Below, piece by piece: positions 1-64,000 of a stretch of DNA of 64,000 nt (its first letter is position 1; every line of letters begins with the position of its first letter). The stretch is from a bacterium (GTDB taxonomy: Bacteria; UBA10199; 2-02-FULL-44-16; JAAZCA01): NCBI GenBank assembly GCA_021810905.1, contig JAJZQH010000005.1, positions 124,001 to 188,000 on the forward strand, written 5' to 3'. The notes under the pieces are model-generated. The model did not search any database. It worked only from the letters and a program-made list of their open reading frames with translations, and was not told the DNA's origin. The translations under genes and the position numbers were made by a program.

Positions 1-1
1 G

Positions 2-1177
2 TTTCAGGACGACGGTTACTATCTCCTTTATAAGCGCGCCGAAAGGCGCGGCGATGCCGCGCTCGCTCAGAAGTATTTCAGCGAACTCATGAAGCTGCCC
101 AAGGGCGACATGCGGGACAAACTCGCTTTTGAAATGGCCTTTCCCCATTACATGAGGAGGGATTTTGGAGGCGCGGCGGCTATCCTCGAACCACTCGTCG
201 AGAGCGAGGCCGCCGATGAGACCTTTACGCAGGTGCTTTACTGGTATGCGCGTTCATTGGAACGAATGGGCGGCGGCAACAACAGTGAAAGGGCGAGGAA
301 GGTGTATGAACGAATCGCAACCGATTATCCATACTCATTCTATGCGGCAATGGCCGCGGAGCGCGCGGGCATGCCGTTAAAGATTCCCGCACTGCCCGAG
401 CTCAAGGGCAAAGCGCCTCCTCGCGACAACGGCTTGTTTGCGCTCGTCGACGGACTCAATCGCGGCGGTTTTCGCAATGCTGCGAAGCATATGATGGATC
501 TGGCTATGAACCTGAATCCCGAATGGGAGACGTCGCACAAGGAGTTCATCACGCGCAAATACATCGAAACACAAAATTATCGCAAGGCGCTAGATATGGC
601 CGCGCAGCATTTTGATTCGGGAGTCTATGGCCCTGTTGAGGCATTGTCCGATCCGATGTTTGCGGCATTTTTTCCGCTCGCATTTTCCGAGGCGGTGACC
701 GCCGGATATAGCCTCACCGGTTTGCCGCGCGGTGCGATCGAAGGCGTCATGCGCGAGGAATCGCTCTTTCAGTGCAACGTGCGCTCGCATGCCGGCGCCA
801 CGGGGCTTATGCAGCTAATGCCGGCAACCGCGGCGATGATGGCGTGCGGAAACGCCGGTGGAGCGAGCGCCGCAGATCTCACCAGCCCGGTCGACAACGT
901 GCTTCTCGGCTCCGCGTATCTGGCGAGCATGCGAAGACAGTACAACGATCGAATGCCGCTGGCCATCATGGCCTACAACGCAGGCCCGGGCAACGTGAAC
1001 AAATTTCTGCGAACCCTGGGCAATCTCGACCTCGACGAATTCATCGAAAATATTCCGATCAGCGAGACTCGCGGTTATGTGAAGCGCGTCATGCGCAGCA
1101 TGCAGGTGTACGCTTCTATCTACGACGAGATGGAGCCCAGAAACGGCCAGCGCACGAAAGTGAGCAAAAGGCCTTAA
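2..1177 (+). CDS. Lytic murein transglycosylase, SLT domain (5' partial)
   Basis: This is the C-terminal 391 residues of a soluble lytic transglycosylase, which cleaves the MurNAc-GlcNAc bond of peptidoglycan in the periplasm. The frame is open to the window edge, so the start and signal peptide lie upstream. The N-terminal part is helical and TPR-like, as in the Slt70 superhelical U domain. The SLT domain covers about residues 245-370 of the visible part. It contains the catalytic Glu in the motif MREES (E253), the GLMQLMPATA motif from residue 268 and AYNAGPG from residue 324. All core SLT motifs are present, so the enzyme should be active. It converges on the lipoprotein gene downstream, with a hairpin between them. 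The family is certain, but which Slt/MltE subgroup it belongs to is not. Confidence 0.93.
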   Translation, partial: FQDDGYYLLYKRAERRGDAALAQKYFSELMKLPKGDMRDKLAFEMAFPHYMRRDFGGAAAILEPLVESEAADETFTQVLYWYARSLERMGGGNNSERARKVYERIATDYPYSFYAAMAAERAGMPLKIPALPELKGKAPPRDNGLFALVDGLNRGGFRNAAKHMMDLAMNLNPEWETSHKEFITRKYIETQNYRKALDMAAQHFDSGVYGPVEALSDPMFAAFFPLAFSEAVTAGYSLTGLPRGAIEGVMREESLFQCNVRSHAGATGLMQLMPATAAMMACGNAGGASAADLTSPVDNVLLGSAYLASMRRQYNDRMPLAIMAYNAGPGNVNKFLRTLGNLDLDEFIENIPISETRGYVKRVMRSMQVYASIYDEMEPRNGQRTKVSKRP

Positions 1178-1220
1178 GAAAGCCGTGGGCGTTTCTACGC
1201 ATGAGCCGCCCTGTGAAAGA

Positions 1221-1255
1221 AAACCTGCCTGCGTGTAGATGCAGACAGGTTTCTT
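1221..1255. terminator. Hairpin between convergent genes
   Basis: The 12-base arms at 1221-1232 and 1241-1252 pair with one mismatch around an 8-base loop, followed by a short T-rich tail. The site lies between the transglycosylase stop and the convergent lipoprotein stop, so it could terminate either transcript. The U-tract is weak on the plus strand. Confidence 0.5.
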
Positions 1256-1291
1256 ATTGGTCAGCACTTACGGAACTCGAACACTCTGCTA

Positions 1292-2440
1292 TCAGAATGC
1301 AATATTCAACGTCGTATCCGCACTCGCCACAACCGTCACGTCAGCCTGTTGCGTCGAAAGATTGAATGTCGAACTCACCGCAGTATATGTACCGGCAGGG
1401 AGGGCCACAGAATAGCTGCCTCCGTTTACGACGTTGATCGAAGCGACTTCGATCATTTCGTTTGTGCCATTGATAGTGACGGCCTGCCTGAAGCTTATCG
1501 TGACGTACGTTTCGGCGTTACCGCCCGCTATCGTTACGCTCCCGACCACATTGCCATCGCTGGCGCTTTCCAGGGCAAAATCCTGGGTCGTTATGCCGCC
1601 GGCTGTCGTGGTGAGATTTACGACGAGCGGCGCAAACCCATCTTTTACGGCCACGACGTTATAATTGCCCACTGCTATGAATATGCTGTAGGCCCCGACA
1701 TCCGAAGTGAGCGTCGAAGCCTCGACCACAACCTGATCTTTCGCGTCCGCGGCAGATGGATTGAATGTCTGCGCGCTGACCATGGCGCCGCCTATCGCAC
1801 TTGCATCGGCGGCCTTTGTGACAGATCCCTTGATGATTGATGCCTCTACAGTATTGAGCACCTTGATCGTCGGCTTCAGGAGGTATTGCCCACTAGCTCC
1901 TGCCACGACTACGGATGCCGAAGCGTCGAAATCGAGTATGAGTTCGGTCGTGCCGTTTGCGCTGATGTCAAACCCATTGACTATCTTGACGCCGGTCTGC
2001 ACTCCGCTCGGAATCTTGAGCTCATGGTACTGGTTGGAGCTGTCGATCACGTAATTCGCAAATGGATGGCTCTGGCTCAGGATGTTGATTCCGCTGTCGG
2101 GCGTGTCGCCGATCATCAGCCTCAACTGCGTGTAGTGACCTGCTGTGAGGCTAACGAGTCCCAGTTCCTGCCTGACTCCATTGACCAGCTCCAAGAGGTT
2201 CACAGTCTTGCCTGGCGTTGAAACGACCGTCCAGCTATCCTGCGCAGCTGACTCGAGATGCACAGCCACTTCTTTTACGGTGACATAAACAGCCTCGTAC
2301 TGATCCGTCGATGCATCGGTAAGGCTCACTGAAAGCTCTCCAGTGTCGCCGCCGCCTCCTCCTCCGCAACCGGCCACGCTCAGGAGGGAAAGGAAGACGC
2401 TGAAGAAAAGCACTTGTATCGCGGATATAAATTTCTTCAT
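1292..2440 (-). CDS. DUF4382-type lipoprotein with carboxypeptidase-regulatory-like domain
   Basis: A 382-residue lipoprotein. The signal peptide ends in the lipobox VAGC (C25) and is followed by six glycines, which probably form a flexible tether. Residues about 33-190 (GELSVSLTDAS..., followed by a segment on vocal hydrophobic strands and LLELVNG) match my memory of the DUF4382 family, a beta-sandwich found in surface lipoproteins. Two later segments (about 200-290 and 300-382) read like Ig-like or carboxypeptidase-regulatory domains. The start is the ATG at 2438-2440, because AAAGGGGGT lies just upstream and the signal peptide begins there. An in-frame extension to 2581 lacks such a site. 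The next gene upstream on the same strand is another glycine-tethered lipoprotein, separated by a terminator. Molecular function is unknown. Confidence 0.8.
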   Translation of the reverse strand: MKKFISAIQVLFFSVFLSLLSVAGCGGGGGGDTGELSVSLTDASTDQYEAVYVTVKEVAVHLESAAQDSWTVVSTPGKTVNLLELVNGVRQELGLVSLTAGHYTQLRLMIGDTPDSGINILSQSHPFANYVIDSSNQYHELKIPSGVQTGVKIVNGFDISANGTTELILDFDASASVVVAGASGQYLLKPTIKVLNTVEASIIKGSVTKAADASAIGGAMVSAQTFNPSAADAKDQVVVEASTLTSDVGAYSIFIAVGNYNVVAVKDGFAPLVVNLTTTAGGITTQDFALESASDGNVVGSVTIAGGNAETYVTISFRQAVTINGTNEMIEVASINVVNGGSYSVALPAGTYTAVSSTFNLSTQQADVTVVASADTTLNIAF

Positions 2441-2464
2441 AGTCCACCCCCTTTCTTTAAACGG

Positions 2465-2507
2465 ATTATAACTCTTTGGTAGTCTGTTTCTATGCATGCT
2501 AATTATA
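2465..2507 (-). promoter_or_regulatory. Probable promoter region of the DUF4382 lipoprotein
   Basis: Two perfect TATAAT boxes read on the minus strand, at 2465-2470 and 2502-2507, in an AT-rich stretch upstream of the ATG at 2440. No convincing TTGACA-like -35 element sits at the right distance from either, so which one is used is unclear. Confidence 0.4.
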
Positions 2508-2636
2508 CTACTGATATATAAGAGCCTGAAGCCAAAATTTATTACTGCCATATATCTCGAGGGAACCGGCAGACGGAGCAAAACGGCGCTTCAGCGTAAC
2601 ACTTTGAAATAATTGCGCAAAGTCCCTCTGCACCTC

Positions 2637-2669
2637 AAAAAAAAACGGCCCCCTAACGGGAGCCGTTTT
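2637..2669 (-). terminator. Rho-independent terminator of the lipoprotein gene at 2690
   Basis: Read on the minus strand, AAAACGGC pairs with GCCGTTTT, with an inner TCCC/GGGG pairing, and the stem ends in a run of nine T. It lies 21 bases past the stop of the 2690-3775 gene and is a textbook intrinsic terminator. Confidence 0.85.
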
Positions 2670-2689
2670 GATACGCGTGGATTAGACCT

Positions 2690-3775
2690 CTATCTCACGC
2701 CAACTCCGTAGTTATAGTTCCATTCGCCTTGTTTTCCCGCAAAGACGAAGGCGCCTCCACCGATCGGCTGGACCACTGCATTAGCCCCTTCGATCATGAA
2801 GAATCCGATCCACGGCTCGCCAGCGGCGACCGCCCTTATTGTTTGGGCAGCTCCACCCCTGCCATCATCGACTGTGGCCTCGAAGGCATTAGCCTCGACC
2901 TTCGTGATGGTGACCGTGCCCACAGATGTCCCATGATCCGTTTCCGAATGGCTCCCGTAGAATACCGTGTTGTACACGTCGTTCAGAACGATCCCGTAGT
3001 CTGCCGGATTCGTCGACGTCCCTTTGAGGGTGTTGAAGCGGAGTCCCCTCTGCGGGCCCTTATCGATGACGCCCACGCCGCCTGGCGTATAATATAATGT
3101 CCACATTTCAGAAGTCCCGTCGTCATCCAGGACCGTGAGATTGAAGCCGGACGTTGCCGAATTATAGATGAAGTTGTCTACATCCATGCCCGCCGGGAAG
3201 TCATTCGCTGTGCCCACGTCATCGAGGTCGACAGGCAGGGCGTTGTCGGCGTTGGCGTGGTGACCGGTGATTGCGCCGTCTGCATCGACGTTGGACCAGA
3301 CCCATTTCACTCCCTTTTTGTCATGACGGAACTGAGTGAGAATATAGTTGTGACCCTTCAAGAAGGCGAGCTGCTGCGCAGTCGTGATGGTAGTGTCCAC
3401 CTTTACTGCGATGAGGATATCGCTCTTGTCTGGGACTTGCATGACAAACATCGTGTCCGGAACCATGAAACCCGTGAACTGGTTGGATGCGCTATCCGTG
3501 AAGGTGTAGGTGTGACCGCTGGCCGAATACGTCAGCTCCTTTGTCTCGATGAGGGTCCCATCGGTGGCAGAGTGGATGACGGTCGCCTTGCCCGTGGCCG
3601 GATAGTCAATCTTGAGGACGAAGATATCCCCTGCAGTCGCGGCCCCACCGAAGATCGCCGTGGGAGTCGAAGGCGTGCTGCCGCCCCCGCCACCCCCGCA
3701 TCCTGGCAAAAGCGAGAGACTCGCCCCGAGAAACAATGCAAGCGCTACTACTGAAATCTTCGACCATTTCTTCAT
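2690..3775 (-). CDS. Glycine-tethered lipoprotein of unknown function
   Basis: A 361-residue lipoprotein with signal peptide and lipobox LPGC (C26), followed by six Gly and a Ser/Thr/Pro linker. The remainder is rich in Thr, Asp and aromatic residues and has alternating patterns suggesting beta-strands. I recognise no family. The start is the ATG at 3773-3775, preceded by AAAAGGGGG, which is also where the signal peptide begins. A longer reading to 3949 has no signal. The tail ends in GEWNYNYGVGVR. It is monocistronic, with its own terminator. Its GCGGGGGG start is nearly identical to that of the downstream DUF4382 lipoprotein, suggesting the same export route. The C-terminal half does not resemble that neighbour. 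Confidence 0.75.
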   Translation of the reverse strand: MKKWSKISVVALALFLGASLSLLPGCGGGGGGSTPSTPTAIFGGAATAGDIFVLKIDYPATGKATVIHSATDGTLIETKELTYSASGHTYTFTDSASNQFTGFMVPDTMFVMQVPDKSDILIAVKVDTTITTAQQLAFLKGHNYILTQFRHDKKGVKWVWSNVDADGAITGHHANADNALPVDLDDVGTANDFPAGMDVDNFIYNSATSGFNLTVLDDDGTSEMWTLYYTPGGVGVIDKGPQRGLRFNTLKGTSTNPADYGIVLNDVYNTVFYGSHSETDHGTSVGTVTITKVEANAFEATVDDGRGGAAQTIRAVAAGEPWIGFFMIEGANAVVQPIGGGAFVFAGKQGEWNYNYGVGVR

Positions 3776-4116
3776 CTCGTGCCCCCTTTTTTTGATTTTA
3801 CGAAATTGTACCTGATTTTTTAAAAAAACCATAAGTGACTTTATGGACATAATGTCAACAAAAATATAGGGAATTCCCGAACCTGGCTCCGGTAATTCTA
3901 AGGATATGGAAGTAATAAGGCGCAAGGCAAAGTGAAGGCAAATCGTCAAATAGTTTGCTTATTGGCCGCAAATCGCGTAGTCATCACACGATACATGATC
4001 GGTTGCTTCGGTAGTGACGCACGTAATGTTACGGCGAACCGCGGGTCATGAAAAACGACTCGCGGTTTTTTGCGTTTTTGCCGGGCGTGGCGATCCTCAA
4101 GAAAGGAAGGAACAGT
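3776..4116. other. Intergenic region: lipoprotein promoter and long csp leader
   Basis: This 341-base divergent gap has an AT-rich left part that must carry the minus-strand lipoprotein promoter. The right part is the csp leader, which contains a terminator-like hairpin described separately. I see no convincing gene in it on either strand. Confidence 0.5.
4037..4071 (+). promoter_or_regulatory. Terminator-like hairpin in the csp leader (attenuator candidate)
   Basis: Arms 4037-4047 (AACCGCGGGTC) and 4057-4067 (GACTCGCGGTT) pair over 11 bases with one G-U. They are followed by six T, then GCGTTTTTG. The site is 46 bases before the csp ATG and no plus-strand gene precedes it. It is therefore a leader attenuator, a temperature-sensitive structure, or the end of a small RNA. 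Confidence 0.55.
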
Positions 4117-4320
4117 ATGGCGAAGGGAACAGTGAAGTGGTTTAACGATGCGAAGGGTTTCGGCTTTGTGACGCCGGACGAGGGCGGCGAGGATCTCTTC
4201 GCGCACTTCTCGGCGATTCAGGGCGACGGCTTCAAGACGCTCAAGGAAGGCCAGACGGTGGAGTTCGACGTAGTCAAAGGCCCCAAGGGTCTGCAGGCAG
4301 CCAATATCCGCTGCGCATAA
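4117..4320 (+). CDS. Cold-shock protein, CspA family
   Basis: A 67-residue single cold-shock domain that binds single-stranded RNA or DNA and acts as an RNA chaperone in the cytoplasm. It has the RNP1 motif KGFGFVTP and the RNP2-like motif DLFAHFS, and starts with [10 protein letters not shown], as is typical for the family. The ATG at 4117 follows AAGGAAGG at 4103-4110. Length is normal for CspA/CspC-type proteins. It is monocistronic, with a strong terminator 24 bases downstream and a hairpin-bearing leader upstream, which fits post-transcriptional control of this family. Csp paralogues cannot be told apart by sequence alone, so I give no symbol. Confidence 0.96.
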
Positions 4321-4343
4321 TGCGGGTTGAAACCGCTGAAAAG

Positions 4344-4380
4344 AAGATCCCCGGTCCGCTTTGGATCGGGGATCTTTTTT
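4344..4380 (+). terminator. Rho-independent terminator of csp
   Basis: AAGATCCCCG (4344-4353) pairs perfectly with CGGGGATCTT (4367-4376) and is followed by a run of six T. It lies between csp and the convergent typA stop. Confidence 0.9.
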
Positions 4381-4403
4381 GCTCGAACGTTCTTGATGCA
4401 ATT

Positions 4404-6212
4404 TTATTTTCGCTGATTGGCCGGGAGCACGTTCTTGCGCAGGCGGATGTTTGTGGGCGTAACCTCCACCTGCTCGTCGTCGCGGATGAACTCAATGGCT
4501 CGCTCCAGCGTCATCGGCAGGATCGGCGAGAGGATGATGTTCTCGTCGTGTCCGGACGATCGCAGGTTGGTGAGCTTCTTCTCCTTGCACGGGTTCACGT
4601 TCAAATCGTTTGAGCGGTTGTGCTCGCCAACTATCATGCCCTCGTAGACTTCTACGCCGGGTTCCACGAAGAGCGCGCCGCGCGGCTCCAGATGAAAGAG
4701 CGCGTATGGCACTGTCCTGCCCGTTCGATCCGACACCAATGTCCCCGCAACCCTGCCCGTGAGGTCGCCGCGATACGGCTCGTAGCCCTGCACGTAAGAA
4801 TTCATGAGGCCCGTGCCCTTTGTGTCCGTCAGAAACTCGTTGCGGTAGCCGATGAGGCCGCGCGACGGTATGGAGAACTCGAGGCGCACGCGGCCGGTAC
4901 CGTGGTTCACCATGTTGATCATGCGGCCGAGCCGCCGCGAGAGCTTCTCGGTTACGGTCCCCGTGAACTCTTCCTGGATGTCTATATAGAGGTGCTCGAT
5001 AGGCTCGCAGCGCACGCCGTTCACTTCCTTCATGAGCACTTGGGGGCGGCCGACGGAGAGCTCGAATCCCTCGCGCCGCATCGTCTCCACGAGGATCGCC
5101 ATCTGGAATTCGCCGCGCCCCTTGACGATAAAGGTCTGGGCGTTTTCGCCCGGCTCCACGCGAAGGGCCACGTTGAGGCGGCATTCTTTTTCCAGGCGCT
5201 CCAGGATCATGCGCGACTGCACGTACTGGCCCTCTCGGCCGGAGAAGGGCGAGGTGTTGCACATGAACCTCATCGCGACCGTGGGCTCGTCGACCGTGAT
5301 GCGCGGCAGGGGTTTTGGGGAATCAGCGGTGCAGATCGTGTCGCCGATGTCCACGTGATCGATGCCCGAGAGGATGACGATGTCGCCCGGCGCAACCGAT
5401 TCTACCTCTCTCACCTGAATTCCCGAGAATCCCTGCACGCTCGTCACCTTGAGCGGCCTTGGCTCCCCGTCCTCCCCGATGCAGACCAGCGCGTCGTTCT
5501 TCAAGGCAACACCGTTGAAGATGCGGCCGATCGCGAGCCTGCCCAGATAATCCGAATAGGAGAGGTTCGTAACGAGCATCTGGAACGGCTCTTTGGGATC
5601 GTAGCGCGGGGGCGGCACCTCTGAGAGGATGGCGTCGAAGAGCAGCGACAAGTCCGTGCCTTCATCCGTGAGCTTTTCCTTCACGATGCCGTCGCGTCCG
5701 ATTGCATAGAGCACCGGGAAGTCGATCTGGTCGTCGTTCGCGTCGAGGTCGATGAAGAGGCTGTAGACCTCGTTCAAGACTTCCTGCGGCCGTGCGTCCT
5801 TGCGGTCGATCTTGTTGATGACGACTATGATCTTGAGGTTCGATTCGAGCGCTTTCTTGAGCACGAAGCGCGTCTGCGGCAGCGGGCCCTCGGATGCGTC
5901 CACGAGCAGGATGGCGCCGTCCACCATCTTGAGGCCGCGCTCCACCTCGCCGCCGAAGTCCGCGTGCCCCGGGGTATCGATGATGTTGATCTTGATCCCC
6001 TTCCACGAGACGGAGCAGTTCTTCGAGGCGATCGTGATCCCGCGCTCGCGTTCCAGGTCCATGCTGTCCATGACGCGCTCGTCCACGTCCTGGTTCTCGC
6101 GGAAGGTGCCGCTCTGCCTCAGCATGAAATCCACGAGCGTAGTCTTGCCGTGATCCACGTGGGCGATTATGGCGATATTCCGGAGTTTTTCCGTTCTGGC
6201 AGTCTTGTGCAT
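4404..6212 (-). CDS. typA: GTP-binding protein TypA/BipA
   Basis: A 602-residue ribosome-binding translational GTPase related to EF-G, involved in ribosome assembly and stress adaptation. The N-terminal GTPase domain has the G1 motif [11 protein letters not shown]3 [11 protein letters not shown] and G4 NKIDR. Domain II and the EF-G-like domains III and V follow, with the BipA-specific C-terminal domain (segment [17 protein letters not shown], then residues to the end). Full length and intact. The ATG at 6210-6212 follows AGAGGAATT. It converges on csp and diverges from prfC, another translational GTPase. A terminator-like hairpin sits in its leader. Confidence 0.97.
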
Positions 6213-6227
6213 GATAATTCCTCTGAT

Positions 6228-6262
6228 AATAAAAATTCGCCCTGCTCATCCCGGGCAGGGCG
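6228..6262 (-). promoter_or_regulatory. Terminator-like hairpin in the typA leader
   Basis: CGCCCTGC (6238-6245) and GCAGGGCG (6255-6262) form a perfect 8-base stem. On the minus strand it is followed by AATTTTTATT, a U-tract. It is about 25 bases upstream of the typA ATG with no minus-strand gene before it. It may be an attenuator or the 3' end of a small RNA transcribed from the 6263-6414 gap. Confidence 0.55.
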
Positions 6263-6414
6263 TTCGCGTTAGCAACCCGATACGATCTGCTGCGAAACGG
6301 CGCGCACCCTATACCAAGGCGGGGCGGAAAGCTATGTAATAATGGGTTCCGCGCCGATTTATCCCTGTGAAAATGGGCTGGGGAATGTGATGAAAATGTG
6401 ATAGGGGGCTCCCC

Positions 6415-8031
6415 ATGGAAAAAATCGATTCAGCTGCGCTCGGAGAGATCCGCCGCCGCAAGACCTTTGCGATCATCTCGCATCCCGATGCGGGCAAGAC
6501 GACCGTCACCGAGAAACTCCTGCTCTTCGGCAACGCCATTCAGATGGCAGGCACCGTCAAGGCCAAGCGTTCGGAGCAGTTCGCCACCTCCGACTGGATG
6601 GAGATCGAAAAGCAGCGCGGCATATCTGTGACCTCGTCCGTCATGCAGTTCTCGTATGCGGACTATGAGATCAACCTCCTCGACACGCCGGGACACGCGG
6701 ACTTCAGCGAGGACACCTACCGGGTGCTCACCGCGGTGGACAGCGCGCTCATGGTGATCGATTCCGCCAAGGGTATCGAGGCGCAGACGAAGAAACTCTT
6801 TCAGGTCTGCCGCGACCGCCACATGCCGATCATGACGCTCATGAACAAGATGGATCGGGAGGGGCGCGATCCGTTCGAGCTGCTGGACGAGCTGGAGAAC
6901 CTCCTTCATCTCTCCTGCGCCGTGATGACCTGGCCCATCGGGCAGGGGAGCGACTTCAAGGGCGTCTACGATTTGACGAATCGCTGCATCCGATTGTTTG
7001 AGCCGAGCAAAAAGGTGCGAGTCGAGGACGAGGAAGCGGTGCGCATTCAGGACCTGGACGACCCCAAGCTCAACGACGTGATCGGCGAGAGGGCGGTGGC
7101 AAAGCTCAAGGAAGATCTGGAGTTGATTCAGGGCGCGGGTCAGGGATTCAACAGAGACGATTATATCGCCGGCAAACTGACGCCCGTATTCTTCGGTTCC
7201 GCGGTCAACAACTTCGGCATCAGGGAGCTGCTCGACGCCTTCATCAGCTACGCGCCTTCGCCGCTCCCTCGCCCTGCGGAGACGCGGCTCGTGGACGCGG
7301 ACGAGGCGGCATTTACCGGGCTCGTCTTCAAGATCCAGGCGAACATGGATCCGAAGCACCGCGATCGAGTCGCGTTTATGAGGATCTGTTCCGGCGAATT
7401 CATCCAGGGGATGAGCGTGTACCACGTGCGATCGCAGCGCGAATTTAAAATCAAGAACGCGCTTCAATTCATGTCGCAGAAGCGCACGAACGTGGACCGC
7501 GCCTATGCCGGCGACATCATCGGCATTCACGATCGCGGAAATCTGATGATCGGCGACGCCATCACGATGGGCGAGGCGCTCAAGTTCACCGGCGTGCCGC
7601 AGTTTTCGCCGGACCACTTCAGCCTCGTGACGCTCAAGAATCCGATCAAGATAAAGCAACTTCAGAAGGGTCTGGAGCAGCTCGCTGAGGAGGGGAGTTC
7701 GCAGATCTTTCGCCGCAAGCACAATTCCGACACCATCATCGGAGTGGTGGGACAGCTTCAGCTCGAGGTGGTGAAGTTCAGGCTGCTCAACGAATACATG
7801 GCCGACGCGAGTTTCTATCCGATGAACTACACGTATTCACGCTGGTATCGCGCTGCGGAACGGAAGAAACAAAACGAGTTCGAAAACTATTACCACGATC
7901 ACATCGTCTACGACGTGCGCGGATATCCCATGATGCTCTTCAAGAGCGAGTGGGAGTTGAACTACATCCTGGGAAAACATCCGGACGTGAGTTTCTATTC
8001 GAGCCTCATCAACTATGAGCAGGATGTGTAG
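6415..8031 (+). CDS. prfC: Peptide chain release factor 3
   Basis: RF3, a 538-residue GTPase that removes RF1/RF2 from the ribosome after termination. It has G1 SHPDAGKTTVTE, G3 [14 protein letters not shown] and G4 NKMDREG near the start. The RF3-typical segment MAGTVKAK comes just after G1 and a conserved C-terminal domain follows. Length is normal. The ATG at 6415 follows GATAGGGGG. It is divergent from typA across about 200 bases. The downstream neighbour is convergent, leaving 32 bases with no obvious terminator. Confidence 0.97.
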   Translation: MEKIDSAALGEIRRRKTFAIISHPDAGKTTVTEKLLLFGNAIQMAGTVKAKRSEQFATSDWMEIEKQRGISVTSSVMQFSYADYEINLLDTPGHADFSEDTYRVLTAVDSALMVIDSAKGIEAQTKKLFQVCRDRHMPIMTLMNKMDREGRDPFELLDELENLLHLSCAVMTWPIGQGSDFKGVYDLTNRCIRLFEPSKKVRVEDEEAVRIQDLDDPKLNDVIGERAVAKLKEDLELIQGAGQGFNRDDYIAGKLTPVFFGSAVNNFGIRELLDAFISYAPSPLPRPAETRLVDADEAAFTGLVFKIQANMDPKHRDRVAFMRICSGEFIQGMSVYHVRSQREFKIKNALQFMSQKRTNVDRAYAGDIIGIHDRGNLMIGDAITMGEALKFTGVPQFSPDHFSLVTLKNPIKIKQLQKGLEQLAEEGSSQIFRRKHNSDTIIGVVGQLQLEVVKFRLLNEYMADASFYPMNYTYSRWYRAAERKKQNEFENYYHDHIVYDVRGYPMMLFKSEWELNYILGKHPDVSFYSSLINYEQDV

Positions 8032-8063
8032 GGTGTAGCTCAATGACGTGCGCGCAATCCTCT

Positions 8064-11000
8064 TCAGGTGCCAGGATGGGCTTCCTCATCCGCGCGCACC
8101 GCTCTCCCCATCCGCACCAGTACCCGGTGTTTGATGAGCTCCCTGCATAGCGGGATCACGCCGTCTTTCATGCGTTGGCCGTCGAGCTCCACGAGGGCGA
8201 CGCCCCGCTCGCAGTGCTCAGGGTTCTCGACCTGAATGTCGTAGATCGCCTCGCCGTGGCGGTATTTCATCCCAAAACCATCCCACCAGCCGGGTATGGT
8301 CGGATCGAGCCGCATCACATCTCCGCGCACTTCGAGTCCCAGAATCTCTTCCACCCAGGCGCGGTACATCCATGCCGCCGAACCCGTGTACCAGCTCCAA
8401 CCGCCATGGCCGACCCATCCAGGCGAGGCGTACACGTCGGCCGCTACCACGTACGGTTCCACGCCGTAACGCCAGACGGTTTCCGGATCTCGCGCGCGCT
8501 CCACAGGGCTGAGCCAGCGCAGCATTTTCGCCGCGCGGGTGCCGTCTCCCATGCGCGCCATAGCCATGGCGAGCCAGAGGGCGGCGTGCGTGTACTGGGC
8601 GCCGTTTTCCCGCACGCCCGGCGGGTATCCCTTGATGTATCCCGGCGATGGCTCGGCATGATCGAACGGAGGTTCAAAGAGCAGCACCAGCCCTTCATCC
8701 TCGCGAACGAGATGCTTCCACGCCGATTCCAATGCCAGCGTCGCCCTGGCCTTGTCGGCGGCGCCGCTTAAGACAGCCCAGGATTGAGGCAGGGAGTCGA
8801 TCCGCGCCTCAGCATTCGCCGACGAGCCCAGAAGCGAACCGTCGTCAAACGTCGCTCTGAGATACCAATCCCCATCCCATGCAAATTCTTCCACGCGCCG
8901 TACGAGCGCCTTCCGGTCGCGTTCATATGTCTGACTCATATCCGGACGGCCGAGCAATCGCGACATCTCCGCCATGCCTTCCAGCACATCAGCCAGGAAC
9001 CACGCGAGCCAGACGCTCTCGCCTTTGCCGCCGGCGCCCACCAGGTTCATCCCGTCGTTCCAGTCTCCAGTCCCCATCAGGGGCAATCCATGGATACCAA
9101 AGGCCTGGCTGCGTGCGACCGCGCGCTCACAGTGCTCAAATAGCGTGCTTTTCTCCGACGATATCGCCGGTATCTGGAGGCTCTCGTGCTGATCGTCTTT
9201 GAGCAGTGGCGCGTCGAGCCAGGAAACCGTCTCGCCCAGGATATTCACGTCGCCGGTGATCTTTACGTAGTGAGCGACTGCGAAGGGAAGCCACAACAGA
9301 TCGTCGGAGATCCGCGTGCGCACGCCCTCGCCGCGCGGCGGGTGCCACCAGTGCTGGACGTCGCCCTCCTTGAACTGGCGGCCGGCCGCGGAGAGGATGT
9401 GATCGCGCGCGAGTTGGGGATGCGCGTACACGAGCGCCATCACGTCCTGCAATTGATCGCGGAAGCCGAATGCGCCGCCGGACTGATAAAAAGCGGAACG
9501 CCCCCAGATCCTGCAGGAGAGACTCTGATAGAGCAGCCAGCGGTTGATCAGGAGATTCACGGCGAGTTCCGGGGTCTGCACTTCAATCGCGCCGAGGCGA
9601 TCGTCCCACCACGCCTTCGTCTGCTCGAGCGCGCTGGAAAGCTGCAGATCGTCGCGAAACGCAAGCACCATAGAATGGACCTCGCCCGCCGATCGCGCTT
9701 CGCCGAGCATGCAGGTGATTTGTGCGCTTTCGCCCGGTGCGAGTTTCAACTTTGCCTGCAGCGCGGCGCAAGGATCAAGGCCCGCTCCAGTCCTTCGTGC
9801 AAGCCTCGTCCGCTTCATCGCCGCCGGGTTTTCCATCGAGCGGTTGCGTCCGATGAAGGCGGTGCGATCGCCGGTGTACGACGCCGCGGGCAAGCTGAGA
9901 GCAGCGAAGGCCACCCGATCCGCATAATCGGGATTGTAGAAATTGCGGGCGATCAACACCTCTGCCTCGTCATCCCACTCGGTCACGACGTGCGCCTGGG
10001 ACGATTCGCGGGTCTCGCCCAGCGTTAACGAAGCATAATACGTCACCGACAGCCTGCGAGTCCTGGCGGTATCGTTTCTGAGTGAGAGCCTTTGCAGCTT
10101 GATCGGCTGCCCGCCATCGTCATCCATGGGAACGAAGAGAGTCAATTCCTGCTCGATGCCATTGCTGTTGTGCTCGAATACAGTGTAACCCGCCCCGTGC
10201 CTGGCCCGGTACGCGGTCTGCTCGCGGATGGGCGCCGCAGTGGGCGTCCAGAAGACGCCGGTTTCCTCATCACGGATGTAGAGCGCTTCGGAAGGCGGAT
10301 CCATCACTGGATCATTCGACCATTGCGTCAGACGATTGCGCTGGCTGTTGCCGGCCCAGGTGAATCCAGCGCCCGTTTCGCTGACGAGCGTGCCGAAGGC
10401 GCGGTTCGCGATGACGTTCACCCAGGGCGCCGGCGTGCTCATGCCCGGGCCGAGATAGATAGCGTATTCGCGGCCATCCGGCGTGAAGCCGCCGAGGCTG
10501 TTGAAGAAGGAAAGTTCCATGAAGGGGAGCGCGGCGGAAGGATCCCGCGGGGCGCGTTTCGAAACGATCGGCGCCGGCACTTCGGGAGCCTTGTGCGGAG
10601 CGCTCAATTGCTGGGGGAGCGTGCCGCGGGCCGCCACCACTACCGCGCTCGCCGCCGCCCGCAAAAGCGTCAGGTCTTCGGCCGGGATCAGATCCGCACT
10701 TCGCAGATATACCCCGCCGGGCCGATCGACTCCCGTCGCAGCGGAATGCGCCTGGATCAGGTAGTCGAGCTGTTCGCGCAGCGGCTGCATGTAGCCGCCG
10801 GTCTCCTCGTTGAGGATCACGAGGTCGACCATCAGCCCATGCATGCGCCAATAATTGTGCGCGTTCAGCATTTGACGGACGAGGCCGAGATCCCTTGATT
10901 CGCCCACGGCCAGCAGCACGATGGGCAGATCGCCCGAGATGGCGTACGCCCACAAACCGGCCTGACCCTTGCGGTTGCGGGCAATGCGTTCCGCGGACGA

Positions 11001-14000
11001 ACGCAGGAGCGGATTGGGATAGAGCAGATGGCTTGCCAGTTGCTGGAAGCACCGCGCGTCATCCGGCTGGATGTGCAGCAGGCGCAGCTCGAGTTGAGCC
11101 GACCCCCAGGCGAGGTCCATCGCCCGCTCGATCGCATGGGGATCGCCGTACTTGGAGATCAAGCCGAGGACCTGTTCTCGCGACTCGCCTGCGGCAAGGA
11201 TCATGGAAACCTGGATGTGCTGCCCCGGGGCGAGTTCCAATCTCTGGCGCAGGCTTAAGATAGGATCCAGTACAAAACCCTGGCTGTTGCCGGGTTCCTG
11301 CGAGGCGCCCATGGGGCTGGCGAGCGTTCGTCCGCGGCCGACGAAGCGCCTGCGGTCGGTCTCGAAGCGCAGCTCCTCGCCCGTGGTTTCATCCAGCGTC
11401 AAACGGTGCGCGACGAAGACGGACGGGTCGCTGCTGCCGCGAGGCCGGCGGTATGCCAGAAGCGCTCGCTCCTGAATCAACGCCTCGGTCTGGACGAAGA
11501 GTTTGTTGAAAGCGGGATGCTTCAGGTCGGCATCGTGCTTTGCCAGCGAAAGTTCGACGTAGCTCGTCAGATCGAGCCGGCGGGTGTGCGAGGAACGATT
11601 GGCGAGCGTCATCCTCCGGATCTCGACGTCGTCTTCCGGCGCGACGACGACCTCGGTTTCACACTCGATGTCATGATCGACGCGGCGGAACATCGCGCGG
11701 TCGAGCGTGAAGTTGGCGCAGTAATCTTGAACCTTTCCGCCGGTCGGCTGATAGGTATTGCACCACAGCCGGTCTGCATCGGCATCTCGGATATAACAGA
11801 AGTTCCCCCACGGATCCCGGGTGCGGTCCGATCGCCAGCGCGTAATCTCGATGTCGTTCCAGCGGCTGTAGCCGCCGCCGGCGTTCGTCACCATGACGCC
11901 ATAGCGCCCGTTGCACAACAGCTGGGTCTTGGGGTTTGCGGTATGCGGCGTTTCGAACTGGCTGACCGCCGGCGTGACGTCGCCGACGCTCGCCACCGAC
12001 GTCACTCGTTCGCGTGTGGCGCTGTGATGCAGCGGCGGAACGTCCGGGATGCGCTCGTGCAAGAGGGCTTCCGCGGCGCGCACGCGCGGGTCGGCGTGAA
12101 AATGGCGTTTCAGAGAATGATCCTGCAGAAAATTGACGAGCGCCATAAAACTCATTCCCTGGTGATGCGCCATGTAGGCTCGCACGATCACCCCGCGCTC
12201 ACCCTCGCGGCTCGTCTGTCCGCTAAAGTCCAGCGCCTCGTAATATCCGTAATCGGTGAGCAGTCCCAGCGCGGCCAGCCGTTTCAGGTTCCGCACCGAT
12301 GCCAGAGGCGCCAGTCCGATCGACAGCATGGTGGCATAGGGCGCGACGACGATTTTTGAAGCGATGTCGCGCTTGAGTGCGAGTTCCGGCACGCCAAAGG
12401 CTGCGTATTGATGGGTTTTGTGAATATCCAGATCGCCGAAGGCGCACTCCGATATCCCCCACGGCACGTGATGCTTGAGTCCATACGCGATCTGGATCTC
12501 CACGGCTTCACGCGCGGCTTTTTCCAGGAGCGAATTCGCATCGGCGTGCTGGAACAGAAGCGGCATGAGGTATTCGAACATCGTCCCGGTCCAGCTCAGC
12601 AGCGCGCGCCTCCGGCCGATGGCGCCGTAGGGACGGCTCATGGCAAACCAGTGTTCAACCGGAACGTCTCCCCGCGCGATGGCGACGAAACTTCCCAGGC
12701 GCGCTTCGCTCGCCAGAAGATCGTAAAAGGCGCGGTCCAGTCGCCCTTCGGAGACGTTGTACCCGATCGAAAAGAGCCGCCGATCCTCGTTGTAGAGGAA
12801 GCGCATGTTGATCGATGCTTCGAACGTGCGCGCCGACTCCTGCAGCCGTTCGATGAGCGCGAGAGTCTCGCCTGCCAGCCATTTTGATTTTTCGAAGGCA
12901 TCCAGGGCGCGCTCGATCCAGCCCCTCAGGGCGGAAGCATCCGGCGGCGCGTTTTCACGAATACGCATCAGGGATGCGATGCATGGGATATTTCCACGGG
13001 CGAGGTCCTGGAGCGACGGTGCGCGATGAAGGGCCTCACGGAAAGACGGCACGGCATCCGGATCCGCTTCGGCGATTTCCTCAACCGTCTTCTCGTTTAA
13101 GATTTCGATCCATGCGAGATAACGATCCGCGATGTTCTTCCACTCTGCGAGCTGGCACCGTATCTGCCGCATCCAATACGCGGCGCTTTCTTCGGCGGCA
13201 GCTGAACCGGACGATCTTGCGGAAAGATCGCCGGCGCCGGCTTCCGTGCGCCGCAAGAGGCCGAGGATGGCGGCGACTGTGCCGGGCCGGGATTCCCAAC
13301 CGCGCAGCAGAGCACGCAGGGCATGCATATCGAAGTCCCTGCGTTTTCCATCCGCGATTACCTTTTGCAACACGCTCTCCGTATCCAGCAGGCCCTCGAA
13401 GATTTTGCCGTCGAGGAGCGGCGCCCGCAGGAGAGCACGAAGCCCCTGATCCAGGGTCCACAATGCCCCGAGCAGATTCCCGCTGTCCACTGTGGAAACG
13501 TAGCGCGGCTTCAACGGCTCCAGGGTCCGGATGTCGTACCAGTTGAGCAGATGCCCCTCATGCCGCTCCAGCTTCTCGATCGTCTCCATCGTCCGCGTGA
13601 GCTTGTGTGCGACCTGATCCACGGTGACATATCCGAAATCGTGGGCGCCCAGCACGCTGACCAGATAGAGGCCGATATTGGTGGGGCTCGTCCGCAGGGC
13701 CAGCCGATTGTGATAGGCGACCTGGTAATTGTCGGGCGGCAACCATGAGGTATCCTCATCCACAAAATCCGAGAAATAGCGCCAGGTCCGCCTCGCGGCA
13801 TTCCTCATGAATTGCCTGTCCACTGCCGGCAGCAGGAATTGCGGTTGCATGATCCGCGGTCTTCTGTTGAGGAGCCAGCCGATCAACGGGGAGAAAAACC
13901 AGAGCACCAGCCACGGGCATGCCATCCAGAAATTTTCCGGTCGAAAATTATGCACTGCCCATCCTGCGGCCACGCTGAGCGAACTCACCAACCCCATGGA

Positions 14001-17000
14001 AAGCAGAAACAGCGGCGACCTGGTCTGCACGCTGCTATTGGTTTCCTGTGCCGAAGTCCACTCCAGGAGCCTCCTATGGGAGATGAGCCTTCGATAGAAT
14101 ACCCGTGTTACGGCGTCCAGCACCAGCCAGGCCTGGTACGGAAGCAGCGCCGCTTCCGCCAGCACGCGGATCAGATCATAAGTTTTTCTCGTAAGGGAGA
14201 CACCCCTCCAGCCCCTGCCCGTTGTCACCCAGGTGACCGGCTGTGCGAGGGAGCGAAAGAGCAATTGAGCAGCGACCGCCGCGGTGGCGATCAACCCGGC
14301 TTGTGAGGAGACGAACCACGAGACCACGAGGAAACCGAGGCTGGCTGCGGGCAACCAGCTACGCCGCAGGTTATCGAATATCTTCCAGCGATTGAACCAG
14401 GAGAGCGGGTTGGCCCCCCGCCCGCCGCTGCCCAGCGGAACGCACGGCGTGGACCAGTCCGCGATCTGCCAGTCTCCGCGTATCCAGCGGTGCTGCCGCT
14501 TGACGTAACTCACGTAATCCTGCGGAAATTCGTCGTACAGCTCTATGTCGCTGGCGAGCGCCACCCTGACGTGTGCGCCTTCGATCAGATCATGGCTGAG
14601 GAGCAATCCTTGAGGAAACCTGCCGGACAGGATTTTGCTGAAGGTGCGAACGTCATAGATGCCTTTGCCGTGATAGGAACCTTCGCCGGCCAGATCCTGG
14701 TAGACGTCGGAAACCGCGCTGGTGTAGGGATCGATTCCGACCGGGTCCGAGAAGAGCCGGCTGAAAGGAGAACCGTTCGCGCTCGGCAGCGAGGCGCTGA
14801 CGCGCGGCTGGATGATGGTGTAGCCGGATCGGACGATGCCCGCGTCGTCCAGGCGAGCCTGGTTCAGCGGATGCGCCAGGGTCTCTATCATCCTGCGGGC
14901 GGTGTCGTGCGGCAGCTGCGTGTCGCTGTCCAGGGTGATGACGAACCTGACGTTCCTCAGGTGATCGGGATTGCCGACGTAGACGAGGCGCTGTGCCTCT
15001 TGAGACCGCGTGCCGTCTATCAGGCCGTTCAATTCCTCCAGCTTCCCGCGCTTGCGCTCCCAGCCGATGAATCTCTGCTCGGAGTCGCACCATATCCGCT
15101 CACGGTGAAACAGGAAAAAACGCTCGCCCCCATGTCGCCGATTGAGTTCTTCGATGCCCCGCGTGGCGGCTTGAAGCAGGGATTCGTCCGCCTCTACGCG
15201 GGCCTCGTCCGCATCCGCGTAATCCGAAAAAAGGCCAAAGAGCAGGTTGGACTCCGCATTGGCGAGATAACGGATCTCAAGTTTTTCCGCTTCGGCTGCA
15301 ACCGTCTCAGGATCCGTGAGCATCATCGGCACGACAACCAAGGTTCGGCAGGAATCGGGAATTCCGGAAATCTTGAAATCCATCTTCGGCAGGGTGCGCG
15401 GCGGGAAGATACGTGTGACGAGGTAATTCACCACATCGAGCGACAGCTGGCTCGCGGGGATGATGAGGAGCATGACGATGATAGTCTGCAGCCAAAGGGC
15501 ATCAGTGCGCAGGCCGAACCAGAGGGCCAGGAAAATAAATGCCGCAGAGAAAAAGGTGAGCCCGGAGAAATAGACCGCCGTGTGACGACGGCTCGCCCAT
15601 CGCAGGGCGCGAAAACCAAACGTCTCATGGCATCCGATGCGCTTTGCCAGAGCGCTTCTTTTTTCGCCGATGAGATACGTTCCGACGTGCGCCGAAAGTT
15701 CATCGTGGGCGTCGACGCTGCCGGCCTCGTTCGCCATTTCGATCGCGCGCGCCGCAACTTCATCCTCCGTGAGGCCGGACCCGCGGTGGAGATCCTCAAT
15801 CGCCCTGCGATAGCTGTCGCGCGTGGCGAAATCCATCTGGGGATAGATGCCGGCGGGATCCTGCCGCAACGTCTGCTCCACCTGGCTCACGCGTTCAAAG
15901 CACTTCTTCCAGTCGAGCAAGGAGAGCTGGCGCAGGCTTATAAAGGCATTCCCGATGGAGAGCTGATCCCTCGTCTGACGGTTTGTCACACGCAGGCTGA
16001 GTTCATTTAAGGTTTCGTGGAACGTATGTTCGAGCCAGCCCCGCACCGATGAGAGCACAGCCCCTTCATCATATAAGTAATCCATCAGCTGAACGGCGAA
16101 ATAGGGGCTTGGGTTATGATGTGCTTCGGCCAGTTCGGCCAGGATCGAGAATATCTGGCCTGGATCTTGCCGGTTGGCAGTGATGAGCCGGTTAGCCCAG
16201 AAATCGGCAATCTCCCGCTCGCGCAGCTCGGCCAATGCCCGGCCGGCTATCTGCCCGATACCCTCGAGAAGCACTATGCGCAGCATCTGAGGAACGACCC
16301 AGAGTTCGCCGATGGAGAGCGGCTTTCTGGTTTGATAGGCATCGATAAAGGCCAGGACGTTCTCATCGTCCAGGCGCAGATCGGTGTGAGAGGCGAGTTC
16401 CGCGGCCAGGCTGTAGATTCGCGGCAGTCCCCGGTCGGGCTCGCTCGCAAGCGATGGGAGCTGACGGTAAAAATGACGCGGCAGGTTCAGCTGAACGTCG
16501 CGGGCTGAGCTCTCGAGGATATATTCATTATCAAGGAGCCACTCGGCAGCGGGCGGCACGCTTTGCTCCAGGTGGCCCGCCTCGGAGAGGGATAAGCATA
16601 TCTGTTGAACCCATCTGCGGCCCTGTTCAACGCGCTGGAGGAGCCGTGTGTCCCGGAGAGGTTCCTCGTCTATCCGGTGCTCCATGGCCAGCCGCTCGGC
16701 ATGTTCCTGCAATTGCGCCGGACCAAACGGCGTCCCTGCGTGGCTCGCGAGATCGTAGGCAGGGCCCTCGCGGCGGGGATGCAGGACGAAGATCGCGGGA
16801 GGGATCTCGCCGCTTTCCATCAGGAGATCGAAGGGGACGCGCATGGTTTCGATCGGACCCGTGAGGATCAGGACGGTCTCGCCCACGGAAAGCCAGCGCG
16901 CGTGATTCTCAAGGAGCTTTCGATCGACGCCGAATCTCGAGCGCCGCGTCTCAATCTTTCCCGCAGAATTCTTACTCATCGTTGCCGCGCGATGAAAACC

Positions 17001-17078
17001 CTTTTGCTGCAATTTCCCGAAGGCTGCACGAGCTTCATCTTGTCTGGCGAAGTAGCTGATAAGGACGCCTGTTTTCAT
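8064..17078 (-). CDS. ndvB: Cyclic beta-1,2-glucan synthase, NdvB type
   Basis: A 3004-residue inner-membrane enzyme of the NdvB/Cgs type, which starts, elongates and cyclises beta-1,2-glucan for the periplasm. An N-terminal region is followed by hydrophobic segments near residues 505-560. A GT84-type glycosyltransferase domain runs from about 580 to 900, with DSDTQ (near 713), HDLIEG (near 829) and QHRWIRGDW (near 862). More membrane segments lie at 915-1070. A glycoamylase-like domain spans about 1090-1640. A GH94-type module begins near 1700 and ends with a catalytic domain carrying GTGDWNDGMN (near 2670). The first 45 residues (MKTGVLISYFARQDEARAAF) look like an extra small stress-protein-type domain. 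The start at 17078 has only a weak ribosome site (GAGAAAG). The 9-kb frame is unbroken. The exact glucan linkage is inferred from the family. Confidence 0.9.
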   Translation of the reverse strand: MKTGVLISYFARQDEARAAFGKLQQKGFHRAATMSKNSAGKIETRRSRFGVDRKLLENHARWLSVGETVLILTGPIETMRVPFDLLMESGEIPPAIFVLHPRREGPAYDLASHAGTPFGPAQLQEHAERLAMEHRIDEEPLRDTRLLQRVEQGRRWVQQICLSLSEAGHLEQSVPPAAEWLLDNEYILESSARDVQLNLPRHFYRQLPSLASEPDRGLPRIYSLAAELASHTDLRLDDENVLAFIDAYQTRKPLSIGELWVVPQMLRIVLLEGIGQIAGRALAELREREIADFWANRLITANRQDPGQIFSILAELAEAHHNPSPYFAVQLMDYLYDEGAVLSSVRGWLEHTFHETLNELSLRVTNRQTRDQLSIGNAFISLRQLSLLDWKKCFERVSQVEQTLRQDPAGIYPQMDFATRDSYRRAIEDLHRGSGLTEDEVAARAIEMANEAGSVDAHDELSAHVGTYLIGEKRSALAKRIGCHETFGFRALRWASRRHTAVYFSGLTFFSAAFIFLALWFGLRTDALWLQTIIVMLLIIPASQLSLDVVNYLVTRIFPPRTLPKMDFKISGIPDSCRTLVVVPMMLTDPETVAAEAEKLEIRYLANAESNLLFGLFSDYADADEARVEADESLLQAATRGIEELNRRHGGERFFLFHRERIWCDSEQRFIGWERKRGKLEELNGLIDGTRSQEAQRLVYVGNPDHLRNVRFVITLDSDTQLPHDTARRMIETLAHPLNQARLDDAGIVRSGYTIIQPRVSASLPSANGSPFSRLFSDPVGIDPYTSAVSDVYQDLAGEGSYHGKGIYDVRTFSKILSGRFPQGLLLSHDLIEGAHVRVALASDIELYDEFPQDYVSYVKRQHRWIRGDWQIADWSTPCVPLGSGGRGANPLSWFNRWKIFDNLRRSWLPAASLGFLVVSWFVSSQAGLIATAAVAAQLLFRSLAQPVTWVTTGRGWRGVSLTRKTYDLIRVLAEAALLPYQAWLVLDAVTRVFYRRLISHRRLLEWTSAQETNSSVQTRSPLFLLSMGLVSSLSVAAGWAVHNFRPENFWMACPWLVLWFFSPLIGWLLNRRPRIMQPQFLLPAVDRQFMRNAARRTWRYFSDFVDEDTSWLPPDNYQVAYHNRLALRTSPTNIGLYLVSVLGAHDFGYVTVDQVAHKLTRTMETIEKLERHEGHLLNWYDIRTLEPLKPRYVSTVDSGNLLGALWTLDQGLRALLRAPLLDGKIFEGLLDTESVLQKVIADGKRRDFDMHALRALLRGWESRPGTVAAILGLLRRTEAGAGDLSARSSGSAAAEESAAYWMRQIRCQLAEWKNIADRYLAWIEILNEKTVEEIAEADPDAVPSFREALHRAPSLQDLARGNIPCIASLMRIRENAPPDASALRGWIERALDAFEKSKWLAGETLALIERLQESARTFEASINMRFLYNEDRRLFSIGYNVSEGRLDRAFYDLLASEARLGSFVAIARGDVPVEHWFAMSRPYGAIGRRRALLSWTGTMFEYLMPLLFQHADANSLLEKAAREAVEIQIAYGLKHHVPWGISECAFGDLDIHKTHQYAAFGVPELALKRDIASKIVVAPYATMLSIGLAPLASVRNLKRLAALGLLTDYGYYEALDFSGQTSREGERGVIVRAYMAHHQGMSFMALVNFLQDHSLKRHFHADPRVRAAEALLHERIPDVPPLHHSATRERVTSVASVGDVTPAVSQFETPHTANPKTQLLCNGRYGVMVTNAGGGYSRWNDIEITRWRSDRTRDPWGNFCYIRDADADRLWCNTYQPTGGKVQDYCANFTLDRAMFRRVDHDIECETEVVVAPEDDVEIRRMTLANRSSHTRRLDLTSYVELSLAKHDADLKHPAFNKLFVQTEALIQERALLAYRRPRGSSDPSVFVAHRLTLDETTGEELRFETDRRRFVGRGRTLASPMGASQEPGNSQGFVLDPILSLRQRLELAPGQHIQVSMILAAGESREQVLGLISKYGDPHAIERAMDLAWGSAQLELRLLHIQPDDARCFQQLASHLLYPNPLLRSSAERIARNRKGQAGLWAYAISGDLPIVLLAVGESRDLGLVRQMLNAHNYWRMHGLMVDLVILNEETGGYMQPLREQLDYLIQAHSAATGVDRPGGVYLRSADLIPAEDLTLLRAAASAVVVAARGTLPQQLSAPHKAPEVPAPIVSKRAPRDPSAALPFMELSFFNSLGGFTPDGREYAIYLGPGMSTPAPWVNVIANRAFGTLVSETGAGFTWAGNSQRNRLTQWSNDPVMDPPSEALYIRDEETGVFWTPTAAPIREQTAYRARHGAGYTVFEHNSNGIEQELTLFVPMDDDGGQPIKLQRLSLRNDTARTRRLSVTYYASLTLGETRESSQAHVVTEWDDEAEVLIARNFYNPDYADRVAFAALSLPAASYTGDRTAFIGRNRSMENPAAMKRTRLARRTGAGLDPCAALQAKLKLAPGESAQITCMLGEARSAGEVHSMVLAFRDDLQLSSALEQTKAWWDDRLGAIEVQTPELAVNLLINRWLLYQSLSCRIWGRSAFYQSGGAFGFRDQLQDVMALVYAHPQLARDHILSAAGRQFKEGDVQHWWHPPRGEGVRTRISDDLLWLPFAVAHYVKITGDVNILGETVSWLDAPLLKDDQHESLQIPAISSEKSTLFEHCERAVARSQAFGIHGLPLMGTGDWNDGMNLVGAGGKGESVWLAWFLADVLEGMAEMSRLLGRPDMSQTYERDRKALVRRVEEFAWDGDWYLRATFDDGSLLGSSANAEARIDSLPQSWAVLSGAADKARATLALESAWKHLVREDEGLVLLFEPPFDHAEPSPGYIKGYPPGVRENGAQYTHAALWLAMAMARMGDGTRAAKMLRWLSPVERARDPETVWRYGVEPYVVAADVYASPGWVGHGGWSWYTGSAAWMYRAWVEEILGLEVRGDVMRLDPTIPGWWDGFGMKYRHGEAIYDIQVENPEHCERGVALVELDGQRMKDGVIPLCRELIKHRVLVRMGRAVRADEEAHPGT

Positions 17079-17146
17079 GCGCTTTCTCTACCAGTCCTGA
17101 TATCGCGAGTCCATAGTTCCGTGGAAATAATGGGCCGCGCCCCGTC

Positions 17147-17275
17147 AATGAAATGATTCCCCGCAGCTTGCTGCGGGGTTTCCGCCACCCTCTCCCTTGA
17201 GGGGAGAGGGAAGGGTGAGGGTGACCGGAGATGTTGCCGGTGATACCCCGCGGCTTGCCGCAGGGAGCATTCATT
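17147..17275. repeat. Inverted-repeat element with nested palindromes
   Basis: The outer ends AATGAA (17147-17152) and TTCATT (17270-17275) are complementary. Inside them, GCAGCTTGCTGC with flanking C/G runs (near 17158-17178) mirrors GCGGCTTGCCGC (near 17248-17262). The centre is a CCCTCTCCC...GGGAGAGGG palindrome (17188-17210) followed by GGGTGAGGGTG. It fills most of the gap between ndvB and the rluA-like gene and contains no reading frame of note. The element looks like a non-autonomous dispersed repeat. Confidence 0.7.
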
Positions 17276-17297
17276 AAGAACGATCTTTCTCACAATT

Positions 17298-18383
17298 GTG
17301 GGGACGTATTGGAGTTCATTGTTGATTTCGTTGACCTCCGCCCCTAAAATCCGCGATTATTTTCTTTTCGCACAACACCTTGTCATAAACATCGCATTGA
17401 AAAGACATTTCAACAATTCGAATCGGCCGCGAGGGCGCAGCGCTCATCTGGAAGAGAGTCGCTCTGCGGCGCCTCGCCTGATCGACGTCCTGCGGTCGCT
17501 CAATCACACGAACCGTGAAGCGCGCGAGCTGCTCGAAACCGGCAAGGTTTTTTACCGCGGTTTTCCGACCGCGGACGGAGGGCGGGAAGTCGACCCAGCG
17601 CGCGTGGTCGTGCAGATGAGTGCGCCGCGCCTCAGGCCCAACCGCGATCTCGCCATCATCCATCGCGATCAGCACATGGCCGTCGTGTACAAGCCGCCTG
17701 GAATGCTCTCGGTTTCCTCAGCGGGAAGGCACGACGTCAGGAGCGTGATCGGAGTGGTCCGGCATCTCCTGGGCGCGGCCTTTCCCGTGCATCGCCTCGA
17801 CGAGTCCACCTCGGGCATCATGATGGTGGCGCTCACGGAGGAGTGCCAGCGCAGTATCAAGGAGATCCTGTTTCATCATCATGTGGAGCGCGGCTACCTC
17901 GCGCTGGTCTCCGGAAGGTTTCCGGACCAGCCCTGCACCGTGCGCACGCAGCTCGTGCGCAACCGTGGCGACGGCCTCCGCGGCAGCGCTGCGGATGGGG
18001 ACGAAGACGGCGCCCGCGAGGCGGTGACGCACCTTAAGCTCCGCGAGCACCTCGGCAGGAACGCATCGCTCGTGGAGGCGCGCCTGGAAACAGGCAGGAC
18101 GCATCAGGTCCGCATTCACTTGAACGAGAAGGGCTACCCGATCCTCGGCGACGATCTGTACGCGCCGCCGGGCGCGAAGCGGCTCGCACCCCGGCTCGCG
18201 CTGCACGCGTACAAGCTCGAAATCGAGCACCCGTTCACGGGCGAGAAGCTGGCGTTCGAGGCGCCGCTCGCCGACGACCTCGAAGCGCTGCGCCGGCTCC
18301 TGCTGCGGCAGCGCGGAGAATTCCGCGCGCCATCCCGCCCTGCTTTACAACGAAAGCGGAGTGTGGTGAGAAGGCGCCCATGA
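17298..18383 (+). CDS. RluA-family pseudouridine synthase with N-terminal S4-like region
   Basis: An enzyme that isomerises uridine to pseudouridine in rRNA or tRNA. The catalytic motif HRLDESTSG carries the nucleophilic Asp. The RluA-type segment TGRTHQVRIHL and the final GDDLYAP block are present. A short S4-like RNA-binding stretch (LIDVLRSLNHTNREARELLETG) precedes the catalytic domain. The 361-residue reading begins at a GTG (17298) with no good ribosome site, and its first ~40 residues look non-coding. The true start is probably further in, for example a TTG near 17395, so the 5' boundary is uncertain. The stop overlaps the efp ATG as ATGA, implying translational coupling. The target uridine cannot be told from sequence. 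Confidence 0.88.
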   Translation: MGTYWSSLLISLTSAPKIRDYFLFAQHLVINIALKRHFNNSNRPRGRSAHLEESRSAAPRLIDVLRSLNHTNREARELLETGKVFYRGFPTADGGREVDPARVVVQMSAPRLRPNRDLAIIHRDQHMAVVYKPPGMLSVSSAGRHDVRSVIGVVRHLLGAAFPVHRLDESTSGIMMVALTEECQRSIKEILFHHHVERGYLALVSGRFPDQPCTVRTQLVRNRGDGLRGSAADGDEDGAREAVTHLKLREHLGRNASLVEARLETGRTHQVRIHLNEKGYPILGDDLYAPPGAKRLAPRLALHAYKLEIEHPFTGEKLAFEAPLADDLEALRRLLLRQRGEFRAPSRPALQRKRSVVRRRP

Positions 18384-18931
18384 TAAACGCCACCCAGATT
18401 CGAGTCGGAGATATTCTCAAGATAGAGGGCGCCCTCTTTCGGGTCCTCAAGGTCGTGCACATCACGCCGGGCAAGGGCAACGCCCAGATCCAGGCGGATA
18501 TGCGCAATATCAGGACCGGGATCAAGACCAACATGAGATTCCGTTCCGTGGAATCGGTAGAGGAGGTCGAGGCGGAATCGAAGGAGATCACCTTCCTCTA
18601 TCAGGACGGCTCCATCTACCATTTCATGGATCCTAAGACCTACGAGCAGTATGAATTCCCCGAATCGTTCGTCGAGGATATCCTCCGCTATCTCAAACCC
18701 GAGGTGAACTACACCCTTCTCACCTGCGATGGCGAGAGAATCAGCATGAGCCTGCCCCAGCGCATGAGCTTCACGGTCGAGCAATGCGACCCGCCCGCCA
18801 AGGGGATCGCCGGCGCCACAAAGGACGCCACGGTCGACAACGGCTCGGTCTTCAAGGTCCCCCTCTTCATAAAGCCCGGCGACGTAGTGGTGATCGACAC
18901 GGAGACGGGCGATTATTTCGAGAAGGGGTGA
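18380..18931 (+). CDS. efp: Elongation factor P
   Basis: EF-P, 183 residues, rescues ribosomes stalled at polyproline. It has the three expected beta-barrel domains. The loop that enters the peptidyl-transferase centre reads TPGKGNA, with Lys32 at the position that is lysylated or otherwise modified in relatives. The C-terminal signature is conserved (VPLFIKPGDVVVIDTETGDY). The loop is followed by QIQADMRNIRTG rather than the more usual AFVRTKLKN-type sequence, so it is a somewhat divergent canonical EF-P, not a YeiP type. The ATG overlaps the upstream stop codon, and the S4 gene begins 9 bases after its stop. I see no modification enzyme gene (EpmA/EpmB or EarP) in this window. Confidence 0.96.
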   Translation: MINATQIRVGDILKIEGALFRVLKVVHITPGKGNAQIQADMRNIRTGIKTNMRFRSVESVEEVEAESKEITFLYQDGSIYHFMDPKTYEQYEFPESFVEDILRYLKPEVNYTLLTCDGERISMSLPQRMSFTVEQCDPPAKGIAGATKDATVDNGSVFKVPLFIKPGDVVVIDTETGDYFEKG

Positions 18932-18940
18932 CTATATCCC

Positions 18941-19150
18941 ATGGACCAATTCGATCTCGAAGACAGAGAGTATGTCGAGCTCAAGAATCTGCTCAAGCTC
19001 ATGGGTCTGTGCGAGAGCGGCGGCGAGGCGATGGCCGTTATCGCCGCGGGCCGGGTGAAGGTCGACGGCAGCGTGGAGTTGCGCAAGCGATGCAAGATCC
19101 GCACGGGCCAGGCCGTGGAATTCGAAGGACACAAGGTCGTGGTGAAATAA
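18941..19150 (+). CDS. Small S4-domain RNA-binding protein (YbcJ-like)
   Basis: A 69-residue protein consisting almost entirely of one S4 fold (LKNLLKLMGLCESGGEAMAV..., then GRVKVDGSVELRKRCKIRTG). It resembles the YbcJ/RNA-binding S4 group, which binds structured RNA. The start ATG at 18941 follows AAGGGGTGA, which spans the efp stop, so translation is coupled. The third gene of a translation-related cluster after the pseudouridine synthase and EF-P. The precise RNA partner is unknown. Confidence 0.88.
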   Translation: MDQFDLEDREYVELKNLLKLMGLCESGGEAMAVIAAGRVKVDGSVELRKRCKIRTGQAVEFEGHKVVVK

Positions 19151-19209
19151 GAAAAGGTGGAAGGCAGGGCGTCCTTACACTCGAAGGAAGACAAAAGGTC
19201 ATTTTTGCG

Positions 19210-19353
19210 ATGAGCGAAAGTGTCTCTTCAATTTATGCAACGCAGCAAGGTTATGCTCAGCATATCCTTCCGCCCGATGCTCCATACGGTTGCCTGCCGG
19301 GAAAATATGTCAGATTCAGTATTCGATGGTCTGAAAAGGGTTGTGCTTATTAG
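19210..19353 (+). CDS. Possible 47-residue small protein
   Basis: An open frame from ATG 19210 to TAG 19353, beginning MSESVSSIYATQQGYAQHIL and ending FSIRWSEKGCAY. It lies in the gap after the S4 gene and its stop overlaps the end of the convergent lipoprotein gene by four bases. The residue composition looks protein-like, but the nearest purine-rich stretch (AAAAGG) is about 13 bases upstream. I recognise no family. It may be a real small gene, a decayed fragment, or chance. Confidence 0.3.
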   Translation: MSESVSSIYATQQGYAQHILPPDAPYGCLPGKYVRFSIRWSEKGCAY

Positions 19354-19766
19354 TTGCATGCATTTGGCGTGGAGCAGGCGGAGTGAATTGCTGCAATGCT
19401 GCCGCCGATGATGGCGCCTATTCCCGCAAGTATTCCTCCCACGAGGCCCGCTGTCTTTCCGCCGGAGAACTGACGTACGCGAATGCCTTGAATCTGGTCC
19501 CGTGCATAATAGACAAAATCGCTCTGATCGTTCGCTCTTACCCCGACAGCGCCTCCCTGCATCAGCAGATTATTTCCTTTCGCCGTGATCGTTGCACCGT
19601 TGGTGAAGACGATCTCGTATTTCTTCTGCGCATCAAATGGCGTACCGGTCTGATTTTCGGCGCTCTGAGCCGGGAGATCGTGCCAGGAGGTGCAGGAAAT
19701 GTTCGTCATGAAGCAGCTGATCAGCAGAATCGTAGCGGCAATCTTCAGGATGCCATGTGATTTCAT
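19350..19766 (-). CDS. Small lipoprotein with glycine-zipper C-terminus
   Basis: A 138-residue predicted lipoprotein. Two candidate lipobox cysteines follow the signal peptide: LISC (C18) and NISC (C25). The first fits the consensus better and the second gives a longer hydrophobic core. The middle (KYEIVFTNGATITAKGNNLL) reads as a small beta domain. The C-terminus has a Gly/Ala/Ile segment (GLVGGILAGIGAIIGGSIAA) resembling the glycine zippers of membrane-inserting proteins. The ATG at 19764-19766 follows AGGAAAGG. The function is unknown. It may anchor in or span the outer membrane. Confidence 0.72.
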   Translation of the reverse strand: MKSHGILKIAATILLISCFMTNISCTSWHDLPAQSAENQTGTPFDAQKKYEIVFTNGATITAKGNNLLMQGGAVGVRANDQSDFVYYARDQIQGIRVRQFSGGKTAGLVGGILAGIGAIIGGSIAAIHSACSTPNACN

Positions 19767-20122
19767 CGGCCTTTCCTCCGCTGTCCTATTTGTCGAAATG
19801 TATGAATGGAAAAATCGGAAAGATCAATGACGTATAGTCTGGATTTTCGCCTTTACGTCTTCATACGCAGAACCTGACCTGAACAACATACTTGCCTCCA
19901 TCATAAGTCACTCATTGCAGGGGTGCATGATTTTCGGCAGTGCTGCTGCGAAACGCAGCAGTGGGACGTTCGTGTCGGCAGGTCACGTTTCGGTCATCCT
20001 TCGTAATTTCAATATATTGCAATTGTACCTCCGACTTTCGTTTTACGGCACGCGGTTTGCTTAGAAGGAAGATGTATTACGTTGACAGGCAGCGACATGC
20101 CAAATAGAGAATCGGAGGCCCT
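19767..20122. other. Intergenic region with a short perfect hairpin
   Basis: This 356-base divergent gap contains the hairpin CTGCTGCG-AAA-CGCAGCAG at 19943-19961, without a T-run. A promoter-like pair near its right end is listed separately. Otherwise I see no gene or repeat in it. Confidence 0.5.
20082..20110 (+). promoter_or_regulatory. Candidate promoter of the coiled-coil gene
   Basis: TTGACA at 20082-20087, 17-base spacer, then TAGAGA at 20105-20110. The expected start of transcription (about 20116) would fall inside the ribosome site CGGAGG (20113-20118), so the real -10 may be slightly upstream. Confidence 0.4.
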
Positions 20123-20527
20123 ATGCAAAAGAAGAAGGGTGATGCAAATAATGCGCGCCAGGATTCGCCGGTCAAGGAGTTGGACGAGAAGGAGACATTG
20201 ATGCACTACAACGCAGTTCTCATCGAAGAACTTAATTCAAAGATGCAGCTCGTACTTGAGCTCGTGAAGGCGTCTCATGAAGAGACGGGCAGGCGTTTTG
20301 CATCCATGGAGGAAAAGTTCGAGCGGCGATTTGCCACGCTGGAACTCGCCTTGCGCAGCTTCAAGGACGAAACGGACAAGCGGTTTTCTGCGCAGGAACT
20401 TGGCTTCCGAGGGCTCAAGGACGATATGGCGGATATGGAACGCCGGATCTGTTCCAAGATCAACCGTATCGCCGAGCGGTGCGACAATCACGAATGCCGT
20501 CTGGGCGCCCTGGAGGCAAACCAGTAA
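20123..20527 (+). CDS. Small coiled-coil protein of unknown function
   Basis: A 134-residue soluble protein. After a charged N-terminus it is almost wholly helical. It repeats a pattern of about 11 to 12 residues in which Arg/Lys-Arg-Phe recurs (RRFASMEEKFE, RRFATLELALR, KRFSAQELGFR), as in a long coiled coil. Near the end come two cysteines (RRICSKI and ERCDNHECRLG). There is no signal peptide or membrane segment. The ATG at 20123 follows CGGAGG. Similar short coiled-coil proteins occur in several lineages without assigned function. Here it stands alone between divergent and convergent neighbours. Confidence 0.65.
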   Translation: MQKKKGDANNARQDSPVKELDEKETLMHYNAVLIEELNSKMQLVLELVKASHEETGRRFASMEEKFERRFATLELALRSFKDETDKRFSAQELGFRGLKDDMADMERRICSKINRIAERCDNHECRLGALEANQ

Positions 20528-20642
20528 GTCCGTCGTCTAGATCATTTCTCCACGGAACGGATGAATTCCAGCCGTATTCTATCCCAGAGGTAATAATAAA
20601 TTCCCTCAAGGTCGTGAAGAAATTGCCTCGACCAAGACGCCT

Positions 20643-21173
20643 TCACCTCTTCAGGAAGCTCCAGATTTTTTGCGCTGAAGCGGCGCTTGGCGGACCGGCA
20701 TCGGCGTAGACGAGGCGGCGCCTGCTGTTGTAGACGAGGACCACCGTCTTCTTCACTTCGACATTCAGGCTCTCACGGATCTTGCCGTCGTGATCCAGTA
20801 ACAGGATAGGCTCGGCTCCCGGCGTATAATCCCGCTTCATGAAACCTATTGCGATGCTCTTGAAATCGCTCGGCGTCATGTCCTCCAGGAATACGAGCTT
20901 TCCACGGCAAGTGCTCTTGGCATTGCGCAGCTGTTCGTCCCATCCTTTTTGCGCGCCTTCGTTTCTCTGGATCGGCGCCGTAACGACCAGCACCATGCCG
21001 CGGCGCGCAAGCTCCTTTGAGGTGAAAGCGTTGTCCATCGGATCCTTCAGCGTGAAAGCGGGGAGCTTCTTCGCATAGCCCCCGTCGCCCTGCTGTGCAG
21101 ACGCCGCTAACGGAAGGAATATGACGCCCAGGATCATAATCAGCTGAATAGCCGAATGTATTGCGATGGTCAT
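20643..21173 (-). CDS. Exported thioredoxin-fold-like protein lacking active-site cysteines
   Basis: A 176-residue secreted protein. The signal peptide ends near LAASAQ. The mature part has the order expected of a peroxiredoxin/TlpA-like thioredoxin fold: LPAFTLKDPMDNAFTSKEL, then a hydrophobic strand (GMVLVVTAPI) and a C-terminal strand pair ending in KIWSFLKR. The usual CxxC is absent: the sequence after the first strand is TAPIQRNEG. The one mature Cys lies in a different position (STCRGKL). A redox role is therefore doubtful and a binding or YtfJ-like role is possible. The start is the ATG at 21171-21173, where the signal peptide begins, with GAGGAATGG upstream. A longer reading to 21323 is unlikely. 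Confidence 0.65.
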   Translation of the reverse strand: MTIAIHSAIQLIMILGVIFLPLAASAQQGDGGYAKKLPAFTLKDPMDNAFTSKELARRGMVLVVTAPIQRNEGAQKGWDEQLRNAKSTCRGKLVFLEDMTPSDFKSIAIGFMKRDYTPGAEPILLLDHDGKIRESLNVEVKKTVVLVYNSRRRLVYADAGPPSAASAQKIWSFLKR

Positions 21174-21437
21174 ATTCTTCCATTCCTCGACGTACAGTCG
21201 CAGCTCCGTAACGAAACCATTTGTTACCCTTGAATTATAGCAGCTGCCGTCCGAATTGAACATGGCCTGATTCCACCTTGTGTCGATTGATTTCGCCCCG
21301 GCTAAACTGCTGCGGAATTTCAAGGGATTAGGTAACGGTAGAAGTCATCATGTTCTACGAGCAGGAGGGTGGACACGCCATGTATTTTCCGAGCAACTTC
21401 CTGGTAAGGGGCACGATAATATTTGAGAGGTCAGAAA

Positions 21438-23363
21438 ATGAACCCTCCGAACGGCATCGACCCGAACGCGCGGCCGACCGACAGAGTGAGCCCCATTGTC
21501 TGTGTCGAGACTCCTCATAACGATCAGGACTCGATGCGGTCTTCTGCCATGGAACTGCCTCCCTCCGGCGTCGCACCGCCGCAGGAGTCTTTTTACGACG
21601 ATGCGGAGCGGATATGTTCTTCAACTCCCCTGGAGCTCATACGCCAGCCAGATAGTATATGGCATGTAAGCCGCGCTTTGAGCCCTCGAAAGCAACGGCT
21701 CGATCGCATCGCCGCAGAAAAATTTGGAAAGGCCCTGGAGCAATGGATCGAGGAGAAGGAGGCGGCATCGGCCATCGTCGATCCGCAGCTGCGCGACCTC
21801 TCAATGCTCTTGAAGAAAGGGTTTCTGCCCGACGCGAGCGAGATCGAATCCAGGGCCTTGTTCAATCAGATCCAGAACGATGCATCGCTCGATGCCATCA
21901 TGCAGGCTATCGCTTCGAGGGTTCCTAAAACCGATCCGATCCATCAGGACGCGCTCTCCTCAAGCCTCGAAACGTATCTGAAACCTTCGTTCTCCGCCGA
22001 TCCCGGGCAGCGAAACCAGGTGCTCGCAGCGCTCTCCTCGAATCCTGAGACTATGCGCATTGTCGGTGCGCTCAAGGTTCATACCCCTTTTGACATCGAT
22101 GGGATCACGCTGCCTTCCTTCATTTCCGACGGGATGGTTCTTCAACACGACGCGGATATCCCTTTAATCGGGGGATGTTTGAAGGATGGGCCGGTCGCCA
22201 TTAGTCTTCTTGATCAAACGATCATCTCAAAATGTATCAATAGAAGATGGGAGGCGCACCTGCCGCCTCTGAAGCCGGGGGGACCATGGGAGCTCTCAAT
22301 TGAAGAGGGCGGCAGCGAGCTCGTCTTGACGGATGTCTACGCGGGAGATGTCTGGCTTGCGGCAGGGCAGTCCAATATGGGAGAGGAGATCGGTTTTTCT
22401 GGCGAAGGAACTGAAACCCCTCTCGTCAGGCTCTTCAAAAATGCCTATTATACGGATCCGCTCCACGGGGTTCATCGGTGGAAAACCTTTCGAGAGAGTT
22501 ATATCTTCTCGACGATCGCCGGCAACTTTGCGAAGAAAATTTCTTCGTATGCACAGATTCCCGTCGGTATCATCGATTCTTCCCATGGTTCGACGTCTCT
22601 CGCCTGCTGGCAGAAGGATGGAAGGTGCTTTGCCGAACAGATCAAATCCTTCCTGCATTTCCCCATCAAGGGAGTCATCTGGTGGCAGGGGGAAGTCGAT
22701 ACTGCGGCAGGTTCTCCCGCTGATTATGCAAAAAATTTCGCGCGCCTGATTCGGGATTGGAGGGGGCAGTGGGGACTCGGTGCGTTGCCGTTTCTCTATG
22801 TGCAGCTTCAGCGCTATTCGCCCCTTGACTGGTTCAAGACACGTAAGGAGGGTTGGCCCCACCTTCGTGAAGAGCAGCGACAGGCCCTGTCTGTCGACAA
22901 TACGGCGATGGTCGTATCCTTCGACTTGACCGATGGAGATCTCCATCCACGAAACAAAGAGCCGATCGCTTCCCGGCTGGCGCTTGCCGCAGAAGCCCTT
23001 GTTTACGGTGAACCTCAGGAATATTCGGGACCTCTTTATTCTGATGCATTTCTGGAGGGGGAGAGCGTCATGATCCGTTTTTCCCACGCGGAAGGCCTTG
23101 TCACGTGTGATGGAGAGCCGCTGCGCGATGTCGAAGTCATGGATGGCGATGGCGTTCTTCATGCTGTCAAAGCAGATATGACAGACAACGGACTCATGAT
23201 TTCCGTCAGAGGGATAAAAAAACCCAGGGCGGTGAGATATGCCTATAAAGATTATCCGCTGGGAAATCTCTGTAACAGCGCGGCGCTCCCCGCGTCTCCT
23301 TTTGTGACTGGAACTTTGAAATCGTCGGACGGAACAAAACGGCGTGGCGGTGTGACGCGCTGA
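21438..23363 (+). CDS. Sialate O-acetylesterase-like (SASA) esterase with helical N-terminal extension
   Basis: A 641-residue protein. Residues from about 220 match the SASA family: a strand region containing LPSFISDGMVLQHD, then VYAGDVWLAAGQSNM with the nucleophile Ser312, then GVIWWQGE, and the acid/base block DGDLHPRNK (D501, H503). Family enzymes remove O-acetyl groups from sialic acids or plant polysaccharides. Unlike most relatives it has no signal peptide. Instead the first ~200 residues are helical and charged with no recognised family. The ATG at 21438 follows GAGAGG. Substrate and cellular location are unclear. It may act in the cytoplasm or be exported by an unusual route. Confidence 0.8.
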   Translation: MNPPNGIDPNARPTDRVSPIVCVETPHNDQDSMRSSAMELPPSGVAPPQESFYDDAERICSSTPLELIRQPDSIWHVSRALSPRKQRLDRIAAEKFGKALEQWIEEKEAASAIVDPQLRDLSMLLKKGFLPDASEIESRALFNQIQNDASLDAIMQAIASRVPKTDPIHQDALSSSLETYLKPSFSADPGQRNQVLAALSSNPETMRIVGALKVHTPFDIDGITLPSFISDGMVLQHDADIPLIGGCLKDGPVAISLLDQTIISKCINRRWEAHLPPLKPGGPWELSIEEGGSELVLTDVYAGDVWLAAGQSNMGEEIGFSGEGTETPLVRLFKNAYYTDPLHGVHRWKTFRESYIFSTIAGNFAKKISSYAQIPVGIIDSSHGSTSLACWQKDGRCFAEQIKSFLHFPIKGVIWWQGEVDTAAGSPADYAKNFARLIRDWRGQWGLGALPFLYVQLQRYSPLDWFKTRKEGWPHLREEQRQALSVDNTAMVVSFDLTDGDLHPRNKEPIASRLALAAEALVYGEPQEYSGPLYSDAFLEGESVMIRFSHAEGLVTCDGEPLRDVEVMDGDGVLHAVKADMTDNGLMISVRGIKKPRAVRYAYKDYPLGNLCNSAALPASPFVTGTLKSSDGTKRRGGVTR

Positions 23364-23505
23364 TGATGTAGTTCACCTCTTTGACATTGAGCAATTCCAT
23401 CAGCTGTCGCTTCAGTTCAGCGCGCGACGTCTCCTTCCCCCCGGGGGGATTAATATTCCGTTATCTTATGTATATGTATATGAAAGATAATTTTTATTAA
23501 TAACC

Positions 23506-23534
23506 TTGACAGTAGAATGTTGTTTGACTATCTG
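23506..23534 (+). promoter_or_regulatory. Candidate promoter of the leader RNA and large lipoprotein
   Basis: A perfect TTGACA at 23506-23511, a 17-base spacer, then TATCTG at 23529-23534. The predicted transcript start is near 23541. Confidence 0.55.
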
Positions 23535-23540
23535 CGGGTC

Positions 23541-23672
23541 GATTGGAAGCGCGGGGAGATGGACTGCCGCAGGAGGTCGTCCTTGGCCCGAGTGATACAG
23601 AGTAAGGGCTGCACGGGTATCATCTACAGCTTTGAGGCGAACTGACGGGATCGAATATCGATCCCGTTTTTT
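23541..23672 (+). ncRNA. Structured leader or small RNA ending in an intrinsic terminator
   Basis: About 132 bases between a strong promoter-like pair and a terminator. The 3' end is a perfect 9-base stem (ACGGGATCG at 23645-23653, CGATCCCGT at 23659-23667) followed by six T. Upstream, GTGATAC and GTATCAT can pair, and GCCGCAGGA can pair partly with TCCTTGGC. The ATG of the next gene is 28 bases after the T-run, with a good ribosome site, so the terminator could act as a switch. The sequence matches no riboswitch class I can recall. It could equally be an independent small RNA. Confidence 0.5.
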
Positions 23673-23700
23673 ATTCGGATTCCTGGAAAGGAGAACCGCT

Positions 23701-26700
23701 ATGAAGAGAATCATGCTGCCATGGGCGGCAATCGCTCTTTTCACCACCGCGGTCGTTTCAGGATGCGGAGGCGGCGGAGAAGATCGCACGGCAACCGGGG
23801 ATTCGGCGGCTCCATCGACAAACAATCCCGGTACGATCGTCAACCTCAAGGAAGGGGGATTTGTCGGCGCATCAGGGGCGGGAATATATTTTCCACCCCA
23901 GGAGGTCGATGCATCGATATATGTTGTAGTGAACGGCAGCGGCGAATCGGAAGGAGATCCTTTGTCCGTTGATATCTCTTTTGCCGACGTCTCCGGCGCT
24001 ATCAAGGCGGGCAAGGCGGATGCTGGCGCATCGACGAATATATTCTTCAACGCGGTATTGAATCAGACAACGGCGCAGACTCCGGGGACATATGGATCGA
24101 TCGGCGGCGTATTGTTGAGCGGCGGAGCGATGTACGGCTGCAGTGGATCGTATCCTTCCAGTGGCACGGCGGTAGAGGGAGCGATCCTGGGCCCTGATGG
24201 AAGGCAGTATGTCGGATGCGTAGAGATGGAGATGTATGATGAGTTCAAGGCGAACTTCTTCATCAATGCGAACAGCGTGAGCGACGCCGCATCCGATCTT
24301 CAATCGAATATCAGGGCGGTGGGCAGGCTCTGCCAGGATAACGACTGCGGTGATCTTGCTGAACCGATAGATATGATGGATTTATACGGGGCATATTCGG
24401 GCGAATTCGATTTCGTCAACCCTGCGCAGCTCCAGCGGCTGGTTGATTCCCATAGCGGTTATACGAATACATTCCTGATCGGAGATATCAGAAGATCTGC
24501 CTACGAAAATATGCTGTTCGAGTTGTTCACGCAGAAATATCTCTGGAAGGATTATCAGGACAAAATAGAAGTGTTTTCTGCGAAAGGCATAGGACTGCCG
24601 AAGTGGGTTCGTGATTTTACCGATGCTATCGAGAAGGTTTCAAGCGTGACGAACGACGGCAAGACGTTCGTCACGCTTACGCCCGGCGTCATCCAGAACG
24701 TTCGTCAGGCGTTCGGCTGGTCGAAGTACGCTACGTACAAGAATACGCTGGACCGACTCGGCAAATATCTTGATGTGATATCTCAAGGTGCGACGTATTC
24801 GATAGACATCGAAGACGGTCTCTTCGAATGGTTCCTGTATCAGATGCTTGGGGCATGCTTTACTGAAGATTACGTTGATGCGTTTGAAAAGCAGATGCTG
24901 CCGAACGTCAAGGACCCAGAACTCAGGACGGCTTTTTTGAACACAAAGATCAAGCTCCTTGGCACTCTGCCTGATGGAAGCGACGGTCTGCTGCGTAACG
25001 ATGTCATGCAGATCTTCGAAGCGATGAAGGATACGGGCATTGCCTTGACCTGGGATTATCTGAAGATCAACCTCGCGGTCGTCATGACAAAATATATTTC
25101 AACGGGTATTGGAGAGGCGGCGTCCGCGTCCGGAGGGCTTATTTCCTCCGCCGGCCCGGGAATACTCGCGGGTGCGCTCGTGGCGGCGCTTGATGACGGG
25201 GTCAGGTTTTCGACGATGGATGCGCCGTTATTGATCGCGCTCTCCACCTTCATCCACAATAACTATTCGGGCTTCGAACTGTTCAATGATACATGCCCCG
25301 CGTCTGACGGTGAAGAGGAAAATCTCCTGCTCGCCCAGAACATGTTTTACGGCGCAAGACTCTTCTTTTCGCTCCTTCAGGAAAACTATGAACGATGGTT
25401 CGTCGAGGCGTCATCGTTGCGCCAGGATATCTTCCAGTGGGTCTTCAATCAGGCCGGCTTCGGGAACGATGGGACTCTGTGGACGCTTCCGCGTAAGGAT
25501 GCAGTGTCTAAAGGCGAAATCGGATACGCGGCCAAGGCTGTCAAAGCGATGGAAATGTTATTCACTTGCGAAGGCGATTCGAACTCCTCAGGCGCCGACG
25601 TCACTATGTTTTCGTACGATTGTTCGGCAGCTCCAGGCGCCTGCACGGATCAATGGAAGCAGGCGAATTGGGAAGAGCTTGTGAGCAAGTTAAATGCCCT
25701 CGCGCACGACTACCCGCAGCTGTTGCCAGCGACGAATCCCTACGTCATTCTCGCGACTCAATCCGGAACGAACAAGATCGATGATTGCGGTGCTCCTTAT
25801 GACGCGACGGGAAACGTGAGCGGTCAGACGATCAACGTCATTCTCAGCGATGACGCCCCTTTCAGCGACGTTGATTTTCAGGATACGGTGAAATTCATTG
25901 TCTGTCACGAGCTGGGGCACCAGATACTGCCGAACCATGTGGAGAATGGCCTCGCCGACAAGCCGACACTGGATGAGCAGATCGCAGACTGGTTTGCGCG
26001 CAGCGTCTGCGGCTACGAAGGCGAACACGTGCGAAGATACAACGCCACCTCCGATAAGAGTTCATTGTGTACGATGGACCCGCGAGCGGATTCTGCGATT
26101 TCGGGTACCGATTGCGAGGGTGCCCAGTGCGGAAGCTGTTGTTTTTACTTCAACAGCACGTGCCGCGGCGCCATGACGGTCTACTGGACGAGCCTCCTCA
26201 CCAGTTTGGATGATTACCTCGCGATCGACGACTACTGCATTGCTCATCCGGACTGCAATCTCTACGAGGAAGCGGCGAAGCGGGCCGGTGCGGCAGGTTA
26301 TGCCGCGAGCTTGGCCGATTGGAGGTCCGATGCGCTCGTCTGTTCCGGCGATCCAACCTGCACGAACGAGTGCGCGTCAGGGCAGACCAAGTGCGCGGCC
26401 GGCCGCGTCTACGGCTGCGTGCTCAATTCGTCCGGCTGCTTCGTGTGGGATGCCGGGACGGCTTGCGCGGCCGGCCTGTGCGCCGCGGACGGGCTGAAGT
26501 GCGATACCTGCTTGAACGAATGCTCATCAGGAGAGGTGAAATGCGCCACGGGAAAATCATATGCGTGCACGACAGATACGCAAGGCTGCCGCGTGTGGGG
26601 TGCTGGCGCGGTCTGTCCGGCCGGATCATGCTCGGACGCAACGCATTGTGCCGGATGTACGCCTCACAATCACAATGCCTGTTATGACCACGACGTCTAT

Positions 26701-27570
26701 TCTTATGACAGCTGCAATATGGTTGAGAATAAAGTGGCGGAGTGCGGGACGAGCGATTGGACGGGAGCTGTGAACTGTATTTCGGGAGATGTCTACCAGA
26801 GCTACGTCACCAAAGATTGTTCCGGCACCGCCTGCACGTCAACGACTCAGAGTAAAATGAAACAGGATTGCGGGAACGCGGGGTGCTCGGGCGGCGTCTG
26901 CTGCGCGAGCCACGCTTCCTCCAAATGCTACAGCGACGATGTCTACTGGTACAGCTCGTGCAGCGTGAGGCAGGACAAGAAGGAAGAATGCGGCGGCAGT
27001 ACGCCCTCTGGTTCCAATTACTGTCTTAATGATGATGTCTACAGGGTTTACGACGTCGGAATTTGCGCGGCGGATCACTGCACGACGACAAAGCAGGAGC
27101 AGAAGCAGGCCGAGTGCGGCGCCAGCGGGTGTCTCAACGGTCAGTGCTGCATCAGCCATACGACGAAACAGTGCTCCAATAACGATGTGTACTGGTACGA
27201 TTCGTGCGGGAAAAACGAAGGGATTGCGATTGACTGCGATGCGACGCAGACGTGTTCCACGGATAAATGCCTCTGTCCGTCGTCGGCCCCGTGGACGAGC
27301 AATGCGCTGACCGCGACTACCGTGTCAGGAGGGATCAGCCTGAGCTGGAATCCGGCGCCGTCGTCATGGATACATCATTATAAAGTGGCGCGGGCCCCCG
27401 GCGCCATCACGCCGCCGCCCGGCCTCGCGGTTTCGCCTGATCTCACGGGAACGAGCTGGGTGGATACTACCGGCGTCAGCGGGCAACAATACACGTACCT
27501 CGTGTATGGCTACGATGCGTGCGGTGCGAACCGTAACGTCAGCACGATGCTGAGCAAGGTCTTTCCGTGA
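23701..27570 (+). CDS. Large lipoprotein: zinc-protease-like motif, Cys-rich repeats and FN3 domain
   Basis: A 1289-residue lipoprotein with lipobox VSGC followed by four Gly. Residues about 30-700 are of no recognised family. A HELGH motif (H736-H740, in VCHELGHQILPNH) suggests a metallopeptidase active site; a nearby DEQIADWFA segment could give the third ligand. From about 880 to 1200 come Cys-rich repeats of two kinds: ECxSGxxKC...GC units like Myxococcus-type repeats, and at least four units around CYxDDVYWYxSC. A fibronectin-III-like domain closes the protein (GGISLSWNPAPSSWIHHYKV to the end). The ATG at 23701 follows GGAAAGGAG. Probably a surface adhesin or protease. The catalytic role is an inference from the motif alone. 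Confidence 0.75.
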   Translation: MKRIMLPWAAIALFTTAVVSGCGGGGEDRTATGDSAAPSTNNPGTIVNLKEGGFVGASGAGIYFPPQEVDASIYVVVNGSGESEGDPLSVDISFADVSGAIKAGKADAGASTNIFFNAVLNQTTAQTPGTYGSIGGVLLSGGAMYGCSGSYPSSGTAVEGAILGPDGRQYVGCVEMEMYDEFKANFFINANSVSDAASDLQSNIRAVGRLCQDNDCGDLAEPIDMMDLYGAYSGEFDFVNPAQLQRLVDSHSGYTNTFLIGDIRRSAYENMLFELFTQKYLWKDYQDKIEVFSAKGIGLPKWVRDFTDAIEKVSSVTNDGKTFVTLTPGVIQNVRQAFGWSKYATYKNTLDRLGKYLDVISQGATYSIDIEDGLFEWFLYQMLGACFTEDYVDAFEKQMLPNVKDPELRTAFLNTKIKLLGTLPDGSDGLLRNDVMQIFEAMKDTGIALTWDYLKINLAVVMTKYISTGIGEAASASGGLISSAGPGILAGALVAALDDGVRFSTMDAPLLIALSTFIHNNYSGFELFNDTCPASDGEEENLLLAQNMFYGARLFFSLLQENYERWFVEASSLRQDIFQWVFNQAGFGNDGTLWTLPRKDAVSKGEIGYAAKAVKAMEMLFTCEGDSNSSGADVTMFSYDCSAAPGACTDQWKQANWEELVSKLNALAHDYPQLLPATNPYVILATQSGTNKIDDCGAPYDATGNVSGQTINVILSDDAPFSDVDFQDTVKFIVCHELGHQILPNHVENGLADKPTLDEQIADWFARSVCGYEGEHVRRYNATSDKSSLCTMDPRADSAISGTDCEGAQCGSCCFYFNSTCRGAMTVYWTSLLTSLDDYLAIDDYCIAHPDCNLYEEAAKRAGAAGYAASLADWRSDALVCSGDPTCTNECASGQTKCAAGRVYGCVLNSSGCFVWDAGTACAAGLCAADGLKCDTCLNECSSGEVKCATGKSYACTTDTQGCRVWGAGAVCPAGSCSDATHCAGCTPHNHNACYDHDVYSYDSCNMVENKVAECGTSDWTGAVNCISGDVYQSYVTKDCSGTACTSTTQSKMKQDCGNAGCSGGVCCASHASSKCYSDDVYWYSSCSVRQDKKEECGGSTPSGSNYCLNDDVYRVYDVGICAADHCTTTKQEQKQAECGASGCLNGQCCISHTTKQCSNNDVYWYDSCGKNEGIAIDCDATQTCSTDKCLCPSSAPWTSNALTATTVSGGISLSWNPAPSSWIHHYKVARAPGAITPPPGLAVSPDLTGTSWVDTTGVSGQQYTYLVYGYDACGANRNVSTMLSKVFP

Positions 27571-27609
27571 GTCGGTGGATTCGAGCTGCGTCGCGGATGC
27601 GCTCGGGAA

Positions 27610-28545
27610 TTATTTGTCCGTCTCGTATTCCCGGATCATCTTGATCGGTTTAGGATAGGAATATTCCTGGATAAGAAATTTTCCGGGCTTATCCTTTGCG
27701 AGCAGACGTACTTCAATGATCTTCATGCCGTCATCCCCGTCCTTGACGGTGATAGGAAGCTTTCCCAGGATTCCGCCCTTTGCCAATGAAGTTGCGTACT
27801 GGCGGGATTTGGGATCAAAAGTATACAGCTCAATCCGGCTGAAATCGACATCCACGGGCGTTCCCGCAGAGATGTAGGCGACGATATACTCTTTGCCCTT
27901 CGAACCGCTGGCAGGATCTTCTTTTTCGCCGAGCTCGCGCCACGCGACGGTTTCTCTGGCGGCGGTGTATTGATCCAATGCCCCGGGGGTGGAAAGCGAG
28001 ATGACGTCGGGTACGTATCCGGTTCTCCCATCTTCGAGTCGCACCTTGTACCAGACGTCTTTTCCCGAGGTTCCTTTCTTTTCCTTGTCGACTACGACGC
28101 GTTCAAAGACTTCAACCTTTGCCGGTTTTTTGAGGAGTTCGATCATTTGTGAAGACGTTGAAGGACGTAACCTGAAAGGTGTCTTTTTCCTGGTTTCGCC
28201 CGTGGCCTGAACCTGGCTCTCCTTGACGCTCGCGATCAAGCCGTTCATCTCGTCGATCATTGCCTTGTCGCCAAGATGCGTCCTGTCTACGAATCCGCGG
28301 CCATCGCCGAATTTTATCTCAAGCCACTCTTTTGGGATCACCGCGCCAAGATTCGGTTCGCGCCCCACGACCTCGTCACCAAATTTCAGAGTTCCCGCTA
28401 CCTTGCGTTCCCTGGGCGCTGATGTGAGGACGTCGAGTTCCTGAGAAATGACCCAATAATGCTCAAATCCCTTATTCTTCGGATTGCACGCCGTCGCGAG
28501 CGTGAGTAAGACCAGTATGCAAGGAACAAGGGATGTGCGTCTCAT
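27610..28545 (-). CDS. Lipoprotein with two SH3-like domains
   Basis: A 311-residue lipoprotein with lipobox ATAC (C20). Two bacterial SH3-like stretches follow: about residues 35-95 (ending WLEIKFGDGRGFVDRTHLG) and about 115-185 (TPFRLRPSTSSQMIELL, VWYKVRLEDGRTGYVPD). Such domains bind peptidoglycan stems or proteins. The last third (about 190-311) is unassigned and beta-rich. The ATG at 28543-28545 follows GGAGGCGG, whereas a longer reading to 28623 lacks a signal peptide. It converges on the large Cys-repeat lipoprotein with only 39 bases between stops and no clear terminator. Its role is probably envelope or cell-wall sensing, but this is not established. Confidence 0.75.
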   Translation of the reverse strand: MRRTSLVPCILVLLTLATACNPKNKGFEHYWVISQELDVLTSAPRERKVAGTLKFGDEVVGREPNLGAVIPKEWLEIKFGDGRGFVDRTHLGDKAMIDEMNGLIASVKESQVQATGETRKKTPFRLRPSTSSQMIELLKKPAKVEVFERVVVDKEKKGTSGKDVWYKVRLEDGRTGYVPDVISLSTPGALDQYTAARETVAWRELGEKEDPASGSKGKEYIVAYISAGTPVDVDFSRIELYTFDPKSRQYATSLAKGGILGKLPITVKDGDDGMKIIEVRLLAKDKPGKFLIQEYSYPKPIKMIREYETDK

Positions 28546-28711
28546 ATCCGCCTCCATCAAGGATTCCAACAAGACCCGCCGCCAGTTTGCTGCTTCAAGG
28601 TTTGGCGCAAATCGAAGGTACAAAAGATATCACTATGAAAGAGATGTGTCCATGCCGTTGCTGCAGGAGCCAAAAGGCAACGCCGGGTACATGGGGAAGA
28701 CCGGATCCCAA

Positions 28712-30055
28712 TCACGACAGGATGAGGAGCTGCGGCTTGAAGAGGAGCAAAATCCCCAGCGTCATCATCAAAAGCCCGCTCACGAGCTTGAGGATGCGCG
28801 CGTGCGATTCCTTCAGTTTGAAGTGTCCGAGCGTGAGCGCGAAGAGCGCCACGATCGCCAGAAGCGGCAGCACGTACACGACGTTGTAGAGTGCGAGATA
28901 CAGGTATTGCTCGGCGGCCGGCACCTTCCGATCCGCGAGGATCTTGGTGAAGAGCGCTGGCAGCCCCACCGTGCACGCGAGCTCGATGAAATTGACGAAG
29001 ATCGCGAGGAGCACAGTGCCCAGCACCGCGAGCCACGTCTCCTGCTGGTGAAGGATCGCACGCGCTCGGCGGTAGAGAGAGGGCTTGGCGGATTCCGGGA
29101 TCATGAGCGAGACCCCGCGCTTGAAGAAGAAGACGTCCTTCAAATTCACGAGTCCCATTCCGATCGCTATCGCCGCGAGGATCTTCGTGACCCACGACGA
29201 GAATCCGATCACGAGGAAGAGGTTGAGCCACGCCGCCATGAACGCGAAGTACACGAGGCCCGAGGCCACAACGAAGGTCATGCCGATAAAGAGGATGCGG
29301 CGGCGCGAACCGGAGTAGACGAGCAGTCCCAGCAGGAACATGAGCACCCACATCGCGCACGGGTTGAAACCGTCGAGGAATCCGATCATGAGCGCAAGTT
29401 GCGGGAGCGAGACCGCGGCCACGTTCACCTCGCCCAGCCACGGGATATCGACTGTCATGCGCGTGCATGCCTTGCGCTCGCCTTTCTGCAGCGCGATCTC
29501 TTCAGCGATCATCCGGCAGGTCGTTCCTTTTTTGAATCCTACGTAAAATTTATCACCCAAAAAGATCGCGGGCACTCCCTGAAAGCGCGTGCCGTACTCC
29601 TCCAGGAACCGTCGAAAGAGCTCCATGTTCTCCGGGTGCCGCTTGATCTCATAGGCGCGGATCACGAGCTTGACCCCGGTCTTTTCTTCCTTAAGACGTT
29701 GTACCGCCTCCCTGCACTCGGGGCACTCGCCGTGCTCCTCGGCAAGCGCCGCGAGAAAGGCCATGGCGTCCGCGCAGTGCGGGCAATCGTGCGTGTAGAA
29801 GATGGTGAGGTAGAGTTTGTCGTCCGAGATCTGGCGATGGATCGTGCGATCCTCAGAGGCCTGTGCAAAGCGCTGCGCGGGCTCTTCGGTAGAGGACGCG
29901 GGCGCTGCGTTGCACGCGTCGCTCTCGATGACGCATGCTTCTTCCTCAGACGATTGAGCCGCAGCAGACGCAGGAGCTGTGGCAGCGACAAGCGCGATAC
30001 ACGCCCAGAGCAGCCACGCCGTCGGACGGATCGACCGCATCATATCTCTTTGCAT
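28712..30055 (-). CDS. Thioredoxin/glutaredoxin domain fused to a CcdA-like membrane electron carrier
   Basis: A 447-residue protein that probably passes reducing power across the inner membrane. It has an N-terminal signal or anchor segment. A linker carries two Cys (ACVIESDAC). A thioredoxin-fold domain has active site CPHC (91-94) and the conserved VPAIFLGDKFYVGF. About six hydrophobic helices follow. The two CcdA/DsbD-type redox cysteines are visible in GFNPCAMW and ELACTVGLP. This arrangement resembles DsbD with the thioredoxin domain moved to the N-terminus. The start at 30055 follows CAGGGGGA. It is divergent from the second RluA-type gene. Targets could be periplasmic disulfide isomerases or cytochrome c maturation, but none is nearby. 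Confidence 0.85.
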   Translation of the reverse strand: MQRDMMRSIRPTAWLLWACIALVAATAPASAAAQSSEEEACVIESDACNAAPASSTEEPAQRFAQASEDRTIHRQISDDKLYLTIFYTHDCPHCADAMAFLAALAEEHGECPECREAVQRLKEEKTGVKLVIRAYEIKRHPENMELFRRFLEEYGTRFQGVPAIFLGDKFYVGFKKGTTCRMIAEEIALQKGERKACTRMTVDIPWLGEVNVAAVSLPQLALMIGFLDGFNPCAMWVLMFLLGLLVYSGSRRRILFIGMTFVVASGLVYFAFMAAWLNLFLVIGFSSWVTKILAAIAIGMGLVNLKDVFFFKRGVSLMIPESAKPSLYRRARAILHQQETWLAVLGTVLLAIFVNFIELACTVGLPALFTKILADRKVPAAEQYLYLALYNVVYVLPLLAIVALFALTLGHFKLKESHARILKLVSGLLMMTLGILLLFKPQLLILS

Positions 30056-30209
30056 GATTCCCCCTGCACCCACACGCCGCGCCAGACCACGATTACGGCG
30101 AGCATCCCGGAACGCCAGGGCTGCATATCGCCGTTTGGATTGTCGGGCAACCGGTTTTCTGCTTGCAATCGAAGTTTATCTCTTGCCCTGCATTGGGTGG
30201 TATGTGGTA

Positions 30210-31010
30210 ATGGGGATGATTATGGGCAACAAGAAACGCAGAACCTGCAGGCATCAGCCGATGGGATTGAAGATCCTCCATGAAGACCGTGAGATCATCG
30301 TGGTCGATAAATCAGCGGGCCTTCTGACGATCGGGACGGACAAGGAGAAGAGGAGAACGGCATTCTACGTCCTCACCGATTATGTGCGCAAGGGATGCGC
30401 CAAATCGCGAAATCGCGTCTTCATCGTCCATCGTCTGGATCAGGACACCTCCGGCGTGCTCATCTTTGCAAAGACGGAAGAGGCCAGGACGTTTCTGCAG
30501 GAGAATTGGGAGAACACGCAGAAAAAATACCTCGCGGTCGTTCATGGCAGGCTTGAGAAAAAAGAGGATGTTATAACGTCGTATCTTACTGAGAACAGCG
30601 CCCACTTCGTGCATTCCACGTCCGACAGGACGAAAGGAAGGCTCTCTCATACCGCCTACAAGGTGTTGAAGGAGACGAGGGAATACAGCCTCCTGGAGAT
30701 CGAGCTCCTGACCGGCAGGAAAAATCAGATACGCGTGCACCTGGCCGAGATGGGGCATCCGGTCGTGGGCGATTGGAAATATGGCAAGAAGGACAAGGTT
30801 CATAAGCGTCTGGCGCTTCATGCCAGATCGATTACCTTCAAACACCCCTCAACCGGCAGGACACGCACTTTTGAAGCCGGGGTCCCTGAGTATTTCGAAC
30901 AACTGGTCGGCGCATTCCCTTCTTGTCCTTCATGCCCGGCTGCCATAGACACTCTTGCCCATTTGAGTCAGGAGAGTTCTTCAAACGATAAAACAAGGAG
31001 GTATGTATGA
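30210..31010 (+). CDS. RluA-family pseudouridine synthase
   Basis: A 266-residue pseudouridine synthase of the RluA superfamily without an S4 domain. The catalytic motif is HRLDQDTSGVL, preceded by the typical ILHEDREIIVVDKSAGLLT and followed by LTGRKNQIRVHLAEMGHPVVGD. Several ATGs (30210, 30216, 30222 and 30261) could begin it. I use 30210, with TGGGTGG upstream, but 30222 is as good. The C-terminus has a ~45-residue tail beyond the fold (PEYFEQLVGAFPSCPSC...). The stop overlaps the ATG of the next gene (ATGA), implying a two-gene unit with a lipoprotein. It is the second RluA-type enzyme in the window and is not a close copy of the one at 17.3 kb. Confidence 0.9.
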   Translation: MGMIMGNKKRRTCRHQPMGLKILHEDREIIVVDKSAGLLTIGTDKEKRRTAFYVLTDYVRKGCAKSRNRVFIVHRLDQDTSGVLIFAKTEEARTFLQENWENTQKKYLAVVHGRLEKKEDVITSYLTENSAHFVHSTSDRTKGRLSHTAYKVLKETREYSLLEIELLTGRKNQIRVHLAEMGHPVVGDWKYGKKDKVHKRLALHARSITFKHPSTGRTRTFEAGVPEYFEQLVGAFPSCPSCPAAIDTLAHLSQESSSNDKTRRYV

Positions 31011-31822
31011 TCCGATTCGGAAAAGTCCTGCTGATCCTGTTGCCATTTTTTCTCTGCGGCTGTCTGGAGATGTCGCAGGAGATCTTCATCAATAAGGACG
31101 GCGGGGGCAGGATCGTCGAAAAATTCATGATGTCCACGGCGGCGATAGAAAAATTAACCGGTCTCTTTGCGGCATTTCCCGGCGCAGAAGGTGCAAAAAC
31201 GAAGAAGACGGATATGTATGACAGGAAAAAGCTCAAGGCGGACGCGGCAAAATATGGGCCGGGCGTGCAATACGTTTCCAGCAGGAAATTGAACACCGAT
31301 ACCCAGGAAGGCTACGAAGTACAGTATGCATTCAAGGACATCAATACGTTGCGCATCAATCAGAATCCTTCGGATAAGGGCCCGAAACCGGCCGATGCCA
31401 CGTCAAACGCAAAACAAGAGGATATCACCTTTCAGTTTGAGAAGGGAAACCCTGCGACCCTGACCGTCATCTTCCCCGGAAAACCCGATTTTACGAAAGA
31501 AAAAAAACGCACGAAAGACAAGAGGGATAAGACGGCGAAAAAACAGGCGACTGAAGAGGTGCGCGAGTTTCTCAAGGATCTGTATATAGGCATCAAGCTC
31601 CATCCGGAAGGCAAAATCGTCGAAACCGACGCCACCTATAATGAAGATGGCACGATAACGCTGCTCGAGATGGATTTTAATAAACTCCTCACCGACCAGA
31701 AAGAGTTTGAATCGTTCGCCAAAAAAGAGCCGGAGAGCGTCGAAGAGGCCAAGGCTTTGCTCAAGAAATTGCCGGGATTTAAAATCGAGTTGAATGAAAA
31801 GGTGGTCATCAAATTCGAGTGA
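31007..31822 (+). CDS. LppM-like lipoprotein
   Basis: A 271-residue lipoprotein with lipobox LCGC (C19). The first part after the Cys (MSQEIFINKDGGGRIVEKFMM) has the pattern of the LppM-type domain, a beta-rich module of unknown ligand. A very Lys-rich stretch follows (KPDFTKEKKRTKDKRDKTAKKQ), then a helical C-terminal region. The ATG at 31007 follows a strong AAGGAGG and overlaps the upstream stop. It ends 16 bases before ettA, so pseudouridine synthase, lipoprotein and ettA may form one transcript. Function is not known. Confidence 0.7.
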   Translation: MIRFGKVLLILLPFFLCGCLEMSQEIFINKDGGGRIVEKFMMSTAAIEKLTGLFAAFPGAEGAKTKKTDMYDRKKLKADAAKYGPGVQYVSSRKLNTDTQEGYEVQYAFKDINTLRINQNPSDKGPKPADATSNAKQEDITFQFEKGNPATLTVIFPGKPDFTKEKKRTKDKRDKTAKKQATEEVREFLKDLYIGIKLHPEGKIVETDATYNEDGTITLLEMDFNKLLTDQKEFESFAKKEPESVEEAKALLKKLPGFKIELNEKVVIKFE

Positions 31823-31838
31823 AAGGGATGTGAGCTCC

Positions 31839-33536
31839 ATGGCAAATCAGGAAAATGAATCTCAAAAAGTAATCTTTTCCATGCACAAGGTGGGGCGCGT
31901 GCATCCGCCTAAGAAGCAGGTGCTCAAGGATATCTCGCTCGGTTTCTTCTATGGAGCCAAGATAGGCGTGCTGGGACTCAATGGCGCGGGCAAGAGCTCG
32001 CTCTTGAAAATCATCGCCGGGCTCGACGACGGCTACACGGGGGATGTCCATTTCGCCAGCGGCTACAGCGTGGGCTTTCTTGAGCAGGAACCTAAGCTCG
32101 ATCCAGCGAAGACGGTCAAGGAAGCGGTCTCCGAAGGCGTGCAGGAGATCGTCGACGACTTGAAGAAATTCGAGGAGATCAATAACTCGTTTGGCGAACC
32201 GATGTCGGACGAGGAGATGGAAAAACTCCTGCAGAAGCAGGCTGCGCTGCAGGAGAAACTCGACAACGCCGGGGCGTGGGAGCTGGACAATCGCCTGGCG
32301 CTGGCGATGGATGCGCTGCGTTGCCCGCCGGACGATGCGCTGATCGAGACTCTCTCCGGCGGAGAGAAGCGGCGCGTGGCTCTTTGCAGGCTGCTCCTCA
32401 AGGAGCCGGACATCCTGCTTCTCGATGAGCCCACCAATCACCTGGATGCCGAATCGGTCTGGTGGCTCGAACGACATCTTCAGCAATATAAGGGAACGGT
32501 CATCGCTGTGACTCACGACCGCTATTTTCTGGACAACGTTGCGGGATGGATCCTTGAGCTGGATCGCGGCTACGGCATCCCGTGGAAGGGGAACTATTCT
32601 TCGTGGCTGCAGCAGAAGGAAGAGCGCCTGGCGCGCGAGGAGCGCAGCGACAAGAGGCGTTTGAAAACCCTCGAGCGCGAACTGGAGTGGATTCGCCAGT
32701 CTCCTTCCGCGCGCCGCGCCAAGAGCAAGGCCCGCATCACCAACTATGAAACGCTCCTGCAGCAGGATCGCGAAAGGCTCGACGACGAGATCGAGATCTA
32801 CATCCCGCCCGGGCCGCGCCTGGGCGCAACCGTCATAGAGGCCAAGGACGTTTCAAAGGCATATGGCGACAAACTCCTCTTCGAGAATCTGAATTTCTCC
32901 CTGCCGCAGGGCGGAATCGTGGGCGTCATCGGCCCAAATGGCGCGGGCAAGACGACCCTGTTCAAGATGATCATGGGATTGGAGAAACCCGACGCTGGGA
33001 CGTTCAAGATCGGAGATACGGTGCAGCTCGGCTATGTAAATCAGGACCGCTTTGCGCCTGGAGATACGCGCACGGTGTGGGAGTGCATCTCCGGCGAATC
33101 CGAGACTATCACCCTGGGACAGCGCGAGGTTAACTCGCGCGCGTACGTGGCGCGTTTTAATTTTTCGGGGTCCGATCAGCAGAAGCAGATCGCGCTGCTC
33201 TCCGGCGGCGAGAGAAACCGCGTGCACCTTGCCATGACATTGAAAGAGGCGGGCAACGTGCTTCTGCTGGACGAACCGACCAACGACCTCGACGTGAACA
33301 CGCTGCGTGCCCTCGAAGTTGCGCTGGAAAATTATGCCGGTTGCGCGGTCGTCATCAGCCACGATCGCTGGTTCCTGGATCGCATCGCAACGCACATCCT
33401 GGCCTTTGAAGGCGATTCCCAGGTCGTATGGTTTGAGGGAAACTTCGCCGACTACGAAGAAGACCGCCTGCGCCGCCTGGGTGAAGAGGCCCAGAAGGTG
33501 CATCGAATCAAGTACAAGAAGATGAAACGAGATTAA
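31839..33536 (+). CDS. ettA: Energy-dependent translational throttle protein EttA
   Basis: An ABC-F protein of 565 residues that binds the ribosomal E site and gates the start of elongation according to ATP/ADP. Two ATP-binding cassettes have Walker A GLNGAGKSS and GPNGAGKTT, signature LSGGEKRRVA and LSGGERNRVH, and Walker B LLLDEPTN twice. The EttA arm is present in the first cassette and the segment YGIPWKGNYSSWLQQK is diagnostic of EttA. There are no membrane segments, as expected. The ATG at 31839 follows AAAGGGATG. The TAA stop lies inside the left end of an inverted-repeat element, so the last codons may have been shaped by its insertion. Confidence 0.95.
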   Translation: MANQENESQKVIFSMHKVGRVHPPKKQVLKDISLGFFYGAKIGVLGLNGAGKSSLLKIIAGLDDGYTGDVHFASGYSVGFLEQEPKLDPAKTVKEAVSEGVQEIVDDLKKFEEINNSFGEPMSDEEMEKLLQKQAALQEKLDNAGAWELDNRLALAMDALRCPPDDALIETLSGGEKRRVALCRLLLKEPDILLLDEPTNHLDAESVWWLERHLQQYKGTVIAVTHDRYFLDNVAGWILELDRGYGIPWKGNYSSWLQQKEERLAREERSDKRRLKTLERELEWIRQSPSARRAKSKARITNYETLLQQDRERLDDEIEIYIPPGPRLGATVIEAKDVSKAYGDKLLFENLNFSLPQGGIVGVIGPNGAGKTTLFKMIMGLEKPDAGTFKIGDTVQLGYVNQDRFAPGDTRTVWECISGESETITLGQREVNSRAYVARFNFSGSDQQKQIALLSGGERNRVHLAMTLKEAGNVLLLDEPTNDLDVNTLRALEVALENYAGCAVVISHDRWFLDRIATHILAFEGDSQVVWFEGNFADYEEDRLRRLGEEAQKVHRIKYKKMKRD

Positions 33537-33729
33537 CCCTGATCCGGCAATAAAACTTGCTATCAACACCCCCTCTCCCTCGATAGGAGAGGGTTGGGGA
33601 TAGGGTGAACAATTGGCACCAAGTCTACCGCAAGTGAATTTCCCCTCTCCCTGTCCCTCTCCCACAAGGGGAGAGGGGACGCTACTTTGCAGGTCTGGCA
33701 TATGAGTTTTATTACCGGATTAAGGTTAA
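33533..33729. repeat. MITE-like element with 24-base terminal inverted repeats
   Basis: The ends at 33533-33556 and 33706-33729 are complementary over 21 of 24 bases, and both outer edges read TTAA. Between them are two C/T- and G-rich palindromic blocks (near 33563-33608 and 33640-33678) of the same family as the core at 17.2 kb. No coding frame is present. The left end supplies the TAA stop of ettA. The TTAA edges could be a target-site duplication or part of the element. Confidence 0.7.
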
Positions 33730-33952
33730 GTGTGAACAGCGCATCTGTATTCTTTATTATAGGTATTGCTGTTAATAAATTATATCAGTACACGCATGTT
33801 ATTTTATAAGCAAGTAACTATTTGAAAATAAAGCTTAAGTTCAGCTATTTAATTTGATCTGCAGCATATTAGTAAACTATTAGAACACATAAAAATCTAA
33901 AAACAGTGGACTCCGCCGCACTCCTGGCCGATAATAATGATGGAGAAAGGCT
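33730..33952. other. AT-rich intergenic region upstream of the TIGR02147 operon
   Basis: This 223-base stretch is much richer in A+T than its surroundings and has many TA-rich motifs (for example near 33750-33790 and 33870-33900). It must contain the promoter of the following operon. I cannot pick one promoter with confidence, and I see no gene. Confidence 0.4.
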
Positions 33953-34789
33953 ATGGCGGACATCTTCCAATATCTCGATTTTCGCAAGTTCCTGAGCGAT
34001 CGATTCGAAGAGCTCAAGAGAACACACCGCGGTTTTTCGCATCGCGCGTTCGCAAAAATAGCTGGTTTCGCCTCATCCAACTACGTGATGCTCGTCATGC
34101 AGGGTAAGCGCAATCTCTCCGGCGACGGAATCCTCAAGATCGCGAAGGCGCTCAAGCTCAAGAAGGCGGAGGCCGAGTTCTTCGAAAACCTCGTGCGCTT
34201 TAATCAGGCAGCGGGCGATGTAGAGCGCAGCTTCTATTACTCGCGCATCGCAGCCAACAGGAAATATGCCGCGGCAAGGCCCATCGAGAAGGGACAGTTC
34301 GAATACTATTCGAAGTGGTACGTCCCCGCGATTCGCGAGATGGTGCTCTTGCGCGATTTCAAAGAAGACCCGGCCTGGATCGCCGCGCGCGTGACGCCTC
34401 GTATCACGGCGAGGGATGCGGAAGCGGCCCTTCGGCTCCTCCTCGATCTTGGGCTTATCGCGCGCGACGAATCAGGCCGGCTCACTCAGCAGGACAGGCA
34501 CATCGCGAGCGGCGATGAAGTGAGTTCGCTCGCGATGACGAACTTCCAGCGGGATATGATCGAGCGCGCTGTATCATCCATAGACGCGACGCCTGTCGAC
34601 GAACGCGAGATAGGCTCTGTCACCTTTGCGGTCTCAAAGGGGAAGCTCGCCGAGGCCAAACGCATGATCCGCGAATTCAGGTCCCGCCTCGCGGGCTTCC
34701 TCGCGGAGGAGGAAACGGCCGACGAAGTTTATCAATTCAACTTCCAGCTCTTCAATCTGAGCAGGAAGGTAAGCGAGGAAAAGAAATGA
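33953..34789 (+). CDS. TIGR02147-family protein (DUF4423), probable regulator
   Basis: A 278-residue soluble protein. It starts MADIFQYLDFRKFLSDRFEE, with the FSHRAFAKIAGFASSNYV helix-turn-helix-like stretch and then QGKRNLSGDGILKIAKALKL, the arrangement I associate with the TIGR02147/DUF4423 family. The family is common in Fibrobacter, Bdellovibrio and other predatory or particle-degrading bacteria, typically encoded beside lipoproteins. A helix-turn-helix at the N-terminus suggests a DNA-binding regulator, but no target is proven. The ATG at 33953 follows TGGAGAAAGG. Its stop overlaps the next ATG (ATGA), so it is coupled to the lipoprotein gene. Confidence 0.82.
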   Translation: MADIFQYLDFRKFLSDRFEELKRTHRGFSHRAFAKIAGFASSNYVMLVMQGKRNLSGDGILKIAKALKLKKAEAEFFENLVRFNQAAGDVERSFYYSRIAANRKYAAARPIEKGQFEYYSKWYVPAIREMVLLRDFKEDPAWIAARVTPRITARDAEAALRLLLDLGLIARDESGRLTQQDRHIASGDEVSSLAMTNFQRDMIERAVSSIDATPVDEREIGSVTFAVSKGKLAEAKRMIREFRSRLAGFLAEEETADEVYQFNFQLFNLSRKVSEEKK

Positions 34790-35304
34790 AGCGGCTATTC
34801 ATCATATTGTTCTCCATGCTCTGGCTCGCGGGCTGCGGCGTCACCGAAACGGGCAATCCATGTCCGGGCGGCGAATGCGGCGAACTCGCCGGTGCGCCGT
34901 CTTCCGCCGAACAGAACGTCTATGAAAACGCTACATATGGTGTGCGCATCACCTATCCGTCAGACTGGAGCGTTGCGGAGAATGCAGCCGGAGATTCCGC
35001 AACATTCACGAGCAGCGGTGCGCCTGCGACGTCGGCGGTCGTGACTTTCACGCGCCTCGATCCGCCTCCGGCTTCGCTGCCTGCGTATCTCGCGCAGCAG
35101 TATCCGTCGCAGCAGTTCAACGTGTGCAACACCACTTCGCTGTCGGGATTCTGCTTCAACGATCCCGGGGCCGGACCGTCTGGCGGAGATGCTGCAGATT
35201 TCTTCTTCCTCAATATTGACGTGCTCGTGCACGTCCAGGCTGAGATCTTCACCTCCGGCGAGGCGCAATTCTACGAATTGTTGAATGGACTGTCATTCTT
35301 ATGA
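34786..35304 (+). CDS. Lipoprotein carrying a TETGNP motif
   Basis: A 172-residue lipoprotein with lipobox LAGC (C17) followed by GVTETGNPCPGGECGE. The TETGN motif just after the lipidated Cys is, from memory, frequent in lipoproteins encoded next to TIGR02147 genes. The remainder is PsbP/MOG1-like in pattern: YGVRITYPSDWSVAENAAGD, then TSAVVTFTRL and a C-terminal strand ending NGLSFL. Four cysteines in the mature domain could form two disulfides. It overlaps the upstream gene by four bases and precedes the beta-propeller gene by 22 bases. Function unknown. Confidence 0.72.
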   Translation: MKRLFIILFSMLWLAGCGVTETGNPCPGGECGELAGAPSSAEQNVYENATYGVRITYPSDWSVAENAAGDSATFTSSGAPATSAVVTFTRLDPPPASLPAYLAQQYPSQQFNVCNTTSLSGFCFNDPGAGPSGGDAADFFFLNIDVLVHVQAEIFTSGEAQFYELLNGLSFL

Positions 35305-35326
35305 CACGGGGGAGATGGAGGCGGTT

Positions 35327-37237
35327 ATGAAGATACAAAGCTGTATGCGAATGCTCATTCCCTTTTGTGCAGTGCTCGTGGTCATGGCGGCCGGGTGCGG
35401 CGGAAACAATGGGAGCAGCGCAGGCGATGCGCCGCCGGTCGGCAAGGCGCTGACCGCATATAGTTCCTGCGGAGATCTTGCATCCGCTCTTGCCGCGGCG
35501 CCGATCGTGGAACGCGAACCAGAACCGCTCGTGGCAGGGGCCGAAGGAGGCGCTGAGGGAGAAGCGCCGGCATTTGTAGCCGATGAGCAGGGGAGCGACT
35601 CTGCCGCAGAGCCTCGCGAAGTCAAGGAAGCAGACATCGCGATCAGCGATGGAAACTACGTCTACGTCCTGCACAACTCCGGAAGGCTCTACATATTTTC
35701 TGCGCAAGACGGTTCAGCCGTTGTTAAGGCCGGCATGCTGGATCTCAATATGCAGCCGACCGCGATGGTGGTGCTCGGAGATATCGCCGCCGTGGTGGGG
35801 AACGCGCCGTACGCATCGTCAAGTTACGGCATGGATACGCAGATCGCGCTCGTCGATCTCACGAACCGCGCGCTCCCGTCCATCTTCCGCGAGATAGAGA
35901 TCAACGGAAGTTACGTAGACTCACGGCTTGTGGGCGGGACGTTTCACGTCATCTCTTCGGAGTGGCTCGGGCTCCCCCGTGAAGCTGCGCCGCAGCCCGG
36001 CGATCTTCAACCCGTGATCGTCGATTCGCGGATCAACGGCGGGGTGCGGCAGGACGCGCCCGTGGCGGACGACTGCTCCAGGATCTACGTGCCTGACCCG
36101 ATGAGGTTCGACGCTTCAGGCGACCGGATACAGCTCGCGAGAACGCACATCGAATCTATCGACATCTCAAAGAAGGACGGAAGTATCGTGTCGACTACCT
36201 CTATCGGCTTGAGCCCCACTGTTGCGGCATCCGCGCGGCGTCTGTACCTAGCCGACTGGGATCAGGCATATGACAAGAGCTCGCTTCACATCTTCGATAT
36301 AGAGAGCGATCCCGCGAAGGCCGTATATGCGGGCACGGCGCAGTTTGACGGCATGCTGCTCAACCAGTTCTCGATGGACGAATTCGACGGCATGATTCGC
36401 GTGGCCGCAACGACGGGACGCAGCACCCCGGGCTCAACCGACAATGACAACAGGGTCTATGTATTCAAGGAGCAGGGCGGGGCCGTCACCCTGACGGGCA
36501 GCCTTGACGGAATTGCGTCCGGTGAGTCGATCTGGTCCGCGCGATTTGTGGGCGATAAGGCCTTTCTCGTGACTTATCTTACGGTGGACCCTCTGATCTC
36601 CATAGACCTCTCAGATCCAGCGCACCCCGCAAAGGCCGGCGAGCTTGAGGTCCCCGGCGTATCGACATACCTGGTGAAGATGGATGAATCGCATCTTTTG
36701 TCCGTAGGTCTCGATATGGCGGACGGCATGGCATGGAATGGAGGCGTTGCGCTCTCTATGTTCGACGTGTCTGATCTTGCCCACCCGATACTCGATCATC
36801 GAGTGGTGATAGGCGCCAAAAACGAATGGACGTATTCAGAGGCAAACTCGACTCACAAGGCCTTTGCTTTTTTCCCGGAAGAAAATCTGATTGCGATACC
36901 GGTGAATCATTTGCCGCAATTCGTCGGTGGAGACGTGGCAGTTGCGGCTGAGGCTTCGGCGGATTACGGCTCAAAACTATACGTCTTCAAAATCGACGCG
37001 GCCGCGGGTTTCGAGCAGGTTGCGGTCATAGATCACGTTGACCTCATACCCGCCGCAGACAGGGATGCGGCTCTGATGAACGGCCTCGCGATGCGACGCG
37101 CCTTGCTCGTGAACGGACTTCTTTTCTCCGTATCCGACTATGGGATCAAGGCAGCGCCGGCCGGCGATCCGCAGGACGCGATCTTTGGCGAATACCTTCC
37201 GATCGTACGAGAGGCGACGGGGTATTCGCCCTTGTAG
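35327..37237 (+). CDS. Beta-propeller lipoprotein
   Basis: A 636-residue lipoprotein with lipobox AAGC (C24), GGNNGSS and a long acidic/Ala linker. From about residue 105 it has repeating blades (DIAISDGNYVYVLHNSGRLYIF, later VYVFKEQGG and LYVFKID). I assign it to the PF09826-type beta-propeller family of secreted proteins. Blades repeat a pattern of hydrophobic strand, turn and D/N. The ATG at 35327 follows GGAGGCGG. The upstream gene's end is 22 bases away, making it the third gene of the TIGR02147 operon. The stop TAG lies within the -35 element proposed for fumC. Likely surface-exposed, ligand unknown. Confidence 0.78.
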   Translation: MKIQSCMRMLIPFCAVLVVMAAGCGGNNGSSAGDAPPVGKALTAYSSCGDLASALAAAPIVEREPEPLVAGAEGGAEGEAPAFVADEQGSDSAAEPREVKEADIAISDGNYVYVLHNSGRLYIFSAQDGSAVVKAGMLDLNMQPTAMVVLGDIAAVVGNAPYASSSYGMDTQIALVDLTNRALPSIFREIEINGSYVDSRLVGGTFHVISSEWLGLPREAAPQPGDLQPVIVDSRINGGVRQDAPVADDCSRIYVPDPMRFDASGDRIQLARTHIESIDISKKDGSIVSTTSIGLSPTVAASARRLYLADWDQAYDKSSLHIFDIESDPAKAVYAGTAQFDGMLLNQFSMDEFDGMIRVAATTGRSTPGSTDNDNRVYVFKEQGGAVTLTGSLDGIASGESIWSARFVGDKAFLVTYLTVDPLISIDLSDPAHPAKAGELEVPGVSTYLVKMDESHLLSVGLDMADGMAWNGGVALSMFDVSDLAHPILDHRVVIGAKNEWTYSEANSTHKAFAFFPEENLIAIPVNHLPQFVGGDVAVAAEASADYGSKLYVFKIDAAAGFEQVAVIDHVDLIPAADRDAALMNGLAMRRALLVNGLLFSVSDYGIKAAPAGDPQDAIFGEYLPIVREATGYSPL

Positions 37238-37260
37238 AAGCCGATTGCCGATGATATACA
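37232..37260 (+). promoter_or_regulatory. Candidate promoter giving a leaderless fumC transcript
   Basis: TTGTAG at 37232-37237, 17-base spacer, TATACA at 37255-37260. The ATG of fumC at 37267 lies exactly where transcription would start, and no ribosome site precedes it. Confidence 0.5.
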
Positions 37261-37266
37261 CTCAGC

Positions 37267-38676
37267 ATGGATAAGTTCCGCGTCGAAACCGACAGTCATG
37301 GCGAAGTAAAGGTCCCTGCGGACAAGTTGTGGGGTGCGCAGACGCAACGGGCGCTCGAGCTCTTCAATATTGGAGACGATCTCATCCCACGCGAGATGAT
37401 CGCAGCGTACGCCATACTGAAAAAAGCCTCGGCAATCGCCAACAGGGATGCCGGGCGTCTCTCCCGTGAAAAGGCCGATCTGATCGACAAGGCCTGCGAC
37501 GAAATTATTTCCAGCAGGCACGATGAGATGTTTCCCTTAAACGTCTGGATAAGCGGCAGCGGCACGCAGTTCAATATGAACGTCAACGAGGTGATCTCCA
37601 ATCGCTGCTCCCAACTCGCAAAAGAACCTCTAGGAAGCAAGAAACCCGTTCATCCCAACGACGACGTGAACATGTCGCAGTCGTCCAACGACACCTTTCC
37701 ATCCGCGATGTCGATCGCCGCGGCCATCGGAGTTGCCAAAACCCTCATTCCCGCGGTTCTGAATCTTCGCGACGGTCTCAATGCGAAGGCCGTCGCATGG
37801 AAGGATATCGTGAAGATCGGCCGCACGCATCTGCAGGACGCCACGCCGCTGACGCTCGGTCAGGAATTCTCGGGCTACGTCTGCATGCTGGACGATGGCG
37901 TGGAGCGCCTCGAACAGTCGCTGCAGGGCATCTTTCGCCTCGCGCTCGGAGGCACTGCAGTGGGCACCGGTATCAACGCGGCGCCCGGATTCGACGGCGA
38001 CGCGGCCGCGCAGATAGCGCATCTCACCGGCCTGCCTTTTATCCCCGCTCCCAACAAATTCGCGGTGCAGGGCGCTCACGACGCGCTCGTGCAGCTCTCG
38101 GGCACGCTCAAGACTCTGGCCGTATCGCTCTACAAGATCGCAAACGACATTCGTCTTCTCTCCTGCGGCCCGCGCGCGGGTATCTATGAGCTGATCATTC
38201 CGCGAAACGAACCCGGTTCGTCGATCATGCCGGGAAAGGTCAACCCCACGCAGTGCGAGGCGCTATCGATGATCGCGGCTCAGGTCATGGCGAACGACGT
38301 CGCTGTAGCCTTTGGAGGCGCGGGCGGTCACCTTGAGATGAACGTCTACAAGCCTTTGATCATCTTCAATATCATGAAATCGATCCGGATCATGGCCGAC
38401 GGCATGAATAATTTCCGCAAGTATCTTGTGGATGGAATGCAGGCGAACGAGAAACGCATTGCGGAATATCTTGGAAATTCATTGATGCTCGTCACCGCTT
38501 TGACCCCGGTGATCGGTTACGACAAGGCCTCCAAGGTTGCGCATTACGCGCACGAGCACGGTCTCACCTTGAGGGAGGCGGCCCTCAAGCAGGGCTTCAT
38601 CAGCGGCGAGGAGTTCGACAGCATCGTAGATCCGGAAAAAATGGTTCGCCCGTACGTGGCGATCGGCAAATCGTGA
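37267..38676 (+). CDS. fumC: Class II fumarate hydratase
   Basis: A 469-residue fumarase, which converts fumarate and malate in the citric-acid cycle. The superfamily signature [16 protein letters not shown] is intact, as are [15 protein letters not shown] and [18 protein letters not shown], which build the active site. [20 protein letters not shown] contains the catalytic-region His. Length and domain order match FumC rather than argininosuccinate lyase or aspartase, although aspartase cannot be wholly ruled out. No ribosome site precedes the ATG. The promoter-like pair just upstream suggests leaderless translation. The small gene at 38.7 kb follows 19 bases later. Confidence 0.93.
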
Positions 38677-38695
38677 CGAGAGAAAGGATGACGAC

Positions 38696-38881
38696 ATGGG
38701 ACTCATCGATAAATTGCTTGGACACTGCAAGGACAAGCCAAAGGAGCAGACTACTGCCGCGCAATCCCCAAAAAATGAGTTCGAAGAAGACGAGAAGACG
38801 ATCGACGGCGTGGTGAGACAACTCAAGAATGACCTCTACAAAGCGAAACCTTCGCAGCCCTCGAAGCCAAAATCCCGCTAG
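38696..38881 (+). CDS. Small charged protein of unknown function
   Basis: A 61-residue protein, very rich in Lys, Glu, Gln, Pro and Ser. It begins MGLIDKLLGHCKDKP and ends KPSKPKSR. The first ten residues could form an amphipathic helix, and the rest looks disordered around a short acidic helix (EFEEDEKTIDGVVRQLKNDL). The ATG follows GAGAAAGGATGACGAC, so it is probably translated, likely with fumC. I recognise no family. It converges on pssA with 19 bases between stops. Confidence 0.55.
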   Translation: MGLIDKLLGHCKDKPKEQTTAAQSPKNEFEEDEKTIDGVVRQLKNDLYKAKPSQPSKPKSR

Positions 38882-38900
38882 TGCTTCGACAAGCAAATTA

Positions 38901-39650
38901 TTATCTCTTTCCTGAAAGTGCGCGGACGATGAACTCGATCGGGCCGGACAACGCGTAAGCGAGGAAGAGGAAGAAGGGGACCGCGTCGTACCATATGATC
39001 GACGATGCGGCCCAGACGATGACTACCGCAACTAGCAGCGGCAGCGGAAGAGTTTTTGAGGATAACGCCTTTGGGTTGCGGTAGGGCACGGAAGAGATCA
39101 TGAGCAGCGCAAGAACGGCTACAACGCCGGCGAGGAAGAAACGGCCGATCAAAGAGAACTCCCCGTCCAGATAGTTTTGCGAGAAGATTACGAAGAGCGC
39201 GATGAGGCATGCGGGCGTGAGAACCGGAAGCCCCTGGAAATAGCGGACGTCCTCCACCTGATGCATGACGTTGAAGCGCACGAGCCGCAGGATTGCGCAG
39301 ATCATGTAGATGAAGGCCACGGGCCAGCCGACGTACGGCATGAGCTTGAACGCCCACAGGTTGATCAGAACCGCCGGCGCGACTCCGAAAGAAATCGCAT
39401 CAGCAAAGGAATCGAATTCGATGCCGAATTTACTTTCCGCGCGAAGCAGCCTCGCAACCCTTCCATCAATGGTATCCGCAGCCGCCGCCAATATGATGAA
39501 CAAGGCCGCCTTGAAAAAATGATCCGCGGTGGAAAAGATGATGCTCGCGAAACCGAAGAAGATGCTTATGGCGGTGATCGAGTTGGGGGCCGCCTTGATC
39601 CATCGTGAGGATGTATGACTTTTTTGCACGGTATTATGCGCCGCGGCCAT
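38901..39650 (-). CDS. pssA: CDP-diacylglycerol-serine O-phosphatidyltransferase
   Basis: A 249-residue integral membrane enzyme that makes phosphatidylserine from CDP-diacylglycerol and serine. The CDP-alcohol phosphatidyltransferase motif is complete: D62-G63, A66-R67, G76, D80 and D84. About eight hydrophobic helices are present. An N-terminal stretch of ~20 residues precedes them. I place it with the membrane (type II) serine synthases by overall pattern, but other alcohol specificity is possible. The ATG at 39648-39650 follows GGGAGAG and lies 17 bases inside the end of the upstream radical SAM gene, so the two are coupled. It ends 19 bases from the convergent small gene. Confidence 0.85.
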   Translation of the reverse strand: MAAAHNTVQKSHTSSRWIKAAPNSITAISIFFGFASIIFSTADHFFKAALFIILAAAADTIDGRVARLLRAESKFGIEFDSFADAISFGVAPAVLINLWAFKLMPYVGWPVAFIYMICAILRLVRFNVMHQVEDVRYFQGLPVLTPACLIALFVIFSQNYLDGEFSLIGRFFLAGVVAVLALLMISSVPYRNPKALSSKTLPLPLLVAVVIVWAASSIIWYDAVPFFLFLAYALSGPIEFIVRALSGKR

Positions 39651-40971
39651 AACTCTCTCCCGATCTCTTCAGCCATTCGAAATACGCTTTGTAGCGCCGC
39701 TTCATCCTGGGCACATTCATGTGTTTCAAATAATTGCCCCCGAGGATTACCCACGGCATCGAACGCATCCACCCGCGAGAGCGGCGTACAATGGACGGCC
39801 ATGAGAAAATACGTCTCATGAAATCGAGGTATCTTTCCGCCAGTTCTTCAGGTTCCATAATGAGGGGCCTGAAGCAGATCATGTTATGGTCGTAGTATGA
39901 CCAGTTCTTATGGAGAATGCGATTTTCTTTTTCCAGCCTGGAAAAGAGGCGCGTTCCAGGATACGGCGTAAGCATGCAGGCGGAAATCGACGGCACGGCG
40001 TTTCGTTCGAGAAAATCGAGGGTATGTTCGAAAACCAGTTTCGATTGGGAATCCATGCCGAAGACGAGCGATGCATGGAAAACTATTCCCGCTTCGCGCG
40101 CGCGCCTGATCGCCTCCTCTACCTCCGAGATAGTCGACGGGAGTTTTCTCATCTCCTGAAAAGCCCCGGGTTCAACGCTCTCCAGTCCGACGAATAATCC
40201 ATCAAGCCCGGATTCAAGCGCGGCATGAAACAGCTCCTCGTCCAGTAAGAACTTCACGGTCGCTTCTCCGACCCACCTCACCTTGAGAGGCGTTATCGCC
40301 CTGAAGACTTCCAGGGCAAAAGCGCGGCTGGCGCCGATGTTGTCGTCGACAAAAAAGAGGCGCTGTCCCCGATAGCGCTTCACGTCTTCCAGTATCCTAT
40401 CGATCGGGAGCCTGCGGTTTACTCGCCCATGAACGATATTGACGCTGCAGAACTCGCAATCATGCGGACAGCCGCGGGAGGTCATGGTGGGAACGAGTTG
40501 CGGAATGATCGCGGAGATCAACCTTCGCTTCGGCTTCCATGGAATCGGGATTGCAAGAGGATCGCTTTTCTCGGAGATGTATGTTTTTTTGAGCGAGCGC
40601 CTCTCAACGTCGTTCAAGATCTCTCTCCATACGCCTTCGGCCTCCCCGATCACAACCGCATCGGCATGCCGCAAGGCCTCATCAGGCAGGCACGACGGAT
40701 GTATGCCGCCCATGACCACGACGGAGCCGCGTTTTTTGAAATCGTCGGCGAGTTGATAAGCGCGGAAAATGTTATTCGTCATGGATGTAATGCCCACGAC
40801 GTCCCACTGCTCATCCCTGGGGATCTTGTCCCGCGGCTCTTCTGCTATGCAGACGTGATGATGTGAAGGGGTGAGGGCCGCTATGATCGGAAGCGAAAGT
40901 TGAGGAATTGCGAACCAGCGATCGCTCACATGCGGAAAAGGAATGTCCGGCGATATGAGCAGGATCTTCAT
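39634..40971 (-). CDS. B12-binding radical SAM protein
   Basis: A 445-residue enzyme. The N-terminal half has a cobalamin-binding (B12) fold pattern ending VVVMGGIHPS and DAVVIGEAEG. The radical SAM domain begins with TSRGCPHDCEFCS, giving the cluster ligands C168, C172 and C175. The motif FVDDNIGASR follows, then LDGLFVGLESVEP. The C-terminus is basic. Such enzymes methylate or rearrange unreactive carbons, often in lipids or cofactors; the substrate here is unknown. The start ATG at 40969-40971 has a weak site (GAGAAAG), 19 bases after the patatin gene. It overlaps pssA by 17 bases. Patatin and PssA on either side suggest a lipid substrate, which is an inference. Confidence 0.85.
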   Translation of the reverse strand: MKILLISPDIPFPHVSDRWFAIPQLSLPIIAALTPSHHHVCIAEEPRDKIPRDEQWDVVGITSMTNNIFRAYQLADDFKKRGSVVVMGGIHPSCLPDEALRHADAVVIGEAEGVWREILNDVERRSLKKTYISEKSDPLAIPIPWKPKRRLISAIIPQLVPTMTSRGCPHDCEFCSVNIVHGRVNRRLPIDRILEDVKRYRGQRLFFVDDNIGASRAFALEVFRAITPLKVRWVGEATVKFLLDEELFHAALESGLDGLFVGLESVEPGAFQEMRKLPSTISEVEEAIRRAREAGIVFHASLVFGMDSQSKLVFEHTLDFLERNAVPSISACMLTPYPGTRLFSRLEKENRILHKNWSYYDHNMICFRPLIMEPEELAERYLDFMRRIFSWPSIVRRSRGWMRSMPWVILGGNYLKHMNVPRMKRRYKAYFEWLKRSGESYGRGA

Positions 40972-40990
40972 TCGTTACGCTGTCACTTTC

Positions 40991-42478
40991 TCAAGGAAGG
41001 CGTTGCTCGATCTCGAGCAGTTGATTGAGGAATGTGCCGTGCGCCTTTTCGATGACTACCGGGATGATCCGCGGGTCGAGGAAGTTGATCATCGAAAGCC
41101 GCGGCAGGCTCACTTCTGCTACGTACGCGTTGGGGTCGTGATGGATCGCCCGGATCTGCTCGTCGATACGGGCCCGTCGGGCGAGGTCCGCAAGCCTGCT
41201 CAAAAAACCGGCGAGTTCAAGAAACGGTACGTACTTGGCGAGGAAATGGTTGAAGAGCTTCCAAGTGGACAGGTACGGAAAGAGATTCACCGCGAGGATG
41301 AAGAGTTTTTTCTTCCTGGTGAGTCCCTCTTTCCGGTCGATGAGCCACTTCTGATGAACGGATGGCAGGGGGACTTCTTCGGAGAGACTTCCGTCGATGT
41401 AAGTGAACGGCGTCTTTCCGCGCTTGATGACGCATGGGACGAAAAGAACGGGAATCGCCGCCGAGGCGAGCACGGAATTGATAGGCGAGCAGTGTTTGAT
41501 CAGCCCCTTGTATGCGGATGTGTCGACGTCGCCGGGGGTCAATACTTCGTTGTGCTTTGTGTCGAGATTATAGGCGATCGCAAAAAACGGAAACGATGGC
41601 TTGCTGTGTTGCGCCACGCGCGCGAGCGATTCCTGCATTGAGGTCTGGATATCCACAAATCCGCGCAGGTTCATGGTTGTTCCTGGAAGCAGGCGGTCCA
41701 TGATGACGTTCTTTATCAGCTCCGGCAGGGTGGGGGAGAGATGCAGATCGTACTTGCGGTGATACAGGTCGTAGCCTTCCCGTTCGAGGATCTGGTGGTC
41801 GGCTCCCAGCGCGTACGCGAGACCGGCGATCGCGCCTCCGCTGCACCCCCAGATTTCCTCGATCGCATCCCGCGCTCCCATTGCCTCGATCAGACGGAAC
41901 ATCGTGGGATGCGCGAACATCCGAAGCCCTCCGGAGCCGAGCGAGACCACAAAGCGCGTGTCCGGATCGAGCATCTTTCTCGTGAGCTTGGGAAAATGAT
42001 CGCGGAACGCTGCTGTATGATGAATCTTGTGGTGTCTGTCCCACCGCCAGCGATACTTGCGGAAACCGCCGGGGCGATCCAGGACAAAACTTCCCGGAAT
42101 CTCGTCCTGCGTACGGCCGCAGTAGACCGGAATCGACGGTTCGCCCCTCTCGCGCTGGGCGATTGCAAAGGCCACAATCTCTTCGCGCACGTCTTCGCCG
42201 GGAAGATCGTGGAGGATGGTTTCGAGCGGAAATTGAATTGAGACGCCTGTTTTGTCCGGCGGGATTTCTTTGACGATTTCAAACTTGAGACCCCGCTCTT
42301 CAAGCATTCCGAGCGTGGTGCTGCTCACGAAATATACGCCCGCGTTCCTCCCCTGGAAGAGCCTAAACACCGAACCTTTTTCAAATATCTCATGCGGCGG
42401 AATCTTGAGGAAGCGGATCTTGTACACGCTCTTCTGGATTTCTATCTTGGCAGGAAGTCTGACGTTAGGGTCGGGCAT
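40991..42478 (-). CDS. Patatin-like phospholipase
   Basis: A protein of about 495 residues with a patatin lipase domain from about 170 to 370. The oxyanion block is SLGSGGLRM (near 178). The nucleophile motif is WGCSGGAIAG (GxSxG, near 207-212) and the catalytic Asp is in YIDGSLSEE (near 358). Such enzymes hydrolyse phospholipid acyl chains. About 170 residues precede the domain and ~110 follow; neither is recognised. There is no signal peptide. The start is uncertain: ATG 42476-42478 has no ribosome site, and ATG 42539-42541 and GTG 42545-42547 are in-frame alternatives. It is divergent from the kinase gene and leads a coupled trio with the radical SAM protein and PssA. Confidence 0.82.
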   Translation of the reverse strand: MPDPNVRLPAKIEIQKSVYKIRFLKIPPHEIFEKGSVFRLFQGRNAGVYFVSSTTLGMLEERGLKFEIVKEIPPDKTGVSIQFPLETILHDLPGEDVREEIVAFAIAQRERGEPSIPVYCGRTQDEIPGSFVLDRPGGFRKYRWRWDRHHKIHHTAAFRDHFPKLTRKMLDPDTRFVVSLGSGGLRMFAHPTMFRLIEAMGARDAIEEIWGCSGGAIAGLAYALGADHQILEREGYDLYHRKYDLHLSPTLPELIKNVIMDRLLPGTTMNLRGFVDIQTSMQESLARVAQHSKPSFPFFAIAYNLDTKHNEVLTPGDVDTSAYKGLIKHCSPINSVLASAAIPVLFVPCVIKRGKTPFTYIDGSLSEEVPLPSVHQKWLIDRKEGLTRKKKLFILAVNLFPYLSTWKLFNHFLAKYVPFLELAGFLSRLADLARRARIDEQIRAIHHDPNAYVAEVSLPRLSMINFLDPRIIPVVIEKAHGTFLNQLLEIEQRLP

Positions 42479-42588
42479 ATACGAAACTTTAACAGAAACC
42501 AGGGCGCAGGAAAAGGGCCTTCCTCTTTTTGGGATTTTCATCTCCACTTCGGTGGAGTATTATCAATCAATACGGGGGGCTCACAATC

Positions 42589-45500
42589 ATGATGAAACGC
42601 GAAGAAGAAGCGGCGTTTCAGGGGAATTACGAACTCGTCAGCAAGCTTGGGGAGGGGACGTTCGGAGAGGTATGGCTCGCCCGTGACCGGAAGCTCAATG
42701 AAAATGTCGCTCTCAAGTACCTTCGCCTCGAACTCGCGGATCAGGAGACGATCGATCTCTTCAAGGGCGAGTTCGAAATCCTGACGCAGCTCAAACATGC
42801 GCATCTCGCGCAAGTCCACGATTTCGGCTTTCTTCCGGATCAGCGGCAATACTATTTCACTTCCGAATACTGCACGGGCACGACTTTCATCCAGGCTGCC
42901 GACGGCAAACCCTATGAGTATATAGAAGAGATGCTCGCGCAGGTGCTTACGGCGCTCGACTACGTCCACTCGCAGGGAATCGTTCACTTCGACATAAAAT
43001 CGGATAATATCCTGGTTGCCGACGTGGGCGGACACCCGCAGGTCAAGATCCTCGACTTCGGAGTCGCCGCAAAACTCAAATCGATCTCGCAGACGGTCGC
43101 CGTCGGCACGCCAACTTACATGGCGCCGGAGCTTTTGATCGAAGGTGAAACCGTAGACCATCGCGCCGATCTTTACTCCGTCGGCATGCTCCTGTTGCGG
43201 ACGTTTACAGGCCGCTTTCCCTTCAGCGTGGAGAATACGGAAGACGTATATGACTGGCACGTCCGCGGCTCGCTCCCCGAGGAGATATGGGAAGGAGTGA
43301 GCATTCCGCGCCATATGCACGACATAATAAAGAAGTTGCTAGCCAAAAATCCGGCCGAGCGTTTCTCCAACGCACGCGTCGCCCTGCACTTTCTCAACGT
43401 CGCCACCGGCAAAAAATATCTGAGCGCTGAAGAGAGTCTCGCGGTCCGAATTCCACGGGAGGGACCGCTGGTCGAGCGCGAGGAGATCATCGCCGAGCTC
43501 AAGAAACGGCTCGACGCCGCCTTCTCTCCCGGCGCCGCACCTGAGTTCGGGCAGTCGGCGGTCATCTCCGGGGCGCAGGGAATGGGCAAATCGCGGCTCG
43601 TGAATGAGATGCGGCACGCGGTAGAGCTTCGCGAGGTCTCGTTTCTCGAAATAGTCTGCGAGTGGCAGGCGCCGGAATGGCCCAAGATCGAGTCATGGCT
43701 GGGGCTGGCCGACCGCATTCCTGCCGAGATGAGCGAAGACTGGCAGATCCGCATGCGAGTCGACGCAATCATTGAGGCGGCCCAGAGAAAGCCATTGTGC
43801 ATGCTGCTCGACGATTTCCACAAGGCGGACCGGAGCACGAAAAATCTCCTCTCTCAGCTCCTCGAAAAACTGGAGAGATATAGGCGGGACGGGCGCACTG
43901 TTCCGATCTTTCTCCTGACGGCGACTGAAGAGACATTGGAAGGCGCGCTGACGATGACTCGCCTTACCGCCGCCGGGATCGCGCAGTATATCAACCTGGT
44001 GCTCGGCGAGACCGAGCGAACCGAGGCGATCGCGACGCTTCTGCATCAGTACTCCGGCGGGTTGCCTCTTCTCATGGTCGAAGGTTTGCGCTTTCTGGCG
44101 CCTCATCTTTCAAAGGACGAACCGATAGAGAATCTGCTCCCTCCGCCGCAGATTGGACTCCTCTACAAGGAACGGATGGATGCGCTTTCCCCGGAGGAGA
44201 GCGATCTGCTCGCCGAGCTGGCGCTCATCTTTCGCCCGATCGAGATGAGGAGCCTTGCCGAAACGCTCGGCGAAGGGCACGCCCAGCTCGTACGATTGTT
44301 GGAGCGCTGTCAACGTGAAGAACTCGTCGTCAGCATTCCGGCGCCCGATCCGGCCAGGACACTCGTGCAGGTGTCGAGCCAGGCGCTGGCGCTGGACATC
44401 ATCAGGTCGCTGGATCCCGAGCGCGGCATGAGGCTCTCCGGAGTCATCGCCGAGGGCCTATCGAAGATCGAGGGCGTACCGCGTAACGAAATCGCCTATC
44501 ATACGGCGAAGGCCGGCAACGTGGACAAAGCCATCCGCATCTACGAACAAGCGAGTGACGAATACAAAGAGCGCCATCAGATAGGTCCTGCTGCCGACAG
44601 CATCACTCGTGCGATCGCTATATGTCCTCAGACATCAGCGTCGTGGCCGGAGCTGCTGGAGAAGGCCGCAAATCTTCTCATGGTGACCGGTTCCCTGCGC
44701 GAGGCGCAGCACTATCTCGAGAAACTGGAGGGACGGGTTACCCCGTCGCTGGAAGAACTTAGAGGACTGATAGCACTCCAGACGCGCCAGTTCGACGACG
44801 CCAAAGCACATTATAGCCGTAGCCTCGAACTCACGCCGAAGGACCGGAGATTCGACCGCGTGCTGGCCGAAAACTACATAGGCATTTCCGAGCTGCAGTC
44901 GGGCCGCCTCGAAGAGGCGGTCAAGATCTTCCTGCGGACTCGTGAGGAAGCGGCTGCTCTACCGGCTGAAGAGCGGAGCAAGGTGACGAACAACAGCCTG
45001 GGGATTGCTCTGGCGTTTCTGGGGCGTACGGATGAGGCGCTGGCCTACGATCTTAAGGACCTCGATCGGCTGGAGCCGGGGAGAAATATAAACAGGATCG
45101 CTCTAGAGAGCGAGATCGGTTACGTGCTGATGCGCGCCTCGCGATACGAGGAAGCGATACCTCATCTGAGAAACTCGATGGAGCTTGCGGAAAAATCCGG
45201 CGTAATGCATGCGCTCTTCTCGACGACGGGCAACCTCGTGGGCGCCCTGCTCAAGGAAGCCAGCTATGCCGAGGCGCTCGAAGTATTGCGCAGGATGGGC
45301 GCATATCAGGAGCGATTCGGCAGCGTGCACGACCTCATCTATAACCTGTTGCGCGAGGGCAGCGTGTACTTGCTGCTCGGCATGGATGAGGCGGCAGCAG
45401 CAAACTTCACGAAGGGCCGTCGCCTCTCGCAGGAAGAAGGCGAACAGGCTCTCCAGCCCTGGTTTGCGCTCATGCTGTCATATATAGAGAGAGAACGCGG

Positions 45501-46236
45501 CAATCGTGAGAAGGCGGAGGAGCTCCTGAGAATCGCCGAGGCCGAGGGCCTTGAGAGGGGAGACGCGGACCTCGTCGCATGGGCGCGCTATACCGACGCG
45601 GACATGGCCTTCGAGTTTGAAGATCCGGTAGGCGCTCGTGCGCGGTTTGAGAGGCTTACGACGGAATTGAACGACGGGGAATTCAAGCTGCGCGTTGAAC
45701 TTTTGAGGGCGATTCTCGACGAGACGTCCACGCTTGACGAACTCCAGGCGCGTTTCACCTCGCTTGAGACAGCCTGCCTCGCCGGGCAACTGAAGGAATT
45801 GACCTGGGAGGTTTATTACGGCTGGGCCCACGCGGAACTTGCACGCGGCAATCGGGCGCAGGGAATACTGCTGCTCATCAAGGGAGTCGAAGTTATCGAT
45901 GAGCTGGCCGCCGCGCTGCCGGAGGAATATCGAGACCGCTACCGCGGCACGCGCGCACGGCGCAGGCTCATAGAAGATCTCAAAAAGCTCACGAAAGCCT
46001 CGGAAGGTCCAAAAGAGGAAAAACCGCGCGGTGCTTACGCGGCAAAACCAGGCATCGAGGGTGCTGCAGCCGAGAGGACGCCCACATATCCACCGGCCGA
46101 TTCGACTATCGGCAGGAAACCCTCGACCTCAGAAAAGACCGCGGCCGATAAAACTCTTGGTCGACCGGGCAAACCGGAGGCGGAGAAGACCGACGACAAG
46201 CCGGTAGAACCGGATGAGCCTACGCAGAAGGAGTGA
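42589..46236 (+). CDS. Ser/Thr protein kinase fused to AAA-type ATPase and TPR-like repeats
   Basis: A 1215-residue signalling protein. The kinase domain (about 10-280) has G-loop LGEGTFGEV, Lys43, a catalytic loop HFDIKSDN (H133, D135) in place of the usual HRD, DFG (D156) and MAPEL. A P-loop ATPase domain follows with Walker A GAQGMGKS (328-335) and Walker B MLLDDFH (405-411). Helical TPR-like repeats cover about 640-1130 (for example ALAYDLKDLDRLEPG). The C-terminus is disordered, with many Pro, Lys, Thr and Glu. It resembles the PknK-type kinase-ATPase-TPR layout. The ATG at 42589 follows ACGGGGGG. The acyl-CoA synthetase gene begins 30 bases after its stop. Confidence 0.9.
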   Translation: MMKREEEAAFQGNYELVSKLGEGTFGEVWLARDRKLNENVALKYLRLELADQETIDLFKGEFEILTQLKHAHLAQVHDFGFLPDQRQYYFTSEYCTGTTFIQAADGKPYEYIEEMLAQVLTALDYVHSQGIVHFDIKSDNILVADVGGHPQVKILDFGVAAKLKSISQTVAVGTPTYMAPELLIEGETVDHRADLYSVGMLLLRTFTGRFPFSVENTEDVYDWHVRGSLPEEIWEGVSIPRHMHDIIKKLLAKNPAERFSNARVALHFLNVATGKKYLSAEESLAVRIPREGPLVEREEIIAELKKRLDAAFSPGAAPEFGQSAVISGAQGMGKSRLVNEMRHAVELREVSFLEIVCEWQAPEWPKIESWLGLADRIPAEMSEDWQIRMRVDAIIEAAQRKPLCMLLDDFHKADRSTKNLLSQLLEKLERYRRDGRTVPIFLLTATEETLEGALTMTRLTAAGIAQYINLVLGETERTEAIATLLHQYSGGLPLLMVEGLRFLAPHLSKDEPIENLLPPPQIGLLYKERMDALSPEESDLLAELALIFRPIEMRSLAETLGEGHAQLVRLLERCQREELVVSIPAPDPARTLVQVSSQALALDIIRSLDPERGMRLSGVIAEGLSKIEGVPRNEIAYHTAKAGNVDKAIRIYEQASDEYKERHQIGPAADSITRAIAICPQTSASWPELLEKAANLLMVTGSLREAQHYLEKLEGRVTPSLEELRGLIALQTRQFDDAKAHYSRSLELTPKDRRFDRVLAENYIGISELQSGRLEEAVKIFLRTREEAAALPAEERSKVTNNSLGIALAFLGRTDEALAYDLKDLDRLEPGRNINRIALESEIGYVLMRASRYEEAIPHLRNSMELAEKSGVMHALFSTTGNLVGALLKEASYAEALEVLRRMGAYQERFGSVHDLIYNLLREGSVYLLLGMDEAAAANFTKGRRLSQEEGEQALQPWFALMLSYIERERGNREKAEELLRIAEAEGLERGDADLVAWARYTDADMAFEFEDPVGARARFERLTTELNDGEFKLRVELLRAILDETSTLDELQARFTSLETACLAGQLKELTWEVYYGWAHAELARGNRAQGILLLIKGVEVIDELAAALPEEYRDRYRGTRARRRLIEDLKKLTKASEGPKEEKPRGAYAAKPGIEGAAAERTPTYPPADSTIGRKPSTSEKTAADKTLGRPGKPEAEKTDDKPVEPDEPTQKE

Positions 46237-46266
46237 GCGCGCAGCGGTGCACTGTCAGGGGGTATC

Positions 46267-48210
46267 ATGGGTATGTTTCGAACTGAGGCGGATCAGAAGA
46301 AGGATGCGCTGTGCAACTACATCAATTCCGATCTCGGTTCAGAGCTGGACCGCACGATTTCCATCCCGCGCGTCTTCCTTCGCGCCGCGACGATGCATGA
46401 TTCCAAGCCCGCCCTCATGGAGAAGGCGGGAGGCGCCTGGGTGGGGCTCACTTTCGGACAGCTCCGCGATCGCGCATATGCGATGGCTGCGTCGCTTCTG
46501 GATCTGGAGTTGCCGGCGGGCGGCCGCGTGGCGATCTGGATGCGCAACTGCTGCGCATGGGCAATTACCGATCTCGGAACCATGCTGGCCGGCGGCGTCG
46601 TCGTCCCGATATACCAGTCGCTGGCGCCATCCATCATCAAATTCATCCTGCAGGACTCGAGCGTCTTCGCCATCGTCGTGGAGGATGAAGCGTGCCTGCG
46701 CGAAATTCGCAAGATTGAGGAAGAGCTGCCTGCGCTGAAACATATAATCGTGCGCGTGCCGTCGGAAGAGGCGAATGACGGAGGGCGTTCGTTCGATGCG
46801 ATCCTGCGCGAAGGCCGGCAGATGATCCCGGAGAGACGGCAAGAGCTCGCGAGCAGGCTGGAAGGAGTGGGGCGCGATGGCCTCGCCAGTATTATCTATA
46901 CCAGCGGAACTACGGGCAACCCCAAGGGCGTAATGCTCTCGCATCGCAACTTCCTCGCGGAAGTATACGGCCTGCTTTCCGTCACCGATGTCGACGAAAG
47001 CGATGTCTGTGTCTCGGTGTTGCCGCTTTCGCACGTCTTCGAGCGCACGGTCGGATACTATGCCCCGCTTTTCTGCGGAGCCACGATCGCCTATGCAGAG
47101 AACGTCAAGACCTTCAGCGATAACCTGCGGGAAGTTCGTCCGACCCTCTGTTGCGTGGTGCCATTGATCATGGAGAAGATGTACAACCGCATCGTGGAGG
47201 GGCTGCGCACGGCGAGCCCGCTGCGCCAGCGGATATTCATCTGGGCGCTTCGGGTCGGGTCGCGCGCCAAGGATCTGGAATCCGCTGCAGCAAAGGGACT
47301 CTACAGCGACCTCAGGCAGCGGCATCGTCCGGAAAATCGCGGCTGGCGGCCCCCGTCGCTGCTGCGCGCTCCGGCTCTCTTTCTCGCCAATCTCGTGGCC
47401 GATCTCCTGGTGTATCGCAAGGTGCGCGCGGCCCTCGGCGGGCGGCTCCACCGCTTCGTCACGGGCGGCGCCGCGATCCCAAAGCGGCTGGTCGCATTCT
47501 ACAAATACCTGCACATCAATATTTACGAAGGCTACGGTCTCACCGAGACGAGTCCCGTGGTCAGCTTCAACTACGTGGGAAATTTCAAACCAGGCACAAC
47601 CGGAAAACTGCTTCCTTCGGTGCAAGTGAAGTTTTCGCCCGAGGGGGAGATCCTCGTGAAGGGCCCGAACGTGATGATGGGCTACTACAATAATCCGCAA
47701 GCGACCGCGGAGGCGATCGACGCGGAGGGCTGGCTGCACACGGGCGATCTGGGAGAGTGGGACGAGGACAACTATCTCAAGATCACCGGCCGAATCAAAG
47801 ACCTGCTGGTTCTTTCCACCGGCAAGAACGTTCCTCCCATACCGATAGAGGAGCAACTGATCCGCTCGCCGCTGATCTCCCACGCGGTAGTGATAGGCAA
47901 CGACCGGAAATATGTCTCTGCCCTCATCTTCCCCGACATGGATGCGCTGCGTGCGATTGCGCTTGAGCATGGGCTCTCCACGCTGGCGGTCGAGGAGATG
48001 GCGCGCCACGAGGTTATCAGGAACTCCTTCGCGCAAGTTGTGGAGGAGGCGAATAAAAATTTTTCTCCGTACGAACAGGTCAAACGCTTCGAGCTCGTTC
48101 CGTATATCGTGGAGAAGGATCCGGAACTGATCACACCGACTCTCAAGATCAAACGAAAGGCGATCGAGAAACGCTTTCAGGGAGTCATAGAGCAGATGTA
48201 CGGCCAGTGA
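46267..48210 (+). CDS. Long-chain acyl-CoA synthetase (AMP-forming)
   Basis: A 647-residue enzyme that activates fatty acids to acyl-CoA through an acyl-adenylate. The AMP-binding motif YTSGTTGNPKGVML is near residue 208-222 and GYGLTETSPVVSFNY near 421. Later motifs include GWLHTGDLGEWDEDNYLKITGR. Overall length and a ~60-residue insertion after the first third resemble FadD15-type long-chain synthetases. There is no signal peptide. The ATG at 46267 follows GGGGGTATC; a second ATG six bases on is also possible. It lies 30 bases downstream of the kinase gene, suggesting co-transcription. Possible roles are recycling of free fatty acids released by lipases such as the divergent patatin. Confidence 0.92.
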   Translation: MGMFRTEADQKKDALCNYINSDLGSELDRTISIPRVFLRAATMHDSKPALMEKAGGAWVGLTFGQLRDRAYAMAASLLDLELPAGGRVAIWMRNCCAWAITDLGTMLAGGVVVPIYQSLAPSIIKFILQDSSVFAIVVEDEACLREIRKIEEELPALKHIIVRVPSEEANDGGRSFDAILREGRQMIPERRQELASRLEGVGRDGLASIIYTSGTTGNPKGVMLSHRNFLAEVYGLLSVTDVDESDVCVSVLPLSHVFERTVGYYAPLFCGATIAYAENVKTFSDNLREVRPTLCCVVPLIMEKMYNRIVEGLRTASPLRQRIFIWALRVGSRAKDLESAAAKGLYSDLRQRHRPENRGWRPPSLLRAPALFLANLVADLLVYRKVRAALGGRLHRFVTGGAAIPKRLVAFYKYLHINIYEGYGLTETSPVVSFNYVGNFKPGTTGKLLPSVQVKFSPEGEILVKGPNVMMGYYNNPQATAEAIDAEGWLHTGDLGEWDEDNYLKITGRIKDLLVLSTGKNVPPIPIEEQLIRSPLISHAVVIGNDRKYVSALIFPDMDALRAIALEHGLSTLAVEEMARHEVIRNSFAQVVEEANKNFSPYEQVKRFELVPYIVEKDPELITPTLKIKRKAIEKRFQGVIEQMYGQ

Positions 48211-48225
48211 TATTCAAACCTCCAT

Positions 48226-48319
48226 GTGTCATTGCGAGGAGCGAGAGCGACGTGGCAATCCCTGCAGACAGAGGCCTTACGGGGATTGCTTCGCTTCCTT
48301 CGGTCGCCCGCAATGACAC
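48226..48319. repeat. Inverted-repeat element of the GTCATTGCGAGG type
   Basis: A 94-base element that begins GTGTCATTGCGAGG and ends with the near-complement GCAATGACAC. The interior keeps pairing (GGCAATCCC with GGGGATTGC). I recall this repeat family as common in intergenic DNA of several bacterial phyla. It could form a long hairpin and act as a terminator for the acyl-CoA synthetase transcript. It contains no coding frame. Confidence 0.75.
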
Positions 48320-48433
48320 TCAGATATACTTTTCTCCAACTCCCTAATCTTCAAGAATGAATTGACTCCCAGACGTATAAACTTTAAAATGCCGCGCATC
48401 TGCATTGATTTCTTTCAAATTCGGGAGGTCATT

Positions 48434-49735
48434 ATGCGCCGTCGGGGGATCGTCGCAATCTTCTCTTTTCTTGCAGTCCTTGCGCTGGCATCGAATTCAG
48501 CCGCGCTCACCAAGGGGTTCGAGGCATCGAGCTTCCATCCGGCCGTGGATGACGGTCCTTATTTCACGATCTACGGGACTCCCACGCTCAAACAGTGGCA
48601 GTGGGTCGTGGGCACCGAAGGCAACTTCTCCTATCATCCCCTCCGAATGATGGTGAACGGCGTTAACGTGCAGGGAGTGGTGGACGACCTGATCGTTCAG
48701 GATGTCTTCTTCTCCGCGGGCCTTGTGGATCGCTGGCTCCAGTTCGGCATCGACGTGCCGGTCGCCTGGTGGGACAAGTGGCATGATCCCACGGTGGTGG
48801 GTGCGCCAGGGCAGAACAAAATGGCCATGGGTGATGTGCAGATCAATCTCAAGAGCGAATTCGTCTCTTTGGCCGATCATCGCGTTGGTTTCGGCCTCTT
48901 GCCGTTCATCACCCTCCCGTCCGGCAGCGGCAAGTACTTCAACGGGGCAGGCAACGTGACCGGCGGCGGCAAGCTGCTCCTGGAATTCCTGCCGTTCGAT
49001 TGCTGGCACATCGCCTTGAATACCGGCATCCTCGCGCGGCAGAAGTACGTGCTCTTCGACAAGGAAGTCTTTCATCAGCTGCTCTACGGGCTCGGCACGG
49101 CGGTTGATCTCGGCAAGGGCGTTTCGTTTGCGGCGGAAGTCAACGGCAGCGCGCGCTTGACGGGGCTCTTCCAGGAGAAGGTGGAGTCGCCTTTGGAAGG
49201 CGACGCAGGTCTCAAATACGCAATAGGCGACAGCGGCGTCACGGTCAACGCCGGCGGCGGCGCGGGTTTCATACGCGGTTCCGGCGCTCCCTCGTTCCGC
49301 GTATTTACGGGCGTGGCATACAAGAGCAAACTCAAGGAGAAGAAGGAGGCGCCGGCCACGGCGGCAGTGCTTCCCTTGAGCGACGTCAACAATGCCAAGG
49401 TCCACTTCAAGTTTAACAAGACCGAGTACGTCTCGGCGCAGGATACCGAGACAGTGAAGCACGTGGCCGATGTGCTCAAAGACAATCCAAAGGCCAAGGT
49501 CACGATCGTGGGTTACACCGATTCAACCGGCAGGGAGAGGTATAACCTGAAACTCTCCAAGCGTCGCGCCGAGAAAGTTAAGACCGATCTCGTTGCTGAC
49601 GGTATCGCGGCAGATCGTCTCTCCGTCCAGGGCAAGGATGCGTTAGATCCAGTCGCCACAAACAAGACAAAGGAAGGCCGCGCAGCGAACCGCCGTGCGG
49701 AGTTCAGGGTTGCGGAGTTCAAGGTCACGGAATAA
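48434..49735 (+). CDS. Outer-membrane protein with C-terminal OmpA domain
   Basis: A 433-residue protein with a signal peptide (cleavage probably after SNSAA-type Ala residues near 25). Alternating strands from about 30 to 290 suggest a beta-barrel. A short linker (KEKKEAPATAAVLP) joins a peptidoglycan-binding OmpA domain (about 315-425). The key motif VTIVGYTDSTGRERYNLKLS contains the Asp that binds diaminopimelate, and a later block ends EGRAANRRAEF. The ATG at 48434 follows CGGGAGGTC. Longer readings have no signal peptide. It links the outer membrane to the wall. The barrel is unlike the 8-strand E. coli OmpA. Confidence 0.88.
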   Translation: MRRRGIVAIFSFLAVLALASNSAALTKGFEASSFHPAVDDGPYFTIYGTPTLKQWQWVVGTEGNFSYHPLRMMVNGVNVQGVVDDLIVQDVFFSAGLVDRWLQFGIDVPVAWWDKWHDPTVVGAPGQNKMAMGDVQINLKSEFVSLADHRVGFGLLPFITLPSGSGKYFNGAGNVTGGGKLLLEFLPFDCWHIALNTGILARQKYVLFDKEVFHQLLYGLGTAVDLGKGVSFAAEVNGSARLTGLFQEKVESPLEGDAGLKYAIGDSGVTVNAGGGAGFIRGSGAPSFRVFTGVAYKSKLKEKKEAPATAAVLPLSDVNNAKVHFKFNKTEYVSAQDTETVKHVADVLKDNPKAKVTIVGYTDSTGRERYNLKLSKRRAEKVKTDLVADGIAADRLSVQGKDALDPVATNKTKEGRAANRRAEFRVAEFKVTE

Positions 49736-49739
49736 CACC

Positions 49740-49838
49740 AGAATCCAGAATAGGAATGAGGATGCCAGCAAGCTGTCGAAGGACTCTTCACATGCTATGC
49801 TGAATTCTGGATTCTGTATTCTGACTTCTGTTTTTTTC
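49740..49838. repeat. Inverted repeat with T-run between convergent genes
   Basis: AGAATCCAGAAT at 49740-49751 and its exact complement ATTCTGGATTCT at 49804-49815 enclose 52 bases. TGTATTCTGACTTCTG and seven T follow. It lies between the convergent OmpA-domain and secreted-protein genes and may act as a terminator. It resembles short dispersed repeats seen in other genomes. Confidence 0.55.
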
Positions 49839-49841
49839 GGT

Positions 49842-51383
49842 CTATCTCATGCGCCACTCCAAACCCGCGAGTGAGAGGGCTTGCCCTTTTGCACGCACGA
49901 GAAGCGTAACCGCGGGAAGCCACCACTCGTCAGTCGCGTCCTTTGCCTGCAGATCGAGTTCGTAGATTCGTCCGTCGGTCAGCCCCTGCAGTGCGTCGCC
50001 ATCAATCGTGAACGAACATGTTTCGGCCTCCCGCCAGGGCACAATTATCGCCCTCCCGTACGGCGTCGTGAGCCTCGCGCGATAGCGTCGTTTGGATTGC
50101 GCATCCGCCGCCTTAACAGCAAGATCCGTGCAGGAAACTGTAATGACGCCGCCCTCCGTTGCGAGAGAAAAATCGTCGAGTGGACTCAGTTCGCCGAACC
50201 ACTTCACCGCGATCGCATCGCGCCTGGACTTGAGGCCCTGCGCGTCTTTACTCGCTTGCGACTCGTCCGCGTAGTGCGCCGCCGAAATGATCGCATCTAT
50301 GAGTGGGTCGGTGAAGTCCGCTATGAGCCGCGTTGCCCAGTATGCGTCTCTCGATGTCATGATGGCAAAGGCCTCGTTGGTAAGCGATGCTCCCGCGTTC
50401 ATGAGGTTGGGCTCTGATCCGGGCTCTTCGATATCCGTGAGATTTAATAGCCAATGCTGCATGTATCCCTCGCCGTCCTCGCCGCCGGCAAAAACATCGA
50501 AGGCGGACCGCCCGCTGATCTTCACCCAGCCGATGAAGGCGGAGAAGAGGCGAAGCGCCCTGAGTTCGCGCCGATCCTGGTGGCGAAGGCGGTCGTTCTT
50601 GTCGATGAAGAGGCGGCCGGCAAACGCAAATCGTCCGACGGGCAGGCCCTCGGGAATGCGCGCGGCGACCGCGCGCGTCGAATGCGGCTGGTGTTCGAGC
50701 AATTTGCCCAATGCCTCCCGTGTCAGCTCCGATCTCTCGCCGTACCTCCCGAGTCTGCGTGCCCCGCTCGCGATCGTGAGCGAGCCTCGGTCCACGGTGA
50801 CGGGGCAGTGGGGCGCCGCGTTGTATCCCGCGGCGTGGAGGATGAGGGCCGCGGCAGTGGCGCGCGCGCTTTCAATGCCTTGCGCGTCCGGCGGATCGGG
50901 ATGCAGGATAAAGCCGGCGCCGGCGCTGTCGTCGACGAGGAGAGCCGGCGTATCGCCGCCTTCCGCCGCCTCGTGAACGAGGATCGGTCCTTTGAGCTCA
51001 GGGCAGCCGCCTGCCATATACGCCGCAATATCTTCAGTCGAAACGCCCGTGCGTCCGATGCGATTCGTAAACCATGAGGAATCCGCCACCTCTTCGAAGT
51101 TGTTCGTGTCGATTGCTTCGACTTTCAGGCCTGGAAGGTATTTCCTGGACATGCCGGCCAAACCAGCCGCCGCGGACGTGAGAGCTCTGATCTCGTCCTT
51201 CGTCCCGTGCAGATACCCGTCGAGAGGGTCATATGCATATCGAAGCGCGGGGAGCGTCTGCAGCGTGCGGTCGAGGTCCGCCATCCAGCGCACCGGCGGA
51301 TAGCGCAGTTCATAGGCGCCTGCAGCCCACGACGCGAGGAATATGAACGATGTAAATACCGACGTAAGGAAAAGTTTCTTCAT
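49842..51383 (-). CDS. Secreted protein coupled to a BamA-like barrel gene
   Basis: A 513-residue exported protein with a signal peptide (FIFLASWAAGAYE). It contains VADSSWFTNRIGRTGVSTED, PALLVDDSAGAGFILHPDPP and AALILHAAGYNAAPHCPVTV. I recall this order from a family of uncharacterised secreted proteins encoded beside BamA-like barrels, but I cannot name it. The usual form has DxxGxxYLLKFDP; here the Lys position is lost (AGFILHPDPP). Later RRELRALRLFSAFIGWVKIS fits the same pattern. The ATG at 51381-51383 overlaps the upstream stop. The protein is secreted to the periplasm or surface and probably works with the barrel next to it. Confidence 0.65.
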   Translation of the reverse strand: MKKLFLTSVFTSFIFLASWAAGAYELRYPPVRWMADLDRTLQTLPALRYAYDPLDGYLHGTKDEIRALTSAAAGLAGMSRKYLPGLKVEAIDTNNFEEVADSSWFTNRIGRTGVSTEDIAAYMAGGCPELKGPILVHEAAEGGDTPALLVDDSAGAGFILHPDPPDAQGIESARATAAALILHAAGYNAAPHCPVTVDRGSLTIASGARRLGRYGERSELTREALGKLLEHQPHSTRAVAARIPEGLPVGRFAFAGRLFIDKNDRLRHQDRRELRALRLFSAFIGWVKISGRSAFDVFAGGEDGEGYMQHWLLNLTDIEEPGSEPNLMNAGASLTNEAFAIMTSRDAYWATRLIADFTDPLIDAIISAAHYADESQASKDAQGLKSRRDAIAVKWFGELSPLDDFSLATEGGVITVSCTDLAVKAADAQSKRRYRARLTTPYGRAIIVPWREAETCSFTIDGDALQGLTDGRIYELDLQAKDATDEWWLPAVTLLVRAKGQALSLAGLEWRMR

Positions 51384-52687
51384 GGCTGTTTCCTGAGCAG
51401 CGTGAAGAGGAACTTGACTCCCTCGCCGCCGTAGGCCGCGCGGAAACGTATGACGATCACGCGCGTCGCTTCAAGATCGAATCCTCCTCCCGCCGAGTAT
51501 TTGAAATCCTTGAACGAAAAATTTGAGAGTCCGTCGAAGACGCGCCCGTAGTCAAACAGGACCATGCCGCGCAGACTCGAAAAGAGGGGGAAATAATATT
51601 CGGCGTTGAACACGGAGCTCGCGCGGCCGCGGAAACGTCCGCGGTCAAAGCCGCGCAGCCAGTGGTCTGCATCCAGCACGGTCATGCGGGGCATGGGCAT
51701 GCTGCCCGGGCTCTGCTGCAACCACCAGTGCGTACGGAGCATGAGCGTGTGCTCTGGAGACCAGAGAGGTATGTATTGGCTAAGCAGCAATCGTATGTCG
51801 TTGTAGCTGAAATTCCCTCCGCCGCCCATATATTGAAAGCGGCTGAATTCGAGCGCATGGACCCCGCCGCGGCGCGGGTCCCATGTTACGTCCCGCGAGT
51901 CGTGAGTGATTCCCGCGCCCATGCGGAGATAGGAGAGCCAGCGGCCGTATCCCGCTGGCGGGAAATCGGCGGGATCGATACCCGTGTTGGAGGCGTCACC
52001 GGTCGACGTGGCCGAGCCTCCCATGATGGCGTAGAGATCGAGAGTCTTTACCGGCGCCACCCCGAACCGCACGGCCCCGTCGAGATCCTGTTGGTTCCAG
52101 CTCGACTCGTTTGACTCAGGCGTATTGTTGCCCACGCCAAAGTAGTTAAATGAGCCCCGCTTCATCCAGGCTCCGTTGAATGCGAGTTCCACCGGGAGAT
52201 CGCCGATCCGGAGGAGCTCGATCTTTCCGAAGGAGATATCGGCGAACATGTCGAGGTTCACGTGTACGCGGTAGTCGGCGTCGATGTTGTTGCCCGGACC
52301 GAATATATCGAGCGCCTTGACGGCAAAGCCGCCGCCGAAACTCGATCCAGGGCTTTTGTCCATCACCGGATAGATCCAGATCCTGCGGGACTTGAACGAG
52401 AAAAAGTCCTCAACGCGTTCCGAATAGTGTTTGCGCTGCATCCACTCGATCGATTCGCCCAGCGGCCAGAGCACTGCCTTGAGTGCGTAGCTCGGGATTT
52501 CGAGAGGAAAGAGGACGATGCGCCTTGCAGTATAAGATGGCGGCGCCGTGACGCGGGATGCCGGTTCGTCTACAGCGATCGCCTGCGGAGGCGGGGGAGG
52601 GGGGCGCGTGGGCGCCCTCATCGCATAAGCAGGCCCTGCCGCGGCCATCAGCGCGAAGATCACTATGAACTCAAACGCCCTTCGCAA
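51380..52687 (-). CDS. BamA/TamA-like outer-membrane barrel protein
   Basis: A 435-residue protein. A signal peptide (RRAFEFIVIFALMAAAGPAYA) is followed by a Pro-rich linker and then barrel-like strands ending with the C-terminal surface-antigen signature region (VIVIRFRAAYGGEGVKFLFTL). There are no POTRA domains of the usual number. The start is a TTG at 52685-52687, because the signal peptide begins there and GGGGGAAAAA lies just upstream. A longer reading to another TTG at 52810 has no ribosome site. The ATG of the next gene overlaps its stop. It is divergent from the Nramp gene with 109 bases between starts. Confidence 0.75.
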   Translation of the reverse strand: MRRAFEFIVIFALMAAAGPAYAMRAPTRPPPPPPQAIAVDEPASRVTAPPSYTARRIVLFPLEIPSYALKAVLWPLGESIEWMQRKHYSERVEDFFSFKSRRIWIYPVMDKSPGSSFGGGFAVKALDIFGPGNNIDADYRVHVNLDMFADISFGKIELLRIGDLPVELAFNGAWMKRGSFNYFGVGNNTPESNESSWNQQDLDGAVRFGVAPVKTLDLYAIMGGSATSTGDASNTGIDPADFPPAGYGRWLSYLRMGAGITHDSRDVTWDPRRGGVHALEFSRFQYMGGGGNFSYNDIRLLLSQYIPLWSPEHTLMLRTHWWLQQSPGSMPMPRMTVLDADHWLRGFDRGRFRGRASSVFNAEYYFPLFSSLRGMVLFDYGRVFDGLSNFSFKDFKYSAGGGFDLEATRVIVIRFRAAYGGEGVKFLFTLLRKQP

Positions 52688-52796
52688 TTTTTCCCCCGAT
52701 GGATGCAGATTATGCGAGCGGCGGTACTTTGCCAACAGCTTACTCGTTGCTTCGCCAAAACGATCGTCGTATTCTGGGCCGTCAATCGGGGGATCG

Positions 52797-54680
52797 GTGG
52801 ATTCGAGCAAAGGAAATTACAAGGGCGATGTTGCGGTCAGGAAACCTGGATGGGTTCGCAAGTTCCTGGCCTTTGCCGGTCCCGCGTATCTCGTAAGCGT
52901 GGGTTACATGGACCCGGGCAACTGGGCCACGGACATCGCGGGCGGCGCGCGGTTCGGCTATACTCTCATCTGGGTCCTTTTGATGTCCAACGTGATGGCG
53001 CTGCTGTTGCAGACGCTGGCTGCGCGGCTCGGCATCGTGACCGGGCTCGACCTCGCTCAGGGTTGCAGGAGGGAATATTCACGGGCGCTCAACTTTTTTC
53101 TCTGGGTGCTCGCTGAAATCGCCATCGCGGCCACGGACCTCGCTGAAATCATAGGCACCGTCGTAGGGCTCAATCTGCTCTTTGGACTGCCCCTGCTCTG
53201 GGGCTGCGCGATCACGGCCTTTGATACGTTCCTCTTCCTCGCGCTCCAGCGCTACGGCATCAGGAAGATGGAGGCGTTCATCGTGATGCTGGTCGGCACG
53301 ATCGGCGCGTGTTTCTTCATAGAAATATTCCTGGCAAAACCGGATTGGGGAGGGATCGCCGCGGGCTTTGTGCCTCACCTCGAACCCTCGGCGCTCTACG
53401 TGGCCATAGGCATGATCGGCGCAACGGTGATGCCGCACAATTTATACCTGCACTCCTCGCTCGTGCAGTCGCGCGCCGTAGCGGACACCGTGACCGGCCG
53501 CAGGTCTGCGTGTCGATTCAACTTCCTGGATTCAGGCCTCGCCCTCAACGCGGCGTTCCTCGTGAACTCCGCGATCCTCATCATGGCCGCGGCTACGTTT
53601 TACAGCCGCGGTATCGAGGTGACCGAAATCCAGCAGGCGCACAGCCTGCTCGACGGCATCCTGGGGACGCGCGTCGCGCCGATCGCGTTCGCAGTGGCTT
53701 TGCTTGCCGCGGGCCAGAGCTCGACGCTCACCGGCACCCTGTCGGGGCAGATCGTCATGGAAGGTTTTCTCAACCTCCGCATCCAGCCGTGGCTCAGGCG
53801 TTTTATCACTCGCGCCATCGCACTTGTTCCAGCGGTAGTGGCCATCGCTTTGGCGGGGAGCAGCGGACTCTTTCATCTGCTAATCCTCTCGCAGGTAGTG
53901 TTGAGCCTGCAGCTCCCGTTCGCGGTCATCCCGCTCATTCACTTCACTTCAGATAAAAAGAAAATGGGCGTTTTTGCCAACAACGCGTGGATCAAACTCC
54001 TCGCATGGATCATCGCGGCGATCATCGTCCTGCTCAACATGAAACTCGTGTACGACGAACTCTCAGGATGGCTCGGCGGAGGGCCGGCGTGGACCTTTGT
54101 ACTGGCGGTTCCGCCGCTGGCCGCGGTTCTGGGCATTCTGGCATGGGTGAGCTTCGCACCTGTTTTCCGGGCCGGCCGCGCATGGGAAAGCGGAGTGATG
54201 AGGGACGAACATGCCGTTGCCGCGTCGATCAAACAATTCACTGTACGCCACATCGGCGTGGCGCTCGAACATGCCGAGGGTGATTCCATCGTCCTATCTG
54301 CGGCGCTGGCGCAGGCAAAGGCCTACAAGGCGAGGCTCACGCTGCTCCACGTCGTGGATACTCCCGGTACTATGATGATGGGCAACCAGAGCAGCAGCCT
54401 GCACGGCACGGAGGATGAGTCGTATCTCGACGGGCTTGCGCGCGAGATCGAGGAGCGCGACCTCCCGGTGGAATCGCTGGTGCTCTTCGGCAACCCGCCG
54501 CGTGAGCTCGCCAAGGCCGTAAAAGCGGCCGGGCTCGACATGATGGTGATGGGTTCGCACGGCCATAGCGGCATTGAGGACCTCATTTTCGGGCAGACGG
54601 TCGACGCGTTGCGACACGCAGTAAATATCCCCGTGCTGGTGGTGCGAAGCTTTGGCAAGGAAAAGGCGCAGCGGGGATGA
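52797..54680 (+). CDS. Nramp divalent-metal transporter fused to a universal-stress domain
   Basis: A 627-residue protein. The transporter part (about 1-450) has the metal-binding DPGNW (D39 region) on helix 1 and MPHNLYLHS (near 212) on helix 6, plus about eleven hydrophobic helices, as in MntH. It carries Mn2+ or Fe2+ with protons. A USP domain follows, from about 480: HIGVALEHAEGDSIVLSAAL and MVMGSHGHSGIEDLIFGQT, with the G-x2-G-x9-G type ATP loop. The start is a GTG at 52797, six bases after GGGGGA. A longer reading runs into the divergent promoter region. The USP domain may sense adenine nucleotides to control transport, which is an inference. Confidence 0.9.
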   Translation: MDSSKGNYKGDVAVRKPGWVRKFLAFAGPAYLVSVGYMDPGNWATDIAGGARFGYTLIWVLLMSNVMALLLQTLAARLGIVTGLDLAQGCRREYSRALNFFLWVLAEIAIAATDLAEIIGTVVGLNLLFGLPLLWGCAITAFDTFLFLALQRYGIRKMEAFIVMLVGTIGACFFIEIFLAKPDWGGIAAGFVPHLEPSALYVAIGMIGATVMPHNLYLHSSLVQSRAVADTVTGRRSACRFNFLDSGLALNAAFLVNSAILIMAAATFYSRGIEVTEIQQAHSLLDGILGTRVAPIAFAVALLAAGQSSTLTGTLSGQIVMEGFLNLRIQPWLRRFITRAIALVPAVVAIALAGSSGLFHLLILSQVVLSLQLPFAVIPLIHFTSDKKKMGVFANNAWIKLLAWIIAAIIVLLNMKLVYDELSGWLGGGPAWTFVLAVPPLAAVLGILAWVSFAPVFRAGRAWESGVMRDEHAVAASIKQFTVRHIGVALEHAEGDSIVLSAALAQAKAYKARLTLLHVVDTPGTMMMGNQSSSLHGTEDESYLDGLAREIEERDLPVESLVLFGNPPRELAKAVKAAGLDMMVMGSHGHSGIEDLIFGQTVDALRHAVNIPVLVVRSFGKEKAQRG

Positions 54681-54736
54681 ATGTGAAAGATTTTTCTGGA
54701 AAAGTGAACGGCAGTTGATCCAATCGTTTCTATGAG

Positions 54737-55876
54737 ATGCCGCCATTCATTCATAAGAGTCTGGACGCAGAGGAGAAACTCGCGCTCCTCTCGCGGGATT
54801 CGCAATACGACCTGGCCTGCGCCTGCGGTACGAACACGGACGAACACCGCCGTCGTTCCAGCGATCAGAAATGGATCTATCCTGTAGCTCTACCGACGGG
54901 CGGCACCACGTTTCTCTTCAAGACGCTCATCTCCAACGAATGCGTGAGCAACTGCAAATACTGCCCGCTGCGCGCGGGTTCGAACGCCAGACGCTGCTCG
55001 CTCGCTCCCGAAGAGGTGGCCGGCGCATTTCTTTCGTATCAGCGTGCCGGCAGGGTGGGCGGGCTGTTCCTGAGCAGCGCGGTCACGCGTGACCCCGACA
55101 CCACCATGGAGCGGCTCAATCGCGCGGCGCTCATACTGAGAAAGCGGCAGTTCAGGGGGTATATTCATCTCAAGATTATCCCCGGCGCATCAGATGATGC
55201 GATCAGTCAGAGCATCTCGCTGGCGAGCGCGGTCTCCCTGAACATCGAGACTGCTGGCGAGCACAACTTCAGGCATCTCTCCACAACAAAAAATTATTCC
55301 CGCGACATTATCCGCTCTATCGAGTTCATCAGCCGGCTCACTGCGAAGGGATCGCGTTACGAGCGCGTGAAGCAGACCACGCAGTTCATCGTCGGCGCCT
55401 CCACCGAAACGGACAAGGAGCTCATCGACTCCTCATGGAAATTGTACCGCGAGATGGCGCTTTCCAGGATCTACTTCAGCGCGTATCAGCGCGGCGCGGG
55501 TTCGGCAGATCTCCCGGGCGAGCGCTCGCTGCGGAGCAACGGGGAGCTCCTCACGCGCGAGCACAGGCTTTATCAGGTCGACTGGCTTTTGAGAAGATAC
55601 GGCTTTGAGGCGTCGGAGATCCCGCTCGATTCAGAGGGGAATCTCTCCCTCACTACCGACCCCAAGGAGACGTGGGCGAGGCTCCATCCGGAATTCTTTC
55701 CTGTCAATCTCAACAAAGACGACAAATACCGGCTGATCCGCGTCCCCGGGCTTGGGGAAACGTACGTCTCGCGGATTCTCGCCTTCAGAAAAAACGGCAC
55801 GCGCCTGAGGTCTCTGGATGATATCGGGAGGCAAAACAAAACGCTCGGCAAAGCGCGGGACTACGTGACGTTCTAG
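54737..55876 (+). CDS. Radical SAM protein with C-terminal helix-hairpin-helix (DNA modification/repair type)
   Basis: A 379-residue enzyme that I assign to the putative DNA modification/repair radical SAM group (TIGR03916-like). The cluster motif is ISNECVSNCKYCPLR, with ligands C69, C73 and C76. Upstream residues keep the family's ACACGTNT region. The C-terminal end has helix-hairpin-helix units (RVPGLGETYVSRILAFRK, then LRSLDDIGRQN) that usually bind DNA. Relatives are often encoded beside a uracil-DNA-glycosylase-like partner; none is present here. The ATG at 54737 has no strong ribosome site. The stop abuts that of the convergent HD-GYP gene with no bases between them. Confidence 0.82.
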   Translation: MPPFIHKSLDAEEKLALLSRDSQYDLACACGTNTDEHRRRSSDQKWIYPVALPTGGTTFLFKTLISNECVSNCKYCPLRAGSNARRCSLAPEEVAGAFLSYQRAGRVGGLFLSSAVTRDPDTTMERLNRAALILRKRQFRGYIHLKIIPGASDDAISQSISLASAVSLNIETAGEHNFRHLSTTKNYSRDIIRSIEFISRLTAKGSRYERVKQTTQFIVGASTETDKELIDSSWKLYREMALSRIYFSAYQRGAGSADLPGERSLRSNGELLTREHRLYQVDWLLRRYGFEASEIPLDSEGNLSLTTDPKETWARLHPEFFPVNLNKDDKYRLIRVPGLGETYVSRILAFRKNGTRLRSLDDIGRQNKTLGKARDYVTF

Positions 55877-56800
55877 TCAATCGCTCCTGAGAAGCCGCCG
55901 GGCCTTCGTCTTCTTGATCTTTCCGTAGTGATTGCCGATCGGGGGGAGAGTGCGTCTTTTCTGTGAGACGCGCATTTCGGCAACCGATCCGACTTTTTGT
56001 TCGCGGATGCAGTTGACGAGCTGATATACGCTCGGTTTGTGGAGCTTTCCTCTTTGCGCATCTTCCAGGAGTATGTCCATCGCCAGGCGACCGTTGTATG
56101 ACAGTTTTCTGTAAGGGCGCTTGGAGATGAGGGCATCGTAGATATCCACCGGGGCGATGAGTTTGGAATAGCTGTCGATTTTTTTGATGCCTCGCGGATA
56201 ACCGGAGCCGTCTAGCTTTTCGTGATGATCGAGAGCGGTCCGGCAGTATTTTTTCCCCTGCCATCCCCAGTAGTAGTTGAGAAGAACGTATCCGATGAGA
56301 GGATGGGTCTGTATCGTCCGGTATTCCGCAAGCGTCAGCTCTTCTTTCTTGTTAAGGATAGTCTTGGGGATCCTGGTTTTGCCCAGATCATGCGTCAGGC
56401 AGAGGTATGCCGCAAGCAGGGGATCGAGGCGGGTATTTTTTATATCCAGAATTGTTTTGATGACGAGCGCCGACATCATGAGCACGTGATGATATGTATC
56501 CGGCAGCCTGCGCTTCATGTGCAGCAATTCCAGGAGAATGGGATCGGTAAATTTCAGTCTTGAAAATGTCCTGAGCAATTTCTTTTTTGTTTCCGGTTGA
56601 GTAAAGACGTGATGGTATCTGTGATCACGCAGGGCCTTTTTGAAATCCTTGAAAAGAGGTGTTTTTACGACGGGGATGGTTTTTCTCGGAAGCAGGGCGC
56701 CCTGCTTGATGATATCTCGCAACACTCGCGCACTAATCTCGCAGCCCTGAGCCGCGATCTTTTGTCCATAGACATCATGTAGGTCGTGTGTCAGGTGCAT
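55877..56800 (-). CDS. HD-GYP-domain phosphodiesterase
   Basis: A 307-residue cytoplasmic protein that probably hydrolyses cyclic di-GMP. The HD pair is H137-D138 in THDLGKTRIPKTILN. The downstream DHHEKLDGSGYPRG has the GYP at 200-202, preceded by HPLIGYVLL. The N-terminal ~35 residues (HLTHDLHDVYGQKIAAQG) match the module often preceding HD-GYP domains. The C-terminal tail is basic. No receiver domain or membrane segment is seen. The ATG at 56798-56800 lacks a clear ribosome site, and a TTG seven codons upstream is the alternative. No diguanylate cyclase is in the window. Confidence 0.88.
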   Translation of the reverse strand: MHLTHDLHDVYGQKIAAQGCEISARVLRDIIKQGALLPRKTIPVVKTPLFKDFKKALRDHRYHHVFTQPETKKKLLRTFSRLKFTDPILLELLHMKRRLPDTYHHVLMMSALVIKTILDIKNTRLDPLLAAYLCLTHDLGKTRIPKTILNKKEELTLAEYRTIQTHPLIGYVLLNYYWGWQGKKYCRTALDHHEKLDGSGYPRGIKKIDSYSKLIAPVDIYDALISKRPYRKLSYNGRLAMDILLEDAQRGKLHKPSVYQLVNCIREQKVGSVAEMRVSQKRRTLPPIGNHYGKIKKTKARRLLRSD

Positions 56801-57147
56801 TTGGAGACCAAAGATCGACAAAAAGACAATTCTATTCTAACCGATTTGTCTGATGAAGACAATTTTAACTCGATATTATCGATGGAGTATTTTACTGCCC
56901 TGAATTTTTTATCAGCTTGATAAGATGAATCTCGCCCGCAATGTGCCATAAAGACAAAATATTTGCAGACTTATCGCTAAACTGGTGGATTTGAATGCAG
57001 GGAAAATAATACACCTCATTTTTTTTGCTCCATCTGTCGGTAAGTTACAAGCAACAACAGGGTGCGTTGAGCCGATAATAGAAAGGGATGGAGTGGTGCG
57101 CCCCCATCCTTGCGGAATCGGGAATATACTCAGGAGTCTATGCCGTA

Positions 57148-58920
57148 ATGAGTGATCATTATCAAATCAACGGCCATCTCGCATTAAAGCTGGACTTTGA
57201 GGAATTTGCCGCGCGCCTGAAACAGGCTGCGGGTGATTCGTGGCGGCCGGAGATCGTCTCTGACAAAGATATTTCTCACGAGGAACTTCTCGCCCTCCTG
57301 GATTGCGGCCGCGATGGCAATCTCACGGCCGCGGACTTTCTGAAAAATCCGGCGATCGTTCTGCATGACGACGTAGCGGACGGGCTTCTGATCAGGCTCA
57401 CATATGACGGCTTTGAAAATTTGCGCCGATTCGAAGGATTGCGCGACTCCCTCTCTCCGATAAAACTGAATGGACGTACCGACTGGTTCCGCAGCGTCAT
57501 CGCAAAGCGCGGGATCACGGACGCGTCTGTGCTCAGAGATGAGGATATCGATTATCTGACCATGGCGGTGGTGAAGAACTTCAACCTCCTGCCGCTCATC
57601 CCTCCGCGCTATCAGCGTGCAGTATGGAACCGGGCGTTGCAGATGGTGCGCAAGGACGGTGTGGCGTTCGATCCTGCGCGTGTGGCCACTCAAGCGGACC
57701 TTGTGCGCACGCTCGGAGAGCATGGCATCAATTTTACGAAGCGCATTCGCAGCCTTTCCACCGCGCTGACGCTGACAGGCGAGCGCGACTCGCTCGATCG
57801 CAAACCCGATAATCGGCCGATCGCCTTGCTTTTCTATACCACGAAAGATCGCAATGATGCGTTTGAAACGGTTCCAGTTGTCGACAGGTTTGTGGAGAGC
57901 GGAAAATTCCGCGTCCTGTATTATGAAGTCTCAACTGAAGGTGAAGAGAGAAGGATACGCGCCGAAGTCACGTCAAGGACCGGGAGAAAGATCCATACGC
58001 TCGCATATGGCGGACACGGCAACAGCAAGAGCCTTGCCCTTGGCGACGATCATGGCTTTGATCCTTTGCGGAGCAACGAAAAATATTTCGTCGACACCGT
58101 GGATTTCGACGAGGGCGATTTCAACGAGCTTGCCTCGCAGATGGATGAACACGGGCAGGTCCTTCTCGACGCGTGCAGCAACGGCGAAGGCGGCGACGAG
58201 AACGACAATCTGACGAATCGTTTTGCCGAGGCCTTGCCCGGCCGGCGGATCTTCAGTTCGAAAGTTCCGACCAACATGCTCGATTTTTTTATCAACGACG
58301 ATCTCAGCATCTACGTGTCATGGAGTGCACGCAGCCCCTATGAAGCCCGCGCCGCGGAGGGGAGTCTTCCCAGATGGACCTCTCTCTATCGGAGCGGTTT
58401 CCAGACAGGGGCCCAGGCACTCTATCAGTTGGGAATTAAGAATGCGGATGCGCCGGGGGACGTTCTTTTCTTCAATGATGTATCCGGCGTCAGGATATGG
58501 GAAGGCTATCGTTTTGCTCAGTATATCGGGCTGCGCGCGGCGCTCGACATGGAACGCGTGCGCACCTCCAATGCGCCCACGCCGTCGGATACGATGATCG
58601 ATGCGTCGGTCGGTGTATTTCTCCAGCCGACTCCCGACTATAAAGGAGGGAGATCGCTCTTCTCCTTCACCTTCATGCTCCCGGAGATCGGCTATTTCCG
58701 CATGATGGGGCAGGACGTGAGCGGTTTGTCGATAGCGTCTCCAGGTGCTCAGCTGGGTATCAGCCTGAGCGATCGAATAATGCTGGAAGGTTTCGGCAGG
58801 TTCAAATTTTACAAGACCTTCGGCATGAGCGACCACGGCAATCTGGGCGGCCCGCAATTCGGCCTCGGCCTCACGTATCACACGGGCGAGGTGGAGTGGG
58901 AGAGGGCTGGTAGCAAGTAA
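57148..58920 (+). CDS. Caspase-like cysteine protease with an EF-hand-like loop
   Basis: A 590-residue protein. A His-Cys pair typical of clan CD proteases is present: IHTLAYGGHGNSKSLAL (H290) and QVLLDACSNGEGG (C343), 53 residues apart, after a hydrophobic strand (PIALLFYTTKD) at about 245. An EF-hand-like loop lies at D52-D63 (DCGRDGNLTAAD), with one deviation (Gly at position 3). The C-terminal ~130 residues have strand-rich segments (SLFSFTFMLPEIGYF, PQFGLGLTYHTGEVEW) of unknown type. No signal peptide was found. The start at 57148 follows CAGGAG; 57088 is an in-frame alternative. Function is unknown. A calcium-triggered protease is a hypothesis. Confidence 0.72.
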   Translation: MSDHYQINGHLALKLDFEEFAARLKQAAGDSWRPEIVSDKDISHEELLALLDCGRDGNLTAADFLKNPAIVLHDDVADGLLIRLTYDGFENLRRFEGLRDSLSPIKLNGRTDWFRSVIAKRGITDASVLRDEDIDYLTMAVVKNFNLLPLIPPRYQRAVWNRALQMVRKDGVAFDPARVATQADLVRTLGEHGINFTKRIRSLSTALTLTGERDSLDRKPDNRPIALLFYTTKDRNDAFETVPVVDRFVESGKFRVLYYEVSTEGEERRIRAEVTSRTGRKIHTLAYGGHGNSKSLALGDDHGFDPLRSNEKYFVDTVDFDEGDFNELASQMDEHGQVLLDACSNGEGGDENDNLTNRFAEALPGRRIFSSKVPTNMLDFFINDDLSIYVSWSARSPYEARAAEGSLPRWTSLYRSGFQTGAQALYQLGIKNADAPGDVLFFNDVSGVRIWEGYRFAQYIGLRAALDMERVRTSNAPTPSDTMIDASVGVFLQPTPDYKGGRSLFSFTFMLPEIGYFRMMGQDVSGLSIASPGAQLGISLSDRIMLEGFGRFKFYKTFGMSDHGNLGGPQFGLGLTYHTGEVEWERAGSK

Positions 58921-59091
58921 TCGACAGTCTCTTCGCGTTGCCATTATTTTGACGTCCTGATAGCGATTTCTCATTTTGACTCCCCTCTCCCTCTCAATAA
59001 AAATAATAAAATCAGAGACTTGACTGGGGTTTTTCATGGCATGGAGATTGCAAATTTATGTAAGTCGTCCATCTCGGAGGGGAGACTGGCC

Positions 59092-61512
59092 ATGTCGAAT
59101 ACGCGGAAAATTTCGATGATCGCATTCATCGTGAGTATCATTGCAGGGACGAGCTTCATAATGATTGGGACGGGGCAGGGCCTGGTCAAGCCGCAGCTCA
59201 TCAATCCGGTTCCGGCGACGATCTACAAGGTCACTAAGACAACCGACACGTCTGGAGCGTGCACGGCATCGGACTGTTCCCTGCGCGCTGCCATTACGGC
59301 GGCCAATGCGCATGCCGGAAACGACACGATCGAGGTGCCGTCGGGGCAGTATGTATTGACGGGTCAGGTCGACGAAGATCTGAATGCTGGAGGCGATCTC
59401 GACATCACGGATTCGGTGACGGTCAAAGGCACGGGGAGCTCTCCGTCTATTATTGACGGCAATCACGCGGATCGCGTGTTTCATATTCTGAAGGGGGCAA
59501 GGATTGAACTGCTGAATCTGGATATTCGGAATGGCGATCATGTGTATCTCGGAGGTGGAATCGGGATCGGTACGACGTTCACGGACGCATCAACTGTCGT
59601 CCTGCGTGATTGCATCGTCCAGGACAATCATGCAATCAGCCAGGGGGGCGGAATCTTCTTCCGGGGAGACAACGTCCGGCTCGATCTGCTCCGGACAAAA
59701 GTGCTCAGGAACGTCGTCGGGATCCAGAATGGCAATGATTATGCTTTTGGAGGGGGACTCCACTTCTGGGGGAAATCTATCCTCAATATAGCTGATGCTG
59801 TTTTCGATGGAAACAGAGCGCCCTATGGTACGTCCTCTGACCAGAATGCGGGAGTTGCGGGCGCCCTTTATGTCCGCGCTGCCAATGATGCGGCAAAAGA
59901 TGTGATCCTGACAAATACTCAGCTCATCAACAACAGCGCGGTCGATACCGGCGGTATTGCTACGGACTCCGGGAGTGCGTGCAGTGCTGCCTTATCTCTC
60001 AACAACATCGTGCTCCAGAATAACAGTGCGACGGCGGGATACAGCGCGGCGAGCTTCTGTGTCACGTCTGCGACGATCGCTTCTTCCCAGGTGATCGGCA
60101 ACAAGGGAGGAACGTACGGCAACTTCGCCATCAATGCCCGCGCTGCATCGACATCAGTAACGCTGACCGATGTGAGGGTCGTCGATAACGACCTGCGGGG
60201 ATTGGATGTTTCCACGCAGTATAATGGTCCGATAGTTGCTGACAGGCTGGTCCTTCAAAACAACAGGTCCGGAGGAGGAGAACTGGAAGCGGCAGGGGTG
60301 AAGATCACGAACAGTACCATCTCGGACAATGCCGTTGTCGGGGGTCTGCGTCTCACGAGCACGAAAGACGTTGTTATCACGGGAACGACTGTTGCGAACA
60401 ACGCGTCGGAATCCGGCGTGGGCGGCCTGGATATCTTTTCAAATGCATCGTTCACGATTGAGGCGTCGAGCATCGTCGGAAATCGGAGTCAAAATGATAC
60501 CGGTGGCGTCTTACTGGAGGCACAGAATTGCACGATCAAGAACGTAACGATCTCCGGAAACAGCACCGGATCGGGCGCCGATAAGGCCGGCGGGCTTGAG
60601 GTGAAGGTGAACAACGCTCAGCTTTCCAACGTGACGATGACTGGAAATGCAGCGCCCGCTGGCAGCGGTTCGCTTCTTCTTCAGACCAACGTCCACGTGT
60701 CGATCATCAACTCGATCCTTTCCAGCCCACAGAGTGTGACGATGTGCGATTTCAGGGGCGGAGTGCCGCTTGGGATAATCACATCACAGGGATATAACCT
60801 CGTGTCGGACACGAGCTGCAATCTCACGGCTGCGGGCGATCATCAGAACATCGACCCGAAGCTCGGTCCGCTCGCGGACAATGGCGGCCTTACTATGACG
60901 CACATTCTGCTCGCCGGGAGTCCGGCGATCGATGCCGGGGGAACGGTTGCAGCTGTTACGAAGGATCAGCGTGGTGTTGATCGTCCGAAGGATGGAAACG
61001 GCGATGGTACGATTGCTTACGACATCGGTGCAGTTGAAATCGATTTCTTCTGCGGCAACGGGACGAAAAATGCCGACGAAGAGTGCGATGATGGTTCTGC
61101 GAACAGCAATACCGGAGCATGCCTGCCCACGTGTGTGTCGGCCACCTGCGGCGACGGATTCGTGTGGGCAGGGCATGAGGAGTGCGATGATGGCGCGGCC
61201 AACAGCGACACGAGGGCATGTCTTCCCAATTGCGTGAAGGCCAAGTGCGGCGACGGATTCGTGGAAGCGGGCGTTGAGGAATGCGATGACGGCAACACCG
61301 TGGATGGAGACGGCTGCAGCGCACTCTGTAACATTGAACAGACTGCTCAGCAGACACAGCAACAGGCGCCCGAACTCTCCGGGTCACCGGGCGGACAGCC
61401 TGCACCGACCCCAGCGCCGACAGGTTCCGGGGCCACCTCGGGAGGTGGAGCTGGAGGTGAGGCGCCAGCAAGTTCTTCCGGCGGCTGCAGCCTGATGCCG
61501 GGCCTGCGCTGA
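59092..61512 (+). CDS. Secreted beta-helix protein with CSLR motif, DUF4215-type Cys repeats and Gly/Cys tail
   Basis: An 806-residue exported protein. After a hydrophobic N-terminus comes [16 protein letters not shown], the CSLREA motif of beta-helix surface proteins. Residues about 100-620 are rich in N, T and G with repeated hydrophobic rungs, as in right-handed parallel beta-helices. A choice-of-anchor-Q-type block follows ([31 protein letters not shown]). Three DUF4215-type Cys repeats ([15 protein letters not shown] and two similar) come next, then a Ser/Pro/Thr/Gly-rich tail ending [12 protein letters not shown]. The ATG at 59092 follows CGGAGGGGAGA. Similar proteins sit on the surface of Myxococcus-like bacteria. 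It is terminated by a strong hairpin. Confidence 0.82.
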
Positions 61513-61535
61513 AGCGCGGAAACGTAATTGCGCAT

Positions 61536-61567
61536 AAAAAAAGGCCCCCGAAATCGGGGGCCTTTTT
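61536..61567. terminator. Bidirectional Rho-independent terminator
   Basis: AGGCCCCCGA and TCGGGGGCCT form a perfect 10-base stem with an AA loop. It has seven A upstream and five T downstream, so it works for both the beta-helix gene and the convergent lipoprotein gene. Confidence 0.93.
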
Positions 61568-61577
61568 GCTGCCTTGC

Positions 61578-62039
61578 TTATACCTTAGTGCCTGTCACGT
61601 TCGTCTGGCCGGAACAGGAATCAACGCCGTCAGTCCATTCCCAGTTGGATGTACCGCTGAATGAAGTATTGGCGACGGTAACATCCGTGCCGGTGATGGT
61701 GACGGTTCCTCCGGAGCCGGGATACGTGCCCTGCCAATCGACGTGATCGCCTGAGATCGTGCCTGCGAACGTCGCGCCGGCAATATCGCCGGAGGTCACC
61801 GTGACCGTGATGTTGTTTCCGGTCTGGACCGCATCACCGGTCCAGGTGCTCACCGTGCCGATGTTTTGCGCGCAAATGCCCGATGCCTCGGTGATCGTCT
61901 CCGTCACATGCCATGAACCCGTGACGTTTGCGGCCGGGGTCTCTGTTCCTCCGCCTCCTCCGCACGCTGACAGGGAGAGCAGCAACACCGGAAATATGCA
62001 CAACACAGAATATAGCGCTTTCTTCTTCATGAGCTTCAT
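61578..62039 (-). CDS. Small glycine-tethered lipoprotein
   Basis: A 153-residue lipoprotein with lipobox LSAC followed by five Gly and TETPAANV. The mature part has a repeated Thr/Gly pattern and short beta-strands (SWHVTETITEASG, TGNNITVTVTSG, DVTVANTSFSG), suggesting a small lipocalin-like or Ig-like beta-barrel. The ATG at 62037-62039 follows AAGGGGGT. A second Met three codons in is an alternative. Its promoter must lie in 62040-62243. Function is unknown. The Gly run after Cys matches several other lipoproteins in the window. Confidence 0.75.
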   Translation of the reverse strand: MKLMKKKALYSVLCIFPVLLLSLSACGGGGGTETPAANVTGSWHVTETITEASGICAQNIGTVSTWTGDAVQTGNNITVTVTSGDIAGATFAGTISGDHVDWQGTYPGSGGTVTITGTDVTVANTSFSGTSNWEWTDGVDSCSGQTNVTGTKV

Positions 62040-62207
62040 ACAACCCCCTTTCTTCTGTCCGAATGATTTCGTGAGAGTATTTTAGAAATACATCAGGAGG
62101 CTGAAATGTCGAGTATTTTATCCAATTGCAATTATCAGGCTGGAGCAGTCCCGGAGATCATTAGCCTCGCCACTTCCTCTTCGGTGATTTGTTTTTGTGG
62201 AACCGCC

Positions 62208-62237
62208 TTGCTCCAGCGTGAGCAATAATATTATAAT
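62208..62237 (+). promoter_or_regulatory. Candidate promoter giving a leaderless lipoprotein transcript
   Basis: A perfect TATAAT at 62232-62237 with TTGCTC at 62208-62213 and an 18-base spacer. The ATG at 62244 is seven bases after the -10 box, where transcription should start. No ribosome site is present in ACGAAA. Confidence 0.55.
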
Positions 62238-62243
62238 ACGAAA

Positions 62244-63095
62244 ATGAAAATCACCAGGAACCTCTCTCTCGCGCGTCGATTCGTTTCATTCCTTCCACTG
62301 TTCATCATCGCCTCGCTCATCCTTGGAGCCTGCGGCAGCGGGGGAGAGCAGGGCATCATCGCCGCACCTGTATTCACCGCTCCCGCGCAAAAGCTGGCCG
62401 ACACCGCGAGCCCGAATTTCACGCAACAGCTCCTCGCGGAAGCCCAAGCCTACGAGCCGCTGCTCGGGCAGGCCGGTACGCAGGTGAATATGGGATACTG
62501 GTCAGGCCCCAATAACCACGGCAGCCTCGTGCGCGTCCTCGATTCGATAAACGCGCAGCCCGCAGCCGCGGCGCAGAAGGCGATCTGGGACGAAGGCGTG
62601 CAGTCCTCGATCCAGTATCCTGCGTATGTCACGATGCTCAATGAACACTGGTACGAGCGCGCGCAGCCAGTGGACGGCAAGGTCACGATCTATGGAGTGC
62701 AGTACACGGATCCGCATCCCGTTACGTTTCAGCAGGCCGACGATATCTGGGGACAGTACTCGCAGCGCTATGCGGACATGGCGACGTTTTTTCTGCAGGA
62801 GACCGGCAATCCCGTGAAGGCGTGGTGCTTTGTGGAGGGGGCGAAGTCGAACCGTATATTCTATGTTTATGAGCTTCCGGAGCTCGCTATGCTGGAGCAG
62901 GCAGGCGCCGTGCGCGTCTTCTTCGCAAAGACGCGCGATGCGGACTGGCAGAATGCTGATGACTGGATCGAGGGGACGGCGAACGCGCCTGCGCCGATTC
63001 AGGCGGATCTGCAACTGCTACCTGAAATACGCTCGCCCGTGGCTGGAGAGGACGAGACCGCTTTTGCGCGCGGCGTCCACTGGGACGATTTCTGA
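62244..63095 (+). CDS. Lipoprotein of unknown function
   Basis: A 283-residue lipoprotein with a basic N-terminus (MKITRNLSLARR), hydrophobic core and lipobox LGAC (C30), followed by GSGGEQG. The mature part has several Trp, Tyr and Gln-rich stretches (NMGYWSGPNNHGSLVRVLDS, TFQQADDIWGQYSQRYADM). I recognise no family. The ATG at 62244 lacks a ribosome site and lies seven bases after a perfect TATAAT, so the mRNA is likely leaderless. It ends 12 bases from the convergent ROK kinase gene. Confidence 0.65.
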   Translation: MKITRNLSLARRFVSFLPLFIIASLILGACGSGGEQGIIAAPVFTAPAQKLADTASPNFTQQLLAEAQAYEPLLGQAGTQVNMGYWSGPNNHGSLVRVLDSINAQPAAAAQKAIWDEGVQSSIQYPAYVTMLNEHWYERAQPVDGKVTIYGVQYTDPHPVTFQQADDIWGQYSQRYADMATFFLQETGNPVKAWCFVEGAKSNRIFYVYELPELAMLEQAGAVRVFFAKTRDADWQNADDWIEGTANAPAPIQADLQLLPEIRSPVAGEDETAFARGVHWDDF

Positions 63096-63107
63096 GACAA
63101 TCTACCG

Positions 63108-64000
63108 TCAAGGTTGCGAGGCTGCGGCGAGGGCCGCGGCTCCGAATATCTCCGCGTGCCTGGAATCGATCTCGCCCTTGTAGATCCTGATTGCATCAAG
63201 CCTCGCTGGTGGGAAGCCGTCGTGCACGAGGCCTTCTCTGATGCCAGTCTCAAAAAGATTGAAAAATCGCGCGATTCTTCCGCCGATGACGATGCTGTCG
63301 ATCGCCAGCGTGTGCAGCGCTGCGCCGATGGCCTTTCCCAGGTAGAAGCCGTACCTGTGCCACAGATGGAGCGCGGTTACGTTTCCATCACGTGTGAGCT
63401 GCGACATCGTTTCCGGCGTCATCGCGGAGGCCAGCGCCTTATACCCCCAGCTAGAAGTCTTCAAAGGATCGAGCCCGCATTTCTGCATCAGGTCGCGCGG
63501 GTCATCTACTTCCTGCTGCCAAAACATCGTCGCAAAGGCGGTTTCGCCGCATATCTGCTCCACGCAGCCGCTGCGGCTGCACATGCACTGAATTTCCTGG
63601 TCTTTCAAATATACTGAACTCTCGAATACCTTCACGTGCCCGAGATCGCCTGCAAAACCCCTGTCGCCCACGAAGAGCTTTCCGCCGATGATGATGCCGG
63701 CATCCACGCCGGCGCCAAGCGTATATACGAGGAGATTCTCAGCCTCGAGTCTGCGGCCTATGCCGAATCGATATTCACCCATCGCATTTGCATTGCTGAC
63801 TTTGGCTGCGGTGATCGTCAGGCGCGGAAATCTTTCCTGAAATAGCTTTTGCACATTGACGCCGTTGAATGCGGGCAGGTTGGGGGAGAGGACCACGCAG
63901 CCGCTCTTGTCCAGGAATCCGGGAAAGCCGATGCCCACGCCGTCGAGATCTTTTCCTTCCGAGAACGCTTGGCTTCTCTCCTCTATACCCTCTGCAACAC
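63108..64000 (-). CDS. ROK-family sugar kinase or regulator (5' partial)
   Basis: The C-terminal ~297 residues of a ROK-family protein, with the start beyond the window end. The frame is open through position 64000. ATP-binding segments include LLVYTLGAGVDAGIIIGGKL. The ROK zinc site is visible as GHVKVF, then CMCSRSGC followed by VEQICGE (His and Cys ligands). The substrate (glucose, N-acetylglucosamine or other sugars) cannot be read from the visible part. No helix-turn-helix is seen in this part, so a kinase is more likely than a repressor. It converges on the lipoprotein gene. Confidence 0.88.
   Translation of the reverse strand, partial: VAEGIEERSQAFSEGKDLDGVGIGFPGFLDKSGCVVLSPNLPAFNGVNVQKLFQERFPRLTITAAKVSNANAMGEYRFGIGRRLEAENLLVYTLGAGVDAGIIIGGKLFVGDRGFAGDLGHVKVFESSVYLKDQEIQCMCSRSGCVEQICGETAFATMFWQQEVDDPRDLMQKCGLDPLKTSSWGYKALASAMTPETMSQLTRDGNVTALHLWHRYGFYLGKAIGAALHTLAIDSIVIGGRIARFFNLFETGIREGLVHDGFPPARLDAIRIYKGEIDSRHAEIFGAAALAAASQP

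What the first reader, a model, noticed from the sequence alone, without database searches (positions are those of the whole stretch)
57148..58920. Caspase-like protease fused to an EF-hand-like loop and a strand-rich C-terminus
The sequence shows a YGGHG block (H290) and a DACSNG block (C343) with the spacing of caspase-type proteases, plus a calcium-loop-like DCGRDGNLTAAD at residues 52-63. Caspase-like enzymes in bacteria are often effectors of regulated cell death or protein processing. No partner gene is adjacent, so this would be a self-contained, possibly calcium-controlled unit.
Basis: partly seen in the sequence, partly recalled or inferred. Interest (0 to 1): 0.62.

Follow-up and report, generated by a model that had tools for sequence, protein, structure and literature searches.

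The report
Leaderless caspase-like protease, uncatalogued family
This gene encodes a probable protein-cutting enzyme built on the caspase fold, one of five related copies in the genome of a bacterium whose phylum almost always carries a needle-type (type III) secretion system, so it may act on other cells rather than as a bacterial suicide enzyme.

Summary
ORF 57148-58920 (591 aa) has YGGHG at H290 and DACSNG at C343. Homologues occur in 22 of 46 genomes of the phylum, with five copies in this genome. Across 29 aligned members only four residues are invariant: D234, E260, H290 and C343. One further copy lost both H and C.

No family library names the query, but 8 of 29 members match DUF4347 (best 2.8e-8). 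A profile comparison with bacterial caspases (C14) puts H on H and C on C, above every shuffled control. The nearest solved relative by sequence, not significant alone, is Tce1, a type VI secretion effector proposed to be a cysteine protease. AlphaFold models from two sequences were too weak to prove the fold.

EF-hand loops are a recurrent N-terminal feature of the family (10 in the first 120 residues, 1 elsewhere). The query's own loop has Gly at ligand position 3, so calcium control of this copy is doubtful. The C-terminus is an orphan extension, unverified.

No partner gene is conserved, no examined member has a Sec-type leader, and the phylum almost universally has a non-flagellar type III secretion gene (SctV). 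I favour an exported effector protease over a cell-death enzyme; export is inferred, not shown.

The parts
57132..57136 (+). AGGAG, ribosome-binding-site-like, 11 nt before the ATG at 57148
   Evidence: Read directly in the sequence
57148..58920 (+). Protein-coding gene, 591 aa
   Evidence: Open reading frame; base composition by codon position is coding-like over the whole length
57148..57432 (+). N-terminal module (residues 1-95) shared with relatives, holding the EF-hand-like segment
   Evidence: Alignment A6 of 8 members; profile finds it in two proteins of this genome
57301..57336 (+). EF-hand-like loop DCGRDGNLTAAD, residues 52-63; Gly at ligand position 3
57433..57594 (+). Helical-looking segment before the peptidase domain; its end aligns with the end of the DUF4116 array of the C3 paralog, but it has no Pfam match of its own
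   Evidence: BLAST alignment q144-412 to L021; query has no Pfam match
57595..58365 (+). Caspase-like (p20-type) peptidase domain, residues 150-406
   Evidence: Family profile; comparison with C14
57847..57849 (+). Invariant D234, in the D-x-N-x-A-F block after the first core strand
   Evidence: Invariant in 29 members
57925..57927 (+). Invariant E260
   Evidence: Invariant in 29 members
58015..58017 (+). H290, presumed catalytic histidine (YGGHG)
   Evidence: Invariant in 29 members; aligns with the C14 histidine
58174..58176 (+). C343, presumed catalytic cysteine (DACSNG)
   Evidence: Invariant in 29 members; aligns with the C14 cysteine
58366..58917 (+). C-terminal extension of 184 aa, orphan; most family members end within 40 aa of the peptidase domain
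   Evidence: Tail lengths; only weak matches elsewhere

Best explanation
A caspase-fold (clan CD) cysteine peptidase of an uncatalogued family next to DUF4347. H290 activates C343, which cuts a peptide bond in a target protein or in the protein itself; invariant D234 and E260 probably orient the histidine or shape the substrate pocket. The N-terminal EF-hand-like module and the segment before the peptidase act as a targeting or regulatory part, which in relatives is elaborated into DUF4116, HEAT-like or disordered stretches. With no Sec leader, no operon partner and fast-diverging paralogs, it is more likely an effector exported by the non-flagellar type III secretion system of the phylum than a housekeeping or suicide protease. 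Shown: conservation of the four residues, profile homology to DUF4347 and C14, the module architecture, absence of Sec leaders, presence of SctV. Inferred: proteolysis, how it is activated, and export.
For: D234, E260, H290 and C343 are the only residues invariant in 29 members. Relatives match DUF4347 over the curated cut-off and 8 of 29 match it at E<0.1. Family profile versus 27 C14 domains: score 35.3, E 2e-4, H on H and C on C; 100 column shuffles reach at most 19.8, reversed 21.1. Best PDB chain by sequence is Tce1 (9qpe_G, E 0.077), dyad on dyad; Tce1 is a type VI effector and putative cysteine protease (PMC13323088). None of 28 N-termini shows a Sec-type hydrophobic core. SctV lies in this genome over its cut-off with FlhA below its own, and over cut-off in 38 of 46 genomes.
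Against: The AlphaFold models are poor and the fold search is inconclusive. The PDB match is not significant by itself. Nearly every genome of the phylum has SctV, so its presence cannot separate carriers from non-carriers of this family, and only SctV was tested, not a whole apparatus. The query's N-terminus starts at once with a structured-looking module, not the disordered stretch usual in type III effectors (own knowledge). No activity or secretion has been tested.
Confidence: 0.55

Rival explanations
1. A cytoplasmic, calcium-regulated caspase homologue that processes the bacterium's own proteins or carries out regulated cell death.
For: Caspase-type dyad; EF-hand loops recur at the N-termini of family members; no Sec leader; bacterial caspase homologues are known and some archaeal ones carry EF-hand motifs (PMC6426788).
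Against: The query's loop lacks a ligand at position 3 and matches no EF-hand profile. No conserved partner or death-related neighbour. No match of the query in the defence library.
Confidence: 0.28
2. The domain has the fold but is not a peptidase in the query: a scaffold or binding protein, or an enzyme of another kind on a related alpha/beta fold.
For: One family copy has lost both H and C; the query matches no peptidase model; the fold search returned mostly generic alpha/beta proteins.
Against: H and C are invariant in 29 of 30 uninterrupted copies, which is unusual for a scaffold; both align with the catalytic pair of C14.
Confidence: 0.12
3. The C-terminus is a membrane-embedded beta-barrel and the protein is an outer-membrane protease.
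For: Alternating-hydrophobicity segments in the C-terminal extension; L037 also has a long tail; a 305-aa protein in G018 with a barrel-like ending matches at E 3.5e-4 for one genome.
Against: No signal peptide to reach the outer membrane; the match is weak after allowing for 46 genomes; no usable model.
Confidence: 0.05

Closest known systems
DUF4347 (PF14252), including Tce1/PA0256 of Pseudomonas aeruginosa (PDB 9qpe)
   Same: Same motif layout (xHG...C), similar H-to-C spacing (53 in the query, 54 in Tce1), dyad aligned on dyad; relatives match the Pfam model over its cut-off
   Different: The query itself does not match the model; the family has its own invariant D and E and long N-terminal modules
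Peptidase C14 orthocaspases and metacaspases
   Same: Clan CD motif layout; H on H and C on C in profile comparison; EF-hand plus p20 has been reported in archaeal orthocaspases (PMC6426788)
   Different: No C14 match in the query; the acidic residue two before the catalytic Cys is in the query but not in its relatives
Peptidase C80 (self-processing domains of large bacterial toxins)
   Same: Tce1, the nearest solved relative, was reported to resemble C80 domains (PMC13323088)
   Different: No member matches the Pfam model
CHAT (clan CD, often with helical repeats)
   Same: Helical repeats plus a C-terminal clan CD-like domain
   Different: Only weak matches (E 0.016 in one member; PDB E 0.38)

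Membership tests
Clan CD (caspase fold) cysteine peptidases | Conserved His then Cys at the ends of two core strands | tested here: met
   Invariant in 29 members; aligned with the C14 pair, above all shuffled controls
Clan CD (caspase fold) cysteine peptidases | Caspase-type three-dimensional core | tested here: inconclusive
   Domain model has the expected strand-helix order but pLDDT 44.5 and pTM 0.46; fold search without a significant match
Clan CD (caspase fold) cysteine peptidases | Proteolytic activity dependent on the Cys | not testable with these tools
   Needs purified protein
Peptidase C14 (orthocaspase) | Match to the Pfam C14 model over its cut-off | tested here: not met
   None in the query, none in this genome; best family member E 0.0075 on the isolated domain
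Peptidase C14 (orthocaspase) | Asp two residues before the catalytic Cys, for basic P1 residues | tested here: not met
   Present in the query (DAC) but not conserved in relatives; role from PMC6426788
DUF4347 | Match to PF14252 over its cut-off | tested here: inconclusive
   Not met by the query, met by relatives; 8 of 29 match at E<0.1
Peptidase C80 | Match to the Pfam C80 model | tested here: not met
   Not among the matches of any member
EF-hand calcium-binding proteins | Oxygen ligands at loop positions 1, 3, 5 and 12 | tested here: not met
   Query has D, G, D, D: position 3 is Gly; several relatives keep all four
Type III secretion effector | Producing genome encodes a non-flagellar type III secretion system | tested here: inconclusive
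   SctV present over its cut-off; other components not tested
Type III secretion effector | Secretion by that system | not testable with these tools
   No Sec leader is compatible but not proof

The most novel reading that the evidence does not exclude
A phylum-wide, fast-diversifying family of caspase-fold proteases with EF-hand or repeat-based N-termini is delivered by a near-universal type III secretion system of a barely known phylum, which would mean that these bacteria routinely act on other cells.
Probability: 0.22. Interest if true: 0.75.

Novelty: new variant of a known kind. Interest (0 to 1): 0.47.

Why it matters
The family links DUF4347, whose first solved member is a secreted putative protease, to the caspase clan, and supplies about 30 divergent sequences that reduce the strictly conserved residues to four (D, E, H, C). 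If the proteins are exported, they give a handle on what a barely known phylum uses its type III secretion system for. If not, they are a lineage-specific set of caspase homologues with EF-hand and repeat modules.

Tried and rejected
A viral-contig scan and a plasmid search found none. Foldseek gave generic alpha/beta and chance matches, with caspases among them at insignificant E. Conserved neighbours: none; an ATPase family lies in 5 of 32 loci, which I took for background without testing it. Defence library: single weak matches in relatives only, OloA 0.0014 and KwaB 0.0015, not pursued. Phage families: unnamed phrog_31839 in 7 members, which I took to reflect the DUF4116 repeats but did not check. 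The first C14 comparison included wrong-frame rows and was replaced. L039 (dyad lost) and L033 (split by a stop) were left out of alignment A8 by choice. The name of the phylum was not established and is left out.

Full report
1. The gene. The ORF at 57148-58920 (+) encodes 591 aa. A longer reading from 57088 exists, but AGGAG at 57132-57136 and the N-terminal block M-x-x-[FY]-x-I-N-G shared with relatives favour 57148. H290 (58015-58017), C343 (58174-58176) and the loop DCGRDGNLTAAD (57301-57336) are as described.

2. A family, not a chance motif. Relatives were found in 18 of 60 genomes by protein search and in 22 of 46 genomes of the class by profile; the phylum search returned the same 46 genomes. 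This genome has five copies: C16:181k (the query), C3:65k, C16:57.5k, C18:85.7k and C4:31k. An alignment of 29 peptidase domains has exactly four invariant residues: D234, E260, H290 and C343. One further copy (L039, G028) has lost both H and C, and one (L033, G017) is split by an in-frame TAG; both were left out of that alignment.

3. Fold and clan. Pfam finds nothing in the query, but relatives match DUF4347 over its curated cut-off, and 8 of 29 members match it at E<0.1, best 2.8e-8. The family profile aligned with 27 C14 domains gives score 35.3 and E 2e-4, with H on H and C on C; 100 column shuffles reach at most 19.8 and the reversed profile 21.1. Against the PDB the best chain is 9qpe_G (E 0.077, not significant alone), again dyad on dyad. 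From the paper, that chain is Tce1 (PA0256), a type VI effector described as a putative cysteine protease with H186 and C240 (PMC13323088). The AlphaFold domain model, from two sequences, shows the expected order of strands and helices but pLDDT 44.5, and its fold search is inconclusive. I hold the clan CD assignment at about 0.8 on sequence grounds, structure unproven.

4. Not a plain orthocaspase. The C14 model does not match the query, and the Asp two residues before the catalytic Cys, which such enzymes use for basic substrates (PMC6426788), is in the query but not conserved in relatives. The family has its own D-x-N-x-A-F block.

5. Architecture. In most members the peptidase domain is C-terminal, ending within 40 aa of the stop; the query (184 aa), L037 (142 aa) and L078 (75 aa) are exceptions. 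Upstream lie DUF4116 repeats (E 1.8e-117 in the C3 paralog; modelled elsewhere as an alpha-solenoid, PMC8078820), HEAT/Arm-like repeats (L040) or Pro/Ser-rich stretches. EF-hand-like loops occur near the N-terminus of members scattered over the tree: 10 loops in 3,480 N-terminal residues against 1 in 15,269 others. The EF-hand is thus a real family feature, but the query's copy has Gly at ligand position 3 and no EF-hand profile matches it. In this genome the module occurs in two proteins only.

6. Context. No neighbouring gene recurs across 32 loci. None of 28 N-termini has a Sec-type hydrophobic core, by a simple hydropathy measure. The genome has SctV, over its curated cut-off and with FlhA below its own. 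SctV is over its cut-off in 38 of 46 genomes and matched in 44. Whether the whole apparatus is present was not tested.

7. Mechanism. Most likely a leaderless cysteine peptidase using H290 and C343, whose N-terminus decides where or when it acts. I rate export as an effector somewhat above a cytosolic regulated protease because of the missing partner, the divergence among paralogs, the secreted relative Tce1 and the near-universal SctV. This is circumstantial: a trait that almost all genomes share cannot separate carriers from non-carriers.

8. Novelty. New variant of a known kind: an uncatalogued clan CD subfamily next to DUF4347, with EF-hand and DUF4116 architectures.

Noticed in passing
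L021 (G000:C3:58000-74000) 1770-3831 and 8039-10099: A 2.06-kb direct repeat, 98.6% identical, flanks the C3 paralog and its neighbour; the last codons of the paralog lie inside the repeat, so three adjacent proteins end in nearly the same tail, FC[AN]REAVNCP.
   Followed up: partly
L021 3841-5847: The gene just before the C3 paralog encodes a 669-aa protein with EF-hand-like loops at its N-terminus and an HEAAH metalloprotease-like motif.
   Followed up: no
L144 (G000:C18:8000-27000) 9580-14961: Next to sctV lie two paralogous HEAT-repeat-like proteins that share a low-complexity N-terminus (MSSVN...), candidates for substrates of the secretion system.
   Followed up: no
46 genomes of the window's class: SctV of a non-flagellar type III secretion system matches in 44 of 46 genomes, 38 over the curated cut-off.
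   Followed up: partly
L039 (G028:C9) 6264-7580 (-): A family member that has lost both catalytic residues, a possible pseudoprotease or decaying copy.
   Followed up: no
window 59020-61512 (+): The gene after the query encodes an 830-aa repetitive protein with a DUF4215 match near its C-terminus (E 3.2e-12); its repeats look like a beta-helix by eye.
   Followed up: no
window 52665-54680 (+): By eye, a metal-transporter-like (NRAMP-type) protein with a C-terminal universal-stress-protein-like domain in one 671-aa frame; not searched.
   Followed up: no
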